This document shows positions 1 through 64,000 of a DNA stretch of 64,000 bases, in pieces; the stretch's first letter is position 1, and each line of letters opens with the position of its first letter. Made by a program: the position numbers and the translations under genes. The stretch comes from Solibacillus merdavium (lineage in GTDB: Bacteria; Bacillota; Bacilli; Bacillales_A; Planococcaceae). The notes below the pieces were generated by a model, which was given only the letters and a program-made list of their open reading frames with translations, ran no database searches and had not been told where the DNA came from. Location: the NCBI RefSeq assembly GCF_014836935.1, contig NZ_JACSPW010000004.1:1-64000 (forward strand), read 5' to 3'.

Positions 1-28
1 ATCAGTTAACTTTATTTTAAAACAAAAA

Positions 29-72
29 AGACTGTAGGCAAACTCGAATTTCTTCGAGTTTGTCTACAGTCT
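29..72 (-). terminator. Terminator of the subtilase gene
   Basis: Hairpin with a 9-bp outer stem (29-37 with 64-72) continued by the inner CAAACTCGAA/TTCGAGTTTG arm. On the minus strand it is followed by a T-rich run (complement of the A-run at 22-28), so it ends transcription from the minus-strand protease gene. Confidence 0.8.
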
Positions 73-75
73 GAA

Positions 76-110
76 GCGGCATTTCACTTAATGTGAAATG
101 CCGCTTTTTA
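76..110 (+). terminator. Terminator of a gene to the left of the window
   Basis: Perfect 12-bp stem (76-87 with 93-104) with a 5-nt TTAAT loop, followed on the plus strand by TTTTT. It sits back to back with the minus-strand terminator at 29-72, so two convergent units end here. Confidence 0.75.
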
Positions 111-159
111 ATATTATGCCAAAACCAACCTTTGTTTTAATAAGATATAAGAGAACTTA

Positions 160-2157
160 CTATTTTAACCGTTTCAATAATTGCTCTTTCTCTTTACTAT
201 TAGGCAACTCACGTACCAGCTTTATTGCTAAATTACGATTTGTCTCTGTTTTTTTCTTCTCGTAATTTGCGACACGTACTTTTGCTTTAGCCATATTATT
301 ATTTACGGTTTTTTGAATTTTCTTTTCGAGCAGGGTACGTTGCTTATCATCAAATATTGCTTGTATAAACTCCTTAGCATTATTGTAATTCTTTAATGTT
401 TGTTTTTTCTCATATAAAGAAATTTTAGCTGTCGCTTGTTTAACCGCAGTTTGTACTTGTTTATTCATTTTTTCCATTAAATCAGATTTGATGGACGAAT
501 CTGGTAAACTATTAATTGAAAAATGTGCATAATCATAGTTCTTTTTTGTAGGTTGCTTTTCATATTGCGCTATGCTGTCAATAGCGTTTTTTGCAAACAA
601 TTGTAATCCTTCATTTAATGCTATTTCAAGCTCCTGCTTCGCCTTTAAGGAAGGAAGTTTTTTTAATTCGGCATCTGCCTTTTTGTAATTATAAATTGTT
701 TTATTTTTGCTAAATACATTTACAGCATTTACAGCCGGCTCAATTAAGGCAGCAATTACAGCATCTATTTCCTTTTGTTTGCGAAACTTTAAATCTGTCG
801 AAACAACCTCTGTTAAAAGCTCATTTAATTGGTTATTTTTCTGCTCATTAGGATTTTTCGCAAAGTCCGCTAATATTTGATCGATTTGTGTAATGATTGT
901 TTGCTGTGATTTATTCCATTCATTTTTTAAAGCTAATTTTTCTATTGTATTGGGCATTGTTTCAATTTTACTAAATTTTGATTTTACCGATACATCGCTA
1001 TTTAATATTTCATTAATGACCTGACTATTCGGAAGTTGAATTTTCGGAAGACCATATCCATATAAAGTATCATATCCAACATCACCTAAATCTTCTGCGA
1101 TATAGCGTAACCCTTCGCGCAACTCTGCAGGTGTAGCATATGGATACTGTTCCATTAACAGTGCAAGTAACCCTGTAATATGGGGTGTTGCCATTGAAGT
1201 TCCATTATATGTTGCATATTGCCCATTTAAATATGTACTGTAAATCTCTTCACCCGGTGCAGCAAAGTCATTTGTATCCCCTGTCCCACTAAATGAAGAA
1301 CGTTTGAATTGACGATTAATCGAGGCTACAGATATCACTTCATCATGACGAGCCGGGTAATTAATTGTATTTCCCGTTCCGTTGTCATTCCCTTCATTAC
1401 CACTTGCTGCTACAATCATAATACCGTTGTCAGCAGCCTTTTTTACGCCTTCATGAAGAGATTTTGCATATTCTAAATCACCAAAACTTAAATTAATGAT
1501 ATCCACCTTGTTTTCAATTGCCCAGTCAATTGCTTTTAAGACATCGGATACATCGCCTTTACCATCTTTTCCAATTGCTTTTAAAGCATAAACTTCAGCA
1601 TTTGGCGCAATGCCGGCTACACCAGTTCCGTTATGCTTCCCAGTAATAATTCCAGCAACATGCGTGCCGTGACCATGATCATCTTCATAGCTATCTCCTA
1701 CAAAAGCAACCCCACCTGCAATAGTAAGATCTGAATGGTTTGCAACTCCAGAATCGATAATTGCAATCTTTACACCTTCACCAGTAAATCCAGCATTCCA
1801 TCCTTGTTGGACATCCATCGCTTTTAAATTCCAGCGTTCCAATTCAGCAGTCGATAGGTTTGCTACTTTAAACTGATGTTGAATAGAAAATGAAAGATTT
1901 TCTTCATAGAATTCAATATGTTTATCCTTCTTTAATGCTTGTAATCGCTCTTCTGAAATATTAATTTCCAGTAAAGGAAGTTGATTATATTCCTTAATGA
2001 CCGAATCCGATTGTTGTATAATCTGCTTCTTATCATACTCTGCGGCATATTTAACAATAATATTTGTTTGTTGTTCCGAAGCAGCTTCCCCACTAGATAA
2101 TGGTGTTAACATCATCATTACGAAAAACAAAACAATTCCAAAAATAACTTTCTTCAT
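160..2157 (-). CDS. Secreted subtilisin-like serine protease (S8 family) with C-terminal helical repeats
   Basis: Extracellular endoprotease of the S8 subtilase family. A signal peptide occupies about residues 1-25, followed by an inhibitor-I9-like propeptide (about 30-95). The catalytic triad is readable as D135 (AIIDSGVANHSDL), H163 (GHGTHVAG) and S321 (NGTSMATPH), with oxyanion N254 (ASGNEG). The mature catalytic domain ends near residue 375. The last 290 residues are a lysine-rich extension with about four degenerate units of roughly 50 residues, each opening like YEKKxTxxNYxxA and including LPxS. These look helical and could bind the wall or a substrate, but no known domain is recognised. 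The start is supported by AGAGGTG six bases before the ATG. It is a single gene ending at the hairpin at 29-72. Confidence 0.93.
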   Translation of the reverse strand: MKKVIFGIVLFFVMMMLTPLSSGEAASEQQTNIIVKYAAEYDKKQIIQQSDSVIKEYNQLPLLEINISEERLQALKKDKHIEFYEENLSFSIQHQFKVANLSTAELERWNLKAMDVQQGWNAGFTGEGVKIAIIDSGVANHSDLTIAGGVAFVGDSYEDDHGHGTHVAGIITGKHNGTGVAGIAPNAEVYALKAIGKDGKGDVSDVLKAIDWAIENKVDIINLSFGDLEYAKSLHEGVKKAADNGIMIVAASGNEGNDNGTGNTINYPARHDEVISVASINRQFKRSSFSGTGDTNDFAAPGEEIYSTYLNGQYATYNGTSMATPHITGLLALLMEQYPYATPAELREGLRYIAEDLGDVGYDTLYGYGLPKIQLPNSQVINEILNSDVSVKSKFSKIETMPNTIEKLALKNEWNKSQQTIITQIDQILADFAKNPNEQKNNQLNELLTEVVSTDLKFRKQKEIDAVIAALIEPAVNAVNVFSKNKTIYNYKKADAELKKLPSLKAKQELEIALNEGLQLFAKNAIDSIAQYEKQPTKKNYDYAHFSINSLPDSSIKSDLMEKMNKQVQTAVKQATAKISLYEKKQTLKNYNNAKEFIQAIFDDKQRTLLEKKIQKTVNNNMAKAKVRVANYEKKKTETNRNLAIKLVRELPNSKEKEQLLKRLK

Positions 2158-2223
2158 ACCTTACACCTCTTACTTAATAAGTATAGATTCCCTATATATA
2201 ACATATCACATTCATCAAAAAAA

Positions 2224-2286
2224 CCCAGCCTCTTCCATAAAAATTTCAGTGACTGGATACTATATTGATATTTTAATGAGGCTGGG
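2224..2286. repeat. Inverted repeat CCCAGCCTC / GAGGCTGGG
   Basis: Nine-bp perfect inverted repeat (2224-2232 and 2278-2286) with a 45-nt spacer, lying between the protease start and the nuclease terminator. The right arm opens a GAGGCTGGGACAAAA string. I associate this string with dispersed intergenic repeats of Firmicutes, from memory only. Confidence 0.5.
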
Positions 2287-2294
2287 ACAAAACC

Positions 2295-2333
2295 AAAAAC
2301 ATCATTTTTCTCCGAGAGAAAAATGATGTTTTT
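2295..2333 (-). terminator. Terminator of the secreted nuclease gene
   Basis: Perfect 18-bp stem (2295-2312 with 2316-2333) around a 3-nt CGA loop, with T-rich sequence following on the minus strand. It is the only strong hairpin between the nuclease stop at 2497 and the next gene. It lies about 160 nt past the stop, beyond the repeat-like segment at 2339-2420. Confidence 0.7.
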
Positions 2334-2338
2334 TCGCT

Positions 2339-2420
2339 GTATACAAAATTGATTTCCATTACGAGGACGCTTTCCACGGGCGTGACACCTGAGCCTGTAG
2401 GAGTCGCTCCTCCATTCCAA
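2339..2420 (-). repeat. Probable copy of a dispersed Bacillales intergenic repeat
   Basis: Sequence around GGAGCGACTCCTACAGG and GTGGAAAGCGTCCTCG on the minus strand resembles a GC-rich intergenic repeat often mis-annotated as short proteins in Bacillus relatives. Here it sits in an otherwise AT-rich 339-nt gap (2158-2496). The identification rests on memory of the family. An open frame crosses it, but I do not support it as a gene. Confidence 0.4.
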
Positions 2421-2496
2421 TCAATTTTATTAAATATCCATTTCTTAATAAGATTTCTTTTTATTCAATGAGATTTCTACGTATGTCCCACTCTCA

Positions 2497-5400
2497 TTAC
2501 TTAAATTCAATATCCTCTGCTGAAGCTCCTTTTGTATACGTAATGTTCGCTCCTGCAGGTAAATTGCGAATTTCTTTTACATTTTTGCCTTCAATAATAA
2601 TTTTGCCTATTTGCGTTCCTTTAAAATCAATAATTGCCTTCCCTTTTTTCGGACTGATTGTGACTGTTTTGTCCGCAAATCCTTCTCCGTGGAATTCCGC
2701 ATATTGACTAAATACCGCCACCCCGTTTTTAATATTCGTATTTTCCCCTAAAGTAAGAGAAATACTAGGGCGATTCATGATTAACTTACCTGTTTTGTAG
2801 TTTTTATAGCTGTACACATTTTCAGGTACGATTGGTGTTGGTATCTCTTCTTTCCCTGCCTTCAAGTCAATTTGAACTAATACTGGATCATGGTCCGATG
2901 CACGTCCTTGTGCTTCAGTAAAGTTCGCATTAATATGAATCAAATCAATTTCCGTTATATTCGCAAGATTATTTGATACTAAAATATGATCCAGTACTTG
3001 GTTATTTCCTTGGAAGTAGTAAGTAAAACGATCTTCTTCCGGTGCTTTATCCACCATGTTCGTTAAAATATCACCTTTTAATGTTTCAAGTGCCGGTGTG
3101 AATTCAAAGTCATTCATATCACCTGCTACGACAACATTTAAATCCGGATCTTTTGCAAGGCCTTCATCGATAAAGTCATTGATTGCCTTTGCCAGCTCAA
3201 GACGTTCCGGTACAGATCCTAATACTGGGGGTTGTGTTGGTCCCCAAAGTGAATCATCTCCACCTTTAGAATTTAAATGCGCTCCAATAACGATGATTCG
3301 TTCATCTTGGAATTCAAATTCTGCAGCAATTGGTTTACGTGTATCTTCAAATTTTGATGGGTCGACAAAACCTGGATTCAATGTCAGGCTTCCTTCTGCT
3401 GTCCATGAGTTTGCTTGATCACCCGTTCCTTTTACACCGTCTACTAGTGAAACACGTGTCGGGTTGTACAAGTAACCTACACGAATATTGCCGCCTGGTG
3501 CACCACCAACTGTATTGTTAATCGGTGTAACATCGGTCCAATCATAAGAAGGGCCACCTGCAGCTTTGATTGCGTTAATTAAACGCATATAACTTTCTGA
3601 TGCATCTGCATTTCCTGAATCGATTTGACCATCATTATCCTGTACTTCCACTAATGTAATAATATCCGGCGACTTCATATTATGCACAAAGCTTGAGGCA
3701 ATTTTTCTTACTTTTTCATCTGGCGTATTTGCACTATTATTCGAGAAGTTTTCGATATTATAAGCTGCGACATTAAGCTTGTCCGCTACTGGTTCCAGAT
3801 GTGTGACTTCCTGCTGAATATTCGCCTTTGTTACTTCCGGGAACACTTTATTCGTATTCAGTCGGTAGCCATCCGAAAAATTTTCCACAAATCCGATCAG
3901 CGCTTCATTAAAACGATCGCCTGATTCATAATTTTTACCTCCTACCCCTTCAAGCATAATCTTTTCCGGGTTATAATCATCAGCAGCAATATTTAAACCG
4001 CCATTTACGTTAAATATGTTATTTGTTGTACTCGGTACGACGATTGGTGAATCATTATTATAGATTGGCCCAATTACTCTCGCATCTGGGAATGATACTC
4101 GCATGTACTCGATTGATTCCCAGAAATCGATACCGTCTTCCTGTGGATCAAAAATTGCAAAATTGTCATTATCGATAACTTTGTTTGGTGGGAATAAGTC
4201 CTCTCCTATAACAAGAGGTTCTGGCATTACTGTATTACCTGTTTTTGTAATTGTTGTTGCTGTAATTTGTGTATCTTTTAAACGCGTGTTTCCACCTACT
4301 TCAATTACATCACCTGTTACTTTTACAGTGTCTCCAACTACTACATTGTGCGCCGATTTATTTACTTTAATCGCTGTTGATTTTACGCCATCGAATGCCG
4401 ACTCATCTTCTTGCATTATAAAGCTCGAAGAATCCATAACAAATGTTACGACTCCTTCTACATCATTTAAAGATAAACCTAGATATGGCGATGTATGTCC
4501 CGCCCCTTGAATATCACTAATTATTGCATTTTCAGTATCAATAATTTCGTAAACAAACATTGCAATTGCACTGTTTGTTAAACCTTCCTTCACCGCTACC
4601 GCTTTAATCGTCATCGGATTATTAACCGTAATCTCACCTGTATACTTTGTACTTGCTGTAGTTGGTGTTGAGCCATCCAATGTGTAATAAATTGTTGCAC
4701 CTTCTGTAATTGTAGAAAGTGTTACGTTCGTACCTGCTGTCACCCCACCCGTATGAGAAGCTTTAACGTCCTGAACTTTCGTCGTATCTTCTATGATACG
4801 GATTGGAAGCAGCTGATGGTTTGTAAATTGACCAACGATGCCCGTAATTTCACCATACGTTTTACCAGTAACCAAACCGGAATTTCTTGTTTTATCATAA
4901 ATAGCGAATGTACCAGCCGTGTCTGTTCCTGTGAAGTTTTGCCCTGATCCAGTAATTGCTACATTTTTAATCGTTACTAGTCTTGATTCATTTTCTTCTG
5001 TAATGCCTGCACTTGTCACGATATGTGGCTGTGGTACTACCGAGGAAACCGGTGTGCCTACGAGCGTAATATTTGTTAATTGTTTTAATCCACTGTACTC
5101 AGCTACTTTGCCTTGAACTGTTACAAGGTCTCCCACCTTAGCAGAAAGACTATCTACAGGGTAAATTGCAATTGCTGCTCCATCTTCATCTTGGATATGA
5201 GCTGTAGCCGTTTCTAACTTTGCTGTCACAATGCCTGATACAATCACAACTTCCCCGATTGCAGCTTTACGTGCATCGCTAATAGAAATAATTTCTCCAT
5301 CTGGAGGATCAGTTGGCTCGCCCGGATTAGGTGGATTCTCTCCAACAAAAGTTATGGCAGATAAAGATTTTATTCCTGCATGGTTCCCAAAGTATTTCTC

Positions 5401-5796
5401 CAACGAACCTGTTAATTTAATTTTAACCCCTAAATTACTTGGGTTCGATTTTAAACCAAATTCAGCTCTAAATGTAGAAGGTGAAGATGGTAATTGAATA
5501 TAAAGCATTTTCGTTACATCTGTTTCACCCGGAGTTTGTGCTATCGCAATATTAGTATCGCTTTCTGCTTCCACCACATAGGTCGTTTCACTTTTGGCAA
5601 ACCCTACTATATAACCCTCTACAGTAACATTTGGCTTAACAGTCGTTGCATCAAACAAACTGATTGCTTCATCAACCCCAATGGCCTCTGTCGTTTCCGC
5701 ATTTACAACTGCCAGATGAGGTAAAATCATTGAAATTACAAGTAAAAATGATAATGCAATTTTAGAAATGAAATGATTAATTCCTGTTTTATTCAT
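2497..5796 (-). CDS. Large secreted multidomain nuclease (endonuclease/exonuclease/phosphatase fold)
   Basis: A 1099-residue exported protein with a signal peptide (about 1-33). The N-terminal part (about 38-150) resembles DUF6359. Two OB-fold-like segments follow (about 170-260 and 425-520), with a chitobiase C-terminal-like beta domain between them (about 345-415; IYYTLDGSTPT). The catalytic endonuclease/exonuclease/phosphatase domain spans about 670-970: LNVAAYNIENF near 670, VVAGDMNDF near 889 and ASDHDPV near 962 supply the expected metal and catalytic residues. The architecture matches ExeM/NucH-type extracellular DNases, probably used to scavenge DNA. The C-terminal about 130 residues are beta-rich and unassigned; I see no sortase or SLH anchor. 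AAGGAG eight bases before the ATG sets the start. Specificity for DNA rather than RNA is inferred. Confidence 0.88.
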   Translation of the reverse strand: MNKTGINHFISKIALSFLLVISMILPHLAVVNAETTEAIGVDEAISLFDATTVKPNVTVEGYIVGFAKSETTYVVEAESDTNIAIAQTPGETDVTKMLYIQLPSSPSTFRAEFGLKSNPSNLGVKIKLTGSLEKYFGNHAGIKSLSAITFVGENPPNPGEPTDPPDGEIISISDARKAAIGEVVIVSGIVTAKLETATAHIQDEDGAAIAIYPVDSLSAKVGDLVTVQGKVAEYSGLKQLTNITLVGTPVSSVVPQPHIVTSAGITEENESRLVTIKNVAITGSGQNFTGTDTAGTFAIYDKTRNSGLVTGKTYGEITGIVGQFTNHQLLPIRIIEDTTKVQDVKASHTGGVTAGTNVTLSTITEGATIYYTLDGSTPTTASTKYTGEITVNNPMTIKAVAVKEGLTNSAIAMFVYEIIDTENAIISDIQGAGHTSPYLGLSLNDVEGVVTFVMDSSSFIMQEDESAFDGVKSTAIKVNKSAHNVVVGDTVKVTGDVIEVGGNTRLKDTQITATTITKTGNTVMPEPLVIGEDLFPPNKVIDNDNFAIFDPQEDGIDFWESIEYMRVSFPDARVIGPIYNNDSPIVVPSTTNNIFNVNGGLNIAADDYNPEKIMLEGVGGKNYESGDRFNEALIGFVENFSDGYRLNTNKVFPEVTKANIQQEVTHLEPVADKLNVAAYNIENFSNNSANTPDEKVRKIASSFVHNMKSPDIITLVEVQDNDGQIDSGNADASESYMRLINAIKAAGGPSYDWTDVTPINNTVGGAPGGNIRVGYLYNPTRVSLVDGVKGTGDQANSWTAEGSLTLNPGFVDPSKFEDTRKPIAAEFEFQDERIIVIGAHLNSKGGDDSLWGPTQPPVLGSVPERLELAKAINDFIDEGLAKDPDLNVVVAGDMNDFEFTPALETLKGDILTNMVDKAPEEDRFTYYFQGNNQVLDHILVSNNLANITEIDLIHINANFTEAQGRASDHDPVLVQIDLKAGKEEIPTPIVPENVYSYKNYKTGKLIMNRPSISLTLGENTNIKNGVAVFSQYAEFHGEGFADKTVTISPKKGKAIIDFKGTQIGKIIIEGKNVKEIRNLPAGANITYTKGASAEDIEFK

Positions 5797-6224
5797 TCAT
5801 TTAGCTCCTTATCGTGTTTTATAGTTTGGATGGATTAAAAATGTAAAACTTAAAAAACTATCATTTTACTCCAAATGGTTATATATCCTCTCCTTATCTC
5901 ACTATTTCTTATAATCATTATGGTTAACGGATTTATTTTAACAGGAAAATGTTAAATAAATTGTAAGATAATAAGAATTTTTAGAATTATGATTAAAATA
6001 CATATTTGATACTATTAATGATGTAAATAAAACATTACTAAATACCTTCTATTAACTTTAAAGATATATGTGAATTGGACGGTATGCTATTTTAAAAATG
6101 CCTAAAAGTAAATTTTGATTACAAATTAATAAAATTCTTATTATCGGTTAATCTATAGAGTGAAAAGGTTAGGACATATCCTAATTAGCTTTTTCAAAAC
6201 TTAATGGAGGTTGAGGTATCAAAT
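5797..6224. other. Divergent intergenic region between the nuclease and a small spore-protein-like gene
   Basis: About 430 nt of AT-rich sequence holding the promoters of two divergent genes. The only clear structure is a 6-bp inverted repeat, TTAGGA-CATA-TCCTAA, at 6169-6184, just upstream of the ribosome binding site of the small gene. It could be an operator or a leader hairpin. I could not assign promoters with confidence. Confidence 0.5.
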
Positions 6225-6422
6225 ATGAACAAAAATTCTAACAAAATCATTGTTAAGAAGGCACATTCTGTGAATAAGTTACAAGTCAATCAAGTGCGTC
6301 AGAAGTTCCTGCATGAAGAATTTGGTTCTGAACTACACCCCGGTTCATCCAACAAACTTGCAGAAAAACAGAAATCTACAGAAAAAAATCAACCTGTTAG
6401 TGAACGCACAGCTTGGAACTAG
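6225..6422 (+). CDS. Small protein, possibly a gamma-type small acid-soluble spore protein
   Basis: A 65-residue hydrophilic protein rich in Lys, Asn, Gln and Ser. The segment VRQKFLHEEFGSEL loosely resembles the V(K/R)Q...FGTEF.SET unit of SspE-like gamma-type spore proteins, which supply amino acids on germination. The match is weak and the classic QQNAQ runs are missing, so this is a guess. The start at 6225 is preferred over the in-frame ATG at 6204 because GAGG at 6213-6216 lies eight bases before it, while the upstream ATG overlaps the GGAGG. It is a single gene with its own terminator at 6459-6490. Confidence 0.5.
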   Translation: MNKNSNKIIVKKAHSVNKLQVNQVRQKFLHEEFGSELHPGSSNKLAEKQKSTEKNQPVSERTAWN

Positions 6423-6458
6423 TTTATATTTGAATACAATTCAACACATTGAAGAGAG

Positions 6459-6490
6459 GGAATCAAGGTTTGACCTTGGTTTCTTTTCTT
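6459..6490 (+). terminator. Terminator of the small spore-protein-like gene
   Basis: Stem AATCAAGG (6461-6468) pairs with CCTTGGTT (6474-6481, one wobble) around a short loop, followed by TTCTTTTCTTT. Confidence 0.65.
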
Positions 6491-6707
6491 TGTGTAGAGG
6501 CAGGTGCTCATGAGTATATTTTGTTTTTTCGGTCTACCTATCCTTTTATACTTTCTACTTCTTTAAATGAAATTTTAACTTTACTAAGGGAAGTAGCAAA
6601 TCACTAAATATTCCATACATATCAAATGAATTTACTAGACATTTGTGCTAAAGTAAAATTTATACAGATAGAGACTAAACAAAATAGAGAAATGGAGTTT
6701 GTTAAAG

Positions 6708-7598
6708 ATGAGAACTATACCTTATTTAGTAGATGGCGACTGGTTAGAAGCACGTCTAAAGGATCCAAACTTACGCTTAATCGATGCCTCTACTTTTTTA
6801 AAAATTCCAGAAGGCCAAGGTTTGCCAGAATTATGGTCTGGTTTTGAAGCATACCAGGAAGAACATATCCCGGGAGCTGCTTATGCTGATTTACTAAAGG
6901 ATTTCACTAATCCCAATGGAACGGCACCTTTTACAATTGCAACCCGAGAACAATTTCTAAAAGCAGTGGAACCGTTAGGAATTACGGATGAATCATATGT
7001 AGTAATCTATGACCGTGGTCCATTAGTAAATGTCGATATATTAGCATCCGATTGGTCAGCACGTTTACGCTGGCAGTTAAAATATGAAGGCTTTGATAAT
7101 GTAGCTGTGCTGGACGGCGGATTCCGTAAATGGAAGCTCGACGGACGCCCAACAGAATCGGGCATTTCAGAATATGAGCCGAAGCCATTTGCTAGTGAAC
7201 GCCGCGAACATTTAATTGTCTCAAAAGATGAGGTAAAAGCAGCATTGGGTGATGAAAATATTGTGTTAATCAATAGTTTGTCAGAGGCCGATTTCCGTGG
7301 TGAAACAACAACATACCCACGCCCTGGTCATATCCCTGGAAGCAAACATGCCTTTTTCGGTGCTCATTCTAATCCGGAAACCCGCTTACTTAACGACGAT
7401 GCTACGTTACGAGCAACATTTGAAAAGTTAGGCGCACTTGATCCAAACAAAAAAGTCATTACTTACTGTGGTGGCGGAATTGCCGCGACATGGAACGCGT
7501 TATTATTGAATAAATTAGGTCAGGAAAACGTGGCGGTGTATGATGGTTCGTTGAATGAATGGGCCAGCGATGAGAGTTGTCCGTTGGTGAGGGGATGA
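6708..7598 (+). CDS. Sulfurtransferase with two rhodanese domains
   Basis: A 296-residue tandem-rhodanese sulfurtransferase (thiosulfate or 3-mercaptopyruvate type) that moves sulfane sulfur through a cysteine persulfide. The N-terminal domain (about 5-135) is catalytically silent. The C-terminal domain (about 160-295) carries the active loop CGGGIAATW with its Cys near residue 254. The loop is closer to the CGSGVTA form of mercaptopyruvate enzymes than to the CRKGVTA form of thiosulfate enzymes, so substrate is uncertain. No signal peptide, so cytosolic. The ATG at 6708 is chosen because TGGAG lies ten bases upstream; an in-frame TTG at 6699 would sit directly on that site. It appears to be a single gene. 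Confidence 0.9.
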   Translation: MRTIPYLVDGDWLEARLKDPNLRLIDASTFLKIPEGQGLPELWSGFEAYQEEHIPGAAYADLLKDFTNPNGTAPFTIATREQFLKAVEPLGITDESYVVIYDRGPLVNVDILASDWSARLRWQLKYEGFDNVAVLDGGFRKWKLDGRPTESGISEYEPKPFASERREHLIVSKDEVKAALGDENIVLINSLSEADFRGETTTYPRPGHIPGSKHAFFGAHSNPETRLLNDDATLRATFEKLGALDPNKKVITYCGGGIAATWNALLLNKLGQENVAVYDGSLNEWASDESCPLVRG

Positions 7599-7672
7599 CC
7601 GAGGTCTTTCCCACGAATTATATAATATGAGAAACGACCCTCGTCCAAATCATCAACCATAAACACACAAAA

Positions 7673-7710
7673 AAACTGCGTGATTCCTTAATACTAGGAT
7701 CACGCAGTTT
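7673..7710. terminator. Bidirectional terminator between the sulfurtransferase and the SLH protein gene
   Basis: Twelve-bp perfect stem (7673-7684 with 7699-7710) plus inner TCCT/AGG pairing, with A-rich sequence on the left. It serves the minus-strand SLH gene directly and could also stop the plus-strand sulfurtransferase transcript. Confidence 0.8.
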
Positions 7711-7716
7711 CTATCA

Positions 7717-10700
7717 TTACTGATTAATGCTTACTTCAAGCTCTTTTATTTCACCATTTTCATCACGGAAACGAATTGTTACTTTTGTTATATCTGTTTC
7801 AACCAAACTTGCAAATCTTATTTTATTAAATGAAATATTAATTTTTCCATCCTCAGTAGTTGTTACTGCAATGCCATCTGCACTTGTAATAGTTATTGTG
7901 TCTGCAGTTGTACCAGCAATTATCTCAATTGAGTCAATTGTCGTTAATTGCGTAATTTCTGTGTTTGTAAACGCAATATTTACTGTGTCAGCTGTAGTTG
8001 TAATTACACCTGCTGTATCATTCGTAGTATTCACTGGAGTTTCTGTTTCTTCTCCCGGGTTATCCGTGTCTTCTTCTGGATATTCAACTTGTGGTTCACG
8101 TGGCTCTGATAAAGTATTAACTGGTCGAACTTCTACATTCTCACCATTATTCGTTACAACTAAATCAAATACGTTCCAATAAATCTCTGTCCCTTCACCT
8201 TCTGGTATTTCGAAAATATGGGCTGGAGCTGTCGCATTCCCTAAGAACACTTGAACTTTTGCTCCAGATGTACGTAGTGTATTACTACCATAGAAATGAT
8301 GTACATAGAAACGGTATTCTCCATCTAATAATTGACGAATTGTTGTCGTTTCTGGACCGTAAGAATCTACATCATCCCAATCTAAATCCGCATAAACGAT
8401 TCCATTTGAAGTTGTACGCTTCTCCCCGAAATAAATGTGGAATTGCTCACCATCTACTGTTGGCCCCTCTAAATGAGAATCTAAATCACTTGGATCCTTG
8501 TCCCAAGAAAGCATAATTTTAATTTCTTGTGAAGCTGCTGCACGGATGGCTGTTTCATGTTGATCCGTTAAAAATACATCCGTAGAAGCATTTCCAATCA
8601 TGTAAGAAGTCACATAACCAGGTGCTGAGAATTCCCCTGTATAAACGCCTGCTGGTAAAGTCACTGAATAGTAACCGTACGCATCTGTTGTTGCAGTTGC
8701 TACTACCTCACCTTGTGTAGTACCTGAACCTGCACGGAATTTAATCGATAAGTTTGGAATACCAACATATTGAATATCTGTAATACGACCTGCAAAGCCT
8801 GTTTTTACTTCGTATGAAGAAGCTAAATCAACCCCAGTTACTTTAGCATTTTTAGAAGTTACTTTCACTTGAACAGTTTTCCCAGCATTTTCAGCCACAT
8901 GAAGTGGTGTATACGTAATACGTTGTTTATTTGCATCATATTCTAAACCTTGTAATACCACTTCATTGCCATCAATGTATGCTTTCACTTCAAAATCAGA
9001 CATCGTTAAGCCAGCAATAAAGTTTGTTAATTGTAACGAAATTGCATTTTGTGAAGCTAACGCCGATGTTAATGTTGCCGTTGCATTTGGATCAGAGTAG
9101 CTCTCTGTAACTGTTTCACCAGCAATATTTACTGAACTGTATCCACGATTAATGTCTAATACTAAGTTTTGTGGACGTTGAGATAGTGTAGAGCCTTCTG
9201 CATTAATGTGAGCTTGTTGAATAACGCCCTTACCTAATACTTCTGCTGCTGCATTTAATACTAATGTACGAATATCCGTTTGTTCACTTAAATTAATACG
9301 AACATTTGTCGCTCGTGAGTTAATTGTTTCAAATACACCCGTTAATTCAACTTGGAAGCCTTCACCAGCTGTTTGCATTGCTTCAGAAACAGTGATGTCT
9401 TCAAAGCCAGAAGAACCCTCAGCTAAGTTTTGCTCAACTACTAAAGTTGGTGTTTCTAATTGTACTTCATATACTTGTGTGCTACCTTGTGCAACAATAC
9501 GAACAGCACCTGTATTTTTATTTACGATTACTATCGCTAATACTGAGTCAGTAAAGTAAATACTGTTTTTACCGCCGCCTTTAACGATCGTTTGACCCGT
9601 TACATTAACACCATTTAAATGAACATCTCCTTCACCGATACCTTCACCTAAAATAAGATTGCCGTTAATTGTAACATTTTGTAAGTTTACATTCGCTGTA
9701 TTAATGAATAAATCACCAGTAATTACTTGTTTGCCTGTTGTTGGACCATATGTACCTGCTGCAGAAATTGTAGAGCCTGAAATTTGTTCCACACGATTAC
9801 CATTTGATGTTGGAATGTATTCTGAGTTCGAGCCAGAAGTTGTCGGTGCTTCTACCTTAACCCCATCAGCTGTTACGATTTGAGCAATATTTGATTTAAT
9901 CGACTCATAGTTTTTAATAACATCAACTGCACTAGCACCTACTGGTAATATAAATTTACCGACCTTAGTATTTGTACCTAAAGTAATGTTTGAGTCTTTT
10001 TCAAGAACGTTTACTGTTTTAATTGTTCCTTCGATATTAATAGAAGCTGTACCAGCTTTCACTACAGTTAATGTATCCACAGTTGCTGTACCAGCTACCG
10101 TTGTATCATTACGGTTTACTTCAATTGTAGGAGTAGTAACCTGATCCAATGTAATTGTAGAACTTTTTGTGCTATTAGCTACAAGTGCTCCTAAAGATGC
10201 TACTGGAGAAGCTTTAATAGGATCAATAACTAATTTCCCTTGAATTGTAGCATTTGAAATTTTAACGGATGCGCTATTAAGTATTACGTTACCAGAGATA
10301 ATCGCTTGTCCTAAATCTAATACTGCAGGTGCTTCTTCAGAGCTAGCGGCTGCAATTGATAAAGTTTTCACTTCTACTATTTCATTATTTTTTACAACTG
10401 CTGTTATTTGTGCACCTTTTAAAGCGGCTGCATTTGAATCGGTGAAAATTGCTTGTGTTGCTGAAGCGGCTTTTAATTCGCCTGTTGAAGTTTTAATAGT
10501 AGTTCCTGTAACTTCATTAATCGTGAATGTTGCTTCTTCATTAGCCTGAACATTTTCTGCACGTACCACAAAAGTTGCTAATTGGCCGCGCGTTACATTA
10601 GACGCACCATCAAACGTAGTAGCTGTTTTACCAGTAGTGACTTCGTTCTCATATAATGCTGCAATATATTGTGCATAATCTTTACGAACATCCGTAAATG

Positions 10701-11154
10701 GTATATCACCTTCTAATGTTACTAGCTTAAAGCCATTAGCAATCATTTTCGCCATGTGGTTACGTAAAATCGGTTCGCCTTGACGGAACGTTTGATCTTC
10801 ATACCCACTAATAATTCCCGCATTGGCTAAAGCGGCAATCGCGCCGAAATATTGATGATTTTCCGGAATATCTTTAAAGCCTGGATTTGTTACGTTTACT
10901 GTATCCAGTCCTAAAGCACCAGCTAAAATTTTCGCTGCTTGTCCACGCGTCACCTGAGCATTCGGGCGGAATGTACCATCAGAAAAGCCTTGGATTATCC
11001 CCCGTTGTTGTAGGTTTAATATATCATTATAAAAATAATCAGTCGTCTTTAAATCTTTAAAACTTGCCTCAGCAGTCGCTGGAGCCACTACGGCAATGGC
11101 AGACCCCACAAGCGCTGCTGCAAGTGCTGCATTCAAATACTTTTTCTTAGTCAT
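7717..11154 (-). CDS. Large SLH-domain surface protein with beta-helix-like and YfaP-like regions
   Basis: A 1145-residue exported surface protein. After a signal peptide (about 1-30), three SLH domains (about 31-85, 92-150 and 152-205) carry GFSDGTFRPN, GYEDQTFR and TRGQ signatures and should anchor it to the pyruvylated wall polymer. Residues about 270-620 are rich in short Asn/Thr/Val repeats (for example VNLQNVTINGNLIL) that suggest a parallel beta-helix. A carboxypeptidase regulatory-like beta sandwich follows (about 790-860), then a segment with DPSDLDSHLEGP and a conserved His/Asp pattern (about 885-985) resembling the YfaP/DUF2135 type. The extreme C-terminus (about 1030-1145) is a Thr-rich beta domain. 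Ligand and role are unknown. GGGAG precedes the ATG. Confidence 0.85.
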   Translation of the reverse strand: MTKKKYLNAALAAALVGSAIAVVAPATAEASFKDLKTTDYFYNDILNLQQRGIIQGFSDGTFRPNAQVTRGQAAKILAGALGLDTVNVTNPGFKDIPENHQYFGAIAALANAGIISGYEDQTFRQGEPILRNHMAKMIANGFKLVTLEGDIPFTDVRKDYAQYIAALYENEVTTGKTATTFDGASNVTRGQLATFVVRAENVQANEEATFTINEVTGTTIKTSTGELKAASATQAIFTDSNAAALKGAQITAVVKNNEIVEVKTLSIAAASSEEAPAVLDLGQAIISGNVILNSASVKISNATIQGKLVIDPIKASPVASLGALVANSTKSSTITLDQVTTPTIEVNRNDTTVAGTATVDTLTVVKAGTASINIEGTIKTVNVLEKDSNITLGTNTKVGKFILPVGASAVDVIKNYESIKSNIAQIVTADGVKVEAPTTSGSNSEYIPTSNGNRVEQISGSTISAAGTYGPTTGKQVITGDLFINTANVNLQNVTINGNLILGEGIGEGDVHLNGVNVTGQTIVKGGGKNSIYFTDSVLAIVIVNKNTGAVRIVAQGSTQVYEVQLETPTLVVEQNLAEGSSGFEDITVSEAMQTAGEGFQVELTGVFETINSRATNVRINLSEQTDIRTLVLNAAAEVLGKGVIQQAHINAEGSTLSQRPQNLVLDINRGYSSVNIAGETVTESYSDPNATATLTSALASQNAISLQLTNFIAGLTMSDFEVKAYIDGNEVVLQGLEYDANKQRITYTPLHVAENAGKTVQVKVTSKNAKVTGVDLASSYEVKTGFAGRITDIQYVGIPNLSIKFRAGSGTTQGEVVATATTDAYGYYSVTLPAGVYTGEFSAPGYVTSYMIGNASTDVFLTDQHETAIRAAASQEIKIMLSWDKDPSDLDSHLEGPTVDGEQFHIYFGEKRTTSNGIVYADLDWDDVDSYGPETTTIRQLLDGEYRFYVHHFYGSNTLRTSGAKVQVFLGNATAPAHIFEIPEGEGTEIYWNVFDLVVTNNGENVEVRPVNTLSEPREPQVEYPEEDTDNPGEETETPVNTTNDTAGVITTTADTVNIAFTNTEITQLTTIDSIEIIAGTTADTITITSADGIAVTTTEDGKINISFNKIRFASLVETDITKVTIRFRDENGEIKELEVSINQ

Positions 11155-11490
11155 TATCTCATTTCTCCCTTTTTGTAAACACTAGAATGGTTTAAGTGCC
11201 GTTATTTAATAAAACCTAACGACTAAAAGCCTAGTTTTAATTATAAGCAAAATTAAATACTTTTACCCATAAATTTCAATTTTAAAAGGTAAAATGGCAT
11301 ATAAAGAGGTAAATATAGTTATTATTAACATTCTTAATATTATTCTGGTAATTCATTATTTTAATCGGAATAATATTAAGAGATACCGTAGATGAAATAC
11401 TCAGTCCAATTATATTTTTATGGACCTGAATTATCTATAATATAAACTTTATAATTTTGCTTTTAAAGATATATAAAACGAAATGTAAGA
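11155..11490. other. Upstream region of the SLH surface protein gene
   Basis: AT-rich region without a coding frame. It holds a 13-bp perfect inverted repeat at 11333-11380 (listed separately) and a TATAAT-like hexamer nearer the gene. No convincing -35 partner was found for that hexamer. Confidence 0.5.
11333..11380. repeat. 13-bp perfect inverted repeat upstream of the SLH gene
   Basis: CTTAATATTATTC (11333-11345) and GAATAATATTAAG (11368-11380) are exact inverted copies with a 22-nt spacer, about 180 nt upstream of the SLH gene start. It could be a two-site operator or an RNA hairpin. Confidence 0.65.
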
Positions 11491-11537
11491 AATAAGTAAA
11501 AGGCATAGCCTGTTGTAAGCTATGCCTTTTACTTATT
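11491..11537 (-). terminator. Terminator of the pgi-pgcA unit
   Basis: Nineteen-bp perfect stem (11491-11509 with 11519-11537) with a 9-nt loop, just after the pgcA stop on the minus strand. It is A/T-rich at the base. Confidence 0.85.
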
Positions 11538-11556
11538 TATATTCAACATTCACCTG

Positions 11557-13251
11557 TCATACTAAAATGTTTTCTTTTAGCAGCCCTAGAATGTTATTCG
11601 CTTGCTCTTCGGTTTCTCTAACTACACCAAAATAAAATTTACATTTTGGTTCTGTCCCTGAAGGGCGAATGGCAATCCAAGAGTCATCCTCTAATAGAAA
11701 CTTTAATACATTTTCTTTCGGCAAGACGATTGGCTCAGTAGTGCCATCGTCTAATGTTGCAATTCCTGTTAAGTAGTCCTCAACACGTACTACCACTAAT
11801 CCAGCGATTTCTTGAGGCGTGTTTAAACGGTAGTTATTTAAAATAGCCTTCATCTGGTCTTGACCGTCTTTTCCTTCAAATACTTTAGATACAAGCGCTT
11901 CCTTATAGTAGCCAAAGTGCTCATATAGTTCTTCTAAAGCATCAAGCAATGTTTTTTCTTGTGTTGAATAATAAGCAGCCATTTCTGCAACTTTTAAAGC
12001 AACTTGGACCGCATCTTTATCACGAGCAAATGTCTCAATTAGATAACCGTAGCTTTCTTCATAACCAAACAAATATGTATGGGCTTTCGTCATTTCAAAC
12101 TCTGCAATTTTTTCTGCAATATACTTAAACCCTGTTAACGTATTGACTGTTGTTACTCCATAATGAGCTGCAATAGCAGTACCTAGCTCCGATGTAACAA
12201 TTGTTTTTAACATAGCACCCTTATTTGGGAGTGTGCCACTCTCTTGCTTTGTATGCAAAATATAATTTAATAAAAGTGCACCAAGCTGATTGCCTGTAAG
12301 AAGCTCATACGAAATACCTTTACGCACAGCTACCCCTAAACGATCCGCATCTGGGTCTGTTGCCAGTAATAGGTCTGCTCCTACTTGGTTACCTAGCTCG
12401 ATTGCCATAGCAAAGGCCGCGGCTTCTTCCGGGTTTGGATAGGCCACAGTAGGAAAAGCGCCATCTTGTACAGCTTGTTCCTCAACAACATGTACTTCAT
12501 TAAAACCGAATTTCTTTAAACCTTCTACTACCGGAACAAGTCCTGCTCCGTGTAAAGGAGTGTAAACAAGCTTCATATTATAATCAATATTATTGTTATT
12601 TTTTAAAGTTAATAAGTTATTCATGAACTTTTCATCAAAATCTTCCAAGATCCAATGAAACAACCCCTGCTTTTCAAGCTCTGTAACATCTGCAACTTCA
12701 ATCGCAAAAATATCACTAATTTGGTTCATATGCTCAATAATAGCATTTGCACCAGTTGGCACTAGCTGCGCACCGTCCTCACCGTATACTTTGAAGCCAT
12801 TATACTGCTTTGGATTGTGACTGGCCGTAATGACAACGCCTGCAAAAGCATTTAACTCACGCACTGTAAAAGATAACTGGGGTGTTGGACGTGCCTCTAT
12901 ATATATATAAGAAGTAATACTATGTGCACCTAATACACGTGCTGTCTCCACCGCAAATACATATGAAAAATGACGTGTATCGTAAGCAATCGCAACACCA
13001 CGCTTTTTGGCTTCTTCTCCATTTGAAGAAATATAGCGTGCCAGGCCCTCTGCTACTCGTCGGATTGTATAGATGTTCATACGGTTTGTACCTGCACCGA
13101 GGATCCCACGCATGCCACCAGTTCCAAAAGATACATATTGATAGAAGCAGTCTTCGATTGCTTTTTCATCTGTCATAAGTTGAGTTAATTCATCGGCCAA
13201 ATAAAGGGGAAGTTGTTGCTGCTGCCAATTTTTATATAGTTCTAAACTCAT
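11557..13251 (-). CDS. pgcA: Phospho-sugar mutase, alpha-phosphoglucomutase type
   Basis: Interconverts glucose 6-phosphate and glucose 1-phosphate, feeding GalU for UDP-glucose. At 564 residues it has the length of the Bacillus PgcA family. The phosphoserine loop TASHNPKQYNG lies near residue 145, the metal-binding loop DPDADRLG near 302, and the phosphate-binding RPSGTEPKCKFY near the C-terminus. The gene follows pgi with no gap: the pgi stop TAA is followed at once by GTG ATG. I prefer the ATG (AAAGGAG nine bases upstream), but the GTG at 13254 is possible. Placement beside pgi and close to galU ties it to cell-surface glycan supply as well as central metabolism. Confidence 0.92.
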   Translation of the reverse strand: MSLELYKNWQQQQLPLYLADELTQLMTDEKAIEDCFYQYVSFGTGGMRGILGAGTNRMNIYTIRRVAEGLARYISSNGEEAKKRGVAIAYDTRHFSYVFAVETARVLGAHSITSYIYIEARPTPQLSFTVRELNAFAGVVITASHNPKQYNGFKVYGEDGAQLVPTGANAIIEHMNQISDIFAIEVADVTELEKQGLFHWILEDFDEKFMNNLLTLKNNNNIDYNMKLVYTPLHGAGLVPVVEGLKKFGFNEVHVVEEQAVQDGAFPTVAYPNPEEAAAFAMAIELGNQVGADLLLATDPDADRLGVAVRKGISYELLTGNQLGALLLNYILHTKQESGTLPNKGAMLKTIVTSELGTAIAAHYGVTTVNTLTGFKYIAEKIAEFEMTKAHTYLFGYEESYGYLIETFARDKDAVQVALKVAEMAAYYSTQEKTLLDALEELYEHFGYYKEALVSKVFEGKDGQDQMKAILNNYRLNTPQEIAGLVVVRVEDYLTGIATLDDGTTEPIVLPKENVLKFLLEDDSWIAIRPSGTEPKCKFYFGVVRETEEQANNILGLLKENILV

Positions 13252-13254
13252 CAC

Positions 13255-14529
13255 TTATTTCTCCTTTAATAGCTCTAGCATTTTACGTTTATATGCTTCT
13301 ACACCCGGTTGATCAAATGGATTTACTTCCAATAAGCACGCACTCATCGCACATGCTTTCATGAAGAAGTAAATTAAGTAGCCTAAATGGTATTCATCAA
13401 GCTTTGGAAGTTCTAATTGAATAACCGGAACGCCACCTTCTGCATGGGCTAATGCAGTTCCCTGCTTTGAAATTGCATTAATTTCATTGAAAGTGCGACT
13501 CGATAAATAATTCAATCCATCCTCATCCCGCTCATCAAATGGTACTTGCAAGTCTCCTTCTATTTCATGGAAATGAAGTAAAGTTTCAAACATAATCGGA
13601 CTGCCATCCTGGATAAATTGGCCGATTGAATGTAAGTCTGTTGAAAAATTAACTGTTGAAGGATATAAACCTTTCTTTTCCTTCCCTTCACTTTCACCAA
13701 ATAATTGTTTCCACCACTCATGGAATTTATTTAACCCAGGTTCAAATGAAGCGAGTAATTCAATAGAATAACCCTCTTGATAAAGCATGTGACGCATCAC
13801 AGCATATTTATAGGCATCATTATTAGCTAAATCCGATTCAGATAATTCTTCTGCTGCTTGCTTAGCACCAGCCATTATTGCGCGAATATCTACTCCCGCC
13901 ACTGCAATTGGTAATAAACCAACCGGTGTTAATACTGAATAACGTCCACCGATATTTGATGGAATGACAAATTGGCGGTAGCCTGCTTTATCCGCAATCC
14001 CTTTTAAAATACCTTTTTCAACATCTGTCGTTACAATAATTCGTTCAGAAGCTTTCTCTCCATAGCGATCTTCCATATAGAGTCGCATTACTCGAAAGGC
14101 GAGAGCTGGCTCCATTGTGCCACCCGATTTTGAAATGACGTTAACATAAACTTGCTTTTTATCTAAATACGATAAAAGTTCCTTAATATAAGCACCGCTC
14201 ATGTTAAGACCCACATATACAACTTCAATACCATGTTCCGCTAATCCAAAGTACGGCTTTAATGCTTCTTGAATTGCACGAGCACCTAAAAATGATCCTC
14301 CTACTCCAATTACAACAAGTACGTCGGCACATGCCCGTATTTCTGATGCCACACGATCTATTGAATCTAGTAATTCCTGTTGATTCTGAATAGGCGAGTC
14401 AATCCAACCAGTTAAATCAAATTGAGGTAAAGTTTGATGAATATCCTGTACTTTGTATTTATATTTTAAAATGTCCTTTTCTTCTAATGAACAATTTATG
14501 AGTGTCGTTTTAAGCTTTTCAATTTGCAT
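13255..14529 (-). CDS. pgi: Glucose-6-phosphate isomerase
   Basis: Interconverts glucose 6-phosphate and fructose 6-phosphate. This 424-residue protein is slightly shorter than the roughly 450 residues of Bacillus Pgi but keeps the family motifs: the phosphate-binding GVGGSFLGARA (about 76-86), ISKSGGTMEPALAF, GGRYSVLTPVGLLP, and the catalytic Glu region FGESEGK near residue 280. It is translationally adjacent to pgcA and forms a two-gene unit ending at 11491-11537. Its upstream gap carries the galU terminator, so pgi probably has its own promoter. Confidence 0.94.
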   Translation of the reverse strand: MQIEKLKTTLINCSLEEKDILKYKYKVQDIHQTLPQFDLTGWIDSPIQNQQELLDSIDRVASEIRACADVLVVIGVGGSFLGARAIQEALKPYFGLAEHGIEVVYVGLNMSGAYIKELLSYLDKKQVYVNVISKSGGTMEPALAFRVMRLYMEDRYGEKASERIIVTTDVEKGILKGIADKAGYRQFVIPSNIGGRYSVLTPVGLLPIAVAGVDIRAIMAGAKQAAEELSESDLANNDAYKYAVMRHMLYQEGYSIELLASFEPGLNKFHEWWKQLFGESEGKEKKGLYPSTVNFSTDLHSIGQFIQDGSPIMFETLLHFHEIEGDLQVPFDERDEDGLNYLSSRTFNEINAISKQGTALAHAEGGVPVIQLELPKLDEYHLGYLIYFFMKACAMSACLLEVNPFDQPGVEAYKRKMLELLKEK

Positions 14530-14591
14530 TTTAAATTCCCCATTTTAACGTTAATTATTGAAATATCCCCAAAATATTCCTCCAATATAAA

Positions 14592-14630
14592 ACCTTAAAT
14601 AATCATCATACAAAATGAATTATTTAAGGT
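14592..14630 (-). terminator. Terminator of the glycan unit ending with galU
   Basis: Twelve-bp perfect stem ACCTTAAATAAT/ATTATTTAAGGT (14592-14603 with 14619-14630) followed by TTTTATA on the minus strand. It separates galU from pgi. Confidence 0.7.
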
Positions 14631-14643
14631 CAAATTTTAATTA

Positions 14644-15528
14644 TTAATCCATTAGTTCTCTTGCTTTAGATAAGATATAACTTTTTAAATCTTCATGTAA
14701 ATCTTCACGTTCTAGGGCAAAATCGATTGTTGTTTTTATAAATCCCATTTTTTCTCCAACATCATATCTTTTCCCTTCAAATTCATAGCCATATACTTTT
14801 TGTATAGAATTTAATCTTTCAATTGCATCTGTTAACTGAATTTCTCCACCTTTACCTATTTGTTTTTCTTCTAAGAAAGAGAAAATCTCTGGAGTAAGTA
14901 TATATCTGCCTATTATCGCCAAATTTGAAGGTGCTTCTGATAATGTTGGTTTTTCTATAAATTGTTTAACTTCCATTAAGTTTGAATCAGTATTAATTGG
15001 ATTGATTATGCCATACCTATGAATATCTTTATCGGCAACCTGCATTATACCTATTACACTAGATTGAACTTTTTCGTATTGATTAATTAATTGTTTAATA
15101 CACGGTTGTTCGCTCTTAACAATGTCATCACCTAAAAGAACAGCAAATGGTTCATTACCAATAAACTTTCTAGCGCACCATACAGCATGTCCTAAACCTA
15201 ACGCTTCCTTTTGTCTAATATAATGAATATCTACATTCGCTGACTCTTTGACTTTTTTTAAATCCTCAAGTTTATTATTACTCAATAAATTATTCTCTAA
15301 TTCCCATGCACTATCGAAATGATCTTCAATTGACCGTTTTCCTTTGCCAGTTACAATTAATATATCCTCAATACCTGCTGCTATAGCTTCTTCCACTATA
15401 TATTGGATTGTTGGTTTATCTACAATTGGTAACATTTCTTTAGGCATTGCTTTAGTTGCGGGTAAAAATCTCGTACCCAAGCCTGCTGCTGGTATTATAG
15501 CCTTTTTTATAGTACCCAATATAATCAA
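14644..15528 (-). CDS. galU: UTP-glucose-1-phosphate uridylyltransferase
   Basis: Makes UDP-glucose from UTP and glucose 1-phosphate. The 294-residue length and the nucleotidyltransferase signature [20 protein letters not shown], with [13 protein letters not shown] next, identify the GalU/GtaB family; LLGDDIV and the [12 protein letters not shown] region agree. It lies seven bases after the stop of the phosphoglycosyl transferase, so the two are co-transcribed. The start is a TTG at 15528 with AAAGGA overlapping the upstream stop; a second TTG at 15519 is also possible and no suitable ATG exists. UDP-glucose from this enzyme is the likely donor for the GtrB-like protein upstream. Confidence 0.92.
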
Positions 15529-15535
15529 TCATCCT

Positions 15536-16099
15536 TTACTTTAGTCGAACACCTTCTGCTTTTATAACACTGAAAACAGTAAACCAAATTATCTTCAGAT
15601 CAAAAAATATATTACTATTTTTTAAGTAGATATAATCATATTCAACTTTTTTCTCATCTGTAATTAAATCTCTCCCCATAACCTGAGCATAACCTGTTAA
15701 TCCTGGTCGTATTGAGCTTATTCCAAATTCATCCCTCATTGCAATAAGATTATATTGGTTATAAAGCGCAGGTCTAGGCCCAACAATGGACATGTCACCT
15801 TTTAAAATATTAAATAACTGGGGCAACTCATCCAGACTTGTTTTCCTCAAAATATTACCCACATCTGTTATATACGCAGCTGGATTTCCTAAATCTTCAG
15901 TTGAAACATTAGGTGTATCTGTCTTCATTGTTCTAAATTTATATATATTAAATAGTTTTCCATCCTTACCAACTCGTTTTTGTGTAAACAATATTGGTCC
16001 TTTTGAATCTGCTTTTATCACTAAGGCAATAAATATCATTGGAATTATAAAAATAACTATTGCTAGTAAACTACTTATTAAATCAAAGAAACGTTTCAT
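15536..16099 (-). CDS. Initiating phosphoglycosyl transferase (PglC-like sugar transferase)
   Basis: A 187-residue monotopic phosphoglycosyl transferase, which moves a HexNAc-1-phosphate onto undecaprenyl phosphate and so starts a glycan chain at the inner membrane. A single reentrant or transmembrane helix (about 5-30) is followed by the catalytic block: KADSKGPILFTQKRVG, YKFRTMKTD, LRKTSLDELPQLFNIL and SIVGPRPAL. The DE dyad in SLDELPQ is the family catalytic pair. It is the short form, without the extra membrane domain of WbaP. Pairing with the reductase at 16108 (eight-base gap) suggests that the reductase product is the sugar transferred. Confidence 0.9.
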   Translation of the reverse strand: MKRFFDLISSLLAIVIFIIPMIFIALVIKADSKGPILFTQKRVGKDGKLFNIYKFRTMKTDTPNVSTEDLGNPAAYITDVGNILRKTSLDELPQLFNILKGDMSIVGPRPALYNQYNLIAMRDEFGISSIRPGLTGYAQVMGRDLITDEKKVEYDYIYLKNSNIFFDLKIIWFTVFSVIKAEGVRLK

Positions 16100-16107
16100 A
16101 ATTATAG

Positions 16108-16962
16108 TTAAGTCCCTTTCCCTTCTGTAATAGCAATTGCTTGCTGAAAATTATATCTTTGATAGCTGTTATCAGCATAAAATGATAGGCTAGGTTCATA
16201 ATATAAATCTCCAAATACTTTACTGTAAATATTGGTTTTCTCAATACAAATCTTTAATATAGAGGCCCCAATAACCGTAGTGTATATTTTTTTATTATGT
16301 ACTTTGGCAATCTCGTTTACCATATCCATTGTATTAATATATTGTGGATCTTGTGGATGGAAAATTCCAGTGGCTCTATGTTCAATCAATTGTTTTATAA
16401 ACTCTGTTAAATTTCCTACAAATATCATACTTCTTTTGTTTTCTATAAAAGGAAAAATCTTAGTTCTAATACTTAAATTCCTTAAAAGCGCATAGTTCCC
16501 AGGGCAATTTGGTCCGTAAACCATAGGTGGGCGTACAATAGCTACATTAAAGGATTCATCATGTAAAGTCTGTAAAATTCCCTCTGCAATTAATTTACTT
16601 TTACCATAATAACTAATTGGATTTATCAAAGTTTTGTCTGAAATTTCACCTTTCACTTTTCCAAATACGGCCATCGTACTAAAAAATATAAAATGTTTTA
16701 CTCCAGCTTCCTTTGCCATCTTTGCTAGCTTTTCAGTAATCTTTGTATTCACATTCATATAATCTTTTTCAACATAATTTTTCTCATTTTTATGTACTAA
16801 GCCTGCTAAATGCACAACAACATCAACCCCAGTTAGCATTGAACAGTCAAAATTATTTTTGATACTTCTTTTATTGATAATATAGTTGCTATTTTGGGAT
16901 TTCAAATAATTGTATAAATAGTTTGCAATATAACCTGTCTCTCCTGTAATAAGTATATTCAT
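16108..16962 (-). CDS. NAD(P)-dependent nucleotide-sugar reductase/epimerase (extended SDR)
   Basis: A 284-residue extended short-chain dehydrogenase/reductase acting on an NDP-sugar. The N-terminal nucleotide-binding loop is GETGYIA, a GxxGxxG form, and the catalytic YYGKSK (YxxxK) lies near residue 118 after a conserved FFSTMAVFG. Family and position next to a small phosphoglycosyl transferase resemble the WbpV/Qnr/Fnr-type 4-keto reductases that finish UDP-QuiNAc or UDP-FucNAc. A 4-epimerase role is possible and I cannot separate them by eye. GGAG precedes the ATG by about seven bases. A strong terminator at 17020-17046 lies upstream, so this gene opens a new unit through galU. Confidence 0.8.
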   Translation of the reverse strand: MNILITGETGYIANYLYNYLKSQNSNYIINKRSIKNNFDCSMLTGVDVVVHLAGLVHKNEKNYVEKDYMNVNTKITEKLAKMAKEAGVKHFIFFSTMAVFGKVKGEISDKTLINPISYYGKSKLIAEGILQTLHDESFNVAIVRPPMVYGPNCPGNYALLRNLSIRTKIFPFIENKRSMIFVGNLTEFIKQLIEHRATGIFHPQDPQYINTMDMVNEIAKVHNKKIYTTVIGASILKICIEKTNIYSKVFGDLYYEPSLSFYADNSYQRYNFQQAIAITEGKGT

Positions 16963-17019
16963 GAAAAAACTCCATTATTTTGAATTAATTATATTTAATT
17001 ATGACATATATACAAACGG

Positions 17020-17046
17020 AAAGCCAACTTCAATGAAGTTGGCTTT
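17020..17046 (-). terminator. Terminator after the GT2 glycosyltransferase
   Basis: Twelve-bp perfect stem AAAGCCAACTTC/GAAGTTGGCTTT (17020-17031 with 17035-17046) with a 3-nt loop immediately after the GT2 stop, followed by a moderately T-rich run on the minus strand. It divides the glycan cluster into two transcription units. Confidence 0.75.
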
Positions 17047-17051
17047 CGTTA

Positions 17052-17804
17052 TTATAAGTAATGTTTTTTAACAGCGTTTATTGCATACATCATAAAATAC
17101 CATGAAGATTTCCATACTGGGAGATTCTCTGATTTACGATAAACAACCCACATCTTCTTCGCTACATTTAGTTTATTGCTAGAAGCAGAATTTCCGACAA
17201 TTCTATATTTCGCTAAGACTTCTTGATAACAATATGCCGTTTCGCCATTCTTTAAGACTTTTAGCCATAGAGCTGTGTCTTCCGGTTGTAAATCAGGCAT
17301 TTGTATCTTGCCTAATTTTTCAATGTTTAAAATTACGGTCAAACAGCCAATAGTTGTATTTCTCAAAAGTTGCTCGTAATTAATTGTTGATGGACATATA
17401 ACTTTTCGGTTTATGTCGTTCCCCTGTTCATCAATCATTTCATAATTCGTGAATGTAAAATTATAATTATTCTCTTCCATAAAAGCTATTTGTTTTTCAA
17501 GCTTATCTGAGTGCCACAAATCATCGCTATCTAAAAAGGCTACATATTTCCCATTAGCCTTTTGGATACCAAAATTTCTTGCTAATGCAGCCCCCGAATT
17601 TTTTTCTAATTTGTATATATTAAATCTCGAATCATTAACTATGGCATTTTGAATCAATTCTAATGAATCATCTTTTGAACAATCATCAACAATAATCATT
17701 TCAAAGTTTTGATACGTTTGATTTTTTACAGAATTAATTGATTCTAAAATAAACCTTTTACTATTATAAGAAGGTGTAATGATAGAGACTAATGGTTGTG
17801 TCAT
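17052..17804 (-). CDS. Family 2 glycosyltransferase
   Basis: A 250-residue GT-A fold glycosyltransferase of the GT2 family, expected to extend the lipid-linked glycan on the cytoplasmic face. The N-terminus reads VSIITPSYNSKRFILESI with VDDCSKDD after it, and the metal-binding DXD lies in FLDSDDLWH near residue 94. TALWLKVLKNGETAYC matches the acceptor/catalytic region. It starts nine bases after the stop of the GT4 gene and ends at the terminator at 17020. The sugar transferred cannot be read from the sequence. Confidence 0.86.
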   Translation of the reverse strand: MTQPLVSIITPSYNSKRFILESINSVKNQTYQNFEMIIVDDCSKDDSLELIQNAIVNDSRFNIYKLEKNSGAALARNFGIQKANGKYVAFLDSDDLWHSDKLEKQIAFMEENNYNFTFTNYEMIDEQGNDINRKVICPSTINYEQLLRNTTIGCLTVILNIEKLGKIQMPDLQPEDTALWLKVLKNGETAYCYQEVLAKYRIVGNSASSNKLNVAKKMWVVYRKSENLPVWKSSWYFMMYAINAVKKHYL

Positions 17805-17813
17805 GTAATCACC

Positions 17814-18944
17814 TTATCCACATATAGAACTGTAATTTTCTATAAGTTTATTTTTTGAATGTTCCCAACTAAATTGGGGGTATATTAATTCTGCATTTTT
17901 TCCCTTTTCCAACAATTCTATTTGATTAATTCCGCTAAACGTTTGCTTTAAACTTAATACATCAAATTTTGTAACATACCCAATGTCGTACTTATCTACA
18001 AATAAATCAATAGACGTATTTTCAGACACAATACATGGTTTCCCAAGATACAGTGCTTCATAAAGCTTATTAGGAGACGCTATTTGATTATGCTGGTAAG
18101 TTGGATCATAAACCATATAAATAATATCTGTTTGGCTAGCAACTGAAAGTATCTCAGGTAAGCTTAAATAACCTAAATAATTTATATTACTATTAATTTC
18201 AGCTGCTTTTATGATATCTTCTTGTAACTCACCTTTTCCAGCAAACCAAATGCAAATATCTTGTTGCTGTAATAAAAGTTCAATTCCACGATCTCTACTT
18301 AAAGCCCCATAGTAAAAAACATTGAGCAGATTAAAGCTTTTCTCAATGGGATATTCAACTTTTTCCTTTGGTGGATCAATACTATTATTTATAATAATTG
18401 TCTTTTCATGAAGCGCTTTAGGGATATTACGAAAGCGATTTTGATCAGGGATAATAATTATCTCTGCACTTTTCATAATCTTTTCGCTTATACTCTTAAT
18501 AATTTTCCTGACGAATATTGGAATAGGACTATGAAATGTTTCTACAAAATCAGCAATATCATATATTATTTTATATTTCAACTTAGGATTAATGAGCTTT
18601 GCTAAAAATACCGGCAGACCTAAATCGAAGTCTATAGCATGAACAACTTTGTACTGTTGTCCAGACTTACATAAAAATAAAATCACCTTGATTATAAACA
18701 ATAGCTTGTTCACAATTGTAATAATCCCTTTTCCGTACGGTGTATTTCCACAGTAAATAGAATGTACAGTAATTCCTTCTTTTTTAAAATTTTCAGTAGC
18801 AGCTTCTATAACTGAAGAATTTACACCACGGTTCCAATTCAATATATCGACATCATAATTTGCTTCCTTTAAAGCTTTTGCTGCACGCGGCAAACGATTT
18901 GCAATAAAGGCGCTATTTTGAGCCAATAGAATTTTTTTCTTCAT
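17814..18944 (-). CDS. Family 4 glycosyltransferase
   Basis: A 376-residue GT-B fold retaining glycosyltransferase (GT4-like). The N-terminal half contains LPRAAKALKEANYDVDIL, and the C-terminal nucleotide-sugar domain has YYGALSRDRGIELLL, WFAGKGEL and SPNKLYEALYLGKPCIVS, the usual donor-binding segments. I place the start at 18944 (MKKKILLAQNSAF), where AAAGGA lies about nine bases upstream. An in-frame ATG at 18998 overlaps the acyltransferase end and has no ribosome binding site. Substrate is unknown. Confidence 0.84.
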   Translation of the reverse strand: MKKKILLAQNSAFIANRLPRAAKALKEANYDVDILNWNRGVNSSVIEAATENFKKEGITVHSIYCGNTPYGKGIITIVNKLLFIIKVILFLCKSGQQYKVVHAIDFDLGLPVFLAKLINPKLKYKIIYDIADFVETFHSPIPIFVRKIIKSISEKIMKSAEIIIIPDQNRFRNIPKALHEKTIIINNSIDPPKEKVEYPIEKSFNLLNVFYYGALSRDRGIELLLQQQDICIWFAGKGELQEDIIKAAEINSNINYLGYLSLPEILSVASQTDIIYMVYDPTYQHNQIASPNKLYEALYLGKPCIVSENTSIDLFVDKYDIGYVTKFDVLSLKQTFSGINQIELLEKGKNAELIYPQFSWEHSKNKLIENYSSICG

Positions 18945-18988
18945 AAACTTCAATCCTTTAATATTATTGCAAATAACTAATATCTTTT

Positions 18989-20053
18989 TTAAGTCCATTT
19001 CAACCGAATTAACCGTTTATTCTTAAGAAGTTTATATAAAAATCCCACAATTTTCTTTCTAAATATTCCTGATATTATAGAAAGAACTAAAATAGAAGCT
19101 ACTACGGGAACAAAATATATAATTATTAAGGCTTGGTTTTCAAAGTATCTTAAAGCATAAGGATAAACCATTCTATCAAAAATATAGGATGCCAAATATA
19201 TATCTAAAGTCATCCCACCAATCATAATAAATATTTTATTCAGTACAAGGTTTTTAATTTTAATATCATAAATTGCTAAGAAAAAGAAAATAGCAGTTCC
19301 CATCACCGTTAACGAACTGTAATAACCAGTTGCCTCAACAAATATACCTCCCTGTGCAAAATAAAATGTTAATATAGTTTCAATAAGAATTATTAATGCA
19401 CATAATGAAATTGCTTTATACTTTTTTATTTTTGGTTGATATTCTTTAAAATAACATCCTATAAAGTAATAAGTTAGCGGATATATATTAATCCACCAAT
19501 TCGGGAAGTATAATATTTTACTTCCTTGAAAATATAATGGGATACTATTTAATAAACCAGGTAAACCAGTTAAAACTATCAATGTGATAATTAAAGCTTT
19601 TTTTTCATTTTCTGATTTCAAATTATTGAAAATTATATTTATAAATGGGATCAACAAAAATAAACCCAAATACATATTTACATACCATCCATACCCATTT
19701 GCCTCAAAGCTAAGGATTTTATAAAGCCATTCTATTACAGATAAATCTTCTTTAAAATATGTTATCCTCATAACAATTGATAAAAGAGAGTAAAAAAGAT
19801 ATACTCCGATTACATTGATTAACCCTTTATAATAATTTTTTTTTAGTTTTTTTTGGGACATTACATACCCAGTAACCATCATAAATAAAGGAACACATAT
19901 TAAAAATAACCATCTCAAGTATGTTTGCAAAAATAATAATTCACTATTAATTAGTGGTGTAGAATAATAATAAGTATTCATAAAAAAATGAACTGATGGA
20001 ACAAAAAATACAGCTATAACTTTTATTAAATCTATTCCTACTTCTCTCTTCAT
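18989..20053 (-). CDS. Membrane acyltransferase (acyltransferase 3 family)
   Basis: A 354-residue integral membrane protein with about ten hydrophobic helices, matching the acyltransferase 3 family (OafA/WecH type), which usually transfers acetyl groups to sugars of exported glycans. The N-terminus reads GIDLIKVIAVFFVPSVHFF, the family pattern with the conserved His. The ATG at 20053 is preferred because AGAGGG lies about five bases upstream; a TTG at 20068 lacks such a site. It overlaps the start region of the following GT4 gene, which suggests coupling. O-acetylation of the S-layer glycan or wall polymer is inferred. Confidence 0.83.
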   Translation of the reverse strand: MKREVGIDLIKVIAVFFVPSVHFFMNTYYYSTPLINSELLFLQTYLRWLFLICVPLFMMVTGYVMSQKKLKKNYYKGLINVIGVYLFYSLLSIVMRITYFKEDLSVIEWLYKILSFEANGYGWYVNMYLGLFLLIPFINIIFNNLKSENEKKALIITLIVLTGLPGLLNSIPLYFQGSKILYFPNWWINIYPLTYYFIGCYFKEYQPKIKKYKAISLCALIILIETILTFYFAQGGIFVEATGYYSSLTVMGTAIFFFLAIYDIKIKNLVLNKIFIMIGGMTLDIYLASYIFDRMVYPYALRYFENQALIIIYFVPVVASILVLSIISGIFRKKIVGFLYKLLKNKRLIRLKWT

Positions 20054-20202
20054 AGAACCCTCTATCAAATCGGTTAAATATAACCATTTATTTTTATTTG
20101 AGTAAATTTACAAAGCAATGATTACTGAGGTTTCTATCGCTCATTTACAGTATCTGTTTCTGTTTTGTAAAGAAATTATTCATAGCCGACAAGGACTTAA
20201 AA

Positions 20203-20232
20203 ATACTCTACAAATATTCATTCGTAGAGTAT
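20203..20232 (-). terminator. Possible weak terminator after the GtrA-like gene
   Basis: Nine-bp stem ATACTCTAC/GTAGAGTAT (20203-20211 with 20224-20232) in the 230-nt gap between the gtrA-like gene and the acyltransferase gene, followed by only TTTT on the minus strand. Read-through into the downstream glycosyltransferases is likely. Confidence 0.5.
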
Positions 20233-20281
20233 AGTAATATTTTTTAAGTACTTTCTATATATTTCGGTTATTAATTTAAAA

Positions 20282-20698
20282 CTAAGAATAGATATTTTTG
20301 TCAGTTACTTTAAAAACAAAGTATTTTTGTCCAAAGTAATTTAATATCACAAAAATAATCATTCCAAATATCATAGAAATGTTATCAATAAATTTAGAAG
20401 ATAAACTATTTAATATAAATTCTAATATATTTTTCGCTACGGTATATGCTATTAAATAACATACAATAATATTTATTATAAATTTGATTACCTCTGTAAA
20501 ATTTCTATTTTTACTTTTAGATGTATAATATTTATTTAAAATATAACTTATTATACTTCCAATAAAATAATTTAAAAACGTTGATATCCAGTAACCCATT
20601 CCGAATAAATTATAAGCTACAAACATTATTGATGTTCCAATGACGGTATTTATAATCCCTACTATTACAAATTTATTGAAAGTTTTTGAATTACTCAT
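20282..20698 (-). CDS. GtrA-like membrane protein (putative lipid-linked glucose flippase)
   Basis: A 138-residue protein with four predicted transmembrane helices, matching the GtrA/DPMS family. In O-antigen glucosylation GtrA is thought to flip undecaprenyl-phosphoglucose outward. The helix pattern FVIVGIINTVIGTSIMF, FLNYFIGSIISYILNK and ILNYFGQKYFVF is typical. I place the start at the ATG that overlaps the GtrB-like stop (ATGAGTAA, eight bases shared), implying translational coupling; an in-frame ATG at 20722 is an alternative. Together with the two upstream genes it makes a complete gtrA-gtrB-gtrC-like set. Confidence 0.82.
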   Translation of the reverse strand: MSNSKTFNKFVIVGIINTVIGTSIMFVAYNLFGMGYWISTFLNYFIGSIISYILNKYYTSKSKNRNFTEVIKFIINIIVCYLIAYTVAKNILEFILNSLSSKFIDNISMIFGMIIFVILNYFGQKYFVFKVTDKNIYS

Positions 20699-21647
20699 AT
20701 ACTTTAACTTTTGTTTTTCCATGGATTTTTTTTGAAATAATATAACTTGGCCTAGATTTTATTTCTTCAAAAATTTTATTAATATAAATCCCTAAAATTC
20801 CTATACTTAATGTAATAGTACCTCCAACCAATAAAAGGAGTAAAATTATAGTAGTGAATCCTTCTAATGAATTCCCTGTAAAATAACTTATTAATGAATA
20901 TCCTCCTAAAAGAGTTGCAAAGATTAAATAAATAACACCAATCAATGATACTAAATGTAGGGGCGCAGAAGTAAATGAGGTAATATTAGATATAGCATAT
21001 TTAATTAATGATCCGAAAGACCATTTACTTTCCCCATTAACTCTTTCTTGTACTTCAAATTCAACTGTAGCTTGTTTAAAGCCTACCCAGTAAGATAATG
21101 CACGGAAAAATCGATTTTTTTCAGGCAACTGATTTAGCTCATTTATCACTTTTCTATCAAGTAGTTTGAAATCAGATGATTTATCCATTTTAAACTTTGT
21201 CACTTTTGAAATTGATGAGTAAAAGATTTTAGAAAATAACTTGTAAACAAAGGATTCTTTTCCCCTAGAAACTTTCACACCCTCAATTACTTCGTATCCA
21301 ACTTCCCACAATCTATACATACTAATAATCATGTCGGGTGGATGCTGCAAATCACAATCTAAAACAACTGCACAATCACCATTACACATTTTCAAACCAG
21401 CCTCAATAGCAGCTTCTTTACCAAAATTCCTTGAAAAATTAATTGCCAGAACTTTATCATCTCGGGATATTTCTTCAATTCTATCCCAAGTGTTATCTTT
21501 AGAACCATCATTAATATAAACTAATTCATAATCAATAGAATTATTATACATCAATTCACTTATTACATTATATGACAAATTTATATTCTCTTCTTCATTA
21601 TAAGCTGGTAGAATAATGCTTAATAATTTCATCCTTGTCTCACTCAA
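20691..21647 (-). CDS. GtrB-like polyprenyl-phosphate glycosyltransferase
   Basis: A 318-residue membrane GT2 enzyme of the GtrB/DPM1-like type, transferring a sugar (glucose in the model family) from UDP-sugar to undecaprenyl phosphate. The catalytic domain opens with IILPAYNEEENI, and the metal site is VLDCDLQHPPDMI (about residues 93-105). GVKVSRGKESFVYKLFSKIF follows, and two C-terminal membrane helices (about 230-300) complete the family architecture. It overlaps the upstream Glucos_trans_II gene by eight bases and the downstream gtrA-like gene. The donor is probably UDP-glucose from GalU, by inference from family and context. Confidence 0.88.
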   Translation of the reverse strand: MSETRMKLLSIILPAYNEEENINLSYNVISELMYNNSIDYELVYINDGSKDNTWDRIEEISRDDKVLAINFSRNFGKEAAIEAGLKMCNGDCAVVLDCDLQHPPDMIISMYRLWEVGYEVIEGVKVSRGKESFVYKLFSKIFYSSISKVTKFKMDKSSDFKLLDRKVINELNQLPEKNRFFRALSYWVGFKQATVEFEVQERVNGESKWSFGSLIKYAISNITSFTSAPLHLVSLIGVIYLIFATLLGGYSLISYFTGNSLEGFTTIILLLLLVGGTITLSIGILGIYINKIFEEIKSRPSYIISKKIHGKTKVKVYE

Positions 21648-23139
21648 ATCTTATTATTATAGTATTATCGATTACTTTGATCGAATCACTCAATGGCCAT
21701 TGTGACATTTCATTAATTTCTTCTGCATTTATCTCAACAAATTCCGACTGAATATCCATTGTTTTCAATTCATGTCCTAAAAAATTATTTAAATACAATG
21801 TAGTTGTATACTCATTAAATACAATATTTCCAATCCCTACATTGTACGGGACTTTAGTATTGTAGCTTTCGACTAAATTTATATGTGTAGTGGGATTACC
21901 AATAACTAATAAAGAGTCAACTAAAGGTGAATTCCTTTGAATATTTTCAATCTCATAAGACACCTTAGTCATTAAAGAATTTGTATAATTATTAATAAGT
22001 GAAAGTTTTTCATAATAAATATTTGTAATTACAACTAAATTAAATGCAATTAAAAATAAGATAATTATTGCCACTTTATTAATTACTTTGTAAATAATTT
22101 CACTTTTAAAAATATTTGTTTCCAAAATAAAAATTCCTATCAAATACATTAAAGGGATATTTTGAAGCATTAAAACGTGATAAAAAACACTTGGAGAAAC
22201 AAAATATATTAAGTATAAATAAAAAGGACACAAGCCAATTAACATTATAATTAAAGTGAAATTCTTAAATTTAATTTTTGAAGTTAACACAAATATTAAT
22301 AATGTAATTAATACTAATAATATATAAAGTAAATTTAACTTTTCGAATAAGTTAGTAAAGCTATAATTATTAAATATAAATATATTAAATGCATTAACTG
22401 CTTTCTGTGCTGCTAAATAAATAGTTTCAAAATTTATAACCCCTGCATCATTTATTCCACCATATTCAGTCAATCCAACTTTATTTTGGTAGATTTTAAA
22501 ATGAATAATATATAGTAACAATCCTCCAACTATAGTTACAATATATTTAATAAAAGACTTAAAGTCTAAATTATTATTATTCATTAATCTTTGGATCAAT
22601 ATGACTACAACCATAGTTACAGCTAAAGTTAAGTTTGCTTGATAAGTACCCAAGGCTACATATAATAAAAATACAGCTCCAATATTATACCAAATGTTTT
22701 TAGTAGATATATATATAGCCAATAAAGTTAAAAAGAAAGATATATAATAAGCGTCAGCTGTAAATGCATATGAAAATATCCCGGAAACAGAAGGAAATGC
22801 AGCATATATAACAATAAACATTATAATATTTTTTTTATTAACAATGTTAAATATTTCTATAATTAATACAAGGCCTAAACTTAAAAATATGCATGAGATT
22901 AATAAATTTAAATAATGCAAGTCGAAATAACTACTTAAACTGCCTAAATATTTTAATGTAAATCTCCCAGAGGAAGATAAATCCATATCGCCATAAAAAT
23001 GCCAGAGACTGTCATGATTTTTTAAATTATTCACTAACATAAATAAATGAATTATAATGGTTGAACTTAATGAAAATATAAAAGTAAATTTCATTCTTTC
23101 AGTTATAGTTATATTTTTTTTATCCAATTTCTTCTTCAT
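21640..23139 (-). CDS. Multi-spanning membrane glucosyltransferase (Glucos_trans_II / GtrC-like)
   Basis: A 499-residue protein with about eleven hydrophobic helices. The N-terminal SLWHFYGDMDLSSSGRF segment followed by membrane helices resembles the Glucos_trans_II family, GT-C proteins that act as GtrC in phage serotype-converting cassettes, moving glucose from undecaprenyl phosphate to a polysaccharide outside the membrane. The Asp-rich first loop is consistent with a GT-C acidic motif. The about 120 C-terminal residues are extracytoplasmic. It is translationally coupled to gtrB-like and gtrA-like genes, which strongly supports the reading. Acceptor, probably the S-layer or wall glycan, is inferred. 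Confidence 0.78.
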   Translation of the reverse strand: MKKKLDKKNITITERMKFTFIFSLSSTIIIHLFMLVNNLKNHDSLWHFYGDMDLSSSGRFTLKYLGSLSSYFDLHYLNLLISCIFLSLGLVLIIEIFNIVNKKNIIMFIVIYAAFPSVSGIFSYAFTADAYYISFFLTLLAIYISTKNIWYNIGAVFLLYVALGTYQANLTLAVTMVVVILIQRLMNNNNLDFKSFIKYIVTIVGGLLLYIIHFKIYQNKVGLTEYGGINDAGVINFETIYLAAQKAVNAFNIFIFNNYSFTNLFEKLNLLYILLVLITLLIFVLTSKIKFKNFTLIIMLIGLCPFYLYLIYFVSPSVFYHVLMLQNIPLMYLIGIFILETNIFKSEIIYKVINKVAIIILFLIAFNLVVITNIYYEKLSLINNYTNSLMTKVSYEIENIQRNSPLVDSLLVIGNPTTHINLVESYNTKVPYNVGIGNIVFNEYTTTLYLNNFLGHELKTMDIQSEFVEINAEEINEMSQWPLSDSIKVIDNTIIIRFE

Positions 23140-23213
23140 CCTTTTCTATATTACAACAACAATCCATCTAACTTGGATTAATTAATTTTAATAATTTTTA
23201 ATTATGTATAACT

Positions 23214-24236
23214 CTAACCATACATAGCGTCCCAATCTTTTAGAAAAGCACTATCAGTTAGTTTACTTTTATACTTACCTAATCTTTTTTTACAAATATC
23301 AAAATTTTCTGTTATATATTTTATTTTATTAGTGGCTTCATTGATAGAGTTTAATTCATATAAAAAGGTTGAATCATTGTCAACTAATGCGTTATGGATA
23401 TTAGAAGCTAATATTGGAATATCATTTACAATTGCTTCAGCAATAGAGAGGCCAAAGCTTTCACCTTTTGAAGAAGATATAACAATTCCATTATTATTCT
23501 TTATAATATTAAATAATTGTGGCACTTTCTCAAAAGCAATGGGTGGTAAATAAATAACCCGGTTAAGTAAACACTTATCACTTATAATTTTAAATAAATC
23601 AACTTCTGTAGTAATAGGCCCTGCAATTATTAATATAAATTTATCACCAACCTTTTTTTGCAAATTTACAAAGATTTCAATGACTTCTTCTACATTTTTT
23701 AATTTATCAATTCTGCCTATATACGCAATTGGAATTTTAGGGAAAACATTAGTACTATTTACGTTTTTTTCAACAAGAAGTGCTGGAACAAAATTTCTTA
23801 ATACTATAGTCTTTTTTTGAAGTTGTTCTGGAATTTCATTGATAATATCTTCTTTAAATTTGTCAGAAGGAACAATAATATTTTTAATATTAAAGGGTAA
23901 GTCACTTAGATATTGTCTATTCTCCGTATAGGCTGTATGACATTCAAAAACTATTTTTTCATAATTTTTTGTCATTTCGAAAATCTCAGGGGTATCAATA
24001 ACGTGAATAAAATCATAATGATTGGGGTTAAAAGTTTCAACTATTTGTAAATATCCGCCTAAATCTTTCCCCTTAATATATTGATTTAAAAGTATTTTCC
24101 CTCCCGAATCATGGAGGAAAAATACATCTTGAGATACGTTATAATTAGCTTCTTTAAAAGCTAAAGCTCGATTGAGTAAAACTCTTTCAACGCCTCCCAT
24201 AGTTGCCCATTTATATACATAAAGGATTTTTTTCAT
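23214..24236 (-). CDS. Family 4 glycosyltransferase
   Basis: A 340-residue GT-B fold glycosyltransferase. The N-terminus MKKILYVYKWATMGGVERVL carries the glycine-rich acceptor loop seen in GT4 enzymes; IPIAYIGRIDKLKN begins the donor domain (about 185), and SSSKGESFGLSIAEAI (about 255-270) is the ExxxxxxxE-type donor-binding motif. It lies 19 bases after the methyltransferase-GT fusion. Probably a chain-elongating enzyme of the same glycan; the sugar is unknown. Confidence 0.86.
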   Translation of the reverse strand: MKKILYVYKWATMGGVERVLLNRALAFKEANYNVSQDVFFLHDSGGKILLNQYIKGKDLGGYLQIVETFNPNHYDFIHVIDTPEIFEMTKNYEKIVFECHTAYTENRQYLSDLPFNIKNIIVPSDKFKEDIINEIPEQLQKKTIVLRNFVPALLVEKNVNSTNVFPKIPIAYIGRIDKLKNVEEVIEIFVNLQKKVGDKFILIIAGPITTEVDLFKIISDKCLLNRVIYLPPIAFEKVPQLFNIIKNNNGIVISSSKGESFGLSIAEAIVNDIPILASNIHNALVDNDSTFLYELNSINEATNKIKYITENFDICKKRLGKYKSKLTDSAFLKDWDAMYG

Positions 24237-24255
24237 TTTTTAAATTACCTCATTT

Positions 24256-26595
24256 TCAGTCAAATAACTCTTGCAATATATTATTATTATTGATTTCATC
24301 CATTATAAAATTAAATCTGCTATCCCAAGTACTATCTAATAGGAATTCATTTACATTAGAATACTGAATTTTACCCTCTAATATTTCATTATACAATTTT
24401 TCTATTGTATCATAAAATTGTTTTGTACTTTCACTATGTGTTACTAATGGATAGTTATTTAAATGTGGGATACCTGTTGAAATAGTAGGAAGACCAAAAT
24501 ATAAATATTCATAGACTTTGATTGGATCTACAGCTTCAGATAGCTTTGAATGTTTAAAAGGGATAATACCTATGTGCCACTTTTCAACGACTTCATGTAA
24601 TTTACCAGGATGAATTTTCCCATAATACTTAATATTATTGTATTTCATTATTTTCTCTAGTGTCTTATCATCTGCACCATAGCCTATTAAATGTATAAAG
24701 ATATGGTCCTTTTTAGCTATTTCAAAAATTAGCTCCCAATCAAACCACGCTGCGGTCATATGTCCAAAGTAACCAATATGGATTTTTTTATCATCTGCAG
24801 ACTGTTTTAAAGAAATATCTTTATATTTTGAAACTTCCTCAGCATATCCATTTCCTACTACTTTTATATCAGTTCTTAAATAATTGAACTTACTTCTTAA
24901 TGGCTCAGAAACTGCGAAAATCGCATCAGAATTCAAAATAATAGCTTCCTCAACCTCTTTTTTGTACCAAGGAGATTCACCCTGATCATAAAATCCTTCC
25001 CATTCATCCATAATGTCATAAATTATATGAAAAGCATTTTCCCTAAATTTAATAATTAGATCATTAAATTCTTTTGCTGGAAAAGTAATAATAAATTTTT
25101 TATTTTTGATACCATTTATTAAACTGAAATCTGTTTCTAAAAAATCAAATAATGGTACTTGGTAAATATTATTCAAAAAAGACTGGTAGTTTTTCTCTAA
25201 TTTTTCCCCTTTTTCCCACTGCCATGCAATATATAATACTGCAAAGCCTTTCTTAGCCAAATATTTAGCAAAATTTATCGTTCTTTGATTATATAATTCA
25301 TCGAATTCAAAAGCTGAAGGAATAATAACTAGCCCCTGGATTTTCCCTACCTCATAATCATTTAATAAATTTGAATAAAGATTTATTAATTGTGAAGAAT
25401 TAATAGAAGCTACCTGTTCTTTTGGAGAATTTAGATAAGTAGCAGATCTACTAACTGCCTCCTTTAAACCCTTTGTCTTTAAAATATAGTAGAATTTTTT
25501 TGTATAACCCTTTAATTTTTTCCTTACTCCCATAAAACGATAATATTTATTTAAAATTTTCCATGCCTTCGTATTTTGAAAACTAGTTAGCTGATAATTT
25601 AAATCATAATTAACATTGTTATAATAAGTAATTTGTCTTTCATATTCTTTAATTTTTTCTTTGAATTCATTCTTATCTTGAAGAAGATTAGATATAACTT
25701 TGTCTTTTTGGTTATAGGAATCTGATAGATTTTTTATAATGGTATTATTATTTTCTAATGTAGATTTGAACCAATTAATGGAATTTTCTTTCTCATCTAT
25801 TTGGTCTTTATGCCACCTTAACTCATTGTTAATTTCTTCAAGCTTTTTATGAAAGCTTGTTTCATTATCAACTAGTTTATTTTTCATAGTTTCTAAAGCT
25901 TCTTTTTGGCTAAAATATTCTAACTCATAAAATTCTCTTCTAGCATTAAAGTTTCCTAAATCAATTTTAGTAAAATCAATATTTACTTTTTTAGAATAAA
26001 TAATTATAGCTTGTTTACCATACCAATGAGTTCCTTCTATTAATTTACAATCAATTTCTTTAAAATATGATAATTGAAAATTATCTATTTCCATTGGGAA
26101 AGATTTATATTCAAATGTATACATATGTTCTTTAATTCTATCGTCTTCTAAAAAAGGCACCATTAAAATCAAATGTTGTTTTGTATTTTGAAGCATTTTT
26201 GGGATAATTTCAAATGGGTTAGAAAAATGCTCTAATACGTTAGAACAAATTATCACATCATAATTCTGTGGTAGATTTTTTATATCCCCCTGTGCATAAT
26301 CTACATTGGGATAATATTCTTTGGCTTTGCTAATTGCTTCATTTGAAAAATCTATTCCCACAACATCTAAGTTATTAAATCTATTGGCTAATAAATTTGT
26401 TCCATCACCTTCCGCACAACCGGCATCACAAATCGACCATTTTTCTTCCTCAAGTTGTTGAATTATTTCAAAAGGTAAATTTTCAAGTAATAAATTCAGG
26501 AAAAATTCAGTTTGCTCTCTACCAAGATAACTTTCCCAGTTAGTTTGGAAACGATTATCCCAATAATCTTTACTGTTTACTTTATATTCACTCAT
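24256..26595 (-). CDS. Methyltransferase-coiled coil-glycosyltransferase fusion protein
   Basis: A 779-residue three-part protein. Residues about 20-210 form a class I SAM-dependent methyltransferase: CDAGCAEGDGTNLLA is the SAM loop and IICSNVLEHFSNP the post-II motif. Residues about 225-345 are a charged heptad-like stretch (Glu/Lys/Asn rich) expected to form a long coiled coil. Residues about 395-779 form a GT-B glycosyltransferase with YFGHMTAAWFDWELI and VDPIKVYEYLYFGLPTIST. The layout recalls WsaE (methyl-rhamnosyltransferase of Geobacillus S-layer glycans) and WbdD (a methyltransferase with coiled-coil length ruler). Next door is an ABC exporter whose ATPase has a Wzt-like C-terminus. 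Chain capping and length control are inferred. Confidence 0.85.
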   Translation of the reverse strand: MSEYKVNSKDYWDNRFQTNWESYLGREQTEFFLNLLLENLPFEIIQQLEEEKWSICDAGCAEGDGTNLLANRFNNLDVVGIDFSNEAISKAKEYYPNVDYAQGDIKNLPQNYDVIICSNVLEHFSNPFEIIPKMLQNTKQHLILMVPFLEDDRIKEHMYTFEYKSFPMEIDNFQLSYFKEIDCKLIEGTHWYGKQAIIIYSKKVNIDFTKIDLGNFNARREFYELEYFSQKEALETMKNKLVDNETSFHKKLEEINNELRWHKDQIDEKENSINWFKSTLENNNTIIKNLSDSYNQKDKVISNLLQDKNEFKEKIKEYERQITYYNNVNYDLNYQLTSFQNTKAWKILNKYYRFMGVRKKLKGYTKKFYYILKTKGLKEAVSRSATYLNSPKEQVASINSSQLINLYSNLLNDYEVGKIQGLVIIPSAFEFDELYNQRTINFAKYLAKKGFAVLYIAWQWEKGEKLEKNYQSFLNNIYQVPLFDFLETDFSLINGIKNKKFIITFPAKEFNDLIIKFRENAFHIIYDIMDEWEGFYDQGESPWYKKEVEEAIILNSDAIFAVSEPLRSKFNYLRTDIKVVGNGYAEEVSKYKDISLKQSADDKKIHIGYFGHMTAAWFDWELIFEIAKKDHIFIHLIGYGADDKTLEKIMKYNNIKYYGKIHPGKLHEVVEKWHIGIIPFKHSKLSEAVDPIKVYEYLYFGLPTISTGIPHLNNYPLVTHSESTKQFYDTIEKLYNEILEGKIQYSNVNEFLLDSTWDSRFNFIMDEINNNNILQELFD

Positions 26596-26599
26596 TTTA

Positions 26600-27847
26600 T
26601 TACTCCTTTAAAAAACTAATAGATTGACTTACTGGAGGATGGAAATATCCAAATATTTTTTTGTCACTTATAATTCTAAAATATTTTGCCCCTTCAATAT
26701 AATCATAATACTCAGGTTGCATATTACTTCTATTCTCAATAGCTACTACTAAAATATATTCATCGTCTTTTAGATAATTTTCAAATTCAAAATTCACTTC
26801 GATTACATTTGATTTTACCTTTGATAAATTGTGGTTGTGATCATAAGTTGTACTTACAATTAAATCCGTGCCTACTTTATTTTTTATTGAAAATGCAACA
26901 CTACAATATTTCATATCAATATTTTTAGGTATTTCTGAAATTACTTTTATGCAAACTTTTTCTCCAAATTTAATAAGCGAAGTTTTCTCTTTTTTTGAAT
27001 TAAATATTTCTACGTATTTAATTATTCCCTGTTGTGATCCCCAACGATTAATGGCTTCAAATTCTGTATTAAAATCTTCTGATCGATGATTTATAATCTC
27101 TCTTTCATTAACTTCATCGTCATTCATATATTTCATATATTCTGCTGTCACTTCTAAGGTTTCACCAAACATTCTCATTTCACCTTGGTGAATCCAAAGG
27201 GCTTTATCACAAAAAGTACGGATACTTGAAACATCATGTCCTACAAATAGTATTGTCGCACCACTTTCCTTTAATTCATTCATTCTATTAAAGCATTTTG
27301 CTTGAAATTTCATATCTCCTACAGCTAAAGCTTCATCAATAATTAAAATTTCAGGATCAACATTAATCGCAACTGCAAAAGCCAATCTTGCAAACATTCC
27401 TGAAGAGTAGGTCTTTACAGGTTGATATACATATTCTCCGATATCAGCAAAATCTAATATGCCTTGAATACGTTCATCCATCTGGCTTTTAGAATATCCC
27501 ATTATTGTACCTTGTAAATAAATATTCTCTATCCCTGTATACTCCATATTAAACCCAGCGCCTAATTCTAATAATGCTGCAACTTTCCCTGCCACTTGCA
27601 CATTACCAGAAGAGGCCGATAGAACACCAGTAAGTATTTTCAATAAAGTCGATTTACCAGATCCATTCTTCCCTACAATCCCTAATGTCTCTCCCTTTTT
27701 CACTTCAAATGAAATATTTTTCAAAGCAAAAAACTCCGAATGATACAATTTCCTTGATATACTTAATGATTCTTTTAAACGGTCTTGTGGATTATTGTAT
27801 AATTTATAAACTTTTGATAATTCTTGAACAACAATTGAATTTTTCAT
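26600..27847 (-). CDS. Polysaccharide ABC exporter ATPase with Wzt-like C-terminal domain
   Basis: A 415-residue ATP-binding subunit of an ABC-2 glycan exporter. Walker A is GIVGKNGSGKST (about 57-68), the signature is YSSGMFARLAFA, and Walker B is ILIIDEAL, as in TagH/Wzt. The domain ends near residue 245; a further about 170-residue beta-rich region (HRSEDFNTEFEAINRWG onward) corresponds to the C-terminal domain by which Wzt proteins recognise a modified non-reducing end. Simple TagH lacks this type of domain. It sits between the permease (12-base gap) and the methyltransferase fusion, so it probably exports a capped glycan. Confidence 0.9.
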   Translation of the reverse strand: MKNSIVVQELSKVYKLYNNPQDRLKESLSISRKLYHSEFFALKNISFEVKKGETLGIVGKNGSGKSTLLKILTGVLSASSGNVQVAGKVAALLELGAGFNMEYTGIENIYLQGTIMGYSKSQMDERIQGILDFADIGEYVYQPVKTYSSGMFARLAFAVAINVDPEILIIDEALAVGDMKFQAKCFNRMNELKESGATILFVGHDVSSIRTFCDKALWIHQGEMRMFGETLEVTAEYMKYMNDDEVNEREIINHRSEDFNTEFEAINRWGSQQGIIKYVEIFNSKKEKTSLIKFGEKVCIKVISEIPKNIDMKYCSVAFSIKNKVGTDLIVSTTYDHNHNLSKVKSNVIEVNFEFENYLKDDEYILVVAIENRSNMQPEYYDYIEGAKYFRIISDKKIFGYFHPPVSQSISFLKE

Positions 27848-27859
27848 TTTAATCTCCTC

Positions 27860-28648
27860 TTATAGCACATCTGAAAAATGAGGTCGTAATTTTTTAAAGA
27901 TCCATACACCAAATATTAAAACAGTTAATGTAAATAACCAAAAATAGATAGTCAAAAGAGGATCTTCCCAAAACCACTTTTGATAAATTAAAGTATTACG
28001 GTAACCCTCTACTATATAATAGATGGGATTTAATTTAAATAAAAACTGCAGATTAAGAGGCACAATTTGAAATGACCAAAAAATAGGAGTTAACCAAAAG
28101 CCAAATTGTAATAAAACAGATACAATTTGTCCCACATCTTTTGAAAAAATAGCTAGCGAAGATGTGATCAATGACACACCGTATACCAAAATTACTGTTG
28201 CAAATAAAAAATAAAAAATTTGAATATGGTATATACTGAATCCAAACCCATAAATGGCAAATAAAACTATTACTATCAATAAAAATATAATATGGATGAA
28301 TAATGCTGATATAGTTTTTATAATTGGTAACAAACTAACTCTAAAAACTACTTTTTTAACTAAATAACTGTTATCTAATATGGAGTTCGTCCCTATTGCT
28401 ATAGCTTCTGAAATAAAAAACCAAGGTATAATACCTGCAATTAACCATAAAATAAATGGAACATCATCTATTGGCATAGATCTAAAACCAATCTGAAATA
28501 CAAACCAATAAATTAATATCATAATTATTGGATTCATAAATGCCCAAAAAATCCCCAAATAAGAGCCTAAATATTTAACTTTAAAATCATTTTTTGCAAG
28601 TTGCATAATAATATTTCTATCATTATATAAACTTTTTAAGTAACTCAT
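27860..28648 (-). CDS. Polysaccharide ABC exporter permease (Wzm/TagG type)
   Basis: A 262-residue ABC-2 family permease with six predicted transmembrane helices, the partner of the ATPase at 26600. The N-terminal amphipathic segment NIIMQLAKNDFKVKYLGSYLG leads into helix 1, and FGFWLTPIFWS and LNPIYYIVEGYRN are typical of the Wzm/TagG family. It starts directly after the dehydratase stop. Together the pair would move an undecaprenyl-linked glycan across the membrane, which means the chain is assembled in the cytoplasm. No Wzx flippase is present. Confidence 0.92.
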   Translation of the reverse strand: MSYLKSLYNDRNIIMQLAKNDFKVKYLGSYLGIFWAFMNPIIMILIYWFVFQIGFRSMPIDDVPFILWLIAGIIPWFFISEAIAIGTNSILDNSYLVKKVVFRVSLLPIIKTISALFIHIIFLLIVIVLFAIYGFGFSIYHIQIFYFLFATVILVYGVSLITSSLAIFSKDVGQIVSVLLQFGFWLTPIFWSFQIVPLNLQFLFKLNPIYYIVEGYRNTLIYQKWFWEDPLLTIYFWLFTLTVLIFGVWIFKKLRPHFSDVL

Positions 28649-30475
28649 CTATTTACTTCCCATCATTATTTTTTCATGAGATTCTATCTCTTTTAAAATA
28701 TTTGCTATGATATTTGTTAATTCATCATTTTTATATAATAAGTAATCCTCTAATCTTACATCAATATTTTTTATATATTGTTCATTATGAAACGCATTGA
28801 TTTTTGGATGTACTTTTCTGTACGATTCTTCATATTCATAACAGAGTTCTTCGTATAACTTTTCACCATCACGAATTCCCGTAAATTTAATTTCTATATC
28901 TTTTTCATCAAACCCAGATAGTTTAATTAATTGTTTGGCCAAATCGGTAATTTTCACTGGTTGTCCCATATCTAGTACAAACGTTTCGCCACCATTTGAA
29001 AAGCTTGCAGCTTGAATAACCAATTGAGCCGCCTCGGGAATCGTCATAAAATACCTGGTCATCTCAGGATGTGTCACAGTTACAGGTCCTCCATGACTAA
29101 TTTGTTCTTTAAATAACGGGACAACACTCCCACTACTTCCCAATACATTACCAAATCGTACAGAGGAATACTTTGTTTTACTTACAAAGTTTTTCTCATT
29201 TATAATTAACTCAGCTATACGTTTTGTCATTCCCATTACATTTGTTGGATTAACAGCTTTATCAGTTGATATCAGCACAAAATTACTAACATTTGCCTGG
29301 TCTGCTGCATCAGCAACATTTTTAGTACCTAAAATATTTGTCGATACAGCGGAGTATACATTTTCCTCCATTAAAGGTACGTGTTTATATGCCGCTGCAT
29401 GAAAGACAACATCTGGCTTATGGTTATTCATCATAATCATAATACGGTCTCGGTTTTCAATACTCATAATCTCAGTAGTTATGTTAGTTTGATATATATT
29501 CTTCGAAAGCTCGCTTGTGATTTTATAAATATTATATTCGCTGTGGTCTAACAAGATTAGCTCATACGGTTCAAACTTAATTATTTGCCTACATAGTTCC
29601 GACCCTATCGATCCACCTGCACCAGTAACCAATATTTTCTTCCCTTTTATTTTTAATGAAATCGATTCATTATTTAAAATGACCGGTTCTCTACCAAGTA
29701 AATCTTCTATTGATACATCCCGAATTTTTGTGTATTGGATATTTCCAGTTGCAAAATCAAGATATGAAGGTAGAATTTGCACATTATCTGTATATTTTTT
29801 CGCATTTGTAATTAAACTGCTTAATTTTTCTCCTTTTAAGGAAGGCATAGCAATAATAATGTGGTTAATACGATAGTGCTCAACGACACTTTCTATTTCT
29901 TCTAAACCACCCACAACTGGAACACCACTTAATTCTAAATTTTTTAAATTAGGGTTATCATCTAGAAAAACAATCGGATTTAATATCGTACTTTCTGCTT
30001 GTAATTGATTTACAATTGTTCTCCCTGTATTGCCTGCCCCTAAAATAAGCGCTCTACGCTTAATACTAGTACTCTCTACTTCTTTTTGTTCTTTTAATAA
30101 TTGCCAGTATCTCCAAAACAATCTCACACCACACAATAAAACAATATGAAGAATCCAAGTTAAAAATAGTGCTCTTTCATATAAATCTCTAAATACAAAT
30201 ATTTGAAATAAAGCTGTTAATGCCACCGATGTCGTAATAACTTTACACAAGCCAATTATTTCATCAATGTTTGCATATTTCCATACTCTCATATATAAAT
30301 GAAATTTATATGATAATAAATGATGCGTTAATAATAAAATAATTGAACTTGATACTACAAAAAAATTAATTTGTGCATTAAAAGGATTTAAAAATACATG
30401 AGATAAATAAATCGAAAACAGCACTATAATCGAGTCTATTAAGATTAGAGATACTAATCTAAATTTGTAATCCAA
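28649..30475 (-). CDS. Membrane nucleotide-sugar 4,6-dehydratase (CapD/WbpM/PglF type)
   Basis: A 608-residue enzyme of the long, membrane-bound UDP-GlcNAc 4,6-dehydratase family, giving UDP-4-keto-6-deoxy-HexNAc. Four transmembrane helices (about 10-130) are followed by a first Rossmann fold (RALILGAGNTGRTI, about 146) and the catalytic Rossmann fold (KKILVTGAGGSIGSEL, about 280). STDKAVNPTNVMGMTKR carries the family catalytic Thr-Asp-Lys and the Met that replaces the usual Tyr. The start is TTG with GAGG eight bases upstream. Its product is the logical substrate for the reductase at 16108. No aminotransferase or acetyltransferase for bacillosamine is visible. Confidence 0.89.
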   Translation of the reverse strand: MDYKFRLVSLILIDSIIVLFSIYLSHVFLNPFNAQINFFVVSSSIILLLTHHLLSYKFHLYMRVWKYANIDEIIGLCKVITTSVALTALFQIFVFRDLYERALFLTWILHIVLLCGVRLFWRYWQLLKEQKEVESTSIKRRALILGAGNTGRTIVNQLQAESTILNPIVFLDDNPNLKNLELSGVPVVGGLEEIESVVEHYRINHIIIAMPSLKGEKLSSLITNAKKYTDNVQILPSYLDFATGNIQYTKIRDVSIEDLLGREPVILNNESISLKIKGKKILVTGAGGSIGSELCRQIIKFEPYELILLDHSEYNIYKITSELSKNIYQTNITTEIMSIENRDRIMIMMNNHKPDVVFHAAAYKHVPLMEENVYSAVSTNILGTKNVADAADQANVSNFVLISTDKAVNPTNVMGMTKRIAELIINEKNFVSKTKYSSVRFGNVLGSSGSVVPLFKEQISHGGPVTVTHPEMTRYFMTIPEAAQLVIQAASFSNGGETFVLDMGQPVKITDLAKQLIKLSGFDEKDIEIKFTGIRDGEKLYEELCYEYEESYRKVHPKINAFHNEQYIKNIDVRLEDYLLYKNDELTNIIANILKEIESHEKIMMGSK

Positions 30476-30501
30476 TTTAATTACCTCATTTCTTATAAGA
30501 C

Positions 30502-32058
30502 TTATTCTTTGTCTGGATTTAATTTATTTCCATGTGAAAACACTATACCTAAAAAAATAAATACTACAGCTGTTATGGCTGGGATTGAATCATTAAATAG
30601 TGCCTGTACGGAATAAGCAAGTACTGCTACTCCTAATATTAAAACAGCACTATTTATATTATTTTTTTGTACTAATGCTCTTAAAACTAACGTCACATTC
30701 CATATAATAATAGATATTAAGGCTATAAAACCAAATATACCCGTCCCGTATAATATTGCAATATAAATGTTATGTGCTTTATCAACAATTGTATTTTCAT
30801 CCAGCATACCTGCTCTACTTTCTAGTTGGTAATGTGGAAAATTGTATACTAGAGAATCATTACCATATCCAGTTAACGGGCGCTCTTTTACCATTTCTAA
30901 AGTTTCATTCCAAATATAACCACGACCTGTCCCGAAAGCTAAATATCTTTCTGGTAATACAGGTAACTCAAGTGCTTTCTCACTAGCATATACTTTGTTA
31001 TCATAACTAAATCCATAACCAAGTGAGGATGCCTCTTCTTTTGAATATGGGTTTATATCAACAAAGAAACCGAATGATTCTTCCCATACCCTATCATTTT
31101 CCTTTGAAAGAATATGAAAAATGGGAACAATAATTATTAAAGAAATTACAAGGGCTGTTATACTTTTCTGCTTTTCACTATTTTTAATACTTAATATTAG
31201 TATTAACGGCAAAATAACAATAATAGTTAAAAATCCACTAGTAGAAATGGACATTAATAAAATAGCCAATGAAGCTGCCGCAGTGATAGAACCAATAATC
31301 ACTTCAACCCATTTTTTAGATAACACTGCCCATGCTAGATACATCACCGACATAATAGCGAACATACCACTCATATAATTCCACTGATTTAACGTTCCTA
31401 CTAATAATGAAGATTCTGAAATATTTGCTCCTTCAGGTAGCAAGATTGATACTAAGTTTTGAAGCCATTTTGCTTGTAATAAATCATTACCATAAAAATT
31501 CATTGCAATAATATATAAGTTTATAAATACAAATGGAATCATTGCATACATTATAGAAGGCACAGCATTTTTAGGATATTTAATATTTATCGCTACAAAT
31601 AATAATGCAATATAACATAACCAACTGATCGCTCCATCTGAACGGTTATATTGACCATTTAAAGCAATCGTAATATTTGGAGAAGCAATTGTAGAAATAA
31701 TTATGGCTACAGTAAACACCGCTAAAATATAATTTAAGGCTGTTTTTCGTATTATACCTTCCATAAAAAAAATTTTAAGCATTAGCATCCCAAATGTAAT
31801 TATAGTTATACTTACAATAAAAATTAATTTATAGTGAGTAAATAGATCTCCCTTTATTCCAGATGTAAGAACATCAATATTAGAAATTAATGGACTCACT
31901 ACTTCTTTAACATTTGCCATTACAATTAGAGGCATAACTGCGATTAAAAATAAGAATAAACGGAAAATCCATTTATCAATATTTGCACGTGACTGAGTAT
32001 TTTCTATTTCATCATTAATTACTGTTGATTTATTGAGCTCTTCGTAAAATGAAGCCAT
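30502..32058 (-). CDS. O-antigen ligase family membrane protein (WzyC domain)
   Basis: A 518-residue protein with about twelve transmembrane helices and a large extracytoplasmic loop containing TGYGNDSLVYNFP and DKAHNIYIAILYGTG, whose His is the likely catalytic residue of the WzyC/O-antigen ligase family. These enzymes transfer or polymerise undecaprenyl-linked glycans outside the membrane. It is 16 bases after the TPR gene and two genes from the S-layer gene. Because the neighbouring exporter implies cytoplasmic chain synthesis, transfer to protein (as proposed for WsfB in Geobacillus) is a better fit than Wzy polymerisation, but this is inference. Confidence 0.86.
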   Translation of the reverse strand: MASFYEELNKSTVINDEIENTQSRANIDKWIFRLFLFLIAVMPLIVMANVKEVVSPLISNIDVLTSGIKGDLFTHYKLIFIVSITIITFGMLMLKIFFMEGIIRKTALNYILAVFTVAIIISTIASPNITIALNGQYNRSDGAISWLCYIALLFVAINIKYPKNAVPSIMYAMIPFVFINLYIIAMNFYGNDLLQAKWLQNLVSILLPEGANISESSLLVGTLNQWNYMSGMFAIMSVMYLAWAVLSKKWVEVIIGSITAAASLAILLMSISTSGFLTIIVILPLILILSIKNSEKQKSITALVISLIIIVPIFHILSKENDRVWEESFGFFVDINPYSKEEASSLGYGFSYDNKVYASEKALELPVLPERYLAFGTGRGYIWNETLEMVKERPLTGYGNDSLVYNFPHYQLESRAGMLDENTIVDKAHNIYIAILYGTGIFGFIALISIIIWNVTLVLRALVQKNNINSAVLILGVAVLAYSVQALFNDSIPAITAVVFIFLGIVFSHGNKLNPDKE

Positions 32059-32073
32059 CTAACCTTACCTTCC

Positions 32074-32571
32074 TTATTGCATATTCTCAATTTGAGTTAA
32101 TAATTCTGTGACATGTTCTTGGTAAGTTGGATACTCTTGTGGCGCCCAACCCCATTCACGACATTTTTCTAAGACTATCTTAGCATCCTCATAGCGTTCA
32201 GCAGAAATTAAAACTTCCCCAAATTGGATCATAAACATCGGATCTTCTACTTTATGTGGGTTTATATCTAATGCCTTTTGAAATAATATTGTGGATCTGG
32301 TAAAATCACCCAGATTCGCTGAGGTTACAGCTCCAATATAATTTACCACTTCGGAATTTGGCTGGCGCAATAATAATTCGTTTATTAAATTCTCTGCATC
32401 AGAATATTTGCCATCATTATATAATTGACTTGCTTGTTGATAAAGAACATCATCCATCAAAAAATCCTCGTCTTGTTTACTTGCTAGTACTTTCGCAGTT
32501 ATAAAACCGACTATTATAAAAGCTACAATGCCAAGTAAAATATATTTCCTCTTAGATTCAGTAAGCTGCAT
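32074..32571 (-). CDS. Membrane-anchored TPR protein
   Basis: A 165-residue protein with one N-terminal transmembrane helix (about 11-30; YILLGIVAFIIVGFITAKVL) and an extracytoplasmic part with two to three tetratricopeptide-like helical pairs (LYQQASQLYNDGKYSDAENLI, DFTRSTILFQKALDINP and ERYEDAKIVLEKCREWGW). It is the first gene of the glycan unit and lies just upstream of the O-antigen-ligase-family gene. Some ligase-family proteins of Gram-positive bacteria carry their own TPR domain, so this may be a split partner that presents the acceptor. Function is not established. Confidence 0.75.
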   Translation of the reverse strand: MQLTESKRKYILLGIVAFIIVGFITAKVLASKQDEDFLMDDVLYQQASQLYNDGKYSDAENLINELLLRQPNSEVVNYIGAVTSANLGDFTRSTILFQKALDINPHKVEDPMFMIQFGEVLISAERYEDAKIVLEKCREWGWAPQEYPTYQEHVTELLTQIENMQ

Positions 32572-32780
32572 TGTTCACAATCCTTTATGTATTGAATATT
32601 GAATAACATTCTCATTATACACTAATTTAGGATAAATTTCCTTACAATTCCCTAATTTCCATGGCTATAAATCAATTTAATATCTAAAATTTGACACGAT
32701 GTAATAATTTGAACCATAGAATTCACTAATATTTCAATTACAAATAAAAATTTAAAATTAATCGTATTTCCACATTAAAT
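32572..32780. other. Upstream region of the glycan operon
   Basis: About 210 nt, AT-rich, no coding frame. A perfect -10 hexamer TATAAT occurs on the minus strand at 32614-32619, about 45 nt before the TPR gene, but the matching -35 is poor, so the promoter assignment is tentative. Confidence 0.35.
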
Positions 32781-32818
32781 AAAAAAAGCAGAATTGCATG
32801 ATGCAATTCTGCTTTTTA
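32781..32818 (-). terminator. Terminator of the S-layer gene
   Basis: Eleven-bp GC-containing stem GCAGAATTGCA/TGCAATTCTGC (32788-32798 with 32802-32812) extended by A5/T5, about 45 nt past the stop. The strong hairpin suits a very highly expressed gene. Confidence 0.88.
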
Positions 32819-32860
32819 TAACCTAGAATTATAAAACTCTAGCTTCTTAAAGAAAAATTA

Positions 32861-35416
32861 TTATTGTGCTCTGAATACGTTTCTGCCGTTAGCATTTGTT
32901 TCATATACAAAGCTGTACACTTTACCTTTGTAAGAAATAGATACTGTTTCTCCAACAGATACAGGGTCAGCACCAAAGCCTACATATAGAACTTTGTTGT
33001 TGGCAGCGTCAGTAGTGATTGTACCACGTGTACCACCTGTTTTAGTTGCTTCAATACTTGTAGCTGCTACTGCTTCAGTAAATGTTAATGTAATTGACGC
33101 AGCATCTCTAGAAGTAGGATTAGTTTCAGTAGTTTGTACTACATCTGAAATCGTGAAGTAAGAAGTACTTGCACCTGATAAGAATGTTGCTGTTTTAGTA
33201 ACAGATGTTAAACCAGATAAACCAGAGTTTGTTGGTGTTGCAGTAACACGAACATCTGAACCGTTAGATTTTAAGAAGATAGAAATATCCGTTTGTCCAG
33301 CAACTACAGTACGGTTTAAGATTGTTTTTGAAGTATATGCAGGGATTACAACAGCTACTCCATTTTCTAAAACAGCGTTACCAGCTGCATCTACTAATTC
33401 AACTGCTTGTGCACCTGCACGTACTGTAAATTGTACTGGTGTATCTGAGCCGTATGAGCGAGCTTTACCATTTTGATCAGATAATTGGTAAGAAAATTCT
33501 GCAACTGTGTCGCTACCGAATGTTGTAACTTCCTTATCATCCGCATTTGTAACTACTAATTCACTTCTGTAATCAGCAGTTCTTGTAGTACGGAAGTAAG
33601 TGATTTCTCCTGTAACTTGTAAATCTTTCTTATCTAATTTGCCAGGTTCAGAACCAGTACCTGTACCATTGTCGATAAATGCAATTGGTGTTACAAATGC
33701 ATCAGCATCAGGGTGACTAACTGTAAACTTAGCTACACCATCTTTATCTGTAACAATACGGAATGTAACAGAATCTGTTGTAGTTGAAACTACTGGCTCA
33801 CCATCAGCATCAAATACTTTTACATCACCGCGTGTAGTAGTAGTTTCATTATTAAATGTTACTAAAAGCTCTGCATTAGCTAATGCTTTACCTTCTCTAT
33901 TTTTCAGTGTTGCAACATAGTCACGTCCACCAGTTTGTGTATCATCTTTGTAAACTGAAGCAGTTTGGTTACCTTCAGCTTTAATTGATAAATCAAATAC
34001 TGATTCTTTAGCAAATGTTGCAGTTGAACCTACAGCTTGTAAAGCAGTAGCATCGTATTTAGGAGTTGTGCCTGGGTTGTTTACGAAAGCAATTGGCGTT
34101 ACTGCTGCATCATCACCTGTTAATACTAGGTTAGCTTTACCTGTAGAATCTAAACGAATAACACCTACAGCATATCCGCCAGTTGTATATTCATAAGCAA
34201 ATTTAGCAGTAGCAGTATCACCAGTAGTGTTTAAACCTAAGAACTCTACACCACGAACAGCTTTTTCAGGAGCTACATTTAAGTTTTCTTTGAAAGCTAC
34301 GTAAACTAATTCATTATTTTCACCAGTAATTTGGTAAACTTTTTGTTCACCATTAGCTAAAGTTGTTCCTTCTGTAACATCTTTAATTGCTAAAGTTGTA
34401 TCCCAGTATACTTTTGCAGCTGCTTTTAATGCTGGTTTACCCGTTGCATATGCATTTACGTTATCTGTATTACCTTGTGAACGAGTATAAGTATAAGTTG
34501 CTACACCGTTTGCGTCAGTTTTTACAGTTGCTGTAATTTGAGGAACGATAGTTGTATCGTTAGCCAATTTTTCATGGAAGATATCAAACTTCACAGGAAT
34601 GTTAGTTGTAGATTCACCTTCAGCTACAGTTACTTTAGCTTTTAAAGTTACTGTTTCACCATACTTACCTTGGATTGAAGTTTGTTCAAATGCAATTGCA
34701 GTTGGTAATACTGATGAAGCTTCTTGATCTTCTTGACCAGCAGCTGTGTAATCAGCAGTGATTGTTTTGTGTAAGAATGACGCGAATTGACCGCGAGTTG
34801 TGTTGCCTTTTGGGTTGAACGCTGGTGCAGCTGGGTTTGTAATGTCATAGAAGTCTAATACAGAAATCGCTGTGCGAGCTTCTGCTTTAGCTTGAGTTAA
34901 GTCAGTTACATCACCTTTGAAATCTTGAGTAGCTACGTACTCTTCTAAGCTGATATTGTATACAGTGTTAACTGTACGTACTAAAGTGATAGCCATGTTT
35001 TCGCGAGTGATTGGGTCACCAGCTAAAAGGTTACCGTTAGAACCTACGAATACGCCAGCTTCTTTAACTAAAGAAGCGTATTTTAATAACTCTTCGTTAG
35101 TTTTTGTAGTTAAGTCAGCGAATGCTGGACGAGTTTTGTAGTCAGCAGAAGCTTCATAACCTTTAGTTTCTAAAAACTTACCTAATAATTTAACTACGTC
35201 AGAACGAGTTAATTCTTTGTTAGGCTTGAATGTGCCATCTTGGTAACCAGAGATGATACCATCACTTACTAATGCAGTGATCGCTTCCTCGTGTGTGTTA
35301 CCTGAAATGTCCGATAATGATGCAGCAGATGCAACTGGTACGATTGCAGATGCTACTAATGTAGCTGTCGCAGCTGTTGCTACGAATTTTTTGTATTTCT
35401 TTGGTTGGTTAGCCAT
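32861..35416 (-). CDS. S-layer protein with three N-terminal SLH domains
   Basis: An 851-residue exported protein that should form the surface crystalline layer. The signal peptide (about 1-31, ending ASA) is followed by three SLH domains (about 33-85, 95-150 and 165-225) with GYQDGTFKPNKELTRSD, ITRENMA and TTRGQFA signatures. The rest is Ala/Thr/Val-rich Ig-like beta structure with no cysteine seen, as expected for S-layer arrays (for example segments starting at ITATVKTDANGVATYTYT). GAGGAGG before the ATG, a near-consensus promoter and a strong terminator imply very high expression. It resembles the SLH S-layer proteins of Lysinibacillus and Solibacillus. Glycosylation is likely given the adjoining cluster but is not shown by sequence. 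Confidence 0.92.
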   Translation of the reverse strand: MANQPKKYKKFVATAATATLVASAIVPVASAASLSDISGNTHEEAITALVSDGIISGYQDGTFKPNKELTRSDVVKLLGKFLETKGYEASADYKTRPAFADLTTKTNEELLKYASLVKEAGVFVGSNGNLLAGDPITRENMAITLVRTVNTVYNISLEEYVATQDFKGDVTDLTQAKAEARTAISVLDFYDITNPAAPAFNPKGNTTRGQFASFLHKTITADYTAAGQEDQEASSVLPTAIAFEQTSIQGKYGETVTLKAKVTVAEGESTTNIPVKFDIFHEKLANDTTIVPQITATVKTDANGVATYTYTRSQGNTDNVNAYATGKPALKAAAKVYWDTTLAIKDVTEGTTLANGEQKVYQITGENNELVYVAFKENLNVAPEKAVRGVEFLGLNTTGDTATAKFAYEYTTGGYAVGVIRLDSTGKANLVLTGDDAAVTPIAFVNNPGTTPKYDATALQAVGSTATFAKESVFDLSIKAEGNQTASVYKDDTQTGGRDYVATLKNREGKALANAELLVTFNNETTTTRGDVKVFDADGEPVVSTTTDSVTFRIVTDKDGVAKFTVSHPDADAFVTPIAFIDNGTGTGSEPGKLDKKDLQVTGEITYFRTTRTADYRSELVVTNADDKEVTTFGSDTVAEFSYQLSDQNGKARSYGSDTPVQFTVRAGAQAVELVDAAGNAVLENGVAVVIPAYTSKTILNRTVVAGQTDISIFLKSNGSDVRVTATPTNSGLSGLTSVTKTATFLSGASTSYFTISDVVQTTETNPTSRDAASITLTFTEAVAATSIEATKTGGTRGTITTDAANNKVLYVGFGADPVSVGETVSISYKGKVYSFVYETNANGRNVFRAQ

Positions 35417-35498
35417 TGAAAAATTTCCTCCTCATAAGTGAAAATAATAATTTTAGTTACCCACACGAAAAATGTGCAGAAAAACTAACTACACATAA

Positions 35499-35527
35499 AT
35501 TCTAGTAGTATACATTTACTATGTCAA
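35499..35527 (-). promoter_or_regulatory. Strong sigma-A promoter of the S-layer gene
   Basis: Minus strand: -35 TTGACA (35527-35522), 17-nt spacer, -10 TAGAAT (35504-35499). This is a perfect -35 and a one-mismatch -10 at ideal spacing, giving a 5' leader of about 75 nt before the ATG at 35416. Confidence 0.85.
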
Positions 35528-35921
35528 TCTTTTTTTACCAATAAACCCACAAATCACCTGTTTATAAGGTAAAAGATATAAAACAGCAAATATATTCAGA
35601 TAACTTAGAATTTCTTTAATTATGACACACATATACTCATAAAGACAACATTTTCTTTCACCAATAATCGATAAACCTATTTTAATATAGTTATTCTATT
35701 TGTTAAATTTAGGTTTTCATAACTTAAAAAGGTATGGATTTGGTTATATAATACAGTAATACCAAGGTTTTAAATGGAATTATCACATTACAAATATTAC
35801 TAAAATATTACTTTTATAATATAATGATTATTTATGTGAACATATTTTTTACTACTTAGCTATTATATTAATAGTACAAATTTATAGAACCTATTCGATA
35901 AATTTCGACAAAAATAAAAAA
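35528..35921. other. AT-rich spacer upstream of the S-layer promoter
   Basis: Nearly 400 nt with no gene-like frame and no clear secondary structure, very AT-rich. It may hold further S-layer promoters or regulator sites, since S-layer genes often use several, but I cannot point to one. Confidence 0.4.
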
Positions 35922-35961
35922 AGAAAAAGGCTTTAGCATTTAAATGCTAAAGCCTTTTTCT
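35922..35961 (-). terminator. Perfect 40-bp palindromic terminator after the tagA-like gene
   Basis: AGAAAAAGGCTTTAGCATTT followed by its exact inverse complement, giving a 20-bp half-site hairpin with T-runs on both strands. It lies about 145 nt past the tagA-like stop and insulates that gene from the S-layer promoter region. Confidence 0.82.
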
Positions 35962-36107
35962 CGGGCTACCAACCGTTTTTTTCCTTGCAGGGAAAAGTAT
36001 AAATTTAACTATATATTGTAGAGGAAATCTTACTACTGAATTTAGTGTAACACTTACATTACAAATACACAATCAAATATTACAAAGATTACACTATTTT
36101 TTTTCCA

Positions 36108-36830
36108 TTACTTACTCTTTTTAGGGCTACGTGCCACTTCTAATAAAAATAAAGGCAACGCAATTTGACGTTTAATACGATGTGGTTCCTTCATTAAACG
36201 GTAAAACCACTCCATACCCACCTTTTGGAAAGCTTCTGGTGCGCGCTTCACATTTCCGGCCAGTACATCAAATGACCCACCCACTCCTTGATAAATCGTT
36301 GGATGCAGCTGATCTCTGTTTGCATTGATCCAGTTTTCCTGCTTTGGCGATCCCATTGCAACAAATAATAAATCAGGTTTCGCTTCATTAATTTTGTCTA
36401 TTATCTTTTGATTATCCTTTTCATAGCCGTCCTGTGTGCCGGCTATTTGAATCGTTGGATATAGTTCCTTTAACTTCTCGGCTGCTTTGTCAGCGACACC
36501 TGGCTTTCCGCCGTATAAAAAGATCGGCTTTCCGCGCTTTGCTGACTCTTCACATAGACGAAGCATCATATCTACACCTGTGACACGTGATGTAATTTGT
36601 CCCTTTTGTATTTTAGAGGCTAAAATGACACCGATGCCATCCGGAATTTGAAACTCAGCATTATTGAGAAGTGTTTTTAATGCCGGATCTTCTTTTGCTT
36701 TTATAATTTTTTCTGGGTTAATGGCCACAATTAATGATTTTTGCTCTTTTTCGATTTGTTCGAATACGATTGGCAACAAATCATCATAACTTTCGGTATT
36801 AACTTGTATGCCGAGTACGGTTTCTTTCAT
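36108..36830 (-). CDS. WecG/TagA/CpsF family glycosyltransferase
   Basis: A 240-residue GT26 family enzyme that adds a ManNAc-type sugar to GlcNAc-diphospho-undecaprenol, the second step of wall polymer linkage-unit synthesis. GIQVNTESYDDLL, IVAINPEKIIKAKEDP (with the family catalytic region), FLYGGKPGVADKAAEKL, VAMGSPKQENWI and GVGGSFDVLAGNVKRAP are the conserved blocks. I set the start at 36830 (MKETVLG) because GGAAGAG lies just upstream. A longer frame reaches 36929 but would overlap the wecC-like gene end by 20 bases. With the UDP-ManNAc dehydrogenase upstream it probably builds the secondary cell wall polymer bound by SLH domains. Confidence 0.9.
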   Translation of the reverse strand: MKETVLGIQVNTESYDDLLPIVFEQIEKEQKSLIVAINPEKIIKAKEDPALKTLLNNAEFQIPDGIGVILASKIQKGQITSRVTGVDMMLRLCEESAKRGKPIFLYGGKPGVADKAAEKLKELYPTIQIAGTQDGYEKDNQKIIDKINEAKPDLLFVAMGSPKQENWINANRDQLHPTIYQGVGGSFDVLAGNVKRAPEAFQKVGMEWFYRLMKEPHRIKRQIALPLFLLEVARSPKKSK

Positions 36831-36909
36831 ATTAACTCTTCCTTTCTCAATATTGCTTCTATAAACACAGCTGGCAGTACGCTTTATACGCACTGCCGAA
36901 TTTACTTTA

Positions 36910-38178
36910 TTAGTTCTTCGCATCTCCAAGTAAGTGGAACTGGAAGCCTGCCTTTTCCCAAACTTCGCGGTTTAGGCAGTTTTTCGTATCAAATACGATT
37001 TTACTTTTTACGTTTAACGTAGCAGGATCAAGTTCGCGGAATTCTTTATGATCTGTTAGGAACACTAAAATATCTGCCTGCTCCAAAGCTTCCTGCATGC
37101 TTTGAGTTTGTGTTTCATGCTTATTTTGCTTAATATGCGGGTCATGTGAGACTACTGTTAAACCAAGCTTTTGCAGTTCATCAATAACAATTGTTGATGG
37201 GCTTTCACGCATATCATCTACATTTCCTTTGAATGCTAAACCGAACGCACCGACTGTTGCACCGGCAATACCGTTTTTATTTAAAATAGCTTGTGTTTTT
37301 TGTGCTGTGAAGCTTGGCATAGAGTCATTTGTATTACGAGAAAGGTGAATAATCTGTGCTTGTTCGCCACCTAATTCCACTAAGAACCATGGATCTACTG
37401 CGATACAGTGACCACCTACACCTGGTCCTGGGAAATGAACATTTACACGTGGATGGTAGTTCGCGAATTTGATTGCTTCCCAAATATTCACGTCTAATTT
37501 CTCAGCCATTTTCGCTAATTCGTTGGCAAACGCAATGTTCACATCACGGTAAGTGTTTTCCATAACTTTTACTAATTCTGCTGTCGTTGCATCTGTTAAA
37601 TGGATCTCGCCTTTTACAAATGTTTCGTAAAGCTCCTTTGTAAGCTCAGCTGACTTTTGTGAAATCCCGCCAACAATACGATCGTTGTTAACTAGTTCTT
37701 CAAAAATACGGCCTGGAATAACTCGCTCTGGAGAATGTGAAACAAATAGTTCTGTTCCAATTTCAAGACCAGATTTCACTAATTCTGGCAGCATTACATT
37801 TTCAACAGTTTTTGGTGGAACTGTTGATTCTAATATTACTAAATCGCCTTTTTTCACGAAAGGTACGATTGAAGCCGTTGCCTGACGAACATATTCTAAA
37901 TTCGCTGTATTGTCCGGATTAATCGGTGACGGTACCGCGACAATGTACACATCTGAAGTTACTGGTGTTGTAGATGCAGTTAAAAAGCCTTCATCTACTG
38001 CCTTATTCAGGCGCTCTTGTAAGCCGTTCTCCTCGATATGTAATTGTTTTTCCTGAATACTTTTCACAGCTGCTGGATTCACATCAACACCGTGTACCTT
38101 TACGCCGTGATTTGCAAACATTACCGCCGTTGGTAAGCCGATATATCCTAACCCAACGACACAGATTGATTTTGTCAT
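36910..38178 (-). CDS. UDP-N-acetyl-D-mannosamine dehydrogenase (WecC type)
   Basis: A 422-residue nucleotide-sugar dehydrogenase. The NAD loop is VVGLGYIGLPTAVMFANHG (about 6-24), SPERVIPGR and ANYHPRVNVHFPGPGVGGHC follow, and the catalytic Cys is in GGHCIAVDPW (about residue 258). The third domain has FGLAFKGNVDDMRESPS. Sequence style and the downstream tagA-like neighbour favour UDP-ManNAc over UDP-glucose as substrate, giving UDP-ManNAcA for a wall polymer. The partner 2-epimerase is not in this window. A sigma-A promoter at 38361-38389 leaves a leader of roughly 175 nt. Confidence 0.88.
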   Translation of the reverse strand: MTKSICVVGLGYIGLPTAVMFANHGVKVHGVDVNPAAVKSIQEKQLHIEENGLQERLNKAVDEGFLTASTTPVTSDVYIVAVPSPINPDNTANLEYVRQATASIVPFVKKGDLVILESTVPPKTVENVMLPELVKSGLEIGTELFVSHSPERVIPGRIFEELVNNDRIVGGISQKSAELTKELYETFVKGEIHLTDATTAELVKVMENTYRDVNIAFANELAKMAEKLDVNIWEAIKFANYHPRVNVHFPGPGVGGHCIAVDPWFLVELGGEQAQIIHLSRNTNDSMPSFTAQKTQAILNKNGIAGATVGAFGLAFKGNVDDMRESPSTIVIDELQKLGLTVVSHDPHIKQNKHETQTQSMQEALEQADILVFLTDHKEFRELDPATLNVKSKIVFDTKNCLNREVWEKAGFQFHLLGDAKN

Positions 38179-38360
38179 GATCGTTTCTCCCTTTCACTTT
38201 CAAAAAAGCTATATCTCATTGTTTGATTATTGTTTAATTTGTTCCGCGCATTTCGCCCGCATTCAATTTAATACGGTTTTTCACTCCCGCTTTATATATG
38301 TAACGAAATTAATAATCGAATGGTTGCAATTTAATGCTTAGAAAAATAGTCCTGCCTTAC

Positions 38361-38389
38361 AGTATACAACTTTCTCTTCGCTGTGTGAA
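38361..38389 (-). promoter_or_regulatory. Sigma-A promoter of the wecC-tagA unit
   Basis: Minus strand: -35 TTCACA (38389-38384), 17-nt spacer, -10 TATACT (38366-38361). One mismatch in each hexamer. The predicted transcript start lies about 175 nt before the coding start. Confidence 0.7.
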
Positions 38390-38596
38390 ATAGTTTTTAT
38401 TTTTTGTTAAAGTTGCGCTTTTAATAAGAAGAGCGTTCAAAAAAGCATTTGTATAAGTTCGGCTTTTTGTTATAAACTTCCCCTTTAAATGGAGGTATTA
38501 TACTTATTAGAGCGCTTGGAGTGAGTTGAATTAGGTGAATAAGCTATCTGTCTAGAAGGATATAAGCCTTTTCTTGATTTATCATGTCCGATTTGA

Positions 38597-38775
38597 TTAT
38601 TCGCCACTTTTTTTGTTTTATTAGTCACCCTTGAACTGATAATCGACCATTCACATGTGATATTAGACAGTTGGTAACAAATAATGTCCACTTCACCCTT
38701 GATATTCGTCAATCGGAAATATATTATACACTTTAATGATTTAATCGCCACTCACATCAGCATATTCGCCACTTC
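38597..38775 (-). repeat. Degenerate cluster of about 21-bp GTGGCGAWTAT-type repeats
   Basis: On the minus strand, about seven spaced units of the form (A)GTGGCGA(A/T)TA, with variants TTGACGAATAT, GTGGACATTAT and GGTCGATTAT, recur about every 20-25 nt. It is the same family as the large array at 46560-47285 but in the opposite orientation and more decayed. An 88-codon frame runs across it but shows no protein-like features. Confidence 0.65.
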
Positions 38776-38801
38776 CCCAAACTCCGCACACATTCCAAAA
38801 G

Positions 38802-38836
38802 AAAAAACCCCATTAGCTAAAATAAGCTAACAGGAT
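38802..38836 (-). terminator. Terminator of the IDEAL-domain gene
   Basis: Stem TTAGCT/AGCTAA (38813-38818 with 38825-38830), extended imperfectly by CCCCA/CAGG, followed on the minus strand by GGGGTTTTTTC. Confidence 0.65.
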
Positions 38837-38856
38837 TTAATATTGATGTTGGACAA

Positions 38857-39336
38857 TCACGATGCATAGCCTCCAGTTAATTTTGCCTTCTCTGCCATAA
38901 GGTCATGGAATAATGCTTCGTTGCGTGCTTCTAGGGCATCATCGATTAAGCGTGTTAAATTATGTTCTTCCAAGTTACGCACAATATTTTCAACCTCTTC
39001 ATTAAACTGGTACTGCTTTTCACTTTCTGCTGGTCTTACTTGATTCGAAACTTCCTCGATAAGAGGCATTAAATATTCATGTACGTTGGATACAAGTAAA
39101 AGTTGATAAAGTGGAAGGCGTACAAATCGATTGCCGCGCTGGAAAACAAATACTTCTGATAAATTTTCAACTTGCATTGAATTTAAATCAATAATCATTT
39201 CCTTCCCCTCGATCGGAATGAAGTGGAAAATTTCCTCTTCTTTTGTGATTGAGAAATATTGATAAGCAAAGACTAAACGTAATTTCGACCCTGTCATTTT
39301 TGTATAGAATGGTTTCATAAATTGAACTTGAATCAT
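38857..39336 (-). CDS. IDEAL-domain protein
   Basis: A 159-residue cytosolic protein. The C-terminal part, NLTRLIDDALEARNEALFHDLMAEKAKL (read in parts, about 122-152), matches the IDEAL domain, a short helical module found in Bacillales proteins such as YpiB and ComK-region proteins; its family name comes from the I-D-E-A-L-like core, here LIDDAL. The N-terminal about 100 residues are beta-rich and I do not recognise them; they do not look like the UPF0302 part of YpiB. Function unknown. It is a single gene with its own terminator. Confidence 0.72.
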   Translation of the reverse strand: MIQVQFMKPFYTKMTGSKLRLVFAYQYFSITKEEEIFHFIPIEGKEMIIDLNSMQVENLSEVFVFQRGNRFVRLPLYQLLLVSNVHEYLMPLIEEVSNQVRPAESEKQYQFNEEVENIVRNLEEHNLTRLIDDALEARNEALFHDLMAEKAKLTGGYAS

Positions 39337-39554
39337 TGGAATTCCTCCTTTATTGAATTTTTTATACTGCTTTTATTCGAGTCCTAAGACCTAATTTCAA
39401 TTATCATATGGATTATTTAACCGAAAAGTTCCTGCTGCTTTTCTCATTTCTTATAGTTTCCCCATACTTTCTTTTTTTCAAACTCCCTAAACTTAACATC
39501 CTTTAAAAAATTAATTCCCCGCTATTCAGATTACCGCTTTGTATTAATTCGTAT

Positions 39555-39775
39555 TATAATGGAAGGAACGACTTTTTTAACTTCTTGCAGCAAAGTCCCT
39601 TTTAGGTGGAGTGATGTTACAGAGCGCTCTTCCCTTATGGACGAGATAGCTGTAATTTTTGTTGCAGAAGTTAAAGCCTCCAACTTTCGAAGGAAGGATT
39701 CTTTGCGCTAGCATACAGCCAAATCCGGACAAATAACACCGAGGCGTAATTGATAATTAGGAGGGGAAACCCGTT
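39555..39775 (+). promoter_or_regulatory. Long structured 5' leader of the SWIM-protein gene
   Basis: A TATAAT at 39555-39560 suggests transcription begins near 39567, giving a leader of about 210 nt. Inside it TTACAG (39622) pairs with CTGTAA (to about 39657), enclosing a compact domain. The last part (39721-39757) matches the segment upstream of spoIIID. The ribosome binding site AGGAGGGG at 39759-39766 then leads to a TTG start. The -35 partner is unclear. Confidence 0.5.
39721..39757 (+). repeat. Leader element copy A (shared with the spoIIID leader)
   Basis: ATCCGGAC...CCGAGGCGTAATTGATA immediately upstream of the Shine-Dalgarno of the SWIM gene. CCGAGGCGTAATTGATA is identical, base for base, to minus-strand sequence upstream of spoIIID (52615-52650), at the same distance from the start codon. 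Copy A can form only an imperfect version of the hairpin. Confidence 0.6.
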
Positions 39776-41350
39776 TTGAGTTTAACGTTTTCTGAAATTG
39801 CTCATGCTCATAAAGATTTTATTCAACATACATTACAAACTTTTGAAGATCAGCTTCACCCTTCAGCCGATGAAGATGCAGAATTGGTGACTCGCGCTAT
39901 GTTTTCCATTCGTAACCAAGCAATCAAGCCGCCACATTATTCTACATTTTCTCAAATCTTAGTATGCCAAATACAGGATGTGAATACTGCGGAAGTGACG
40001 ATTAATTTCCCACAGAAGCAAATTAGCTGCAGTTGCCCAAAAACTGAACTGTGCCGGCATCAGCTCGCAACCATTTTAAAGCTATCCCAATATTTTATTT
40101 CCTTACAGCAATGGCTTTCAAATTGGCGTTCTAAAAAATCAATTCCGCTGCATTCATTGGCAGCAGCACGAAGCCCTGAAAACTGGCAACGGATGGCGGA
40201 TGAAGTACTGAATTATGCGGTTAAAGGACCCCAGCCGATCGAACCTTATGCACTTTCTGCACTAAATGAAAGTATTCGTTCAAAAATTCAGCGTCATCGT
40301 CCATATGAACAGGAATGGCAGGAGCTATACCAATTGTTTATGGACATTGCCATTTTGAAACATTTCCTTTTGCATGCGGTTAAAACAAAAACAGATATGG
40401 AACATCATTATTTTCAATTCTTTTTGGAAAATACATTAAGCCGCATTCAACGTTCGATCGATGCATTAAGTAAAACGACACGCTTATTTGCTACTGAACC
40501 GTTTTACGATGCCTTGCAGCAAAGTGTACGGGACATCCTCTTCATTGAAAAGGGAGCAAAATCATTCCGCCTGACACTGTATTTACAATTTTGGACGAAG
40601 CTCTTTGATGAAAAGAAACGTATTACAAACGAATTGATAATTTTAGAACAAAGCTCTGATATCGAAACAGATTTGGATTTAGATGTAGTATTGGCGATTT
40701 TCTATATTTTATTAGGCTCTACATCACCTTTAGAGCGTGTAACGGAAATACTGGATGAAGATAATGTAGAAAGCTTTATTGAAGTCGCACAATACGCTCT
40801 TCACAAAGGCTATGTCGATGAAGCGGCGATTATTTTGAAAAAGGCACTTCCTTTATTACAGACGTTCGTACAGGACAATTTGCTCCCGATTCGTCGCCAA
40901 AAGTTTATACGTAAGCTCGATAAGCTATATGGACAAATTTCGTTAACCGAAGAAGAAGAGCTGGGGTTATACGCTTCTTTTGGCCGATACGGCATTGAGT
41001 CGTTTTCCAATTATTTATTGCGCCACAATCGCTTCGATCAATGGGTGGCACTGCATCAACTTTATAAGTCCTCCATTCCTTATTTGGAGCAATGCGGCTT
41101 AAAGGATGTTGTCGCACAATCTCCTGAAATCGCGCTTCCTCTTTATCATTATTATGCGATGGAGGAAATTCAGCAAAAGTCACGTCAAAATTATAAACAG
41201 GCAGTACGTATATGGCGTGCGATGAAAAATGCTTCCAAAAAAGCCGGAAAGCTCGACTATTTCACATCATATATTGAGGCCGTACAGCAACAATTCAAGC
41301 GTTTACGTGCGCTACAAGAAGAAATGAACAAAAGCAACTTACTCGGATAA
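39776..41350 (+). CDS. ywqB: SWIM zinc-finger protein (YwqB-like)
   Basis: A 524-residue cytosolic protein. The SWIM motif is CSCPKTELCRH near residues 84-94 (CxC...CxH), a zinc finger linked to DNA or protein binding. The remaining about 420 residues are helical and unassigned (Leu-rich with many charged residues). The next gene on the same strand is a SNF2 helicase, the pair known as ywqB-ywqA in B. subtilis, and in many bacteria SWIM proteins accompany SNF2 helicases as partners. The start is TTG at 39776, with AGGAGGGG about ten bases upstream. Role in repair or replication stress is inferred. Confidence 0.85.
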   Translation: MSLTFSEIAHAHKDFIQHTLQTFEDQLHPSADEDAELVTRAMFSIRNQAIKPPHYSTFSQILVCQIQDVNTAEVTINFPQKQISCSCPKTELCRHQLATILKLSQYFISLQQWLSNWRSKKSIPLHSLAAARSPENWQRMADEVLNYAVKGPQPIEPYALSALNESIRSKIQRHRPYEQEWQELYQLFMDIAILKHFLLHAVKTKTDMEHHYFQFFLENTLSRIQRSIDALSKTTRLFATEPFYDALQQSVRDILFIEKGAKSFRLTLYLQFWTKLFDEKKRITNELIILEQSSDIETDLDLDVVLAIFYILLGSTSPLERVTEILDEDNVESFIEVAQYALHKGYVDEAAIILKKALPLLQTFVQDNLLPIRRQKFIRKLDKLYGQISLTEEEELGLYASFGRYGIESFSNYLLRHNRFDQWVALHQLYKSSIPYLEQCGLKDVVAQSPEIALPLYHYYAMEEIQQKSRQNYKQAVRIWRAMKNASKKAGKLDYFTSYIEAVQQQFKRLRALQEEMNKSNLLG

Positions 41351-41368
41351 GTTATGTATTTTGCTAAT

Positions 41369-41404
41369 AGGAGGTGACATTGCGTTTATAGCGCAAATAC
41401 TATG
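41369..41404 (+). promoter_or_regulatory. Shine-Dalgarno separated from the start codon by a hairpin
   Basis: AGGAGGTGA (41369-41377) is about 25 nt before the ATG at 41402, far too distant for normal use. Between them TGCG (41381-41384) pairs with CGCA (41392-41395), plus one T-G pair. If the hairpin forms, the effective spacing is ten bases. No in-frame ATG, GTG or TTG lies closer to the Shine-Dalgarno. Confidence 0.55.
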
Positions 41405-44152
41405 CATTATTTATTTAATACAAAGCTACCCTTTGTGAAAGTAATTCGCATCAAGCTTACGGAGTTACGTCCTGGTTACTTCCGCGCTACTGCGTACAAT
41501 AAAAATGACTTAATCTTACCGACAGCTAACTGGATTCCGTCGCTATTTTTTAAGTTTGAACAAAATTTTTATGGATTAAGCACTTCCTTGGAGGAACGTG
41601 ATTTAATCCTATCAGCTGCTCAATTGCTCGATGTTCTTTCACCTGCAAACCGTCATCCATTTTTGGACTTCGCTGCCTATGATGAGGAAACCGTTGAGTA
41701 TTTTCAAACATTACAAACAACTCTGCCACTATGGAGCGATCCGGCACTCTGGCAACAGGCAACGGTAACTGCAGAAGACTTCTCTTTTCCAAATGAACTC
41801 TTACAATATGCGGTCGAACAAAAGCTGATGGACGCAGGGTTAACTAAGGAAGACACATTGGCTCTCATTCCTTTTTTCCAAAGTGGTGGCTGGCCGATGC
41901 AAACTTCGCATGTTTTTGACGGTGTTAAAATGGCACTACGCTTACGCGAACCAGAAGAAAATGAGGAAAATTGGATTTTAGAAACCGTCCTTATTAGTCC
42001 CAGTTCCATTAAACACTGGACACCTGCTTCGTCAAAACGCAAACTTCCGATTGAAGAGGCATTGCCCAAAAAGTGGAGGACGATTGCCAAAAATATTGAA
42101 GAGCTACAAAATCAAATAATCGATTTAATTCAATTAAATGCTGAAAGTACGCACTTTATTCATAGCCATTTCAATGATCTGGAAGTACGTGATTTTCTGC
42201 GTCAGGAACTAGCCAAATTACAGGCATTAGGTTTTGAAGTAATTTTACCCGCATGGCTTAAAGAATTAAGGCAATCTAAGATGCGCGTACGAGTAAGTGC
42301 AAATAACCAATCCGCTCGAAGTGTGGCAGGTCTTGACGATATTTTGACATTCAAATGGCAGTTTTCGATGAATGGCGAAGAAATTTCAGCTGAAGCTTTC
42401 CAAAAACTCGTGGACGAAAAACGGGAATTTGTTCGTGTCGGTACAGAATGGTTCCGTATCGATGCAGAATGGCTCAATGAAATGCGTGAGCTTATGGAAC
42501 AAGCGAAAGAAGAAAATTGGACAGTACGCGATTTACTGTTCCGTGAACTTCCTGAAACGCTGACTGCTCCTCTGGAAGATGATGAATCAGATGCCGAGCA
42601 TGATGACCCATTATTCGCATTTGAGATGCAGCAATCGCTTCAATCCTATATTGATCAGCTGCAAAATAAAAAAGGACTACCAAAAGTCAATGTACCAGCT
42701 AAGCTCCATGCCGAATTACGTCCATACCAGCAGGAAGGTTTTGAATGGCTCGTCTTTATGCGTGACCAGAAATTTGGTGCCTGTTTAGCGGATGATATGG
42801 GGCTTGGAAAAACTGTACAGCTTATCACGTATATGCTTCATACAGTATCCGTGCTACAAATTGATAAACCGACATTAATTGTTTGCCCTACATCGGTTGT
42901 CGGAAACTGGCAAAAAGAGCTAACTCGCTTTGCTCCTGATTTAGAAGTCTATACACATTATGGACCCCGTCGTTTAAAAGGGAATGACTTAACAAGCTAT
43001 TTAGAGACTCAACGTCCTCATGTTATTCTTTCGACATATGGAACGGTTACTCAGGATGCGGATGATTTACAGCAAATTGATTGGTCGACAATCGCTTTAG
43101 ATGAAGCACAAAACATTAAAAATATGCAAACACTGCAATCCCGTGCCATCCGTAAATTAAAGGGCGATCATCATATTGCGTTAACTGGAACACCTGTTGA
43201 AAACCGCCTTTCAGAACTTTGGGCCATTTTTGACTTTATTCATAAAGGGTACTTAGGTAGCTTTACGAAGTTTGCGGATAGTTTTATTACACCAATTGAA
43301 CGCGATGAGTCAGAAAGCCATAAGCGCGTTTTACGGATGAAGATTCGTCCGTTTTTACTGCGTCGTTCAAAGCGGGATCCCGAGCTTCAGCTGAACTTAC
43401 CGGAAAAGCAAGAATCGCTTGAATTTTGCGCCCTTACACCTGAGCAAGCTGCACATTATGAAGGTTATATTCAAGATACGCTGGCATCACTTGAACAACT
43501 GACTGGGTTTGAGAAAAAAGGGCGTATTTTAAAAATGCTCAATAAATTAAAACAGCTATGTAATCACCCTGCCCTGTTCTTAAAAGAGCCATTTGATGGA
43601 GCGAATAGTATGGTCAAACGTTCAGTAAAATTGAAACGTATTATTGAAATGACGAAGGAGATTATTGATAATGGTGAGCAATGTTTAATTTTCACTCAGT
43701 ATATTGGAATGGGGAATTTAATCCAGCATTGCTTAACAGAACTTTATGATGTGGAGGTCCCATTCCTGACTGGGAGTATGCCAAAACAACAGCGCGACAA
43801 TTTAGTCGAACAGTTTCAAGCAGGTGAATTCCCTGTATTTTTACTTTCACTTAAAGCTGGCGGTACTGGACTTAACTTAACTGCAGCTACACATGTACTC
43901 CATGCCGATCGATGGTGGAATCCAGCAGTGGAAAACCAGGCAACAGACCGGGCTTATCGAATTGGGCAAACACAGTTTGTCCAGGTGCATAAGTTTGTAA
44001 CGATTGGGACAATTGAAGAGAAAATCGATAAAATGATTGCAATGAAATCTACACTGTCCGAAGAATTAATACAGTCGAGTAAATGGCTGACCGAGCTTGA
44101 CGATTCAGAACTAATGGATTTACTCGTTCTCGATACAGGCAATTTAAAATAA
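41402..44152 (+). CDS. ywqA: SNF2-family DEAD/DEAH helicase (YwqA-like)
   Basis: A 916-residue SNF2/Rad54-type ATP-dependent DNA translocase, homologous in type to RapA/HepA-like proteins. The N-terminal about 400 residues include an SNF2-associated bacterial region; the motor follows: motif I DDMGLGKTVQ near 464-473, motif II DEAQNIKN near 565 (DEAQ, the SNF2 form), GTPVENRLSELW, and in the C-terminal lobe LSLKAGGTGLNLT, DRWWNPAVENQATDRAYRIGQ. It is predicted to remodel protein-DNA complexes. The SWIM protein upstream is probably its partner. Translation initiation is unusual (hairpin between Shine-Dalgarno and ATG). A bidirectional terminator follows at 44156-44194. Confidence 0.93.
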   Translation: MHYLFNTKLPFVKVIRIKLTELRPGYFRATAYNKNDLILPTANWIPSLFFKFEQNFYGLSTSLEERDLILSAAQLLDVLSPANRHPFLDFAAYDEETVEYFQTLQTTLPLWSDPALWQQATVTAEDFSFPNELLQYAVEQKLMDAGLTKEDTLALIPFFQSGGWPMQTSHVFDGVKMALRLREPEENEENWILETVLISPSSIKHWTPASSKRKLPIEEALPKKWRTIAKNIEELQNQIIDLIQLNAESTHFIHSHFNDLEVRDFLRQELAKLQALGFEVILPAWLKELRQSKMRVRVSANNQSARSVAGLDDILTFKWQFSMNGEEISAEAFQKLVDEKREFVRVGTEWFRIDAEWLNEMRELMEQAKEENWTVRDLLFRELPETLTAPLEDDESDAEHDDPLFAFEMQQSLQSYIDQLQNKKGLPKVNVPAKLHAELRPYQQEGFEWLVFMRDQKFGACLADDMGLGKTVQLITYMLHTVSVLQIDKPTLIVCPTSVVGNWQKELTRFAPDLEVYTHYGPRRLKGNDLTSYLETQRPHVILSTYGTVTQDADDLQQIDWSTIALDEAQNIKNMQTLQSRAIRKLKGDHHIALTGTPVENRLSELWAIFDFIHKGYLGSFTKFADSFITPIERDESESHKRVLRMKIRPFLLRRSKRDPELQLNLPEKQESLEFCALTPEQAAHYEGYIQDTLASLEQLTGFEKKGRILKMLNKLKQLCNHPALFLKEPFDGANSMVKRSVKLKRIIEMTKEIIDNGEQCLIFTQYIGMGNLIQHCLTELYDVEVPFLTGSMPKQQRDNLVEQFQAGEFPVFLLSLKAGGTGLNLTAATHVLHADRWWNPAVENQATDRAYRIGQTQFVQVHKFVTIGTIEEKIDKMIAMKSTLSEELIQSSKWLTELDDSELMDLLVLDTGNLK

Positions 44153-44155
44153 TAG

Positions 44156-44194
44156 AAAGAGTCTACTTTTACGCCATGAAGTAGACTCTTTTTA
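44156..44194. terminator. Bidirectional terminator after the SNF2 gene
   Basis: Thirteen-bp perfect stem AAAGAGTCTACTT/AAGTAGACTCTTT (44156-44168 with 44179-44191) with T-run on the plus strand. It lies between convergent SNF2 and ssb genes. A second, weaker stem, CTACTGT/ACAGTAG, sits at 44248-44269 nearer the ssb stop. Confidence 0.8.
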
Positions 44195-44323
44195 TGCTTA
44201 CTTCACTACTTTTATTAAGTTGTTATAGGATTGTGAGAAAGAATGTACTACTGTGCGGTCAAACAGTAGATTAGAGCTGTTCACCTCCGCTATAGGAATT
44301 TTACTTTTAGGAGAGTATACAAA

Positions 44324-44734
44324 TTAAAGTGGTTTTACGAGTTTGCTATCATGTTCGGGTAGCACGAAATCTGCTGAAATCGAGGGCGGTGATGCAAGTA
44401 TTTCCACTTCACCTGGGGTTTTGAGTGCATAAAATTGGACTTCCTCAGCATTCACTTCCATCGTATACACCTTTTGATTATCACGATTTAAATAAGTTCT
44501 TGTTTGCAGACGTCCTTTTATACCGATGAGCGAACCTTTTCCACAATACTTCGTGATCACTTCGGCTGTTTTCCCCCATGCAATACATTGTACGAAATCT
44601 GCATCGACCTTCCCTTCACTATTTTTGTATGGGCGATTGACGGCGACTGTGAAACTTGTTTGCATACGCCCCTCCGATAATTGTCTTAGTGCAGCATCTT
44701 TCGTTGTTCTTCCTACAAGTCCAACATGATTCAT
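44324..44734 (-). CDS. ssbB: Single-stranded DNA-binding protein, SsbB-like paralogue
   Basis: A 136-residue OB-fold protein. The N-terminus MNHVGLVGRTTKDAALRQ, the block SFTVAVNRPYKNSEGKVDADFVQCIAWGK (read in parts) and YCGKGSLIGIKGRLQTRTY are the SSB core (about 1-105). The C-terminal tail is short and ends HDSKLVKPL, lacking the acidic DDDIPF-type tip by which the main SSB recruits repair and replication partners. That and the position beside ywqA and ywpF indicate SsbB (YwpH), which in B. subtilis protects DNA during transformation. Competence function here is inferred. Confidence 0.88.
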   Translation of the reverse strand: MNHVGLVGRTTKDAALRQLSEGRMQTSFTVAVNRPYKNSEGKVDADFVQCIAWGKTAEVITKYCGKGSLIGIKGRLQTRTYLNRDNQKVYTMEVNAEEVQFYALKTPGEVEILASPPSISADFVLPEHDSKLVKPL

Positions 44735-44990
44735 TCATTAACCTCCCTTCTTTCGGAACTAGCTTTATCATAGCCACATGATTCTTTTTTGGCAAAACGG
44801 CAAAATGACGATTTCAAGTGAAATGGACTTCGAAAAATTTAATTTAACATACTTGTTTTTAGAATGATTTTTAGGTAAATACTAATAAACAATAGCTTGA
44901 AAGCATTAATTTAAGTATGCTGATTCTTACAGTTTCGCATTTTTTATATGTTATACTTTTACAAAAGACAATTGTGGGGGGATTTATTAA

Positions 44991-45419
44991 TTGAAGACCT
45001 TTAAAATGCTTGCTTTCGATTTATTACTTTCGAATGAAATCAAAAAAATCCCTTTAATTGATGGCATTATTATTAACCAGGAAAACAGCCATCAAATGTG
45101 GATTTTAGAGCTTTTTACAGAAGATACATACTATGATTTTTTCCAAAGCTTTATCACGTCCGGCGAAGCTATCGATGCACGTGCCATTATCTCTCTTCCT
45201 GACAATGAACCAGCACCGTTTGCAGTTGTCGTTCATTCCATTACAAAATTGGACGATAAAATTTCAGTGCTTATAAAAGGACGATTAAAGGCACAACGTA
45301 AAAAGTACGCGGAGCTATTATTAGGAAAGCTGCTTGAGGATGGTTTACGTAATGATGAACTTCTTGAGGCATTTGAACAAGGGATGCGTAATCGTCCTTC
45401 GTTAAAAGATAAAAAGTGA
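44991..45419 (+). CDS. ywpF: YwpF-like protein
   Basis: A 142-residue cytosolic protein matching the YwpF family of Bacillales in length and pattern: MKTFKMLAFDLLL, LIDGIIINQENSHQMWILELF, PDNEPAPFAVVVHSI and GRLKAQRKKYAELLL. Function of the family is unknown. Gene context (close to ssbB) agrees with B. subtilis. The start is TTG with GGGGGG upstream; a terminator follows at once (45420-45449), so it is a single-gene unit. Confidence 0.8.
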   Translation: MKTFKMLAFDLLLSNEIKKIPLIDGIIINQENSHQMWILELFTEDTYYDFFQSFITSGEAIDARAIISLPDNEPAPFAVVVHSITKLDDKISVLIKGRLKAQRKKYAELLLGKLLEDGLRNDELLEAFEQGMRNRPSLKDKK

Positions 45420-45449
45420 AAGTACGGTACTTGATGCCGTACTTTTTTT
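45420..45449 (+). terminator. Terminator of the ywpF-like gene
   Basis: Stem AAGTACGG/CCGTACTT (45420-45427 with 45437-45444), 9-nt loop, then TTTTTTT. The stem begins directly after the stop codon. Confidence 0.85.
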
Positions 45450-45583
45450 GTGGAAATGAATATTTGGTATGTACAGATAAGTGTAAAAAGCAGTTTACTT
45501 TAGCAATATATTTAAAATTGCACTTTTGGTGTAATTTGTAAATAAATTTCACACATCGTATATTTATGGTGGAGGTGTAGTCA

Positions 45584-46552
45584 GTGCAAAAATCAAAACA
45601 TTATCTTTATACAGAAACCTTAATGAAACGAATTTTACCAGATGACTATGAGGTAAGTTCAATTCAGCAGGAGTTTTATCGGTTGGAGGCGGGATTATCA
45701 GGTGAAGTGAAGCTAAAGCAAACTCTTTCTGATTATTTCTTTAAAACGGATTATCACATAATTTATAATTTCGAATGTATGAATGAAAATGGCTTTTCAC
45801 ACCAAATGGATGCAATTTTAATTACTCCATTCTTTATTTTGATTTTTGAAGTAAAGCAACTATCCGGCACATTATTCTACAAACCTGGACAACATGAATT
45901 TTTCCGCATCCATAACGACAAGCGCGAAAACTTCCGTAATCCGCTTGATCAAGTATACCGTCACCAGCTATTTTTGGAACAATGTTTGAGAAAATGGCAA
46001 ATTAATATTCCAGTTTATTTTGCTGTTGTCATTGCAAATTTCCAAGCGATGTTGGATGAATCACTGGACAGTTTCCCTATTTTCCATATTAGCGGTGTCC
46101 CGAGCTTTATTGAAAATCTATATCGCAATACATCAAAATCAAATGCTAACATTAATGTTATCATTGCAAAGCTTAATCAACTTTATAAGCCCCTTCCTCC
46201 ACGCCGTTTCATCAGCTCGAATCGACTTCGTAAAGGCGTCCTCTGTAAACAGTGTAACTTTGAAAATACGATGCATTATCATTATGGTTTATTTATTTGC
46301 AATTTTTGCAAGTTAAAAAGTCGTTCTGCCCTCTTCGAAACACTCCATCATTACCGTATTTTAATTAGCGAAAAAATTACTAATCAGCAGTTCCGTGAGT
46401 TTTTCGGAATTCAAAGTATCCAAGCTGCTTCAAAACTTTTAGTACGACTCGGCCTCGAGCGCCATGGTACGAAAAAAGGAACTTATTATATTATTCCCGA
46501 AGACATTTTACAATGGGAAGAAAAAAGAGTGCGAAAGGTACACATTCAGTAA
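45584..46552 (+). CDS. NERD-domain protein with a C-terminal zinc ribbon
   Basis: A 322-residue protein. The N-terminal NERD (nuclease-related) domain spans about 35-170: GEVKLKQTLSDYF, HQMDAILITPFFILIFEVKQL carries the D...EVK pattern of restriction-endonuclease-like nucleases, and PLDQVYRHQLFLEQCL follows. Near residues 213-240 CKQC and CNFC form a zinc ribbon, and the last about 75 residues look like a small helix-turn-helix (FFGIQSIQAASKLLVRLGL). NERD proteins are candidate nucleases of DNA processing, but the substrate is unknown. The start is GTG with GGAGGTG six bases before it. The large repeat array begins just after the stop. Confidence 0.85.
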   Translation: MQKSKHYLYTETLMKRILPDDYEVSSIQQEFYRLEAGLSGEVKLKQTLSDYFFKTDYHIIYNFECMNENGFSHQMDAILITPFFILIFEVKQLSGTLFYKPGQHEFFRIHNDKRENFRNPLDQVYRHQLFLEQCLRKWQINIPVYFAVVIANFQAMLDESLDSFPIFHISGVPSFIENLYRNTSKSNANINVIIAKLNQLYKPLPPRRFISSNRLRKGVLCKQCNFENTMHYHYGLFICNFCKLKSRSALFETLHHYRILISEKITNQQFREFFGIQSIQAASKLLVRLGLERHGTKKGTYYIIPEDILQWEEKRVRKVHIQ

Positions 46553-46559
46553 CTTCTGT

Positions 46560-47285
46560 AGGTGGCGGATATTTTATCTTAAGTGACGAATATGACAGAG
46601 GATTTGACGAATATCCTGGTTGAAGTGGCGATTATTCTTCTATTTGACGATTATCATGGCTGAAGTGGCGATTATCTAATCCTAAGTGACGAATATTTCA
46701 GAGGATTTGTCGAATATCGACCCAAGAGTGGCGATTAAATTGATAAAAGTGGCGAATTTCTAGTTAAGGTTATTGTATAGCGACCCTTTTCAATATTAAG
46801 TGGATAATAAAATTCATTAAGTGACGAATATATGATCCTAAGTGGCGAATATTTTTCTATTTGACGATTAACGAGGCTGAAGTGGCGATTATCTAATCTT
46901 AAGTGACGAATATCACAGAGGATTTGTCGAATATCGACCCAAGAGTGGCGATTAAATTGATAAAAGTGGCGAATTTCAGGTTAAGGTTATTGTATAGCGA
47001 CCCTTTTCAATATCAAGCGGATAATAAAATTCATTAAGTGACGAATATATGATCCTAAGTGGCGATTATTTTTCTATTTGACGATTATCGAGGCTGAAGT
47101 GGCGATTATCTAATCCTAAGTGACGAATATTTCAGAGGATTTGTCGAATATCGACCCAAGAGTGGCGTTTAAATTGATAAAAGTGGCAAATTTCAATTCA
47201 AAGTTATTGTATAGCGACCCTTTTCAATACCAAGCTGATAATACTGAACACTTGTCAATTATCGATCCAATGTGGCGAATAAACC
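46560..47285 (+). repeat. Higher-order repeat array: 217-bp unit made of about 21-bp subunits
   Basis: Non-coding array after the NERD gene. A subunit of about 21 nt with cores GTGGCGATTAT, GTGACGAATAT, TTGACGATTAT and TTGTCGAATAT recurs throughout. At a higher level the sequence repeats with a period of exactly 217 nt: TGAAGTGGCGATTATCTAAT begins at 46661, 46878 and 47095, and CGACCCTTTT at 46781, 46998 and 47215. Adjacent copies differ at only a few positions, whereas subunits within a copy diverge, so block duplication came after subunit expansion. No long uninterrupted frame supports a gene. Confidence 0.9.
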
Positions 47286-47305
47286 CCAAATTCTCACTCG
47301 TCCCT

Positions 47306-47345
47306 AAAAAAAACCAGCGTCCAAAATGAACGCTGGTTCTTTTTA
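47306..47345. terminator. Bidirectional terminator
   Basis: Nine-bp stem AACCAGCGT/ACGCTGGTT (47312-47320 with 47330-47338) with A-run to the left and T-run to the right. It ends the lipoprotein gene on the minus strand and separates it from the repeat array. Confidence 0.8.
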
Positions 47346-47346
47346 A

Positions 47347-47709
47347 TTATTGATTGTCTATCTTGTCTTTATCATCTCGGTCTTTTCGATCCTCAATGAT
47401 ATCTTCCTGGTTTACGGATGGTGCACCTGGTGCAGTTACACCGTTATCACCATTTGGACCGCTTGAGCCATTCGGTACATTGGCATTGTTGTCCATTGTA
47501 CTTTCATTTGTTTGCCCGTTTTTGGCATTCGGATCGACCGTGTCAACCGTATCATCAATGACGTCACGTGTATCATCCATTACATCATTAACACCATTTT
47601 TGACATCGCCCGCTGGAGTATTGCCATTTTGAGCGTTATCATCGTTGTTACACGCCGCTAAAAATAACGCCGACCCAAGTGAAATTGCTAATAATAATGA
47701 TTTTCGCAT
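47347..47709 (-). CDS. Small Asp/Asn-rich lipoprotein
   Basis: A 120-residue lipoprotein. The signal peptide MRKSLLLAISLGSALFLAAC ends in a lipobox (LAAC) whose Cys would be lipidated and held on the outer face of the membrane. The rest is a low-complexity, acidic and Asn/Gly/Pro-rich chain (DTRDVIDDTVDTVDPN and PNGSSGPNGDNG), probably unstructured. No enzymatic domain is seen. The start at 47709 follows GGAGGGA. Two short in-frame start choices upstream (to 47736) are less likely. Function unknown. Confidence 0.7.
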   Translation of the reverse strand: MRKSLLLAISLGSALFLAACNNDDNAQNGNTPAGDVKNGVNDVMDDTRDVIDDTVDTVDPNAKNGQTNESTMDNNANVPNGSSGPNGDNGVTAPGAPSVNQEDIIEDRKDRDDKDKIDNQ

Positions 47710-47820
47710 AAAAAAATCCCTCCTCTCCGTATGCAATCATTGATCAATCACATCATGTCCTCATGTGATCGTACATAGATTGCCCGGGAAAAGAAGGATC
47801 TATCCTACAAAAAATTTTGG

Positions 47821-48204
47821 TTATTTTAATTTATCTTTTAAAAGCTGTTCAACATAAGCGGCTTCTGCTTTACAGTCAAATTTGAAATTTGTTCCTAATT
47901 TTTTCTGTAATTTAGCAATTTCTTTTTTTTGCTTTTCTGTTGGCTCTTCATTTAAAATTTTTGAAATGACCTCGTCCATTTTCTTTGCAATTTCTTCATG
48001 GAATTCTGTGCTCAGTAAAATGTCTGCTGGGATCTTATCAATCCATGCCGCATTTTCCTTAAAATAATTTTGCCAGCTGGCCATGTAGTCTTCCATTGAA
48101 AACTTTTCCTCATCCCAACCAATGCTTGCTAAATAAGCTTCAAACGACGTCGATATTGATCGTGTAATGCTAATTTTTACGCCTGAAGACAGTTGTTTAT
48201 ACAT
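47821..48204 (-). CDS. Conserved-looking protein of unknown function
   Basis: A 127-residue soluble protein, mostly helical and rich in Lys and Glu, with WDEEKFSMEDYMASWQNYF in the middle and a lysine-rich C-terminal helix. I do not recognise the family. AGGAGG precedes the ATG by a normal distance. It has no signal peptide or membrane segment. It lies alone between fabZ and the lipoprotein, in the same direction, with a hairpin at 48331-48360 upstream. Coding potential looks real from length and Shine-Dalgarno, but function is open. Confidence 0.6.
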   Translation of the reverse strand: MYKQLSSGVKISITRSISTSFEAYLASIGWDEEKFSMEDYMASWQNYFKENAAWIDKIPADILLSTEFHEEIAKKMDEVISKILNEEPTEKQKKEIAKLQKKLGTNFKFDCKAEAAYVEQLLKDKLK

Positions 48205-48330
48205 CTATTTTAAAACCTCCTACGTTTAAAGCCGAACTTCGCTCATTGTATATGAGTGTTTGAAACTTCCATAAAAAAGGGGTAACTTGCAATAATCTCT
48301 CTAATTGCGTAATTTGTTAAAATTTTGTAA

Positions 48331-48360
48331 AAAAGAGGCTGAATAATTTGTTCAACCTTT
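48331..48360 (-). terminator. Probable terminator of fabZ
   Basis: Imperfect stem GGCTGAA/TTCAACC (48337-48357), followed by CTTTTTT on the minus strand, about 40 nt past the fabZ stop. Confidence 0.55.
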
Positions 48361-48396
48361 ATATTTTATAATCTTTAAGTTATAAATGCAAATGGC

Positions 48397-48834
48397 TTAC
48401 TTTGGCTGTTCTGGTCCGATCGCAAACAAAATCTCACATTCGCATACAAGTTCGCCGTCTACAGTAGCAATACCGCGACCTTTACCCATTTGCCCACGCA
48501 ATTTTATAAATTCCACTTCTAGCTTTAATTGATCGCCCGGTACAACTTGTCGTTTAAAACGACAATTATCTATACCTGTTAAGAAAACAAGTCTTCCTTT
48601 AAATTGTGGTGCATTTAATAGAGCAACGCCGCCTACTTGTGCTAATGCCTCGACAATTAATACCCCCGGCATAACCGGGTAGCCAGGGAAATGACCGTTG
48701 AAAAATTCTTCATTTATCGAAACATTTTTTAAACCTAGTGCACGCTTTCCTTCTTCTATTTCAAGAATACGATCTACTAGTAAAAACGGATAACGGTGTG
48801 GTAATATATTTTGAATTTGTTCTGAGTTTAACAA
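48397..48834 (-). CDS. fabZ: 3-hydroxyacyl-ACP dehydratase FabZ
   Basis: Dehydrates (3R)-hydroxyacyl-ACP in fatty-acid elongation. The hot-dog fold enzyme of 145 residues carries the conserved [13 protein letters not shown], then [21 protein letters not shown] with the catalytic His in [11 protein letters not shown] and Glu in VEALAQ. I place the start at a TTG (48834) six bases after AGGGGG, giving [17 protein letters not shown], which aligns with the MLDIQQIKEIIPHRYPF start of B. subtilis. An ATG at 48849 would place the Shine-Dalgarno inside the gene. It has the same neighbours as in B. subtilis (flhP upstream). Confidence 0.93.
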
Positions 48835-49006
48835 AATAATCCCCCTCATTTACTCTATAATATTATGTATAAAAATGTTACCAATTATGTATGGATCAAT
48901 AAATCAACGAAAGCATGGAAGAAAAGCGCATGATTTTTTGCAGCTTTTCCGCATTTACTTTTTCGTTGTAAAGGGATCGTTCGGTAATGACCTTCCCGAC
49001 AATCCC

Positions 49007-49297
49007 CTACTCTTTCCCATTGATAATATTGAGAAGATGCTGCCATGTATCCCCTTTTAAAACATCCGATGTAGCGCCATCTCCTATGATACTATAGCCA
49101 ACAATTAGCCCTACAATTGTTGCGATACCAAAGAGAAGGAAGACAACTATTATTCGAAGCCAAATGGGAATTAGACGAAGTCGGACCCAGCGAGCAGGCT
49201 GATCCGTGTTTGGCTCAGAAACTTCTCTTAACCTACGTCTCGTCTTTTTTGCTGGAGGCTCTTGTTGTACAACTCGTCTATCTAGCTCTTTTGTCAT
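49007..49297 (-). CDS. EpuA-family small membrane protein (often annotated RNA polymerase beta-subunit-associated)
   Basis: A 96-residue protein with a basic cytosolic N-terminus (KKTRRRLREV) and a single transmembrane helix (about 48-72; IIVVFLLFGIATIVGLIVGY), then a short outward tail with IGDGATSDVLKGDTWQHLLNII. This matches the EpuA/PF11772-type proteins of Bacillales, sometimes called DNA-directed RNA polymerase subunit beta by annotation carry-over. The name reflects history and not a demonstrated polymerase role. It lies between flhP and fabZ. Function is unknown. Confidence 0.75.
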   Translation of the reverse strand: MTKELDRRVVQQEPPAKKTRRRLREVSEPNTDQPARWVRLRLIPIWLRIIVVFLLFGIATIVGLIVGYSIIGDGATSDVLKGDTWQHLLNIINGKE

Positions 49298-49322
49298 AAT
49301 TTTTCTCCCTTAGAAATACTGC

Positions 49323-50162
49323 TTAGCGAATGCCGTTAATTAATCCAAGCATTTGGTCTGCAATGGTTACCGCACGTGTATTAAATTGATATGAGCGCTG
49401 TGCCTGTATCAGATTTGTCATCTCTTGCGATAAATCTACGTTCGACATTTCAAGCGCACCTTTTTGTATACCTACTTGACGATTTGCTCCTTGTAAATCC
49501 GTTAGCACTTGTGCCTGTGTAAATCCAAGCTCGTCCAGGTTTTCTGGTAAACCAATATATGTCCCACCCTGTAATTTTTCCATTACTTGTGGTTTTTGCA
49601 ATGATGAAATACCTAATTGGAAAGTTAAGGTTGCACCATTATCATAGTTTGCCACTAAAGTGCCATCCGAATCCATCGTAAACTGTGTCACATCATCTGG
49701 GAATGTAATCGGCTGACCGTTTGCATCTGCTACTTGGTATCCGTCACTGTTCACTAGTGTGACAATTCCAGCTTCTGTAGGAGTTACATAAAAGCTACCG
49801 TTACGTGTATAGGCAGTACGTACGTCACCTGCATCATCTTGCATCAATACATTAAAGTATTGGTTTTTCGTTGTTAAAGCAAAATCCAAATCACGTTCTG
49901 TCAATTGAATTGAACCTTGTGCCTGGTTTGATTGGATTTGACCAATTTGTGCCCCGACACCATAACGAATGCCTACAGGTGTATCCCTTACAGTACGGTC
50001 ATATTCATCGTTATTAAACTGTTGATAAAGCATTTCAGAAAAATTCGCTTGCTGTGCTTTATAACCATGCGTATTACTATTTGCAATATTTGAACTGATT
50101 GTATCTAGTTGCTGTTGAACTTGTGACAATGTATTTGTCGCAGTCATCATTGTACGTAACAT
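49323..50162 (-). CDS. flhP: Flagellar hook-basal body protein (FlhP-like)
   Basis: A 279-residue rod/hook-type protein exported by the flagellar secretion system. N-terminal TNTLSQVQQQLDTISSNIANSNTHGY (read in parts) carries the NIAN-type rod motif, and the C-terminal MTNLIQAQRSYQFNTRAVTIADQM has the matching C-terminal helix. Order flhO-flhP downstream of mbl matches B. subtilis, where both are rod or hook components. GGGAGG lies just upstream of the ATG. It is 65 bases after flhO, likely the same transcript. Confidence 0.9.
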   Translation of the reverse strand: MLRTMMTATNTLSQVQQQLDTISSNIANSNTHGYKAQQANFSEMLYQQFNNDEYDRTVRDTPVGIRYGVGAQIGQIQSNQAQGSIQLTERDLDFALTTKNQYFNVLMQDDAGDVRTAYTRNGSFYVTPTEAGIVTLVNSDGYQVADANGQPITFPDDVTQFTMDSDGTLVANYDNGATLTFQLGISSLQKPQVMEKLQGGTYIGLPENLDELGFTQAQVLTDLQGANRQVGIQKGALEMSNVDLSQEMTNLIQAQRSYQFNTRAVTIADQMLGLINGIR

Positions 50163-50227
50163 TATCTAGTACCTCCCTATTATACGAAAATTCAACGGTT
50201 AATGAAAATCATTTACCATTTCCTTAT

Positions 50228-51070
50228 TTAGTTAACGCGTCCAATTTCGTTTACGGCTTTCTCCATGCTCTTATCATATGCCTGCAGCACTTTTTGATTT
50301 GCTTCGAATGCGCGATACGCTGTTAAAAGGTCTGTCATTGCTTTTGATGCATCGACATTTGAACCTTCTAAATACTGTTGCTGCATTGCAAACTGAACAT
50401 TTGCCTGACCGTAAGCTGAAGGTAAATCAACACCATCCAACGTATTAAATAAACCATTCTCTTGCTTAACAAGTACATCTGGATTTTCAGAAAATGCGAC
50501 ACCTAAAGTGCCAACCTGTACACCATTTTCGTCAAAAATCGCACCATCCGCACTAATACGAATATTGTCGTTTGTCAATTGCAGACGCTCGCCATTCGAA
50601 TCCAATACAAATAGTCCTTGAGCATTTACTAGATTTCCTTGTCCATCCATCGTAAAGTTCCCGTTACGTGTATAGCTTTCTACACCATCTTCATTTTCCA
50701 GACGGAAAAATATTTGAGCAGAATTACCTGAAGCCTCGTCAATTGGTAACGAGCTATTTATTAATGCTATATCAGTCGTTAGGCCTGTAGAATATATTTG
50801 GCCTTGTGCTTGATTAGGCATCGTTTCTTGTAAATATACACCGGCATTTAACGCGCCTACTGGATTCAACTTTTTTAATGCAAAGCCCTTTTCGGTAGGG
50901 ATTGTTGTCGAATTTACTGCAGACATCAACATATCCGGAAAAGATCGGATTGTCGTTTGGTCTGATTTGAAACCAGGTGTATTTGCATTGGCCATATTAT
51001 TTGTTAGAATTTCTGTTTTACGTTGTTGTGCAACCATTCCTGTAGCTACTGTATAAAAACCTTTAAACAC
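50228..51070 (-). CDS. flhO: Flagellar hook-basal body protein (FlhO-like)
   Basis: A 280-residue flagellar rod-type protein. The N-terminal helix GFYTVATGMVAQQRKTEILT with NNMANANTPGFK and the C-terminal DLLTAYRAFEANQKVLQAYD are the paired helices used to assemble into the rod. The start is a GTG at 51070, six bases after AGAGGTG, giving MFKGFYTVATG, which matches the MLKGLYTATS start of B. subtilis FlhO. A GTG at 51079 overlaps the ribosome binding site and is less likely. Upstream is mbl. Confidence 0.9.
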   Translation of the reverse strand: MFKGFYTVATGMVAQQRKTEILTNNMANANTPGFKSDQTTIRSFPDMLMSAVNSTTIPTEKGFALKKLNPVGALNAGVYLQETMPNQAQGQIYSTGLTTDIALINSSLPIDEASGNSAQIFFRLENEDGVESYTRNGNFTMDGQGNLVNAQGLFVLDSNGERLQLTNDNIRISADGAIFDENGVQVGTLGVAFSENPDVLVKQENGLFNTLDGVDLPSAYGQANVQFAMQQQYLEGSNVDASKAMTDLLTAYRAFEANQKVLQAYDKSMEKAVNEIGRVN

Positions 51071-51142
51071 CCATTTCACCTCTAATTAATGTTTGTATTT
51101 ATAATTTATCGGTAAAAATTAAAGAATTATTAGTAATTTAAC

Positions 51143-52135
51143 TTATTTATTTACCGCGCGATCAATATTGTCTAGCATAATTCCAGTCCCAATTGCCACA
51201 CAATCCATCGGGTTTTCTGCGACAAATACAGGAACTTTCAGCTCTTCAATTAACAGCTGGTCAATCCCATGCAATAACGCACCGCCGCCTGTTAAAATAA
51301 CGCCTCGATCGATAATATCTGCCGATAATTCAGGTGGTGTTTTTTCCAGCACATCTTTTGCCGCTTGGACAATCATCCCAATCGATTCACGCAATGCATG
51401 CTCAATCTCTTCTGAATTAATTTCGATTGTACGCGGTAAACCTGTAACCATATCTCGACCGCGGATATCCATTGAGTCATTACGCCCACCTGGGAAAACT
51501 GTACCTATTGTTGTTTTAATATTTTCTGCTGTACGTTCGCCGATTAACAGCTTGTATTCTTTCTTTATGTATTGCAATATATCATTGTCGAATACATCCC
51601 CTGCGACTTTTATAGATTCGCTTGTTACAATATCCCCCATAGATAGCACCGCAACATCCGTTGTACCTCCACCGATATCAACGACCATATTGCCACTCGG
51701 TTGGAAAATATCCATGCCAGCTCCAATTGCTGCAACTTTAGGTTCTTCTTCCAAATATACTTTTTTGCCGCCTGATTTTTCAGCAGCTTCCCGAATAGCC
51801 TTTTGCTCAACGGATGTGATATTAGTAGGACAGCAAATTAAAATACGTGGCTTTGAAAGAAAACCTTTTAATTCCAATTTATTAATAAAATGCTTCAGCA
51901 TTGCTTCTGTTACATCAAAATCAGCAATGACTCCATCCTTTAATGGACGAATTGCGACGATATTCCCAGGGGTACGTCCTACCATTTGACGTGCCTCTTC
52001 ACCGACTGCTAGTACTTTATTTGTCTTTTTATCAATTGCTACCACGGACGGTTCATTTAACACAATCCCTTTACCTTTTAAGTGAATGAGCACATTTGCA
52101 GTACCTAAATCTATCCCAATATCTTTTGAAAACAT
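51143..52135 (-). CDS. mbl: Actin-like cell-shape protein Mbl
   Basis: A 330-residue MreB-family actin homologue that forms membrane filaments and positions lateral wall synthesis. MFSKDIGIDLGTANVL (phosphate 1), GNMVVDIGGGTTDVAVLS (phosphate 2) and VILTGGGALLHGID (adenosine) are the nucleotide-binding loops. Mbl rather than MreB is assigned from position between spoIIID and flhO, as in B. subtilis. The ATG at 52135 is chosen over a 52168 start because the shorter protein begins with the conserved MFSKDIGIDLG and GGAG lies about 11 bases upstream. Confidence 0.92.
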   Translation of the reverse strand: MFSKDIGIDLGTANVLIHLKGKGIVLNEPSVVAIDKKTNKVLAVGEEARQMVGRTPGNIVAIRPLKDGVIADFDVTEAMLKHFINKLELKGFLSKPRILICCPTNITSVEQKAIREAAEKSGGKKVYLEEEPKVAAIGAGMDIFQPSGNMVVDIGGGTTDVAVLSMGDIVTSESIKVAGDVFDNDILQYIKKEYKLLIGERTAENIKTTIGTVFPGGRNDSMDIRGRDMVTGLPRTIEINSEEIEHALRESIGMIVQAAKDVLEKTPPELSADIIDRGVILTGGGALLHGIDQLLIEELKVPVFVAENPMDCVAIGTGIMLDNIDRAVNK

Positions 52136-52296
52136 GTTTTGTAATTCTCCTTCCGACCATTTCAACATGTATACGAATCTTTATATCTCTATCTTAGTTA
52201 TTTTATCATATACAATACTTAATTACATCAATATTAAGGGAAGGTTTTTCCTTTATAATGGATTTTAATGGAATAATTATGGATTTATAATCACTT

Positions 52297-52340
52297 AAAA
52301 AAGCATTTAGTTGCTATAAAAACAGCCTAAATGCTTTTTT
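52297..52340 (-). terminator. Terminator of spoIIID
   Basis: Fourteen-bp stem AAAAAAGCATTTAG/CTAAATGCTTTTTT (52297-52310 with 52327-52340); a 16-nt loop contains a small GCT/AGC pairing. T-run follows on the minus strand. Confidence 0.85.
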
Positions 52341-52593
52341 CTTGTTGCTTAGATATCCACTTTTTACGTGTTGCTTCACCACCGCGTAAATGGCGAATCG
52401 ATTTGTTGTAGGATAATACCTGTTGTACTTGTAGCGCAAGTGGTTCATTCACTTGTTTTAGTCGCTCTGTCAAATCTTTGTGTACAGTACTTTTTGAAAA
52501 TCCCGTCATTTTCGCGAGTGCACGCACGGTTTCCCCTGTCTCTACCAACAGTTCACCCAATCGAACGCAGCGTTGCCGAATATGTTCGTGCAC
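52327..52593 (-). CDS. spoIIID: Sporulation transcription regulator SpoIIID
   Basis: An 88-residue helix-turn-helix regulator that switches mother-cell genes on or off after sigma-E activation. LAKMTGFSKSTVHKDLTERL is the DNA-binding helix pair (about 26-45), and KSIRHLRGGEATRKKW (about 64-79) is the conserved basic tail. The start is GTG at 52593 (MHEHIRQ), with GGGAGAGG just upstream. The stop lies inside the terminator stem. The upstream 200 nt is unusually structured (see 52610-52810), which may control its timing. Confidence 0.93.
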   Translation of the reverse strand: MHEHIRQRCVRLGELLVETGETVRALAKMTGFSKSTVHKDLTERLKQVNEPLALQVQQVLSYNKSIRHLRGGEATRKKWISKQQEKSI

Positions 52594-52609
52594 GTCCTCT
52601 CCCTCTCTA

Positions 52610-52810
52610 CCCGAATATCAATTACGCCTCGGCGTAATTGCGTCCAGATTTTTTTGAGTTTAGGCTCACAGGATGTGGGTCAGTTTGCCATTGTCGCACG
52701 AAGCGACGTTTTTAGGCGGACTTCCTCAGTTCCTTAAAAAATCTGTGACAACTGCCAGAGGCATATCTTCATACAACAGGTGTCACAGACAACTATGGTA
52801 TGAAGATTAA
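52610..52810. ncRNA. Structured intergenic region upstream of spoIIID (candidate RNA element)
   Basis: In the 338-nt gap between spoIIQ and spoIIID, four helices are visible: CAATTACGCC/GGCGTAATTG (52619-52640), GTCGC/GCGAC (52693-52707), and the interleaved pairs TCTGTGACA/TGTCACAGA and ATCTTCATAC/GTATGAAGAT (52742-52807). The first is shared with the ywqB leader. The whole may be a leader of spoIIID, the 3' end of the spoIIQ transcript, or a mobile repeat. I do not recognise a known riboswitch. Confidence 0.5.
52615..52650 (-). repeat. Leader element copy B (upstream of spoIIID)
   Basis: Minus-strand sequence TCTGGACGCAATTACGCCGA followed by GGCGTAATTGATAT. It forms a 10-bp hairpin CAATTACGCC/GGCGTAATTG with essentially no spacer, about 22 nt before the spoIIID start. 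Counterpart of copy A before ywqB. Confidence 0.65.
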
Positions 52811-52931
52811 GAGCCTTTCTTTCTTAATATTTCACCTTATGTGAGTTGGCTCTTATTTATTCGAGTTAGAATGAAGGAATCGTTGAGATCTTGCTAAAAA
52901 CATTTCTGTATCAATCCATTTTGTCAGGAAA

Positions 52932-53591
52932 TCAAAAGGATAAATATTTGTTCGGGTTCACTAATACCCCATCTTCAATAACTTCGAAATGTAAATGGAT
53001 ACCTGCTGTAGGATTCCATTCATTTTCTTGAGAAGTAGCGATTGGCTCTCCTTGAGAAACTTTATCTCCTTGTTTTACAAGAATATCTGCCACTGAGTTA
53101 TAGCGCGTTTGCATACCGTTTGGATGTGTTAGGGTAATCATATTGCCCGTAAACGAATCCATCTTTACTTCCGTTACTTCACCGCTCATTGCAGCAACTA
53201 CTTCAAAAGGCTCGCTATTAATCGCAATAGATACCCCTGTTGATGTTGTGAATACTTGATTAAATACAAGTAATGCATTTTCTCTTGTTGCTTCATCTTT
53301 TGTAACATCATAAAAATCTTGTAAAATTGTCACTTCACTTAAGTATTGTTCTTTAAATGGATACTTTAATGTTTCTTGAGCTGTAGATGTTGGAATAATC
53401 GTTTCTTCCACTGGCGCAGATACTTCACTTAACAATTCTTGCTCTTCCTGACTTTCATATAATGCAGTAAAACTAAAAATTACGGCCACAATCATTACTG
53501 CCATACCACCGTATACAACCGGCCAAAACCATTTTTTTTGTGTAACTGGTTTTTGAGAAGGCTTTTGTTTAACTTCTCTCATATTCATCAC
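52932..53591 (-). CDS. spoIIQ: Stage II sporulation protein Q
   Basis: A 219-residue forespore membrane protein. One transmembrane helix (about 25-45; PVVYGGMAVMIVAVIFSF) and an extracytoplasmic LytM/M23-like domain (about 115-215) that in B. subtilis docks with SpoIIIAH across the intermembrane space. The HLHFEV motif is kept, but the first zinc motif HxGxD is replaced by STGVS, so peptidase activity is unlikely, as for B. subtilis SpoIIQ. Its neighbour on the same strand is spoIID. A small gap (40 nt) separates them. Confidence 0.92.
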   Translation of the reverse strand: MMNMREVKQKPSQKPVTQKKWFWPVVYGGMAVMIVAVIFSFTALYESQEEQELLSEVSAPVEETIIPTSTAQETLKYPFKEQYLSEVTILQDFYDVTKDEATRENALLVFNQVFTTSTGVSIAINSEPFEVVAAMSGEVTEVKMDSFTGNMITLTHPNGMQTRYNSVADILVKQGDKVSQGEPIATSQENEWNPTAGIHLHFEVIEDGVLVNPNKYLSF

Positions 53592-53631
53592 CTCAAATGG
53601 AAGTGTAGACAGGAGTTTTAAAAGTTAAACA

Positions 53632-54540
53632 TCATTTTTTACAATATTTTATAGTTTCTAGTGTAGTGTTTGGATAATAATGGGCGAGTATTTGTTTTGC
53701 TGCACTTCCATTATGAGCCATCGCATTAGCTCCATACTGGCTCATGCCTACCCCGTGCCCGTATCCATAGGTCGTTAGCGTAATACCATTCGCTGTTGCT
53801 GACCAAGTAAAATTACTGGATTTCAAATTTAAAAGTGTTCGAAATTCTCGTCCTGACCATGTTTTTTTGCCGATTTTGATTTGCTCAATACGTTGAGAGT
53901 CATTGCGCTGAATTTTAGCGTTTTGAAATTGGGCCTTCGAAAATTTTTGTTGAAGTTTTTTATTTAGTTCCTCGTAGGTGTAATGCGTTTTCTCGGCATC
54001 AAGTTGTTCAGGTGAAGTAGTAGATGTCAAATAAGGTATGGAGTTGCCACTATAATTTTTAGCGGATTCTGTTTGTTGATAGGACGAAGCATGAAACATT
54101 GCAGTAATTAGTTCATCATTGTAAGTGAGGATTTGATTCGCTGTTTGTCGAACCGCTTCTGTAAGCTTCTGTTCATTTTCTGCGAAGGTAGTTTGCCATT
54201 TTTGTTCACGTAAATTTTGATCATTGTATACTTGGTGTGCGGTCGTTGTAAGAATTGGTTTTGCACCATAGTCTGTTTGTTTCAATACGTATGTGCGTGC
54301 AGCAATAGCCTGAGCCTTCAATGCTTCTAGATGGAAGCTTGCCGGCATCTCTCCTGCTAGGACACCGATCAGATAGTCTTCAACTGGAATTGTTTCATTG
54401 TTCGCAGTAATGAGTATTGGACAAGACTCTGTTTGAGGCAATGGTTTTGTTGAAGTAGTGCTGGGATTTTTAGTCTTAAAAGTAAGGGGTATTAAAAATA
54501 ACAAAACACAGATGATGGAATAAATTATAATTTTTTTCAT
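53632..54540 (-). CDS. spoIID: Stage II sporulation protein D (peptidoglycan hydrolase of engulfment)
   Basis: A 302-residue membrane-anchored lytic transglycosylase acting with SpoIIM and SpoIIP during engulfment. One N-terminal transmembrane helix (about 3-20). The conserved IGVLAGEMPASFHLEALKAQ (about 67-86) contains the catalytic Glu; FHASSYQQTESAKN (about 148) and the C-terminal YGYGHGVGMSQYGANAMA are family motifs. It sits between murA and spoIIQ as in B. subtilis. No promoter was assigned. The 231-nt gap to murA holds no gene. Confidence 0.93.
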   Translation of the reverse strand: MKKIIIYSIICVLLFLIPLTFKTKNPSTTSTKPLPQTESCPILITANNETIPVEDYLIGVLAGEMPASFHLEALKAQAIAARTYVLKQTDYGAKPILTTTAHQVYNDQNLREQKWQTTFAENEQKLTEAVRQTANQILTYNDELITAMFHASSYQQTESAKNYSGNSIPYLTSTTSPEQLDAEKTHYTYEELNKKLQQKFSKAQFQNAKIQRNDSQRIEQIKIGKKTWSGREFRTLLNLKSSNFTWSATANGITLTTYGYGHGVGMSQYGANAMAHNGSAAKQILAHYYPNTTLETIKYCKK

Positions 54541-54771
54541 GAGACAGTATATGAGATGGTTGGAGGAATATGAGTTGGATTATTTAAGAGAAAATGAGAT
54601 ATTTACATTCTACTTTTTATTGTCATTATCTATTTTTCGAGACATATACTCTACTGACTAGGTAGTTTTATTTATTTCTATAAAAATTCTCTATCATTTT
54701 AAAAATCTCCTGAAAATTAAAAAGCATTCCGAAAACTTTATAAGCCCTCGAAATGCCAAACTATTTATAAT

Positions 54772-56073
54772 TTAAACTGGTACACTTGTTTCCTGTAAGA
54801 TTTCTTCTTCTGTATCAATGCGCTCGATTTGAGCACCTAGAGAAGCCAATTTTTTGTGGAAATCTACATAACCTCGGTCTAAATGATGTAATTTTGTAAC
54901 GCGTGTTACACCTTCCGATACTAAGCCAGTTAAAATAAGTGCGGCTGCTGCGCGTAAATCTGTAGCTGAAACTTCAGCTCCTTGCAGATTTTTTCCACCT
55001 TCAATAAAAACAGAGCGTCCTTCGATCTTTGCGTCTGCATTCATTCGACGGAATTCTTCAACATGCATGAAACGGTTTTCAAAAACTGTTTCTGTAATGA
55101 TGCTTGTTCCGTTCGCTGTTAACATTAAGGCCATCATTTGCGATTGCATATCGGTAGGGAATCCTGGATGTGGCATAGTTTTAATATCCACTGCTTTTAA
55201 GGGGTCATTTGAACGTACACGTACGCCTTCATCTTCCTCAATAACTTCAACGCCCATTTCACGCATTTTTGCGATTAATGCCGTCATATGCTCAGGTACT
55301 GCATTTTCAATAAATACATCGCCGCGTGTAATTGCTGCTGCTACCATAAATGTACCTGCTTCAATACGATCTGGAATAATATAATGCTCGCAACCTTTAA
55401 GTTCTTTCACACCCTCGATGCGGATTGTATCTGTTCCAGCACCGATAACACGACCACCCATCGCGTTAATAAAGTTTGCTAAATCTACTATCTCAGGTTC
55501 TTTTGCAGCATTTTCTATAACCGTAGTACCTTTTGCAAGTGCTGCTGCAGTCATAATATTTTCTGTAGCGCCTACACTTGGGAAATCTAAATAGATTTCT
55601 GCGCCTTTTAATTCATCTTTTACCTTTGCTTCCACATAACCATGTCCAAAGGAGATTTCTGCGCCCATTGCCTCAAAGCCTTTTAAATGAAGTTCAATAG
55701 GACGAGATCCGATAGCACATCCACCTGGTAATGCAACACGTGCATAGCCATTACGCGCCAATAGCGACCCCATCACTAAAATCGATGCACGCATTTTACT
55801 AACAAACTCAAATTGTGCTTCACTTGATAGCTTCATAGATGCATCTATAATCATTTCATTTTTCTCAACATTAAACTCTACAATAGCATTTAAACTTTTT
55901 AAGACTTCACCGATCGTTCCTACATCAGCTAGGTTCGGTACGTCTTTAATCATATTTTTATTTTTAGAAGCTAATAGAGAAGCAGCTAAAATTGGCAATA
56001 CAGCATTTTTTGCACCCTCAACGCGTACTGTTCCTTTTAGAGTCTGACCCCCAGTAACAATAATTCTCTCCAC
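54772..56073 (-). CDS. murA: UDP-N-acetylglucosamine 1-carboxyvinyltransferase MurA
   Basis: Transfers enolpyruvate from PEP to UDP-GlcNAc, the first committed step of peptidoglycan synthesis. 433 residues. The catalytic Cys is in [19 protein letters not shown] (about 116), and [37 protein letters not shown] and [10 protein letters not shown] are conserved. The start is GTG at 56073 (MERIIVTGG) with GGAGGGA eight bases upstream, matching the MEKIIVRGG start of B. subtilis MurAA; a TTG-initiated extension to 56094 would include the ribosome binding site. This is the MurAA copy by position. Confidence 0.94.
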
Positions 56074-56439
56074 AATTCGTCCCTCCGAATTCAATTCTCA
56101 TATAATAAATGGATAAGTTCAATTTAATAATAATTATTTTAAACTTCATTTGACTTCAATTTTACACACAAAAATCATACTACATTTATTGGCACTTTAT
56201 TTCAAGCACCCAAAATACTATTTTAAGCTAATTTTTCTGAAAAGGCTATTAAATTATAATACGCAGCGCAACTATTTAATGTGAATAGACAAATTTTCAC
56301 AACTTAAGTAGCATCTTCTATTAACTACCCAAAACAAGTAGCTATACAAACGTCAATATTTCCTAGGAAATTTTATTTCTTGGAGTGAAAAACAAACGGT
56401 TATTGCTCCCTGCAAGAAATAAAATGCTTATCTTCCTTT
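56074..56439. other. Intergenic region upstream of murA
   Basis: About 365 nt without a credible gene. B. subtilis has ywmB here, but no frame of that length exists. A small GTGAA-N7-TTCAC type repeat lies near 56281-56300. It presumably contains the murA promoter, which I could not fix. Confidence 0.5.
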
Positions 56440-56682
56440 TTAACCGAAAATATAAGGGATTGTTTTAGACCAACTTAGAAAATTTAAAAAGAAGTCTGCA
56501 ACAGCCGAGCCGATTGCAATACTCATAAATATATAAAAGAGCTGGATTTGAAACGTTTTCCCTTTTTTAAACAATTGTTCAATACGTAAGCCTTGTAATG
56601 CATAAAGAGCCATTCCTATAAATATAATATATGCTAAAACATTAATGATTGCCTGTTGACCAGCTTCAACAAATAAATCCAT
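56440..56682 (-). CDS. DUF1146 family membrane protein (YwzB-like)
   Basis: An 80-residue protein with two predicted transmembrane helices (about 10-32 and 46-66), with INVLAYIIFIGMALYALQGLRIEQLFKKG between and after the first helix. It matches the DUF1146/YwzB family, found directly after atpC in Bacillales. Function unknown. GGAG precedes the ATG. The atp terminator lies just upstream, so it is transcribed separately. Confidence 0.85.
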   Translation of the reverse strand: MDLFVEAGQQAIINVLAYIIFIGMALYALQGLRIEQLFKKGKTFQIQLFYIFMSIAIGSAVADFFLNFLSWSKTIPYIFG

Positions 56683-56781
56683 TTTTCTCCACTCCTTTTA
56701 AAAAACGAGAATAGATTTCGCACGTAGTATTATGGCGAATCGTGCTTTCAGATTTTTGTTACTTGAAAATATGTTACATCC

Positions 56782-56812
56782 AAAAAAAGCGGGCAGAGAG
56801 ACCTCTGCCCGC
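56782..56812 (-). terminator. Terminator of the atp operon
   Basis: Ten-bp GC-rich stem GCGGGCAGAG/CTCTGCCCGC (56789-56798 with 56803-56812) with an AGAC loop, followed by TTTTTTT on the minus strand. Confidence 0.93.
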
Positions 56813-56824
56813 ACGTCATCAAAT

Positions 56825-57232
56825 TTAGATGTTACCCTCATGAACGTTGATACGATTCATCGCGCGATTTAAAGATAGTTCCGCACGTTTGAAATCGATG
56901 TCATCTTGTTTCTTTTGAAGGCGACCTTCAGCACGCGCTAAAGCTTCTTTAGCACGTGCAATATCGATAGAAGCAGCAACTTCAGCAGAAGGAGCCAAAA
57001 TCGAAATTTTCTCAGGACGAACTTCAATGAAACCACCGCTAACCGCTGCAACTTCTGTCGTGCCATCTGCTTTTTTAAGCTTCACTGCACCAATTGCAAG
57101 TGGAGCAACCATAGGGATATGGCCAGCTAAGACACCGATTTCACCTGAAGTCGTTTTAGCGATTACCATCGTAACCTCTGAATCGTATACTGAGCCGTCG
57201 GGAGTGACAATATTGACTTTAACTGTCTTCAT
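56825..57232 (-). CDS. atpC: ATP synthase epsilon subunit
   Basis: A 135-residue F1 central-stalk subunit. The N-terminal beta sandwich ([39 protein letters not shown]) is followed by a C-terminal helical hairpin (about 88-135) of the kind that regulates ATPase activity. It is the last operon gene, 23 bases after atpD, and is followed by the operon terminator. Confidence 0.95.
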
Positions 57233-57255
57233 ATTTTTTCCTCCTCGTCAGCTAA

Positions 57256-59601
<2,346 letters not shown>

Positions 59602-59610
59602 TTATCAAGC

Positions 59611-59666
59611 TCTTATTAAAAAAGAGTTGTCCAGTTTTTCACGCTGTATAAATACGCGTGAAAAAC
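59611..59666 (-). promoter_or_regulatory. Two hairpins in the atpA-atpG spacer
   Basis: CTCTT/AAGAG at about 59611-59626 and GTTTTTCACGC/GCGTGAAAAAC (59634-59644 with 59656-59666, 11 bp). They lie between two co-transcribed genes, so they more likely affect mRNA decay or ratio than end transcription. Confidence 0.55.
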
Positions 59667-59680
59667 CGTTCAATTCTTAC

Positions 59681-61195
<1,515 letters not shown>

Positions 61196-61218
61196 TCACC
61201 TCTCACATTTCTTAAGAT

Positions 61219-61755
61219 TTAGCCAACTAATACTCGTTTTAAGTCCTCTAGCTTAGATGCTACAGTGCTGTCGAAAATATAGTTGCCGATTTGAACGCGT
61301 ACGCCACCAATTAATGACGCATCGATAATGTTTGTAATGTTTAGTTGCTCTTTGCCGACTAACTTACTGAAAGCAGCAGAAATTTCTGCACGCTCCCCAG
61401 CCGTTAACTCACGCGTAGAGTAAACTTTTGCATCTGCAGAGCCTTGAGCAGCAGCTGCCAATGTTTGGTACTGTTCTGCTACAGCCGATAATTCGTTTAA
61501 ACGTTTCTTTTCGATTAAGAATTGAATCATATTAATTACGATTGGCTGTGCACCAGTTAAAACTTGTGCAATAAGCTCTTTCTTACGATTAGTAGAGATT
61601 TTTGGAGCAGTTAATAAAGCCATAAACTCTTCGTTTGAAGATAATACTTTTGTAAGCTCCTGGAAATCTGCACTTACTTCAGTAAGAACGTTTTGCTTAA
61701 TTGCTAATTCAAAAATTGCTTGAGCATAGCGATTTGCTACAGTCGATTGACTCAT
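61219..61755 (-). CDS. atpH: ATP synthase delta subunit
   Basis: A 178-residue peripheral-stalk cap joining F1 to the b dimer. [19 protein letters not shown] at the N-terminus and the C-terminal [23 protein letters not shown] are the family signatures. It overlaps atpF by four bases (ATGA), so the two are translationally coupled. Confidence 0.95.
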
Positions 61756-62273
61756 TTCGCTTCGCCTGCCTTCGCAATCGTTTCTTTAATTAATGCGCTA
61801 TTGTCTGCTTCAGAAATTTCTTTCCCAAGAACTTTAGACGCAGCAAGTACTGATAATGAAACGACTTCTTCACGTACAGCAGCGATTGCTTTTTCTTTCT
61901 CTGCTTCGATATCACGAACAGCAGATTCTTTTAAACGGTTCGCTTCAGCACGAGCAGCGACAACGATTTCTTCGCGTGTTGCTTCGCCTTGCTTTTTAGC
62001 ACCTTCAATAATCGATTGTGCTTCCGTACGAGCTTCTTTAAGAAGGCTCTTTTGTTCTTCTAATAGTGCTTGTGTTTCTTTTTTGGCTTTTTCAGCCGCG
62101 TCGATACCGTTTGCAACTAACTCTTCACGTTCGCGCATAATACCCATTAAAGGACCCCAAGCGAACTTTTTAAGAAGTGCCATTAATCCTAAGAAAATCA
62201 CTAATGTTGCGATAGCGTCTCCTAAGTTAATGCCAGTAGCACCTGCACCTAGTACAAGATAATCTAAAAACAC
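61752..62273 (-). CDS. atpF: ATP synthase b subunit
   Basis: A 173-residue peripheral-stalk protein: one N-terminal transmembrane helix (about 15-35; [20 protein letters not shown]) and a long, highly charged coiled coil (about 45-150) that dimerises along F1. Length and composition are typical. The 168-base gap upstream contains a 10-bp hairpin (62381-62418). Confidence 0.94.
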
Positions 62274-62380
62274 GATTGTTTCACTCCCTTCAAGAGCTTG
62301 AATAGAAATCTATATTTTGTATTACTTTTTGTTCGTTTTAATATTTGTAAAAAAAGGGTAATCCTTCTTTATACAAAACT

Positions 62381-62418
62381 AATGGCGAAGGGTTTCAAAA
62401 GAATTCTACTTCGCCATT
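62381..62418 (-). promoter_or_regulatory. Hairpin between atpE and atpF
   Basis: Ten-bp perfect stem AATGGCGAAG/CTTCGCCATT (62381-62390 with 62409-62418) with an 18-nt loop, followed by TTAGTTTTG on the minus strand. As a leaky terminator or a decay barrier it would favour atpE, whose product is needed in about ten copies per enzyme. Confidence 0.6.
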
Positions 62419-62441
62419 GGATTTAATAATCTTATTGAAGA

Positions 62442-62705
<264 letters not shown>

Positions 62706-62744
62706 TCAAATCGCCACACTACATTTGAATGCGGAAATTTATAA

Positions 62745-63500
<756 letters not shown>

Positions 63501-63878
63501 TTAGTGGCTTTTTTTGTGATGTACAAGTCTTTCTACTACTAAAAAGATGTACGGAATCATCAGCCCAATGACCGTGCTTATTAAGTGAAAATATTGTGGC
63601 AACGATATTGCGATTGCGACTGCGGCAACACCTGATCCAAAGCGAAGCGCTGTGCCGATAGATGCTACTTTTGTCCCTTCACTAATGGAACGGTCAAATT
63701 TTTCCATACGTCGAACTAATATCCAAAAGTTATACGTACCAAAGAACGCACCCAGGGCTATACCAGCAAACACAGAATCATATGGTGAAAATCCCCAGCC
63801 TAACGCACAAACAACAAGCAAAAAAAAGAACGCTTTCTTCTGCATTGCAAAAATGTGATGCAAATTTAGCATTGGCAA
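63501..63878 (-). CDS. atpI: ATP synthase I protein
   Basis: A 125-residue membrane protein with about four helices, thought to help assemble or supply Mg2+ to the ATP synthase. KAFFFLLVVCALGWGFSPYD and LGAFFGTYNFWILVRRMEKFD match the AtpI family. First operon gene. AGGAGA precedes a TTG (63878) by five bases and an ATG (63872) by eleven; either may be the start. Upstream, GTAGTG-AATG-CACTAC (63942-63957) forms a small hairpin. Confidence 0.88.
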   Translation of the reverse strand: MPMLNLHHIFAMQKKAFFFLLVVCALGWGFSPYDSVFAGIALGAFFGTYNFWILVRRMEKFDRSISEGTKVASIGTALRFGSGVAAVAIAISLPQYFHLISTVIGLMIPYIFLVVERLVHHKKSH

Positions 63879-64000
63879 TTAATCTCCTGAAACTTTTTCG
63901 AGTAAAGAAAGTGTTCATCGACCATTAAATGAATTTAAATCGTAGTGAATGCACTACAAAATTAGAGGCCGTTACAAGTACTAAATAATTTTTACTATAG

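Follow-up and report, generated by a model that had tools for sequence, protein, structure and literature searches.

The 779-residue protein encoded in the window (the whole 64-kb stretch of DNA that was analyzed) is probably the chain terminator, the ruler and one elongating enzyme of a lipid-linked glycan that is exported by an ABC transporter and most probably destined for the S-layer. This reading is based on computed features, namely the domain order, a coiled coil, the carbohydrate-binding module (CBM) of the exporter, the co-occurrence of these parts in related loci, the variation of coil length and a cassette swap. From these we infer a mechanism that comprises membrane anchoring by a hinge, length measurement, an O-methyl cap, export gating and transfer to the S-layer protein. 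The basic hinge would bind the cytoplasmic face of the membrane, the GT-B domain would be kept at the growing undecaprenyl-linked chain, and the predicted coiled coil would hold the methyltransferase at a distance of about 17-20 nm. A chain would have to be long enough to reach the methyltransferase in order to be O-methylated at its non-reducing end, and its growth would then stop. The C-terminal module of Wzt would bind the methylated end, Wzm/Wzt would then export the chain, and the Wzy_C ligase would move the exported chain onto protein. The exporter, its CBM and the terminator would make up one cassette, which could be replaced by another while the polymerase behind it stays unchanged.

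The fusion protein, its exporter and the surrounding locus

Table 1. Features of the fusion protein, the exporter and the locus (positions in the window).
Feature	Positions	Strand	Basis or remark
779-aa fusion, methyltransferase - coiled coil - basic hinge - GT-B glycosyltransferase	24256..26595	(-)	candidate chain terminator/ruler/elongase
Methyltransferase domain, aa 1-205, SAM motif CDAGCAEGDGT	25981..26595	(-)	Pfam PF13847 E 3.6e-16; ChlM fold Z 18.3
Coiled coil, aa 222-340	25576..25932	(-)	COILS-type score and AlphaFold2 helices 222-290, 297-340
Hinge, aa 341-390, NTKAWK motif and basic amphipathic helices	25426..25575	(-)	candidate membrane-surface anchor
GT-B glycosyltransferase domain, aa 391-779	24259..25425	(-)	TuaH-like GT match; BshA/MshA/PimA-type folds Z ~20
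Wzt, ABC ATPase with C-terminal cap-binding module (predicted)	26600..27847	(-)	ABC_tran and Wzt_C
Wzt_C carbohydrate-binding module (CBM), aa 262-404	26636..27064	(-)	PF14524; Aquifex CBM match
Wzm, ABC-2 permease	27860..28648	(-)	PF01061 E 2.1e-17
GT4 glycosyltransferase, gene next to fusion	23214..24236	(-)	conserved: L. telephonicus 61%, Cohnella faecalis 46%
Wzy_C / O-antigen-ligase family, candidate glycan-to-protein ligase (WsaB-like)	30502..32058	(-)	PF04932 E 2.5e-19
Membrane TPR protein beside ligase (WsaA-like)	32074..32571	(-)	recurs beside the ligase in sister loci
SLH-domain S-layer protein, probable glycan acceptor (inferred)	32861..35416	(-)	PF00395 E 2.5e-15
Short monotopic phosphoglycosyltransferase, candidate initiating enzyme (WsaP-like)	15536..16099	(-)	TIGR03025 positions 257-443, E 2.4e-69

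The three minus-strand ORFs of note, which encode the fusion protein, Wzt and Wzm, are separated by intergenic gaps of 4-12 nt, and a ribosome-binding-like AAGGAG precedes the ATG of the fusion gene. The earlier note had proposed that one protein of 779 residues combines a methyltransferase, a coil and a GT-B glycosyltransferase, and this was borne out by the ORF list, Pfam, a COILS-type score and AlphaFold2. HMM searches matched the methyltransferase, the GT, ABC_tran, Wzt_C and the ABC-2 permease. Within the fusion protein, Pfam Methyltransf_31 matches aa 53-146 (E 3.6e-16) and a profile search matches a TuaH-like GT at aa 473-735 (E 1.1e-16). The coil of about 120 residues, named beforehand as a point on which the proposal could fail, is predicted by both methods. 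In the COILS-type score, for which the scoring matrix was entered by hand, P rises to as much as 0.98 within aa 247-274 and 292-328, and one of 15 other proteins of the window that served as controls also has a coil. The AlphaFold2 model was built from a four-sequence alignment (mean pLDDT 70.6; about 55-75 in the coil region) and places the two coil helices between a Rossmann domain, which extends to aa 205, and a GT-B domain starting at about aa 400. Judged from the sequences, the coil is not due to chance, because it is found at the same place in the orthologs of Lysinibacillus telephonicus and Cohnella and because coils are rare among background ORFs of sister loci (6/336, see below). It spans about 17 nm if it is helical throughout. 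The hinge, for which the AlphaFold confidence is below 50, has a net charge of +13 in the 46 residues from KAW, and its hydrophobic moment of 0.53 is in the top 4% of the protein.

AlphaFold2 revealed no kinase domain in the stretch from the end of the methyltransferase (about aa 205) to the start of the coil (aa 222). A second glycosyltransferase domain was not found by the profile search or AlphaFold2. The fold matches among those listed are GT-B and methyltransferase folds only, and the missing WbdD is not evidence. The fused GT may be one of several polymerases, together with the product of the conserved next gene; at least two enzymes probably elongate the chain, the fused GT being one and the downstream GT4 the other.

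The extra Wzt-like domain that had been proposed at the C-terminus of the ATPase, a second point on which the proposal could have failed, is a genuine Wzt CBM: Pfam Wzt_C matches aa 267-403 with an E value of 1.1e-20, and aa 7-397 of the ATPase match the full-length Wzt of Aquifex (E 2e-78). A five-sequence profile of the CBM alone retrieved the Aquifex CBM (E about 5e-8), while phmmer with the CBM of the window as single query yielded chance matches only. The best solved relative is the methyl-cap-binding CBM of Aquifex Wzt, in which Trp362 stacks on the 3-O-methyl cap and the exchange W362L abolishes binding (PMC9445017). The CBM of the window has a Tyr at this position. The aligned residue is Tyr or Phe in all six CBMs of the subfamily of the window, Trp or Tyr in four other methyltransferase-type CBMs, Arg in 4/4 kinase-like CBMs and Lys in 3/3 GT4-type CBMs; an exception is the methyltransferase-type locus G132, where the position falls into a gapped stretch. 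This contrast between terminator types was spotted post hoc on a remote alignment to the Aquifex CBM, and has a p value of 0.0003 when counted by sequence and of 0.14, not significant, when counted by clade.

The locus also contains genes for a CapD-type dehydratase, a GtrII/GtrB/GtrA trio, an acyltransferase and more GTs. The trio (20282-23139; GtrA, GtrB-like and GtrII-like) would be a likely extracytoplasmic side-chain glucosylation system for the exported glycan, and the acyltransferase gene is located near it (18989-20068). A second SLH-domain protein (7717-11154; 1145 aa, three SLH repeats) is encoded near the glycosylation locus. According to the ORF list, no Wzz-like ORF is present beside the ligase in the 64-kb window. 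By analogy, the polymer of the cassette would be an S-layer glycan. In 7 of the 42 sister loci, for which about 2 kb upstream were covered, a homolog of an S-layer protein was detected beside the ligase.

Coil-length variation, sister loci and exchange of the cassette

Full-length orthologs of the fusion protein are present in L. telephonicus (53% identity) and Cohnella faecalis (44%). A relative in Hungatella has the order methyltransferase-coil-GT-B-GT2, and in L. piscis and G466 the methyltransferase-coil part is a separate gene in front of a GT-B/GT2 protein. A coil is present in all six of these subfamily proteins (including that of the window), each of which is encoded beside a Wzt with a matching CBM. 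It is found in none of the six subfamily proteins that have no Wzt in the covered stretch (L009, two in L100, two in L101, L103; by genome G233 beside flagellin, G504 twice, G520 twice, G592), four of which are still fused to a GT. The association has a Fisher p value of 0.002, or 0.015 if L. piscis is counted as coil-less, as its coil score is weak (seen only at a scoring width of 21, weak at a width of 28). Strong CBM matches (E<1e-40) among 399 genomes of the class were obtained in exactly those genomes that have both the methyltransferase and Wzt. In the L009 protein (10201-11943), which is encoded beside flagellin, the methyltransferase is joined directly to another enzyme-like domain. 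A coil and a Wzt are both lacking there, and the protein probably acts in flagellin glycan modification.

The distance between the end of the methyltransferase and the hinge is 145, 138 and 102 residues in the three fused orthologs, and the flanks align almost without gaps. The methyltransferases (205/205/205 aa) are 52-62% identical and the GTs (389/389/394 aa) 46-57%, versus 22-24% for the coils (135/128/91 aa). A spacer would be expected to diverge in this way, and the pattern would also fit a ruler. Heptad arithmetic (145-138 = 7) was set aside as evidence, because a single pair proves nothing.

The ligase was found in 43 of 261 genomes of the family (a search at the order level covers the same 261 genomes), and 42 sister loci were compared with the window. 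The ligase and its TPR partner recur in all 42. A long Wzt is present in 14 sister loci and the window and absent in 28, and 25 of these 28 contain a Wzz-sized coiled-coil protein, one of which was checked with Pfam and is a Wzz (E 2.6e-13). The exporter/terminator cassette therefore appears to alternate with Wzz. Of the 15 long-Wzt loci, 13 have a neighboring protein with a predicted coil, whereas such a coil is predicted for 6 of 336 background ORFs (Fisher p 2e-17, with rows that are not phylogenetically independent). In the two short-Wzt loci (G160, G217) no coil-bearing protein of the terminator kind was found.

Five different coil-terminator types adjoin a CBM-bearing Wzt. They include methyltransferases of several subfamilies, kinase-like proteins with a separate methyltransferase, and GT4-coil-GT-GT proteins. 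The reverse order, i.e., a basic membrane-type helix, a coil and a C-terminal methyltransferase, is found beside a CBM-bearing Wzt in L061 (8115-9308) and L082 (10674-11864). Kinase-like domains with an IDYEW motif are carried on coils in L066 (9533-12757), L079 (7061-8506), L080 (7298-8746) and L059 (11657-12775). Each follows a methyltransferase of about 300 aa that is a protein of its own, the CBM has Arg at the stacking position, and methyl-phosphate caps are possible for these loci. For the kinase-like domain of the G067, G040, G031 and G068 terminators (conserved N-D-N-F-D-N and IDYEW) a profile search yielded no significant PDB relative, and thus "kinase" is a motif-based label only. 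Methyltransferase-coil-GT2-GT4 proteins of about 1090 aa with a clear coil are encoded close to rml-like genes in L063 (6281-9532) and L083 (6189-9470) and are possibly WsaE-type enzymes.

Among 18 long Wzt proteins, CBM identity averages 50% within a terminator type and 19.5% between types. When ATPase identity is held at 55-62%, CBM identity is 30-43% within a type and at most 23% between types. The CBM type thus seems to track the terminator type more sharply than the ATPase or the permease does, in a comparison with rows that are not phylogenetically independent and in which the matching may partly reflect linkage, since adjacent genes travel together. The Lysinibacillus-type loci of L. 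piscis and G068 have in common a polymerase block of 4986 nt that is 85% identical (L007 5167-10143 versus L059 6803-11779). It begins inside the coil, of which it includes the last ~41 codons, and contains three GT genes. Upstream of the block the terminators are unrelated, Wzm is 27% and the CBM 26% identical (different type), and the G068 CBM groups with its counterparts in other kinase-like loci (56-81%). The TPR protein and the ligase are homologous again. The simplest reading is a recombination through the coil in which exporter, reader and terminator were replaced together.

Alternative explanations

It is unlikely that the protein is a WsaE-like enzyme without a ruler, which would cap any end that it meets, so that length would be kinetic (a balance of elongation, capping and export) and the coil a linker or oligomerizer. 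Such a reading is encouraged by the free divergence of the coil and by WsaE itself, which methylates independently of chain length in vitro; length control of S-layer glycans has been stated to be open, and an additional factor may be needed (PMC2943079). However, the same methyltransferase is found without a coil outside ABC-export loci, four times fused to a GT, the coil is seen again in terminators of five different types beside a CBM-bearing Wzt, and a ruler function has precedents in Klebsiella and E. coli (PMC11231755). The target of the methyltransferase could also be an internal residue rather than the chain end. If internal residues of every repeat were modified, the exporter would recognize the polymer in general and not a cap, which we regard as very improbable: the long Wzt carries a CBM of matching type, an aromatic residue is conserved at the methyl-stacking position of Aquifex, and the short-Wzt loci G160 and G217 lack such a protein. 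These points outweigh, in our view, that generic SAM methyltransferases decorate many surface glycans and that the flagellin-linked relative (L009) exemplifies a use outside ABC export.

Another alternative is about where the polymer goes and leaves room for a cap and a ruler: the cassette might build another surface polymer, e.g., a cell-wall polysaccharide or a capsule. This has a real but rather low probability. The glycosylation of the nearby S-layer protein is putative, the Wzy_C family is broad, and Cohnella and Hungatella carry the cassette with no SLH gene recognized in the stretch covered. On the other hand, the genes and their order (SLH protein - TPR - ligase - Wzm - Wzt - methyltransferase/GT) resemble those of slg clusters (PMC2943079), and ligase marker and TPR partner recur together in the sister loci.

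Known systems and implications

The slg locus of Geobacillus stearothermophilus NRS 2004/3a, with WsaE and Wzm/Wzt, is an S-layer glycan locus like that of the window (PMC2943079, PMC3898925). In both cases an N-terminal methyltransferase is fused to a GT, wzm-wzt lie directly upstream, the partner GT is a separate gene, and a terminal O-methyl cap is proposed as stop and export signal. However, WsaE is a methyltransferase-GT-GT fusion (PMC2943079) and has two GT domains versus one in the window fusion (compared by published description), which is therefore not classed as a WsaE ortholog. PMC2943079 and PMC3898925 describe neither a coil of WsaE nor a part that it plays in setting length, in contrast to the predicted coil of the window fusion. 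The proteins of G238 and G127 (methyltransferase-coil-GT2-GT4, ~1090 aa) look nearer to the WsaE layout.

A terminator, a coil and GTs in one polypeptide have been described for Klebsiella O12 and O7 (PMC11231755). O7 ORF6 and O12 WbbB, like the window protein, have the terminator at the distal end of the coil and polymerizing GT modules at the other end, and the described terminated systems share a Wzt with CBM. The O7 terminator is a methyltransferase plus kinase with GT2 modules and that of O12 is a GT (PMC11231755), whereas the window has only a methyltransferase, one GT-B domain and a Gram-positive S-layer-type locus. WbdD of E. coli O9a/O8 shares the methyltransferase terminator, the coiled coil, the membrane-proximal C-terminal end and the Wzt CBM as cap reader, but it recruits a separate polymerase, and the O9a type has a kinase domain, which the O8 type and the window protein lack (PMC3482155). 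The split versions of L. piscis and G466 have a WbdD-like layout. Aquifex aeolicus WzmWzt, which reads a 3-O-methyl cap (PMC9445017), is the closest solved relative of the Wzt of the window including the CBM. The CBM of the window is nevertheless a remote relative, with Trp362 replaced by Tyr/Phe in its subfamily and further pocket residues that differ, and thus another sugar or position is likely. For C. difficile SLCT-11 the consulted passages of PMC6254364 describe a capped, ABC-exported Gram-positive S-layer glycan as well, with a phosphate-type cap, and do not report a coil terminator.

A coiled-coil terminator with a Wzt CBM, even fused to GTs, is an established principle in the O antigens of Klebsiella and E. 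coli. Together with the S-layer precedent of WsaE, this makes the window protein a variant of a known scheme. The reading as cap, ruler and exporter in the earlier note has gained good comparative support (co-occurrence, coil-length variation, CBM/terminator matching and the swap), but it is less novel than stated in view of Klebsiella O12/O7 (PMC11231755) and WsaE (PMC2943079). The combination of a methyltransferase-only terminator, a coil and a single GT-B seems to be new. Beyond the earlier note, the sister loci suggest that the cassette is exchangeable through the coil and alternates with Wzz.

A coil inside a capping enzyme, with natural spacings of 145/138/102 residues on aligned flanks, makes the length question directly testable, and the swap at the common polymerase of L. 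piscis and G068 offers a natural way to ask whether the writer and the reader of a cap have to match. The parts are modular and might be used for the engineering of glycans of defined length. As a tentative generalization, it is quite possible that S-layer loci of Planococcaceae control length either via Wzz or via a coiled-coil terminator. In the second case the terminator, which may be of methyl, glycosyl or kinase-like type and have its domains in either order, would belong with exporter and cap reader to an exchangeable cassette. Recombination through the coil would join this cassette to a polymerase that stays constant, and the pocket residue of the CBM, whether aromatic, Arg or Lys, would follow the cap. 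If this is true, cap chemistry and length could be changed while the glycan backbone stays the same.
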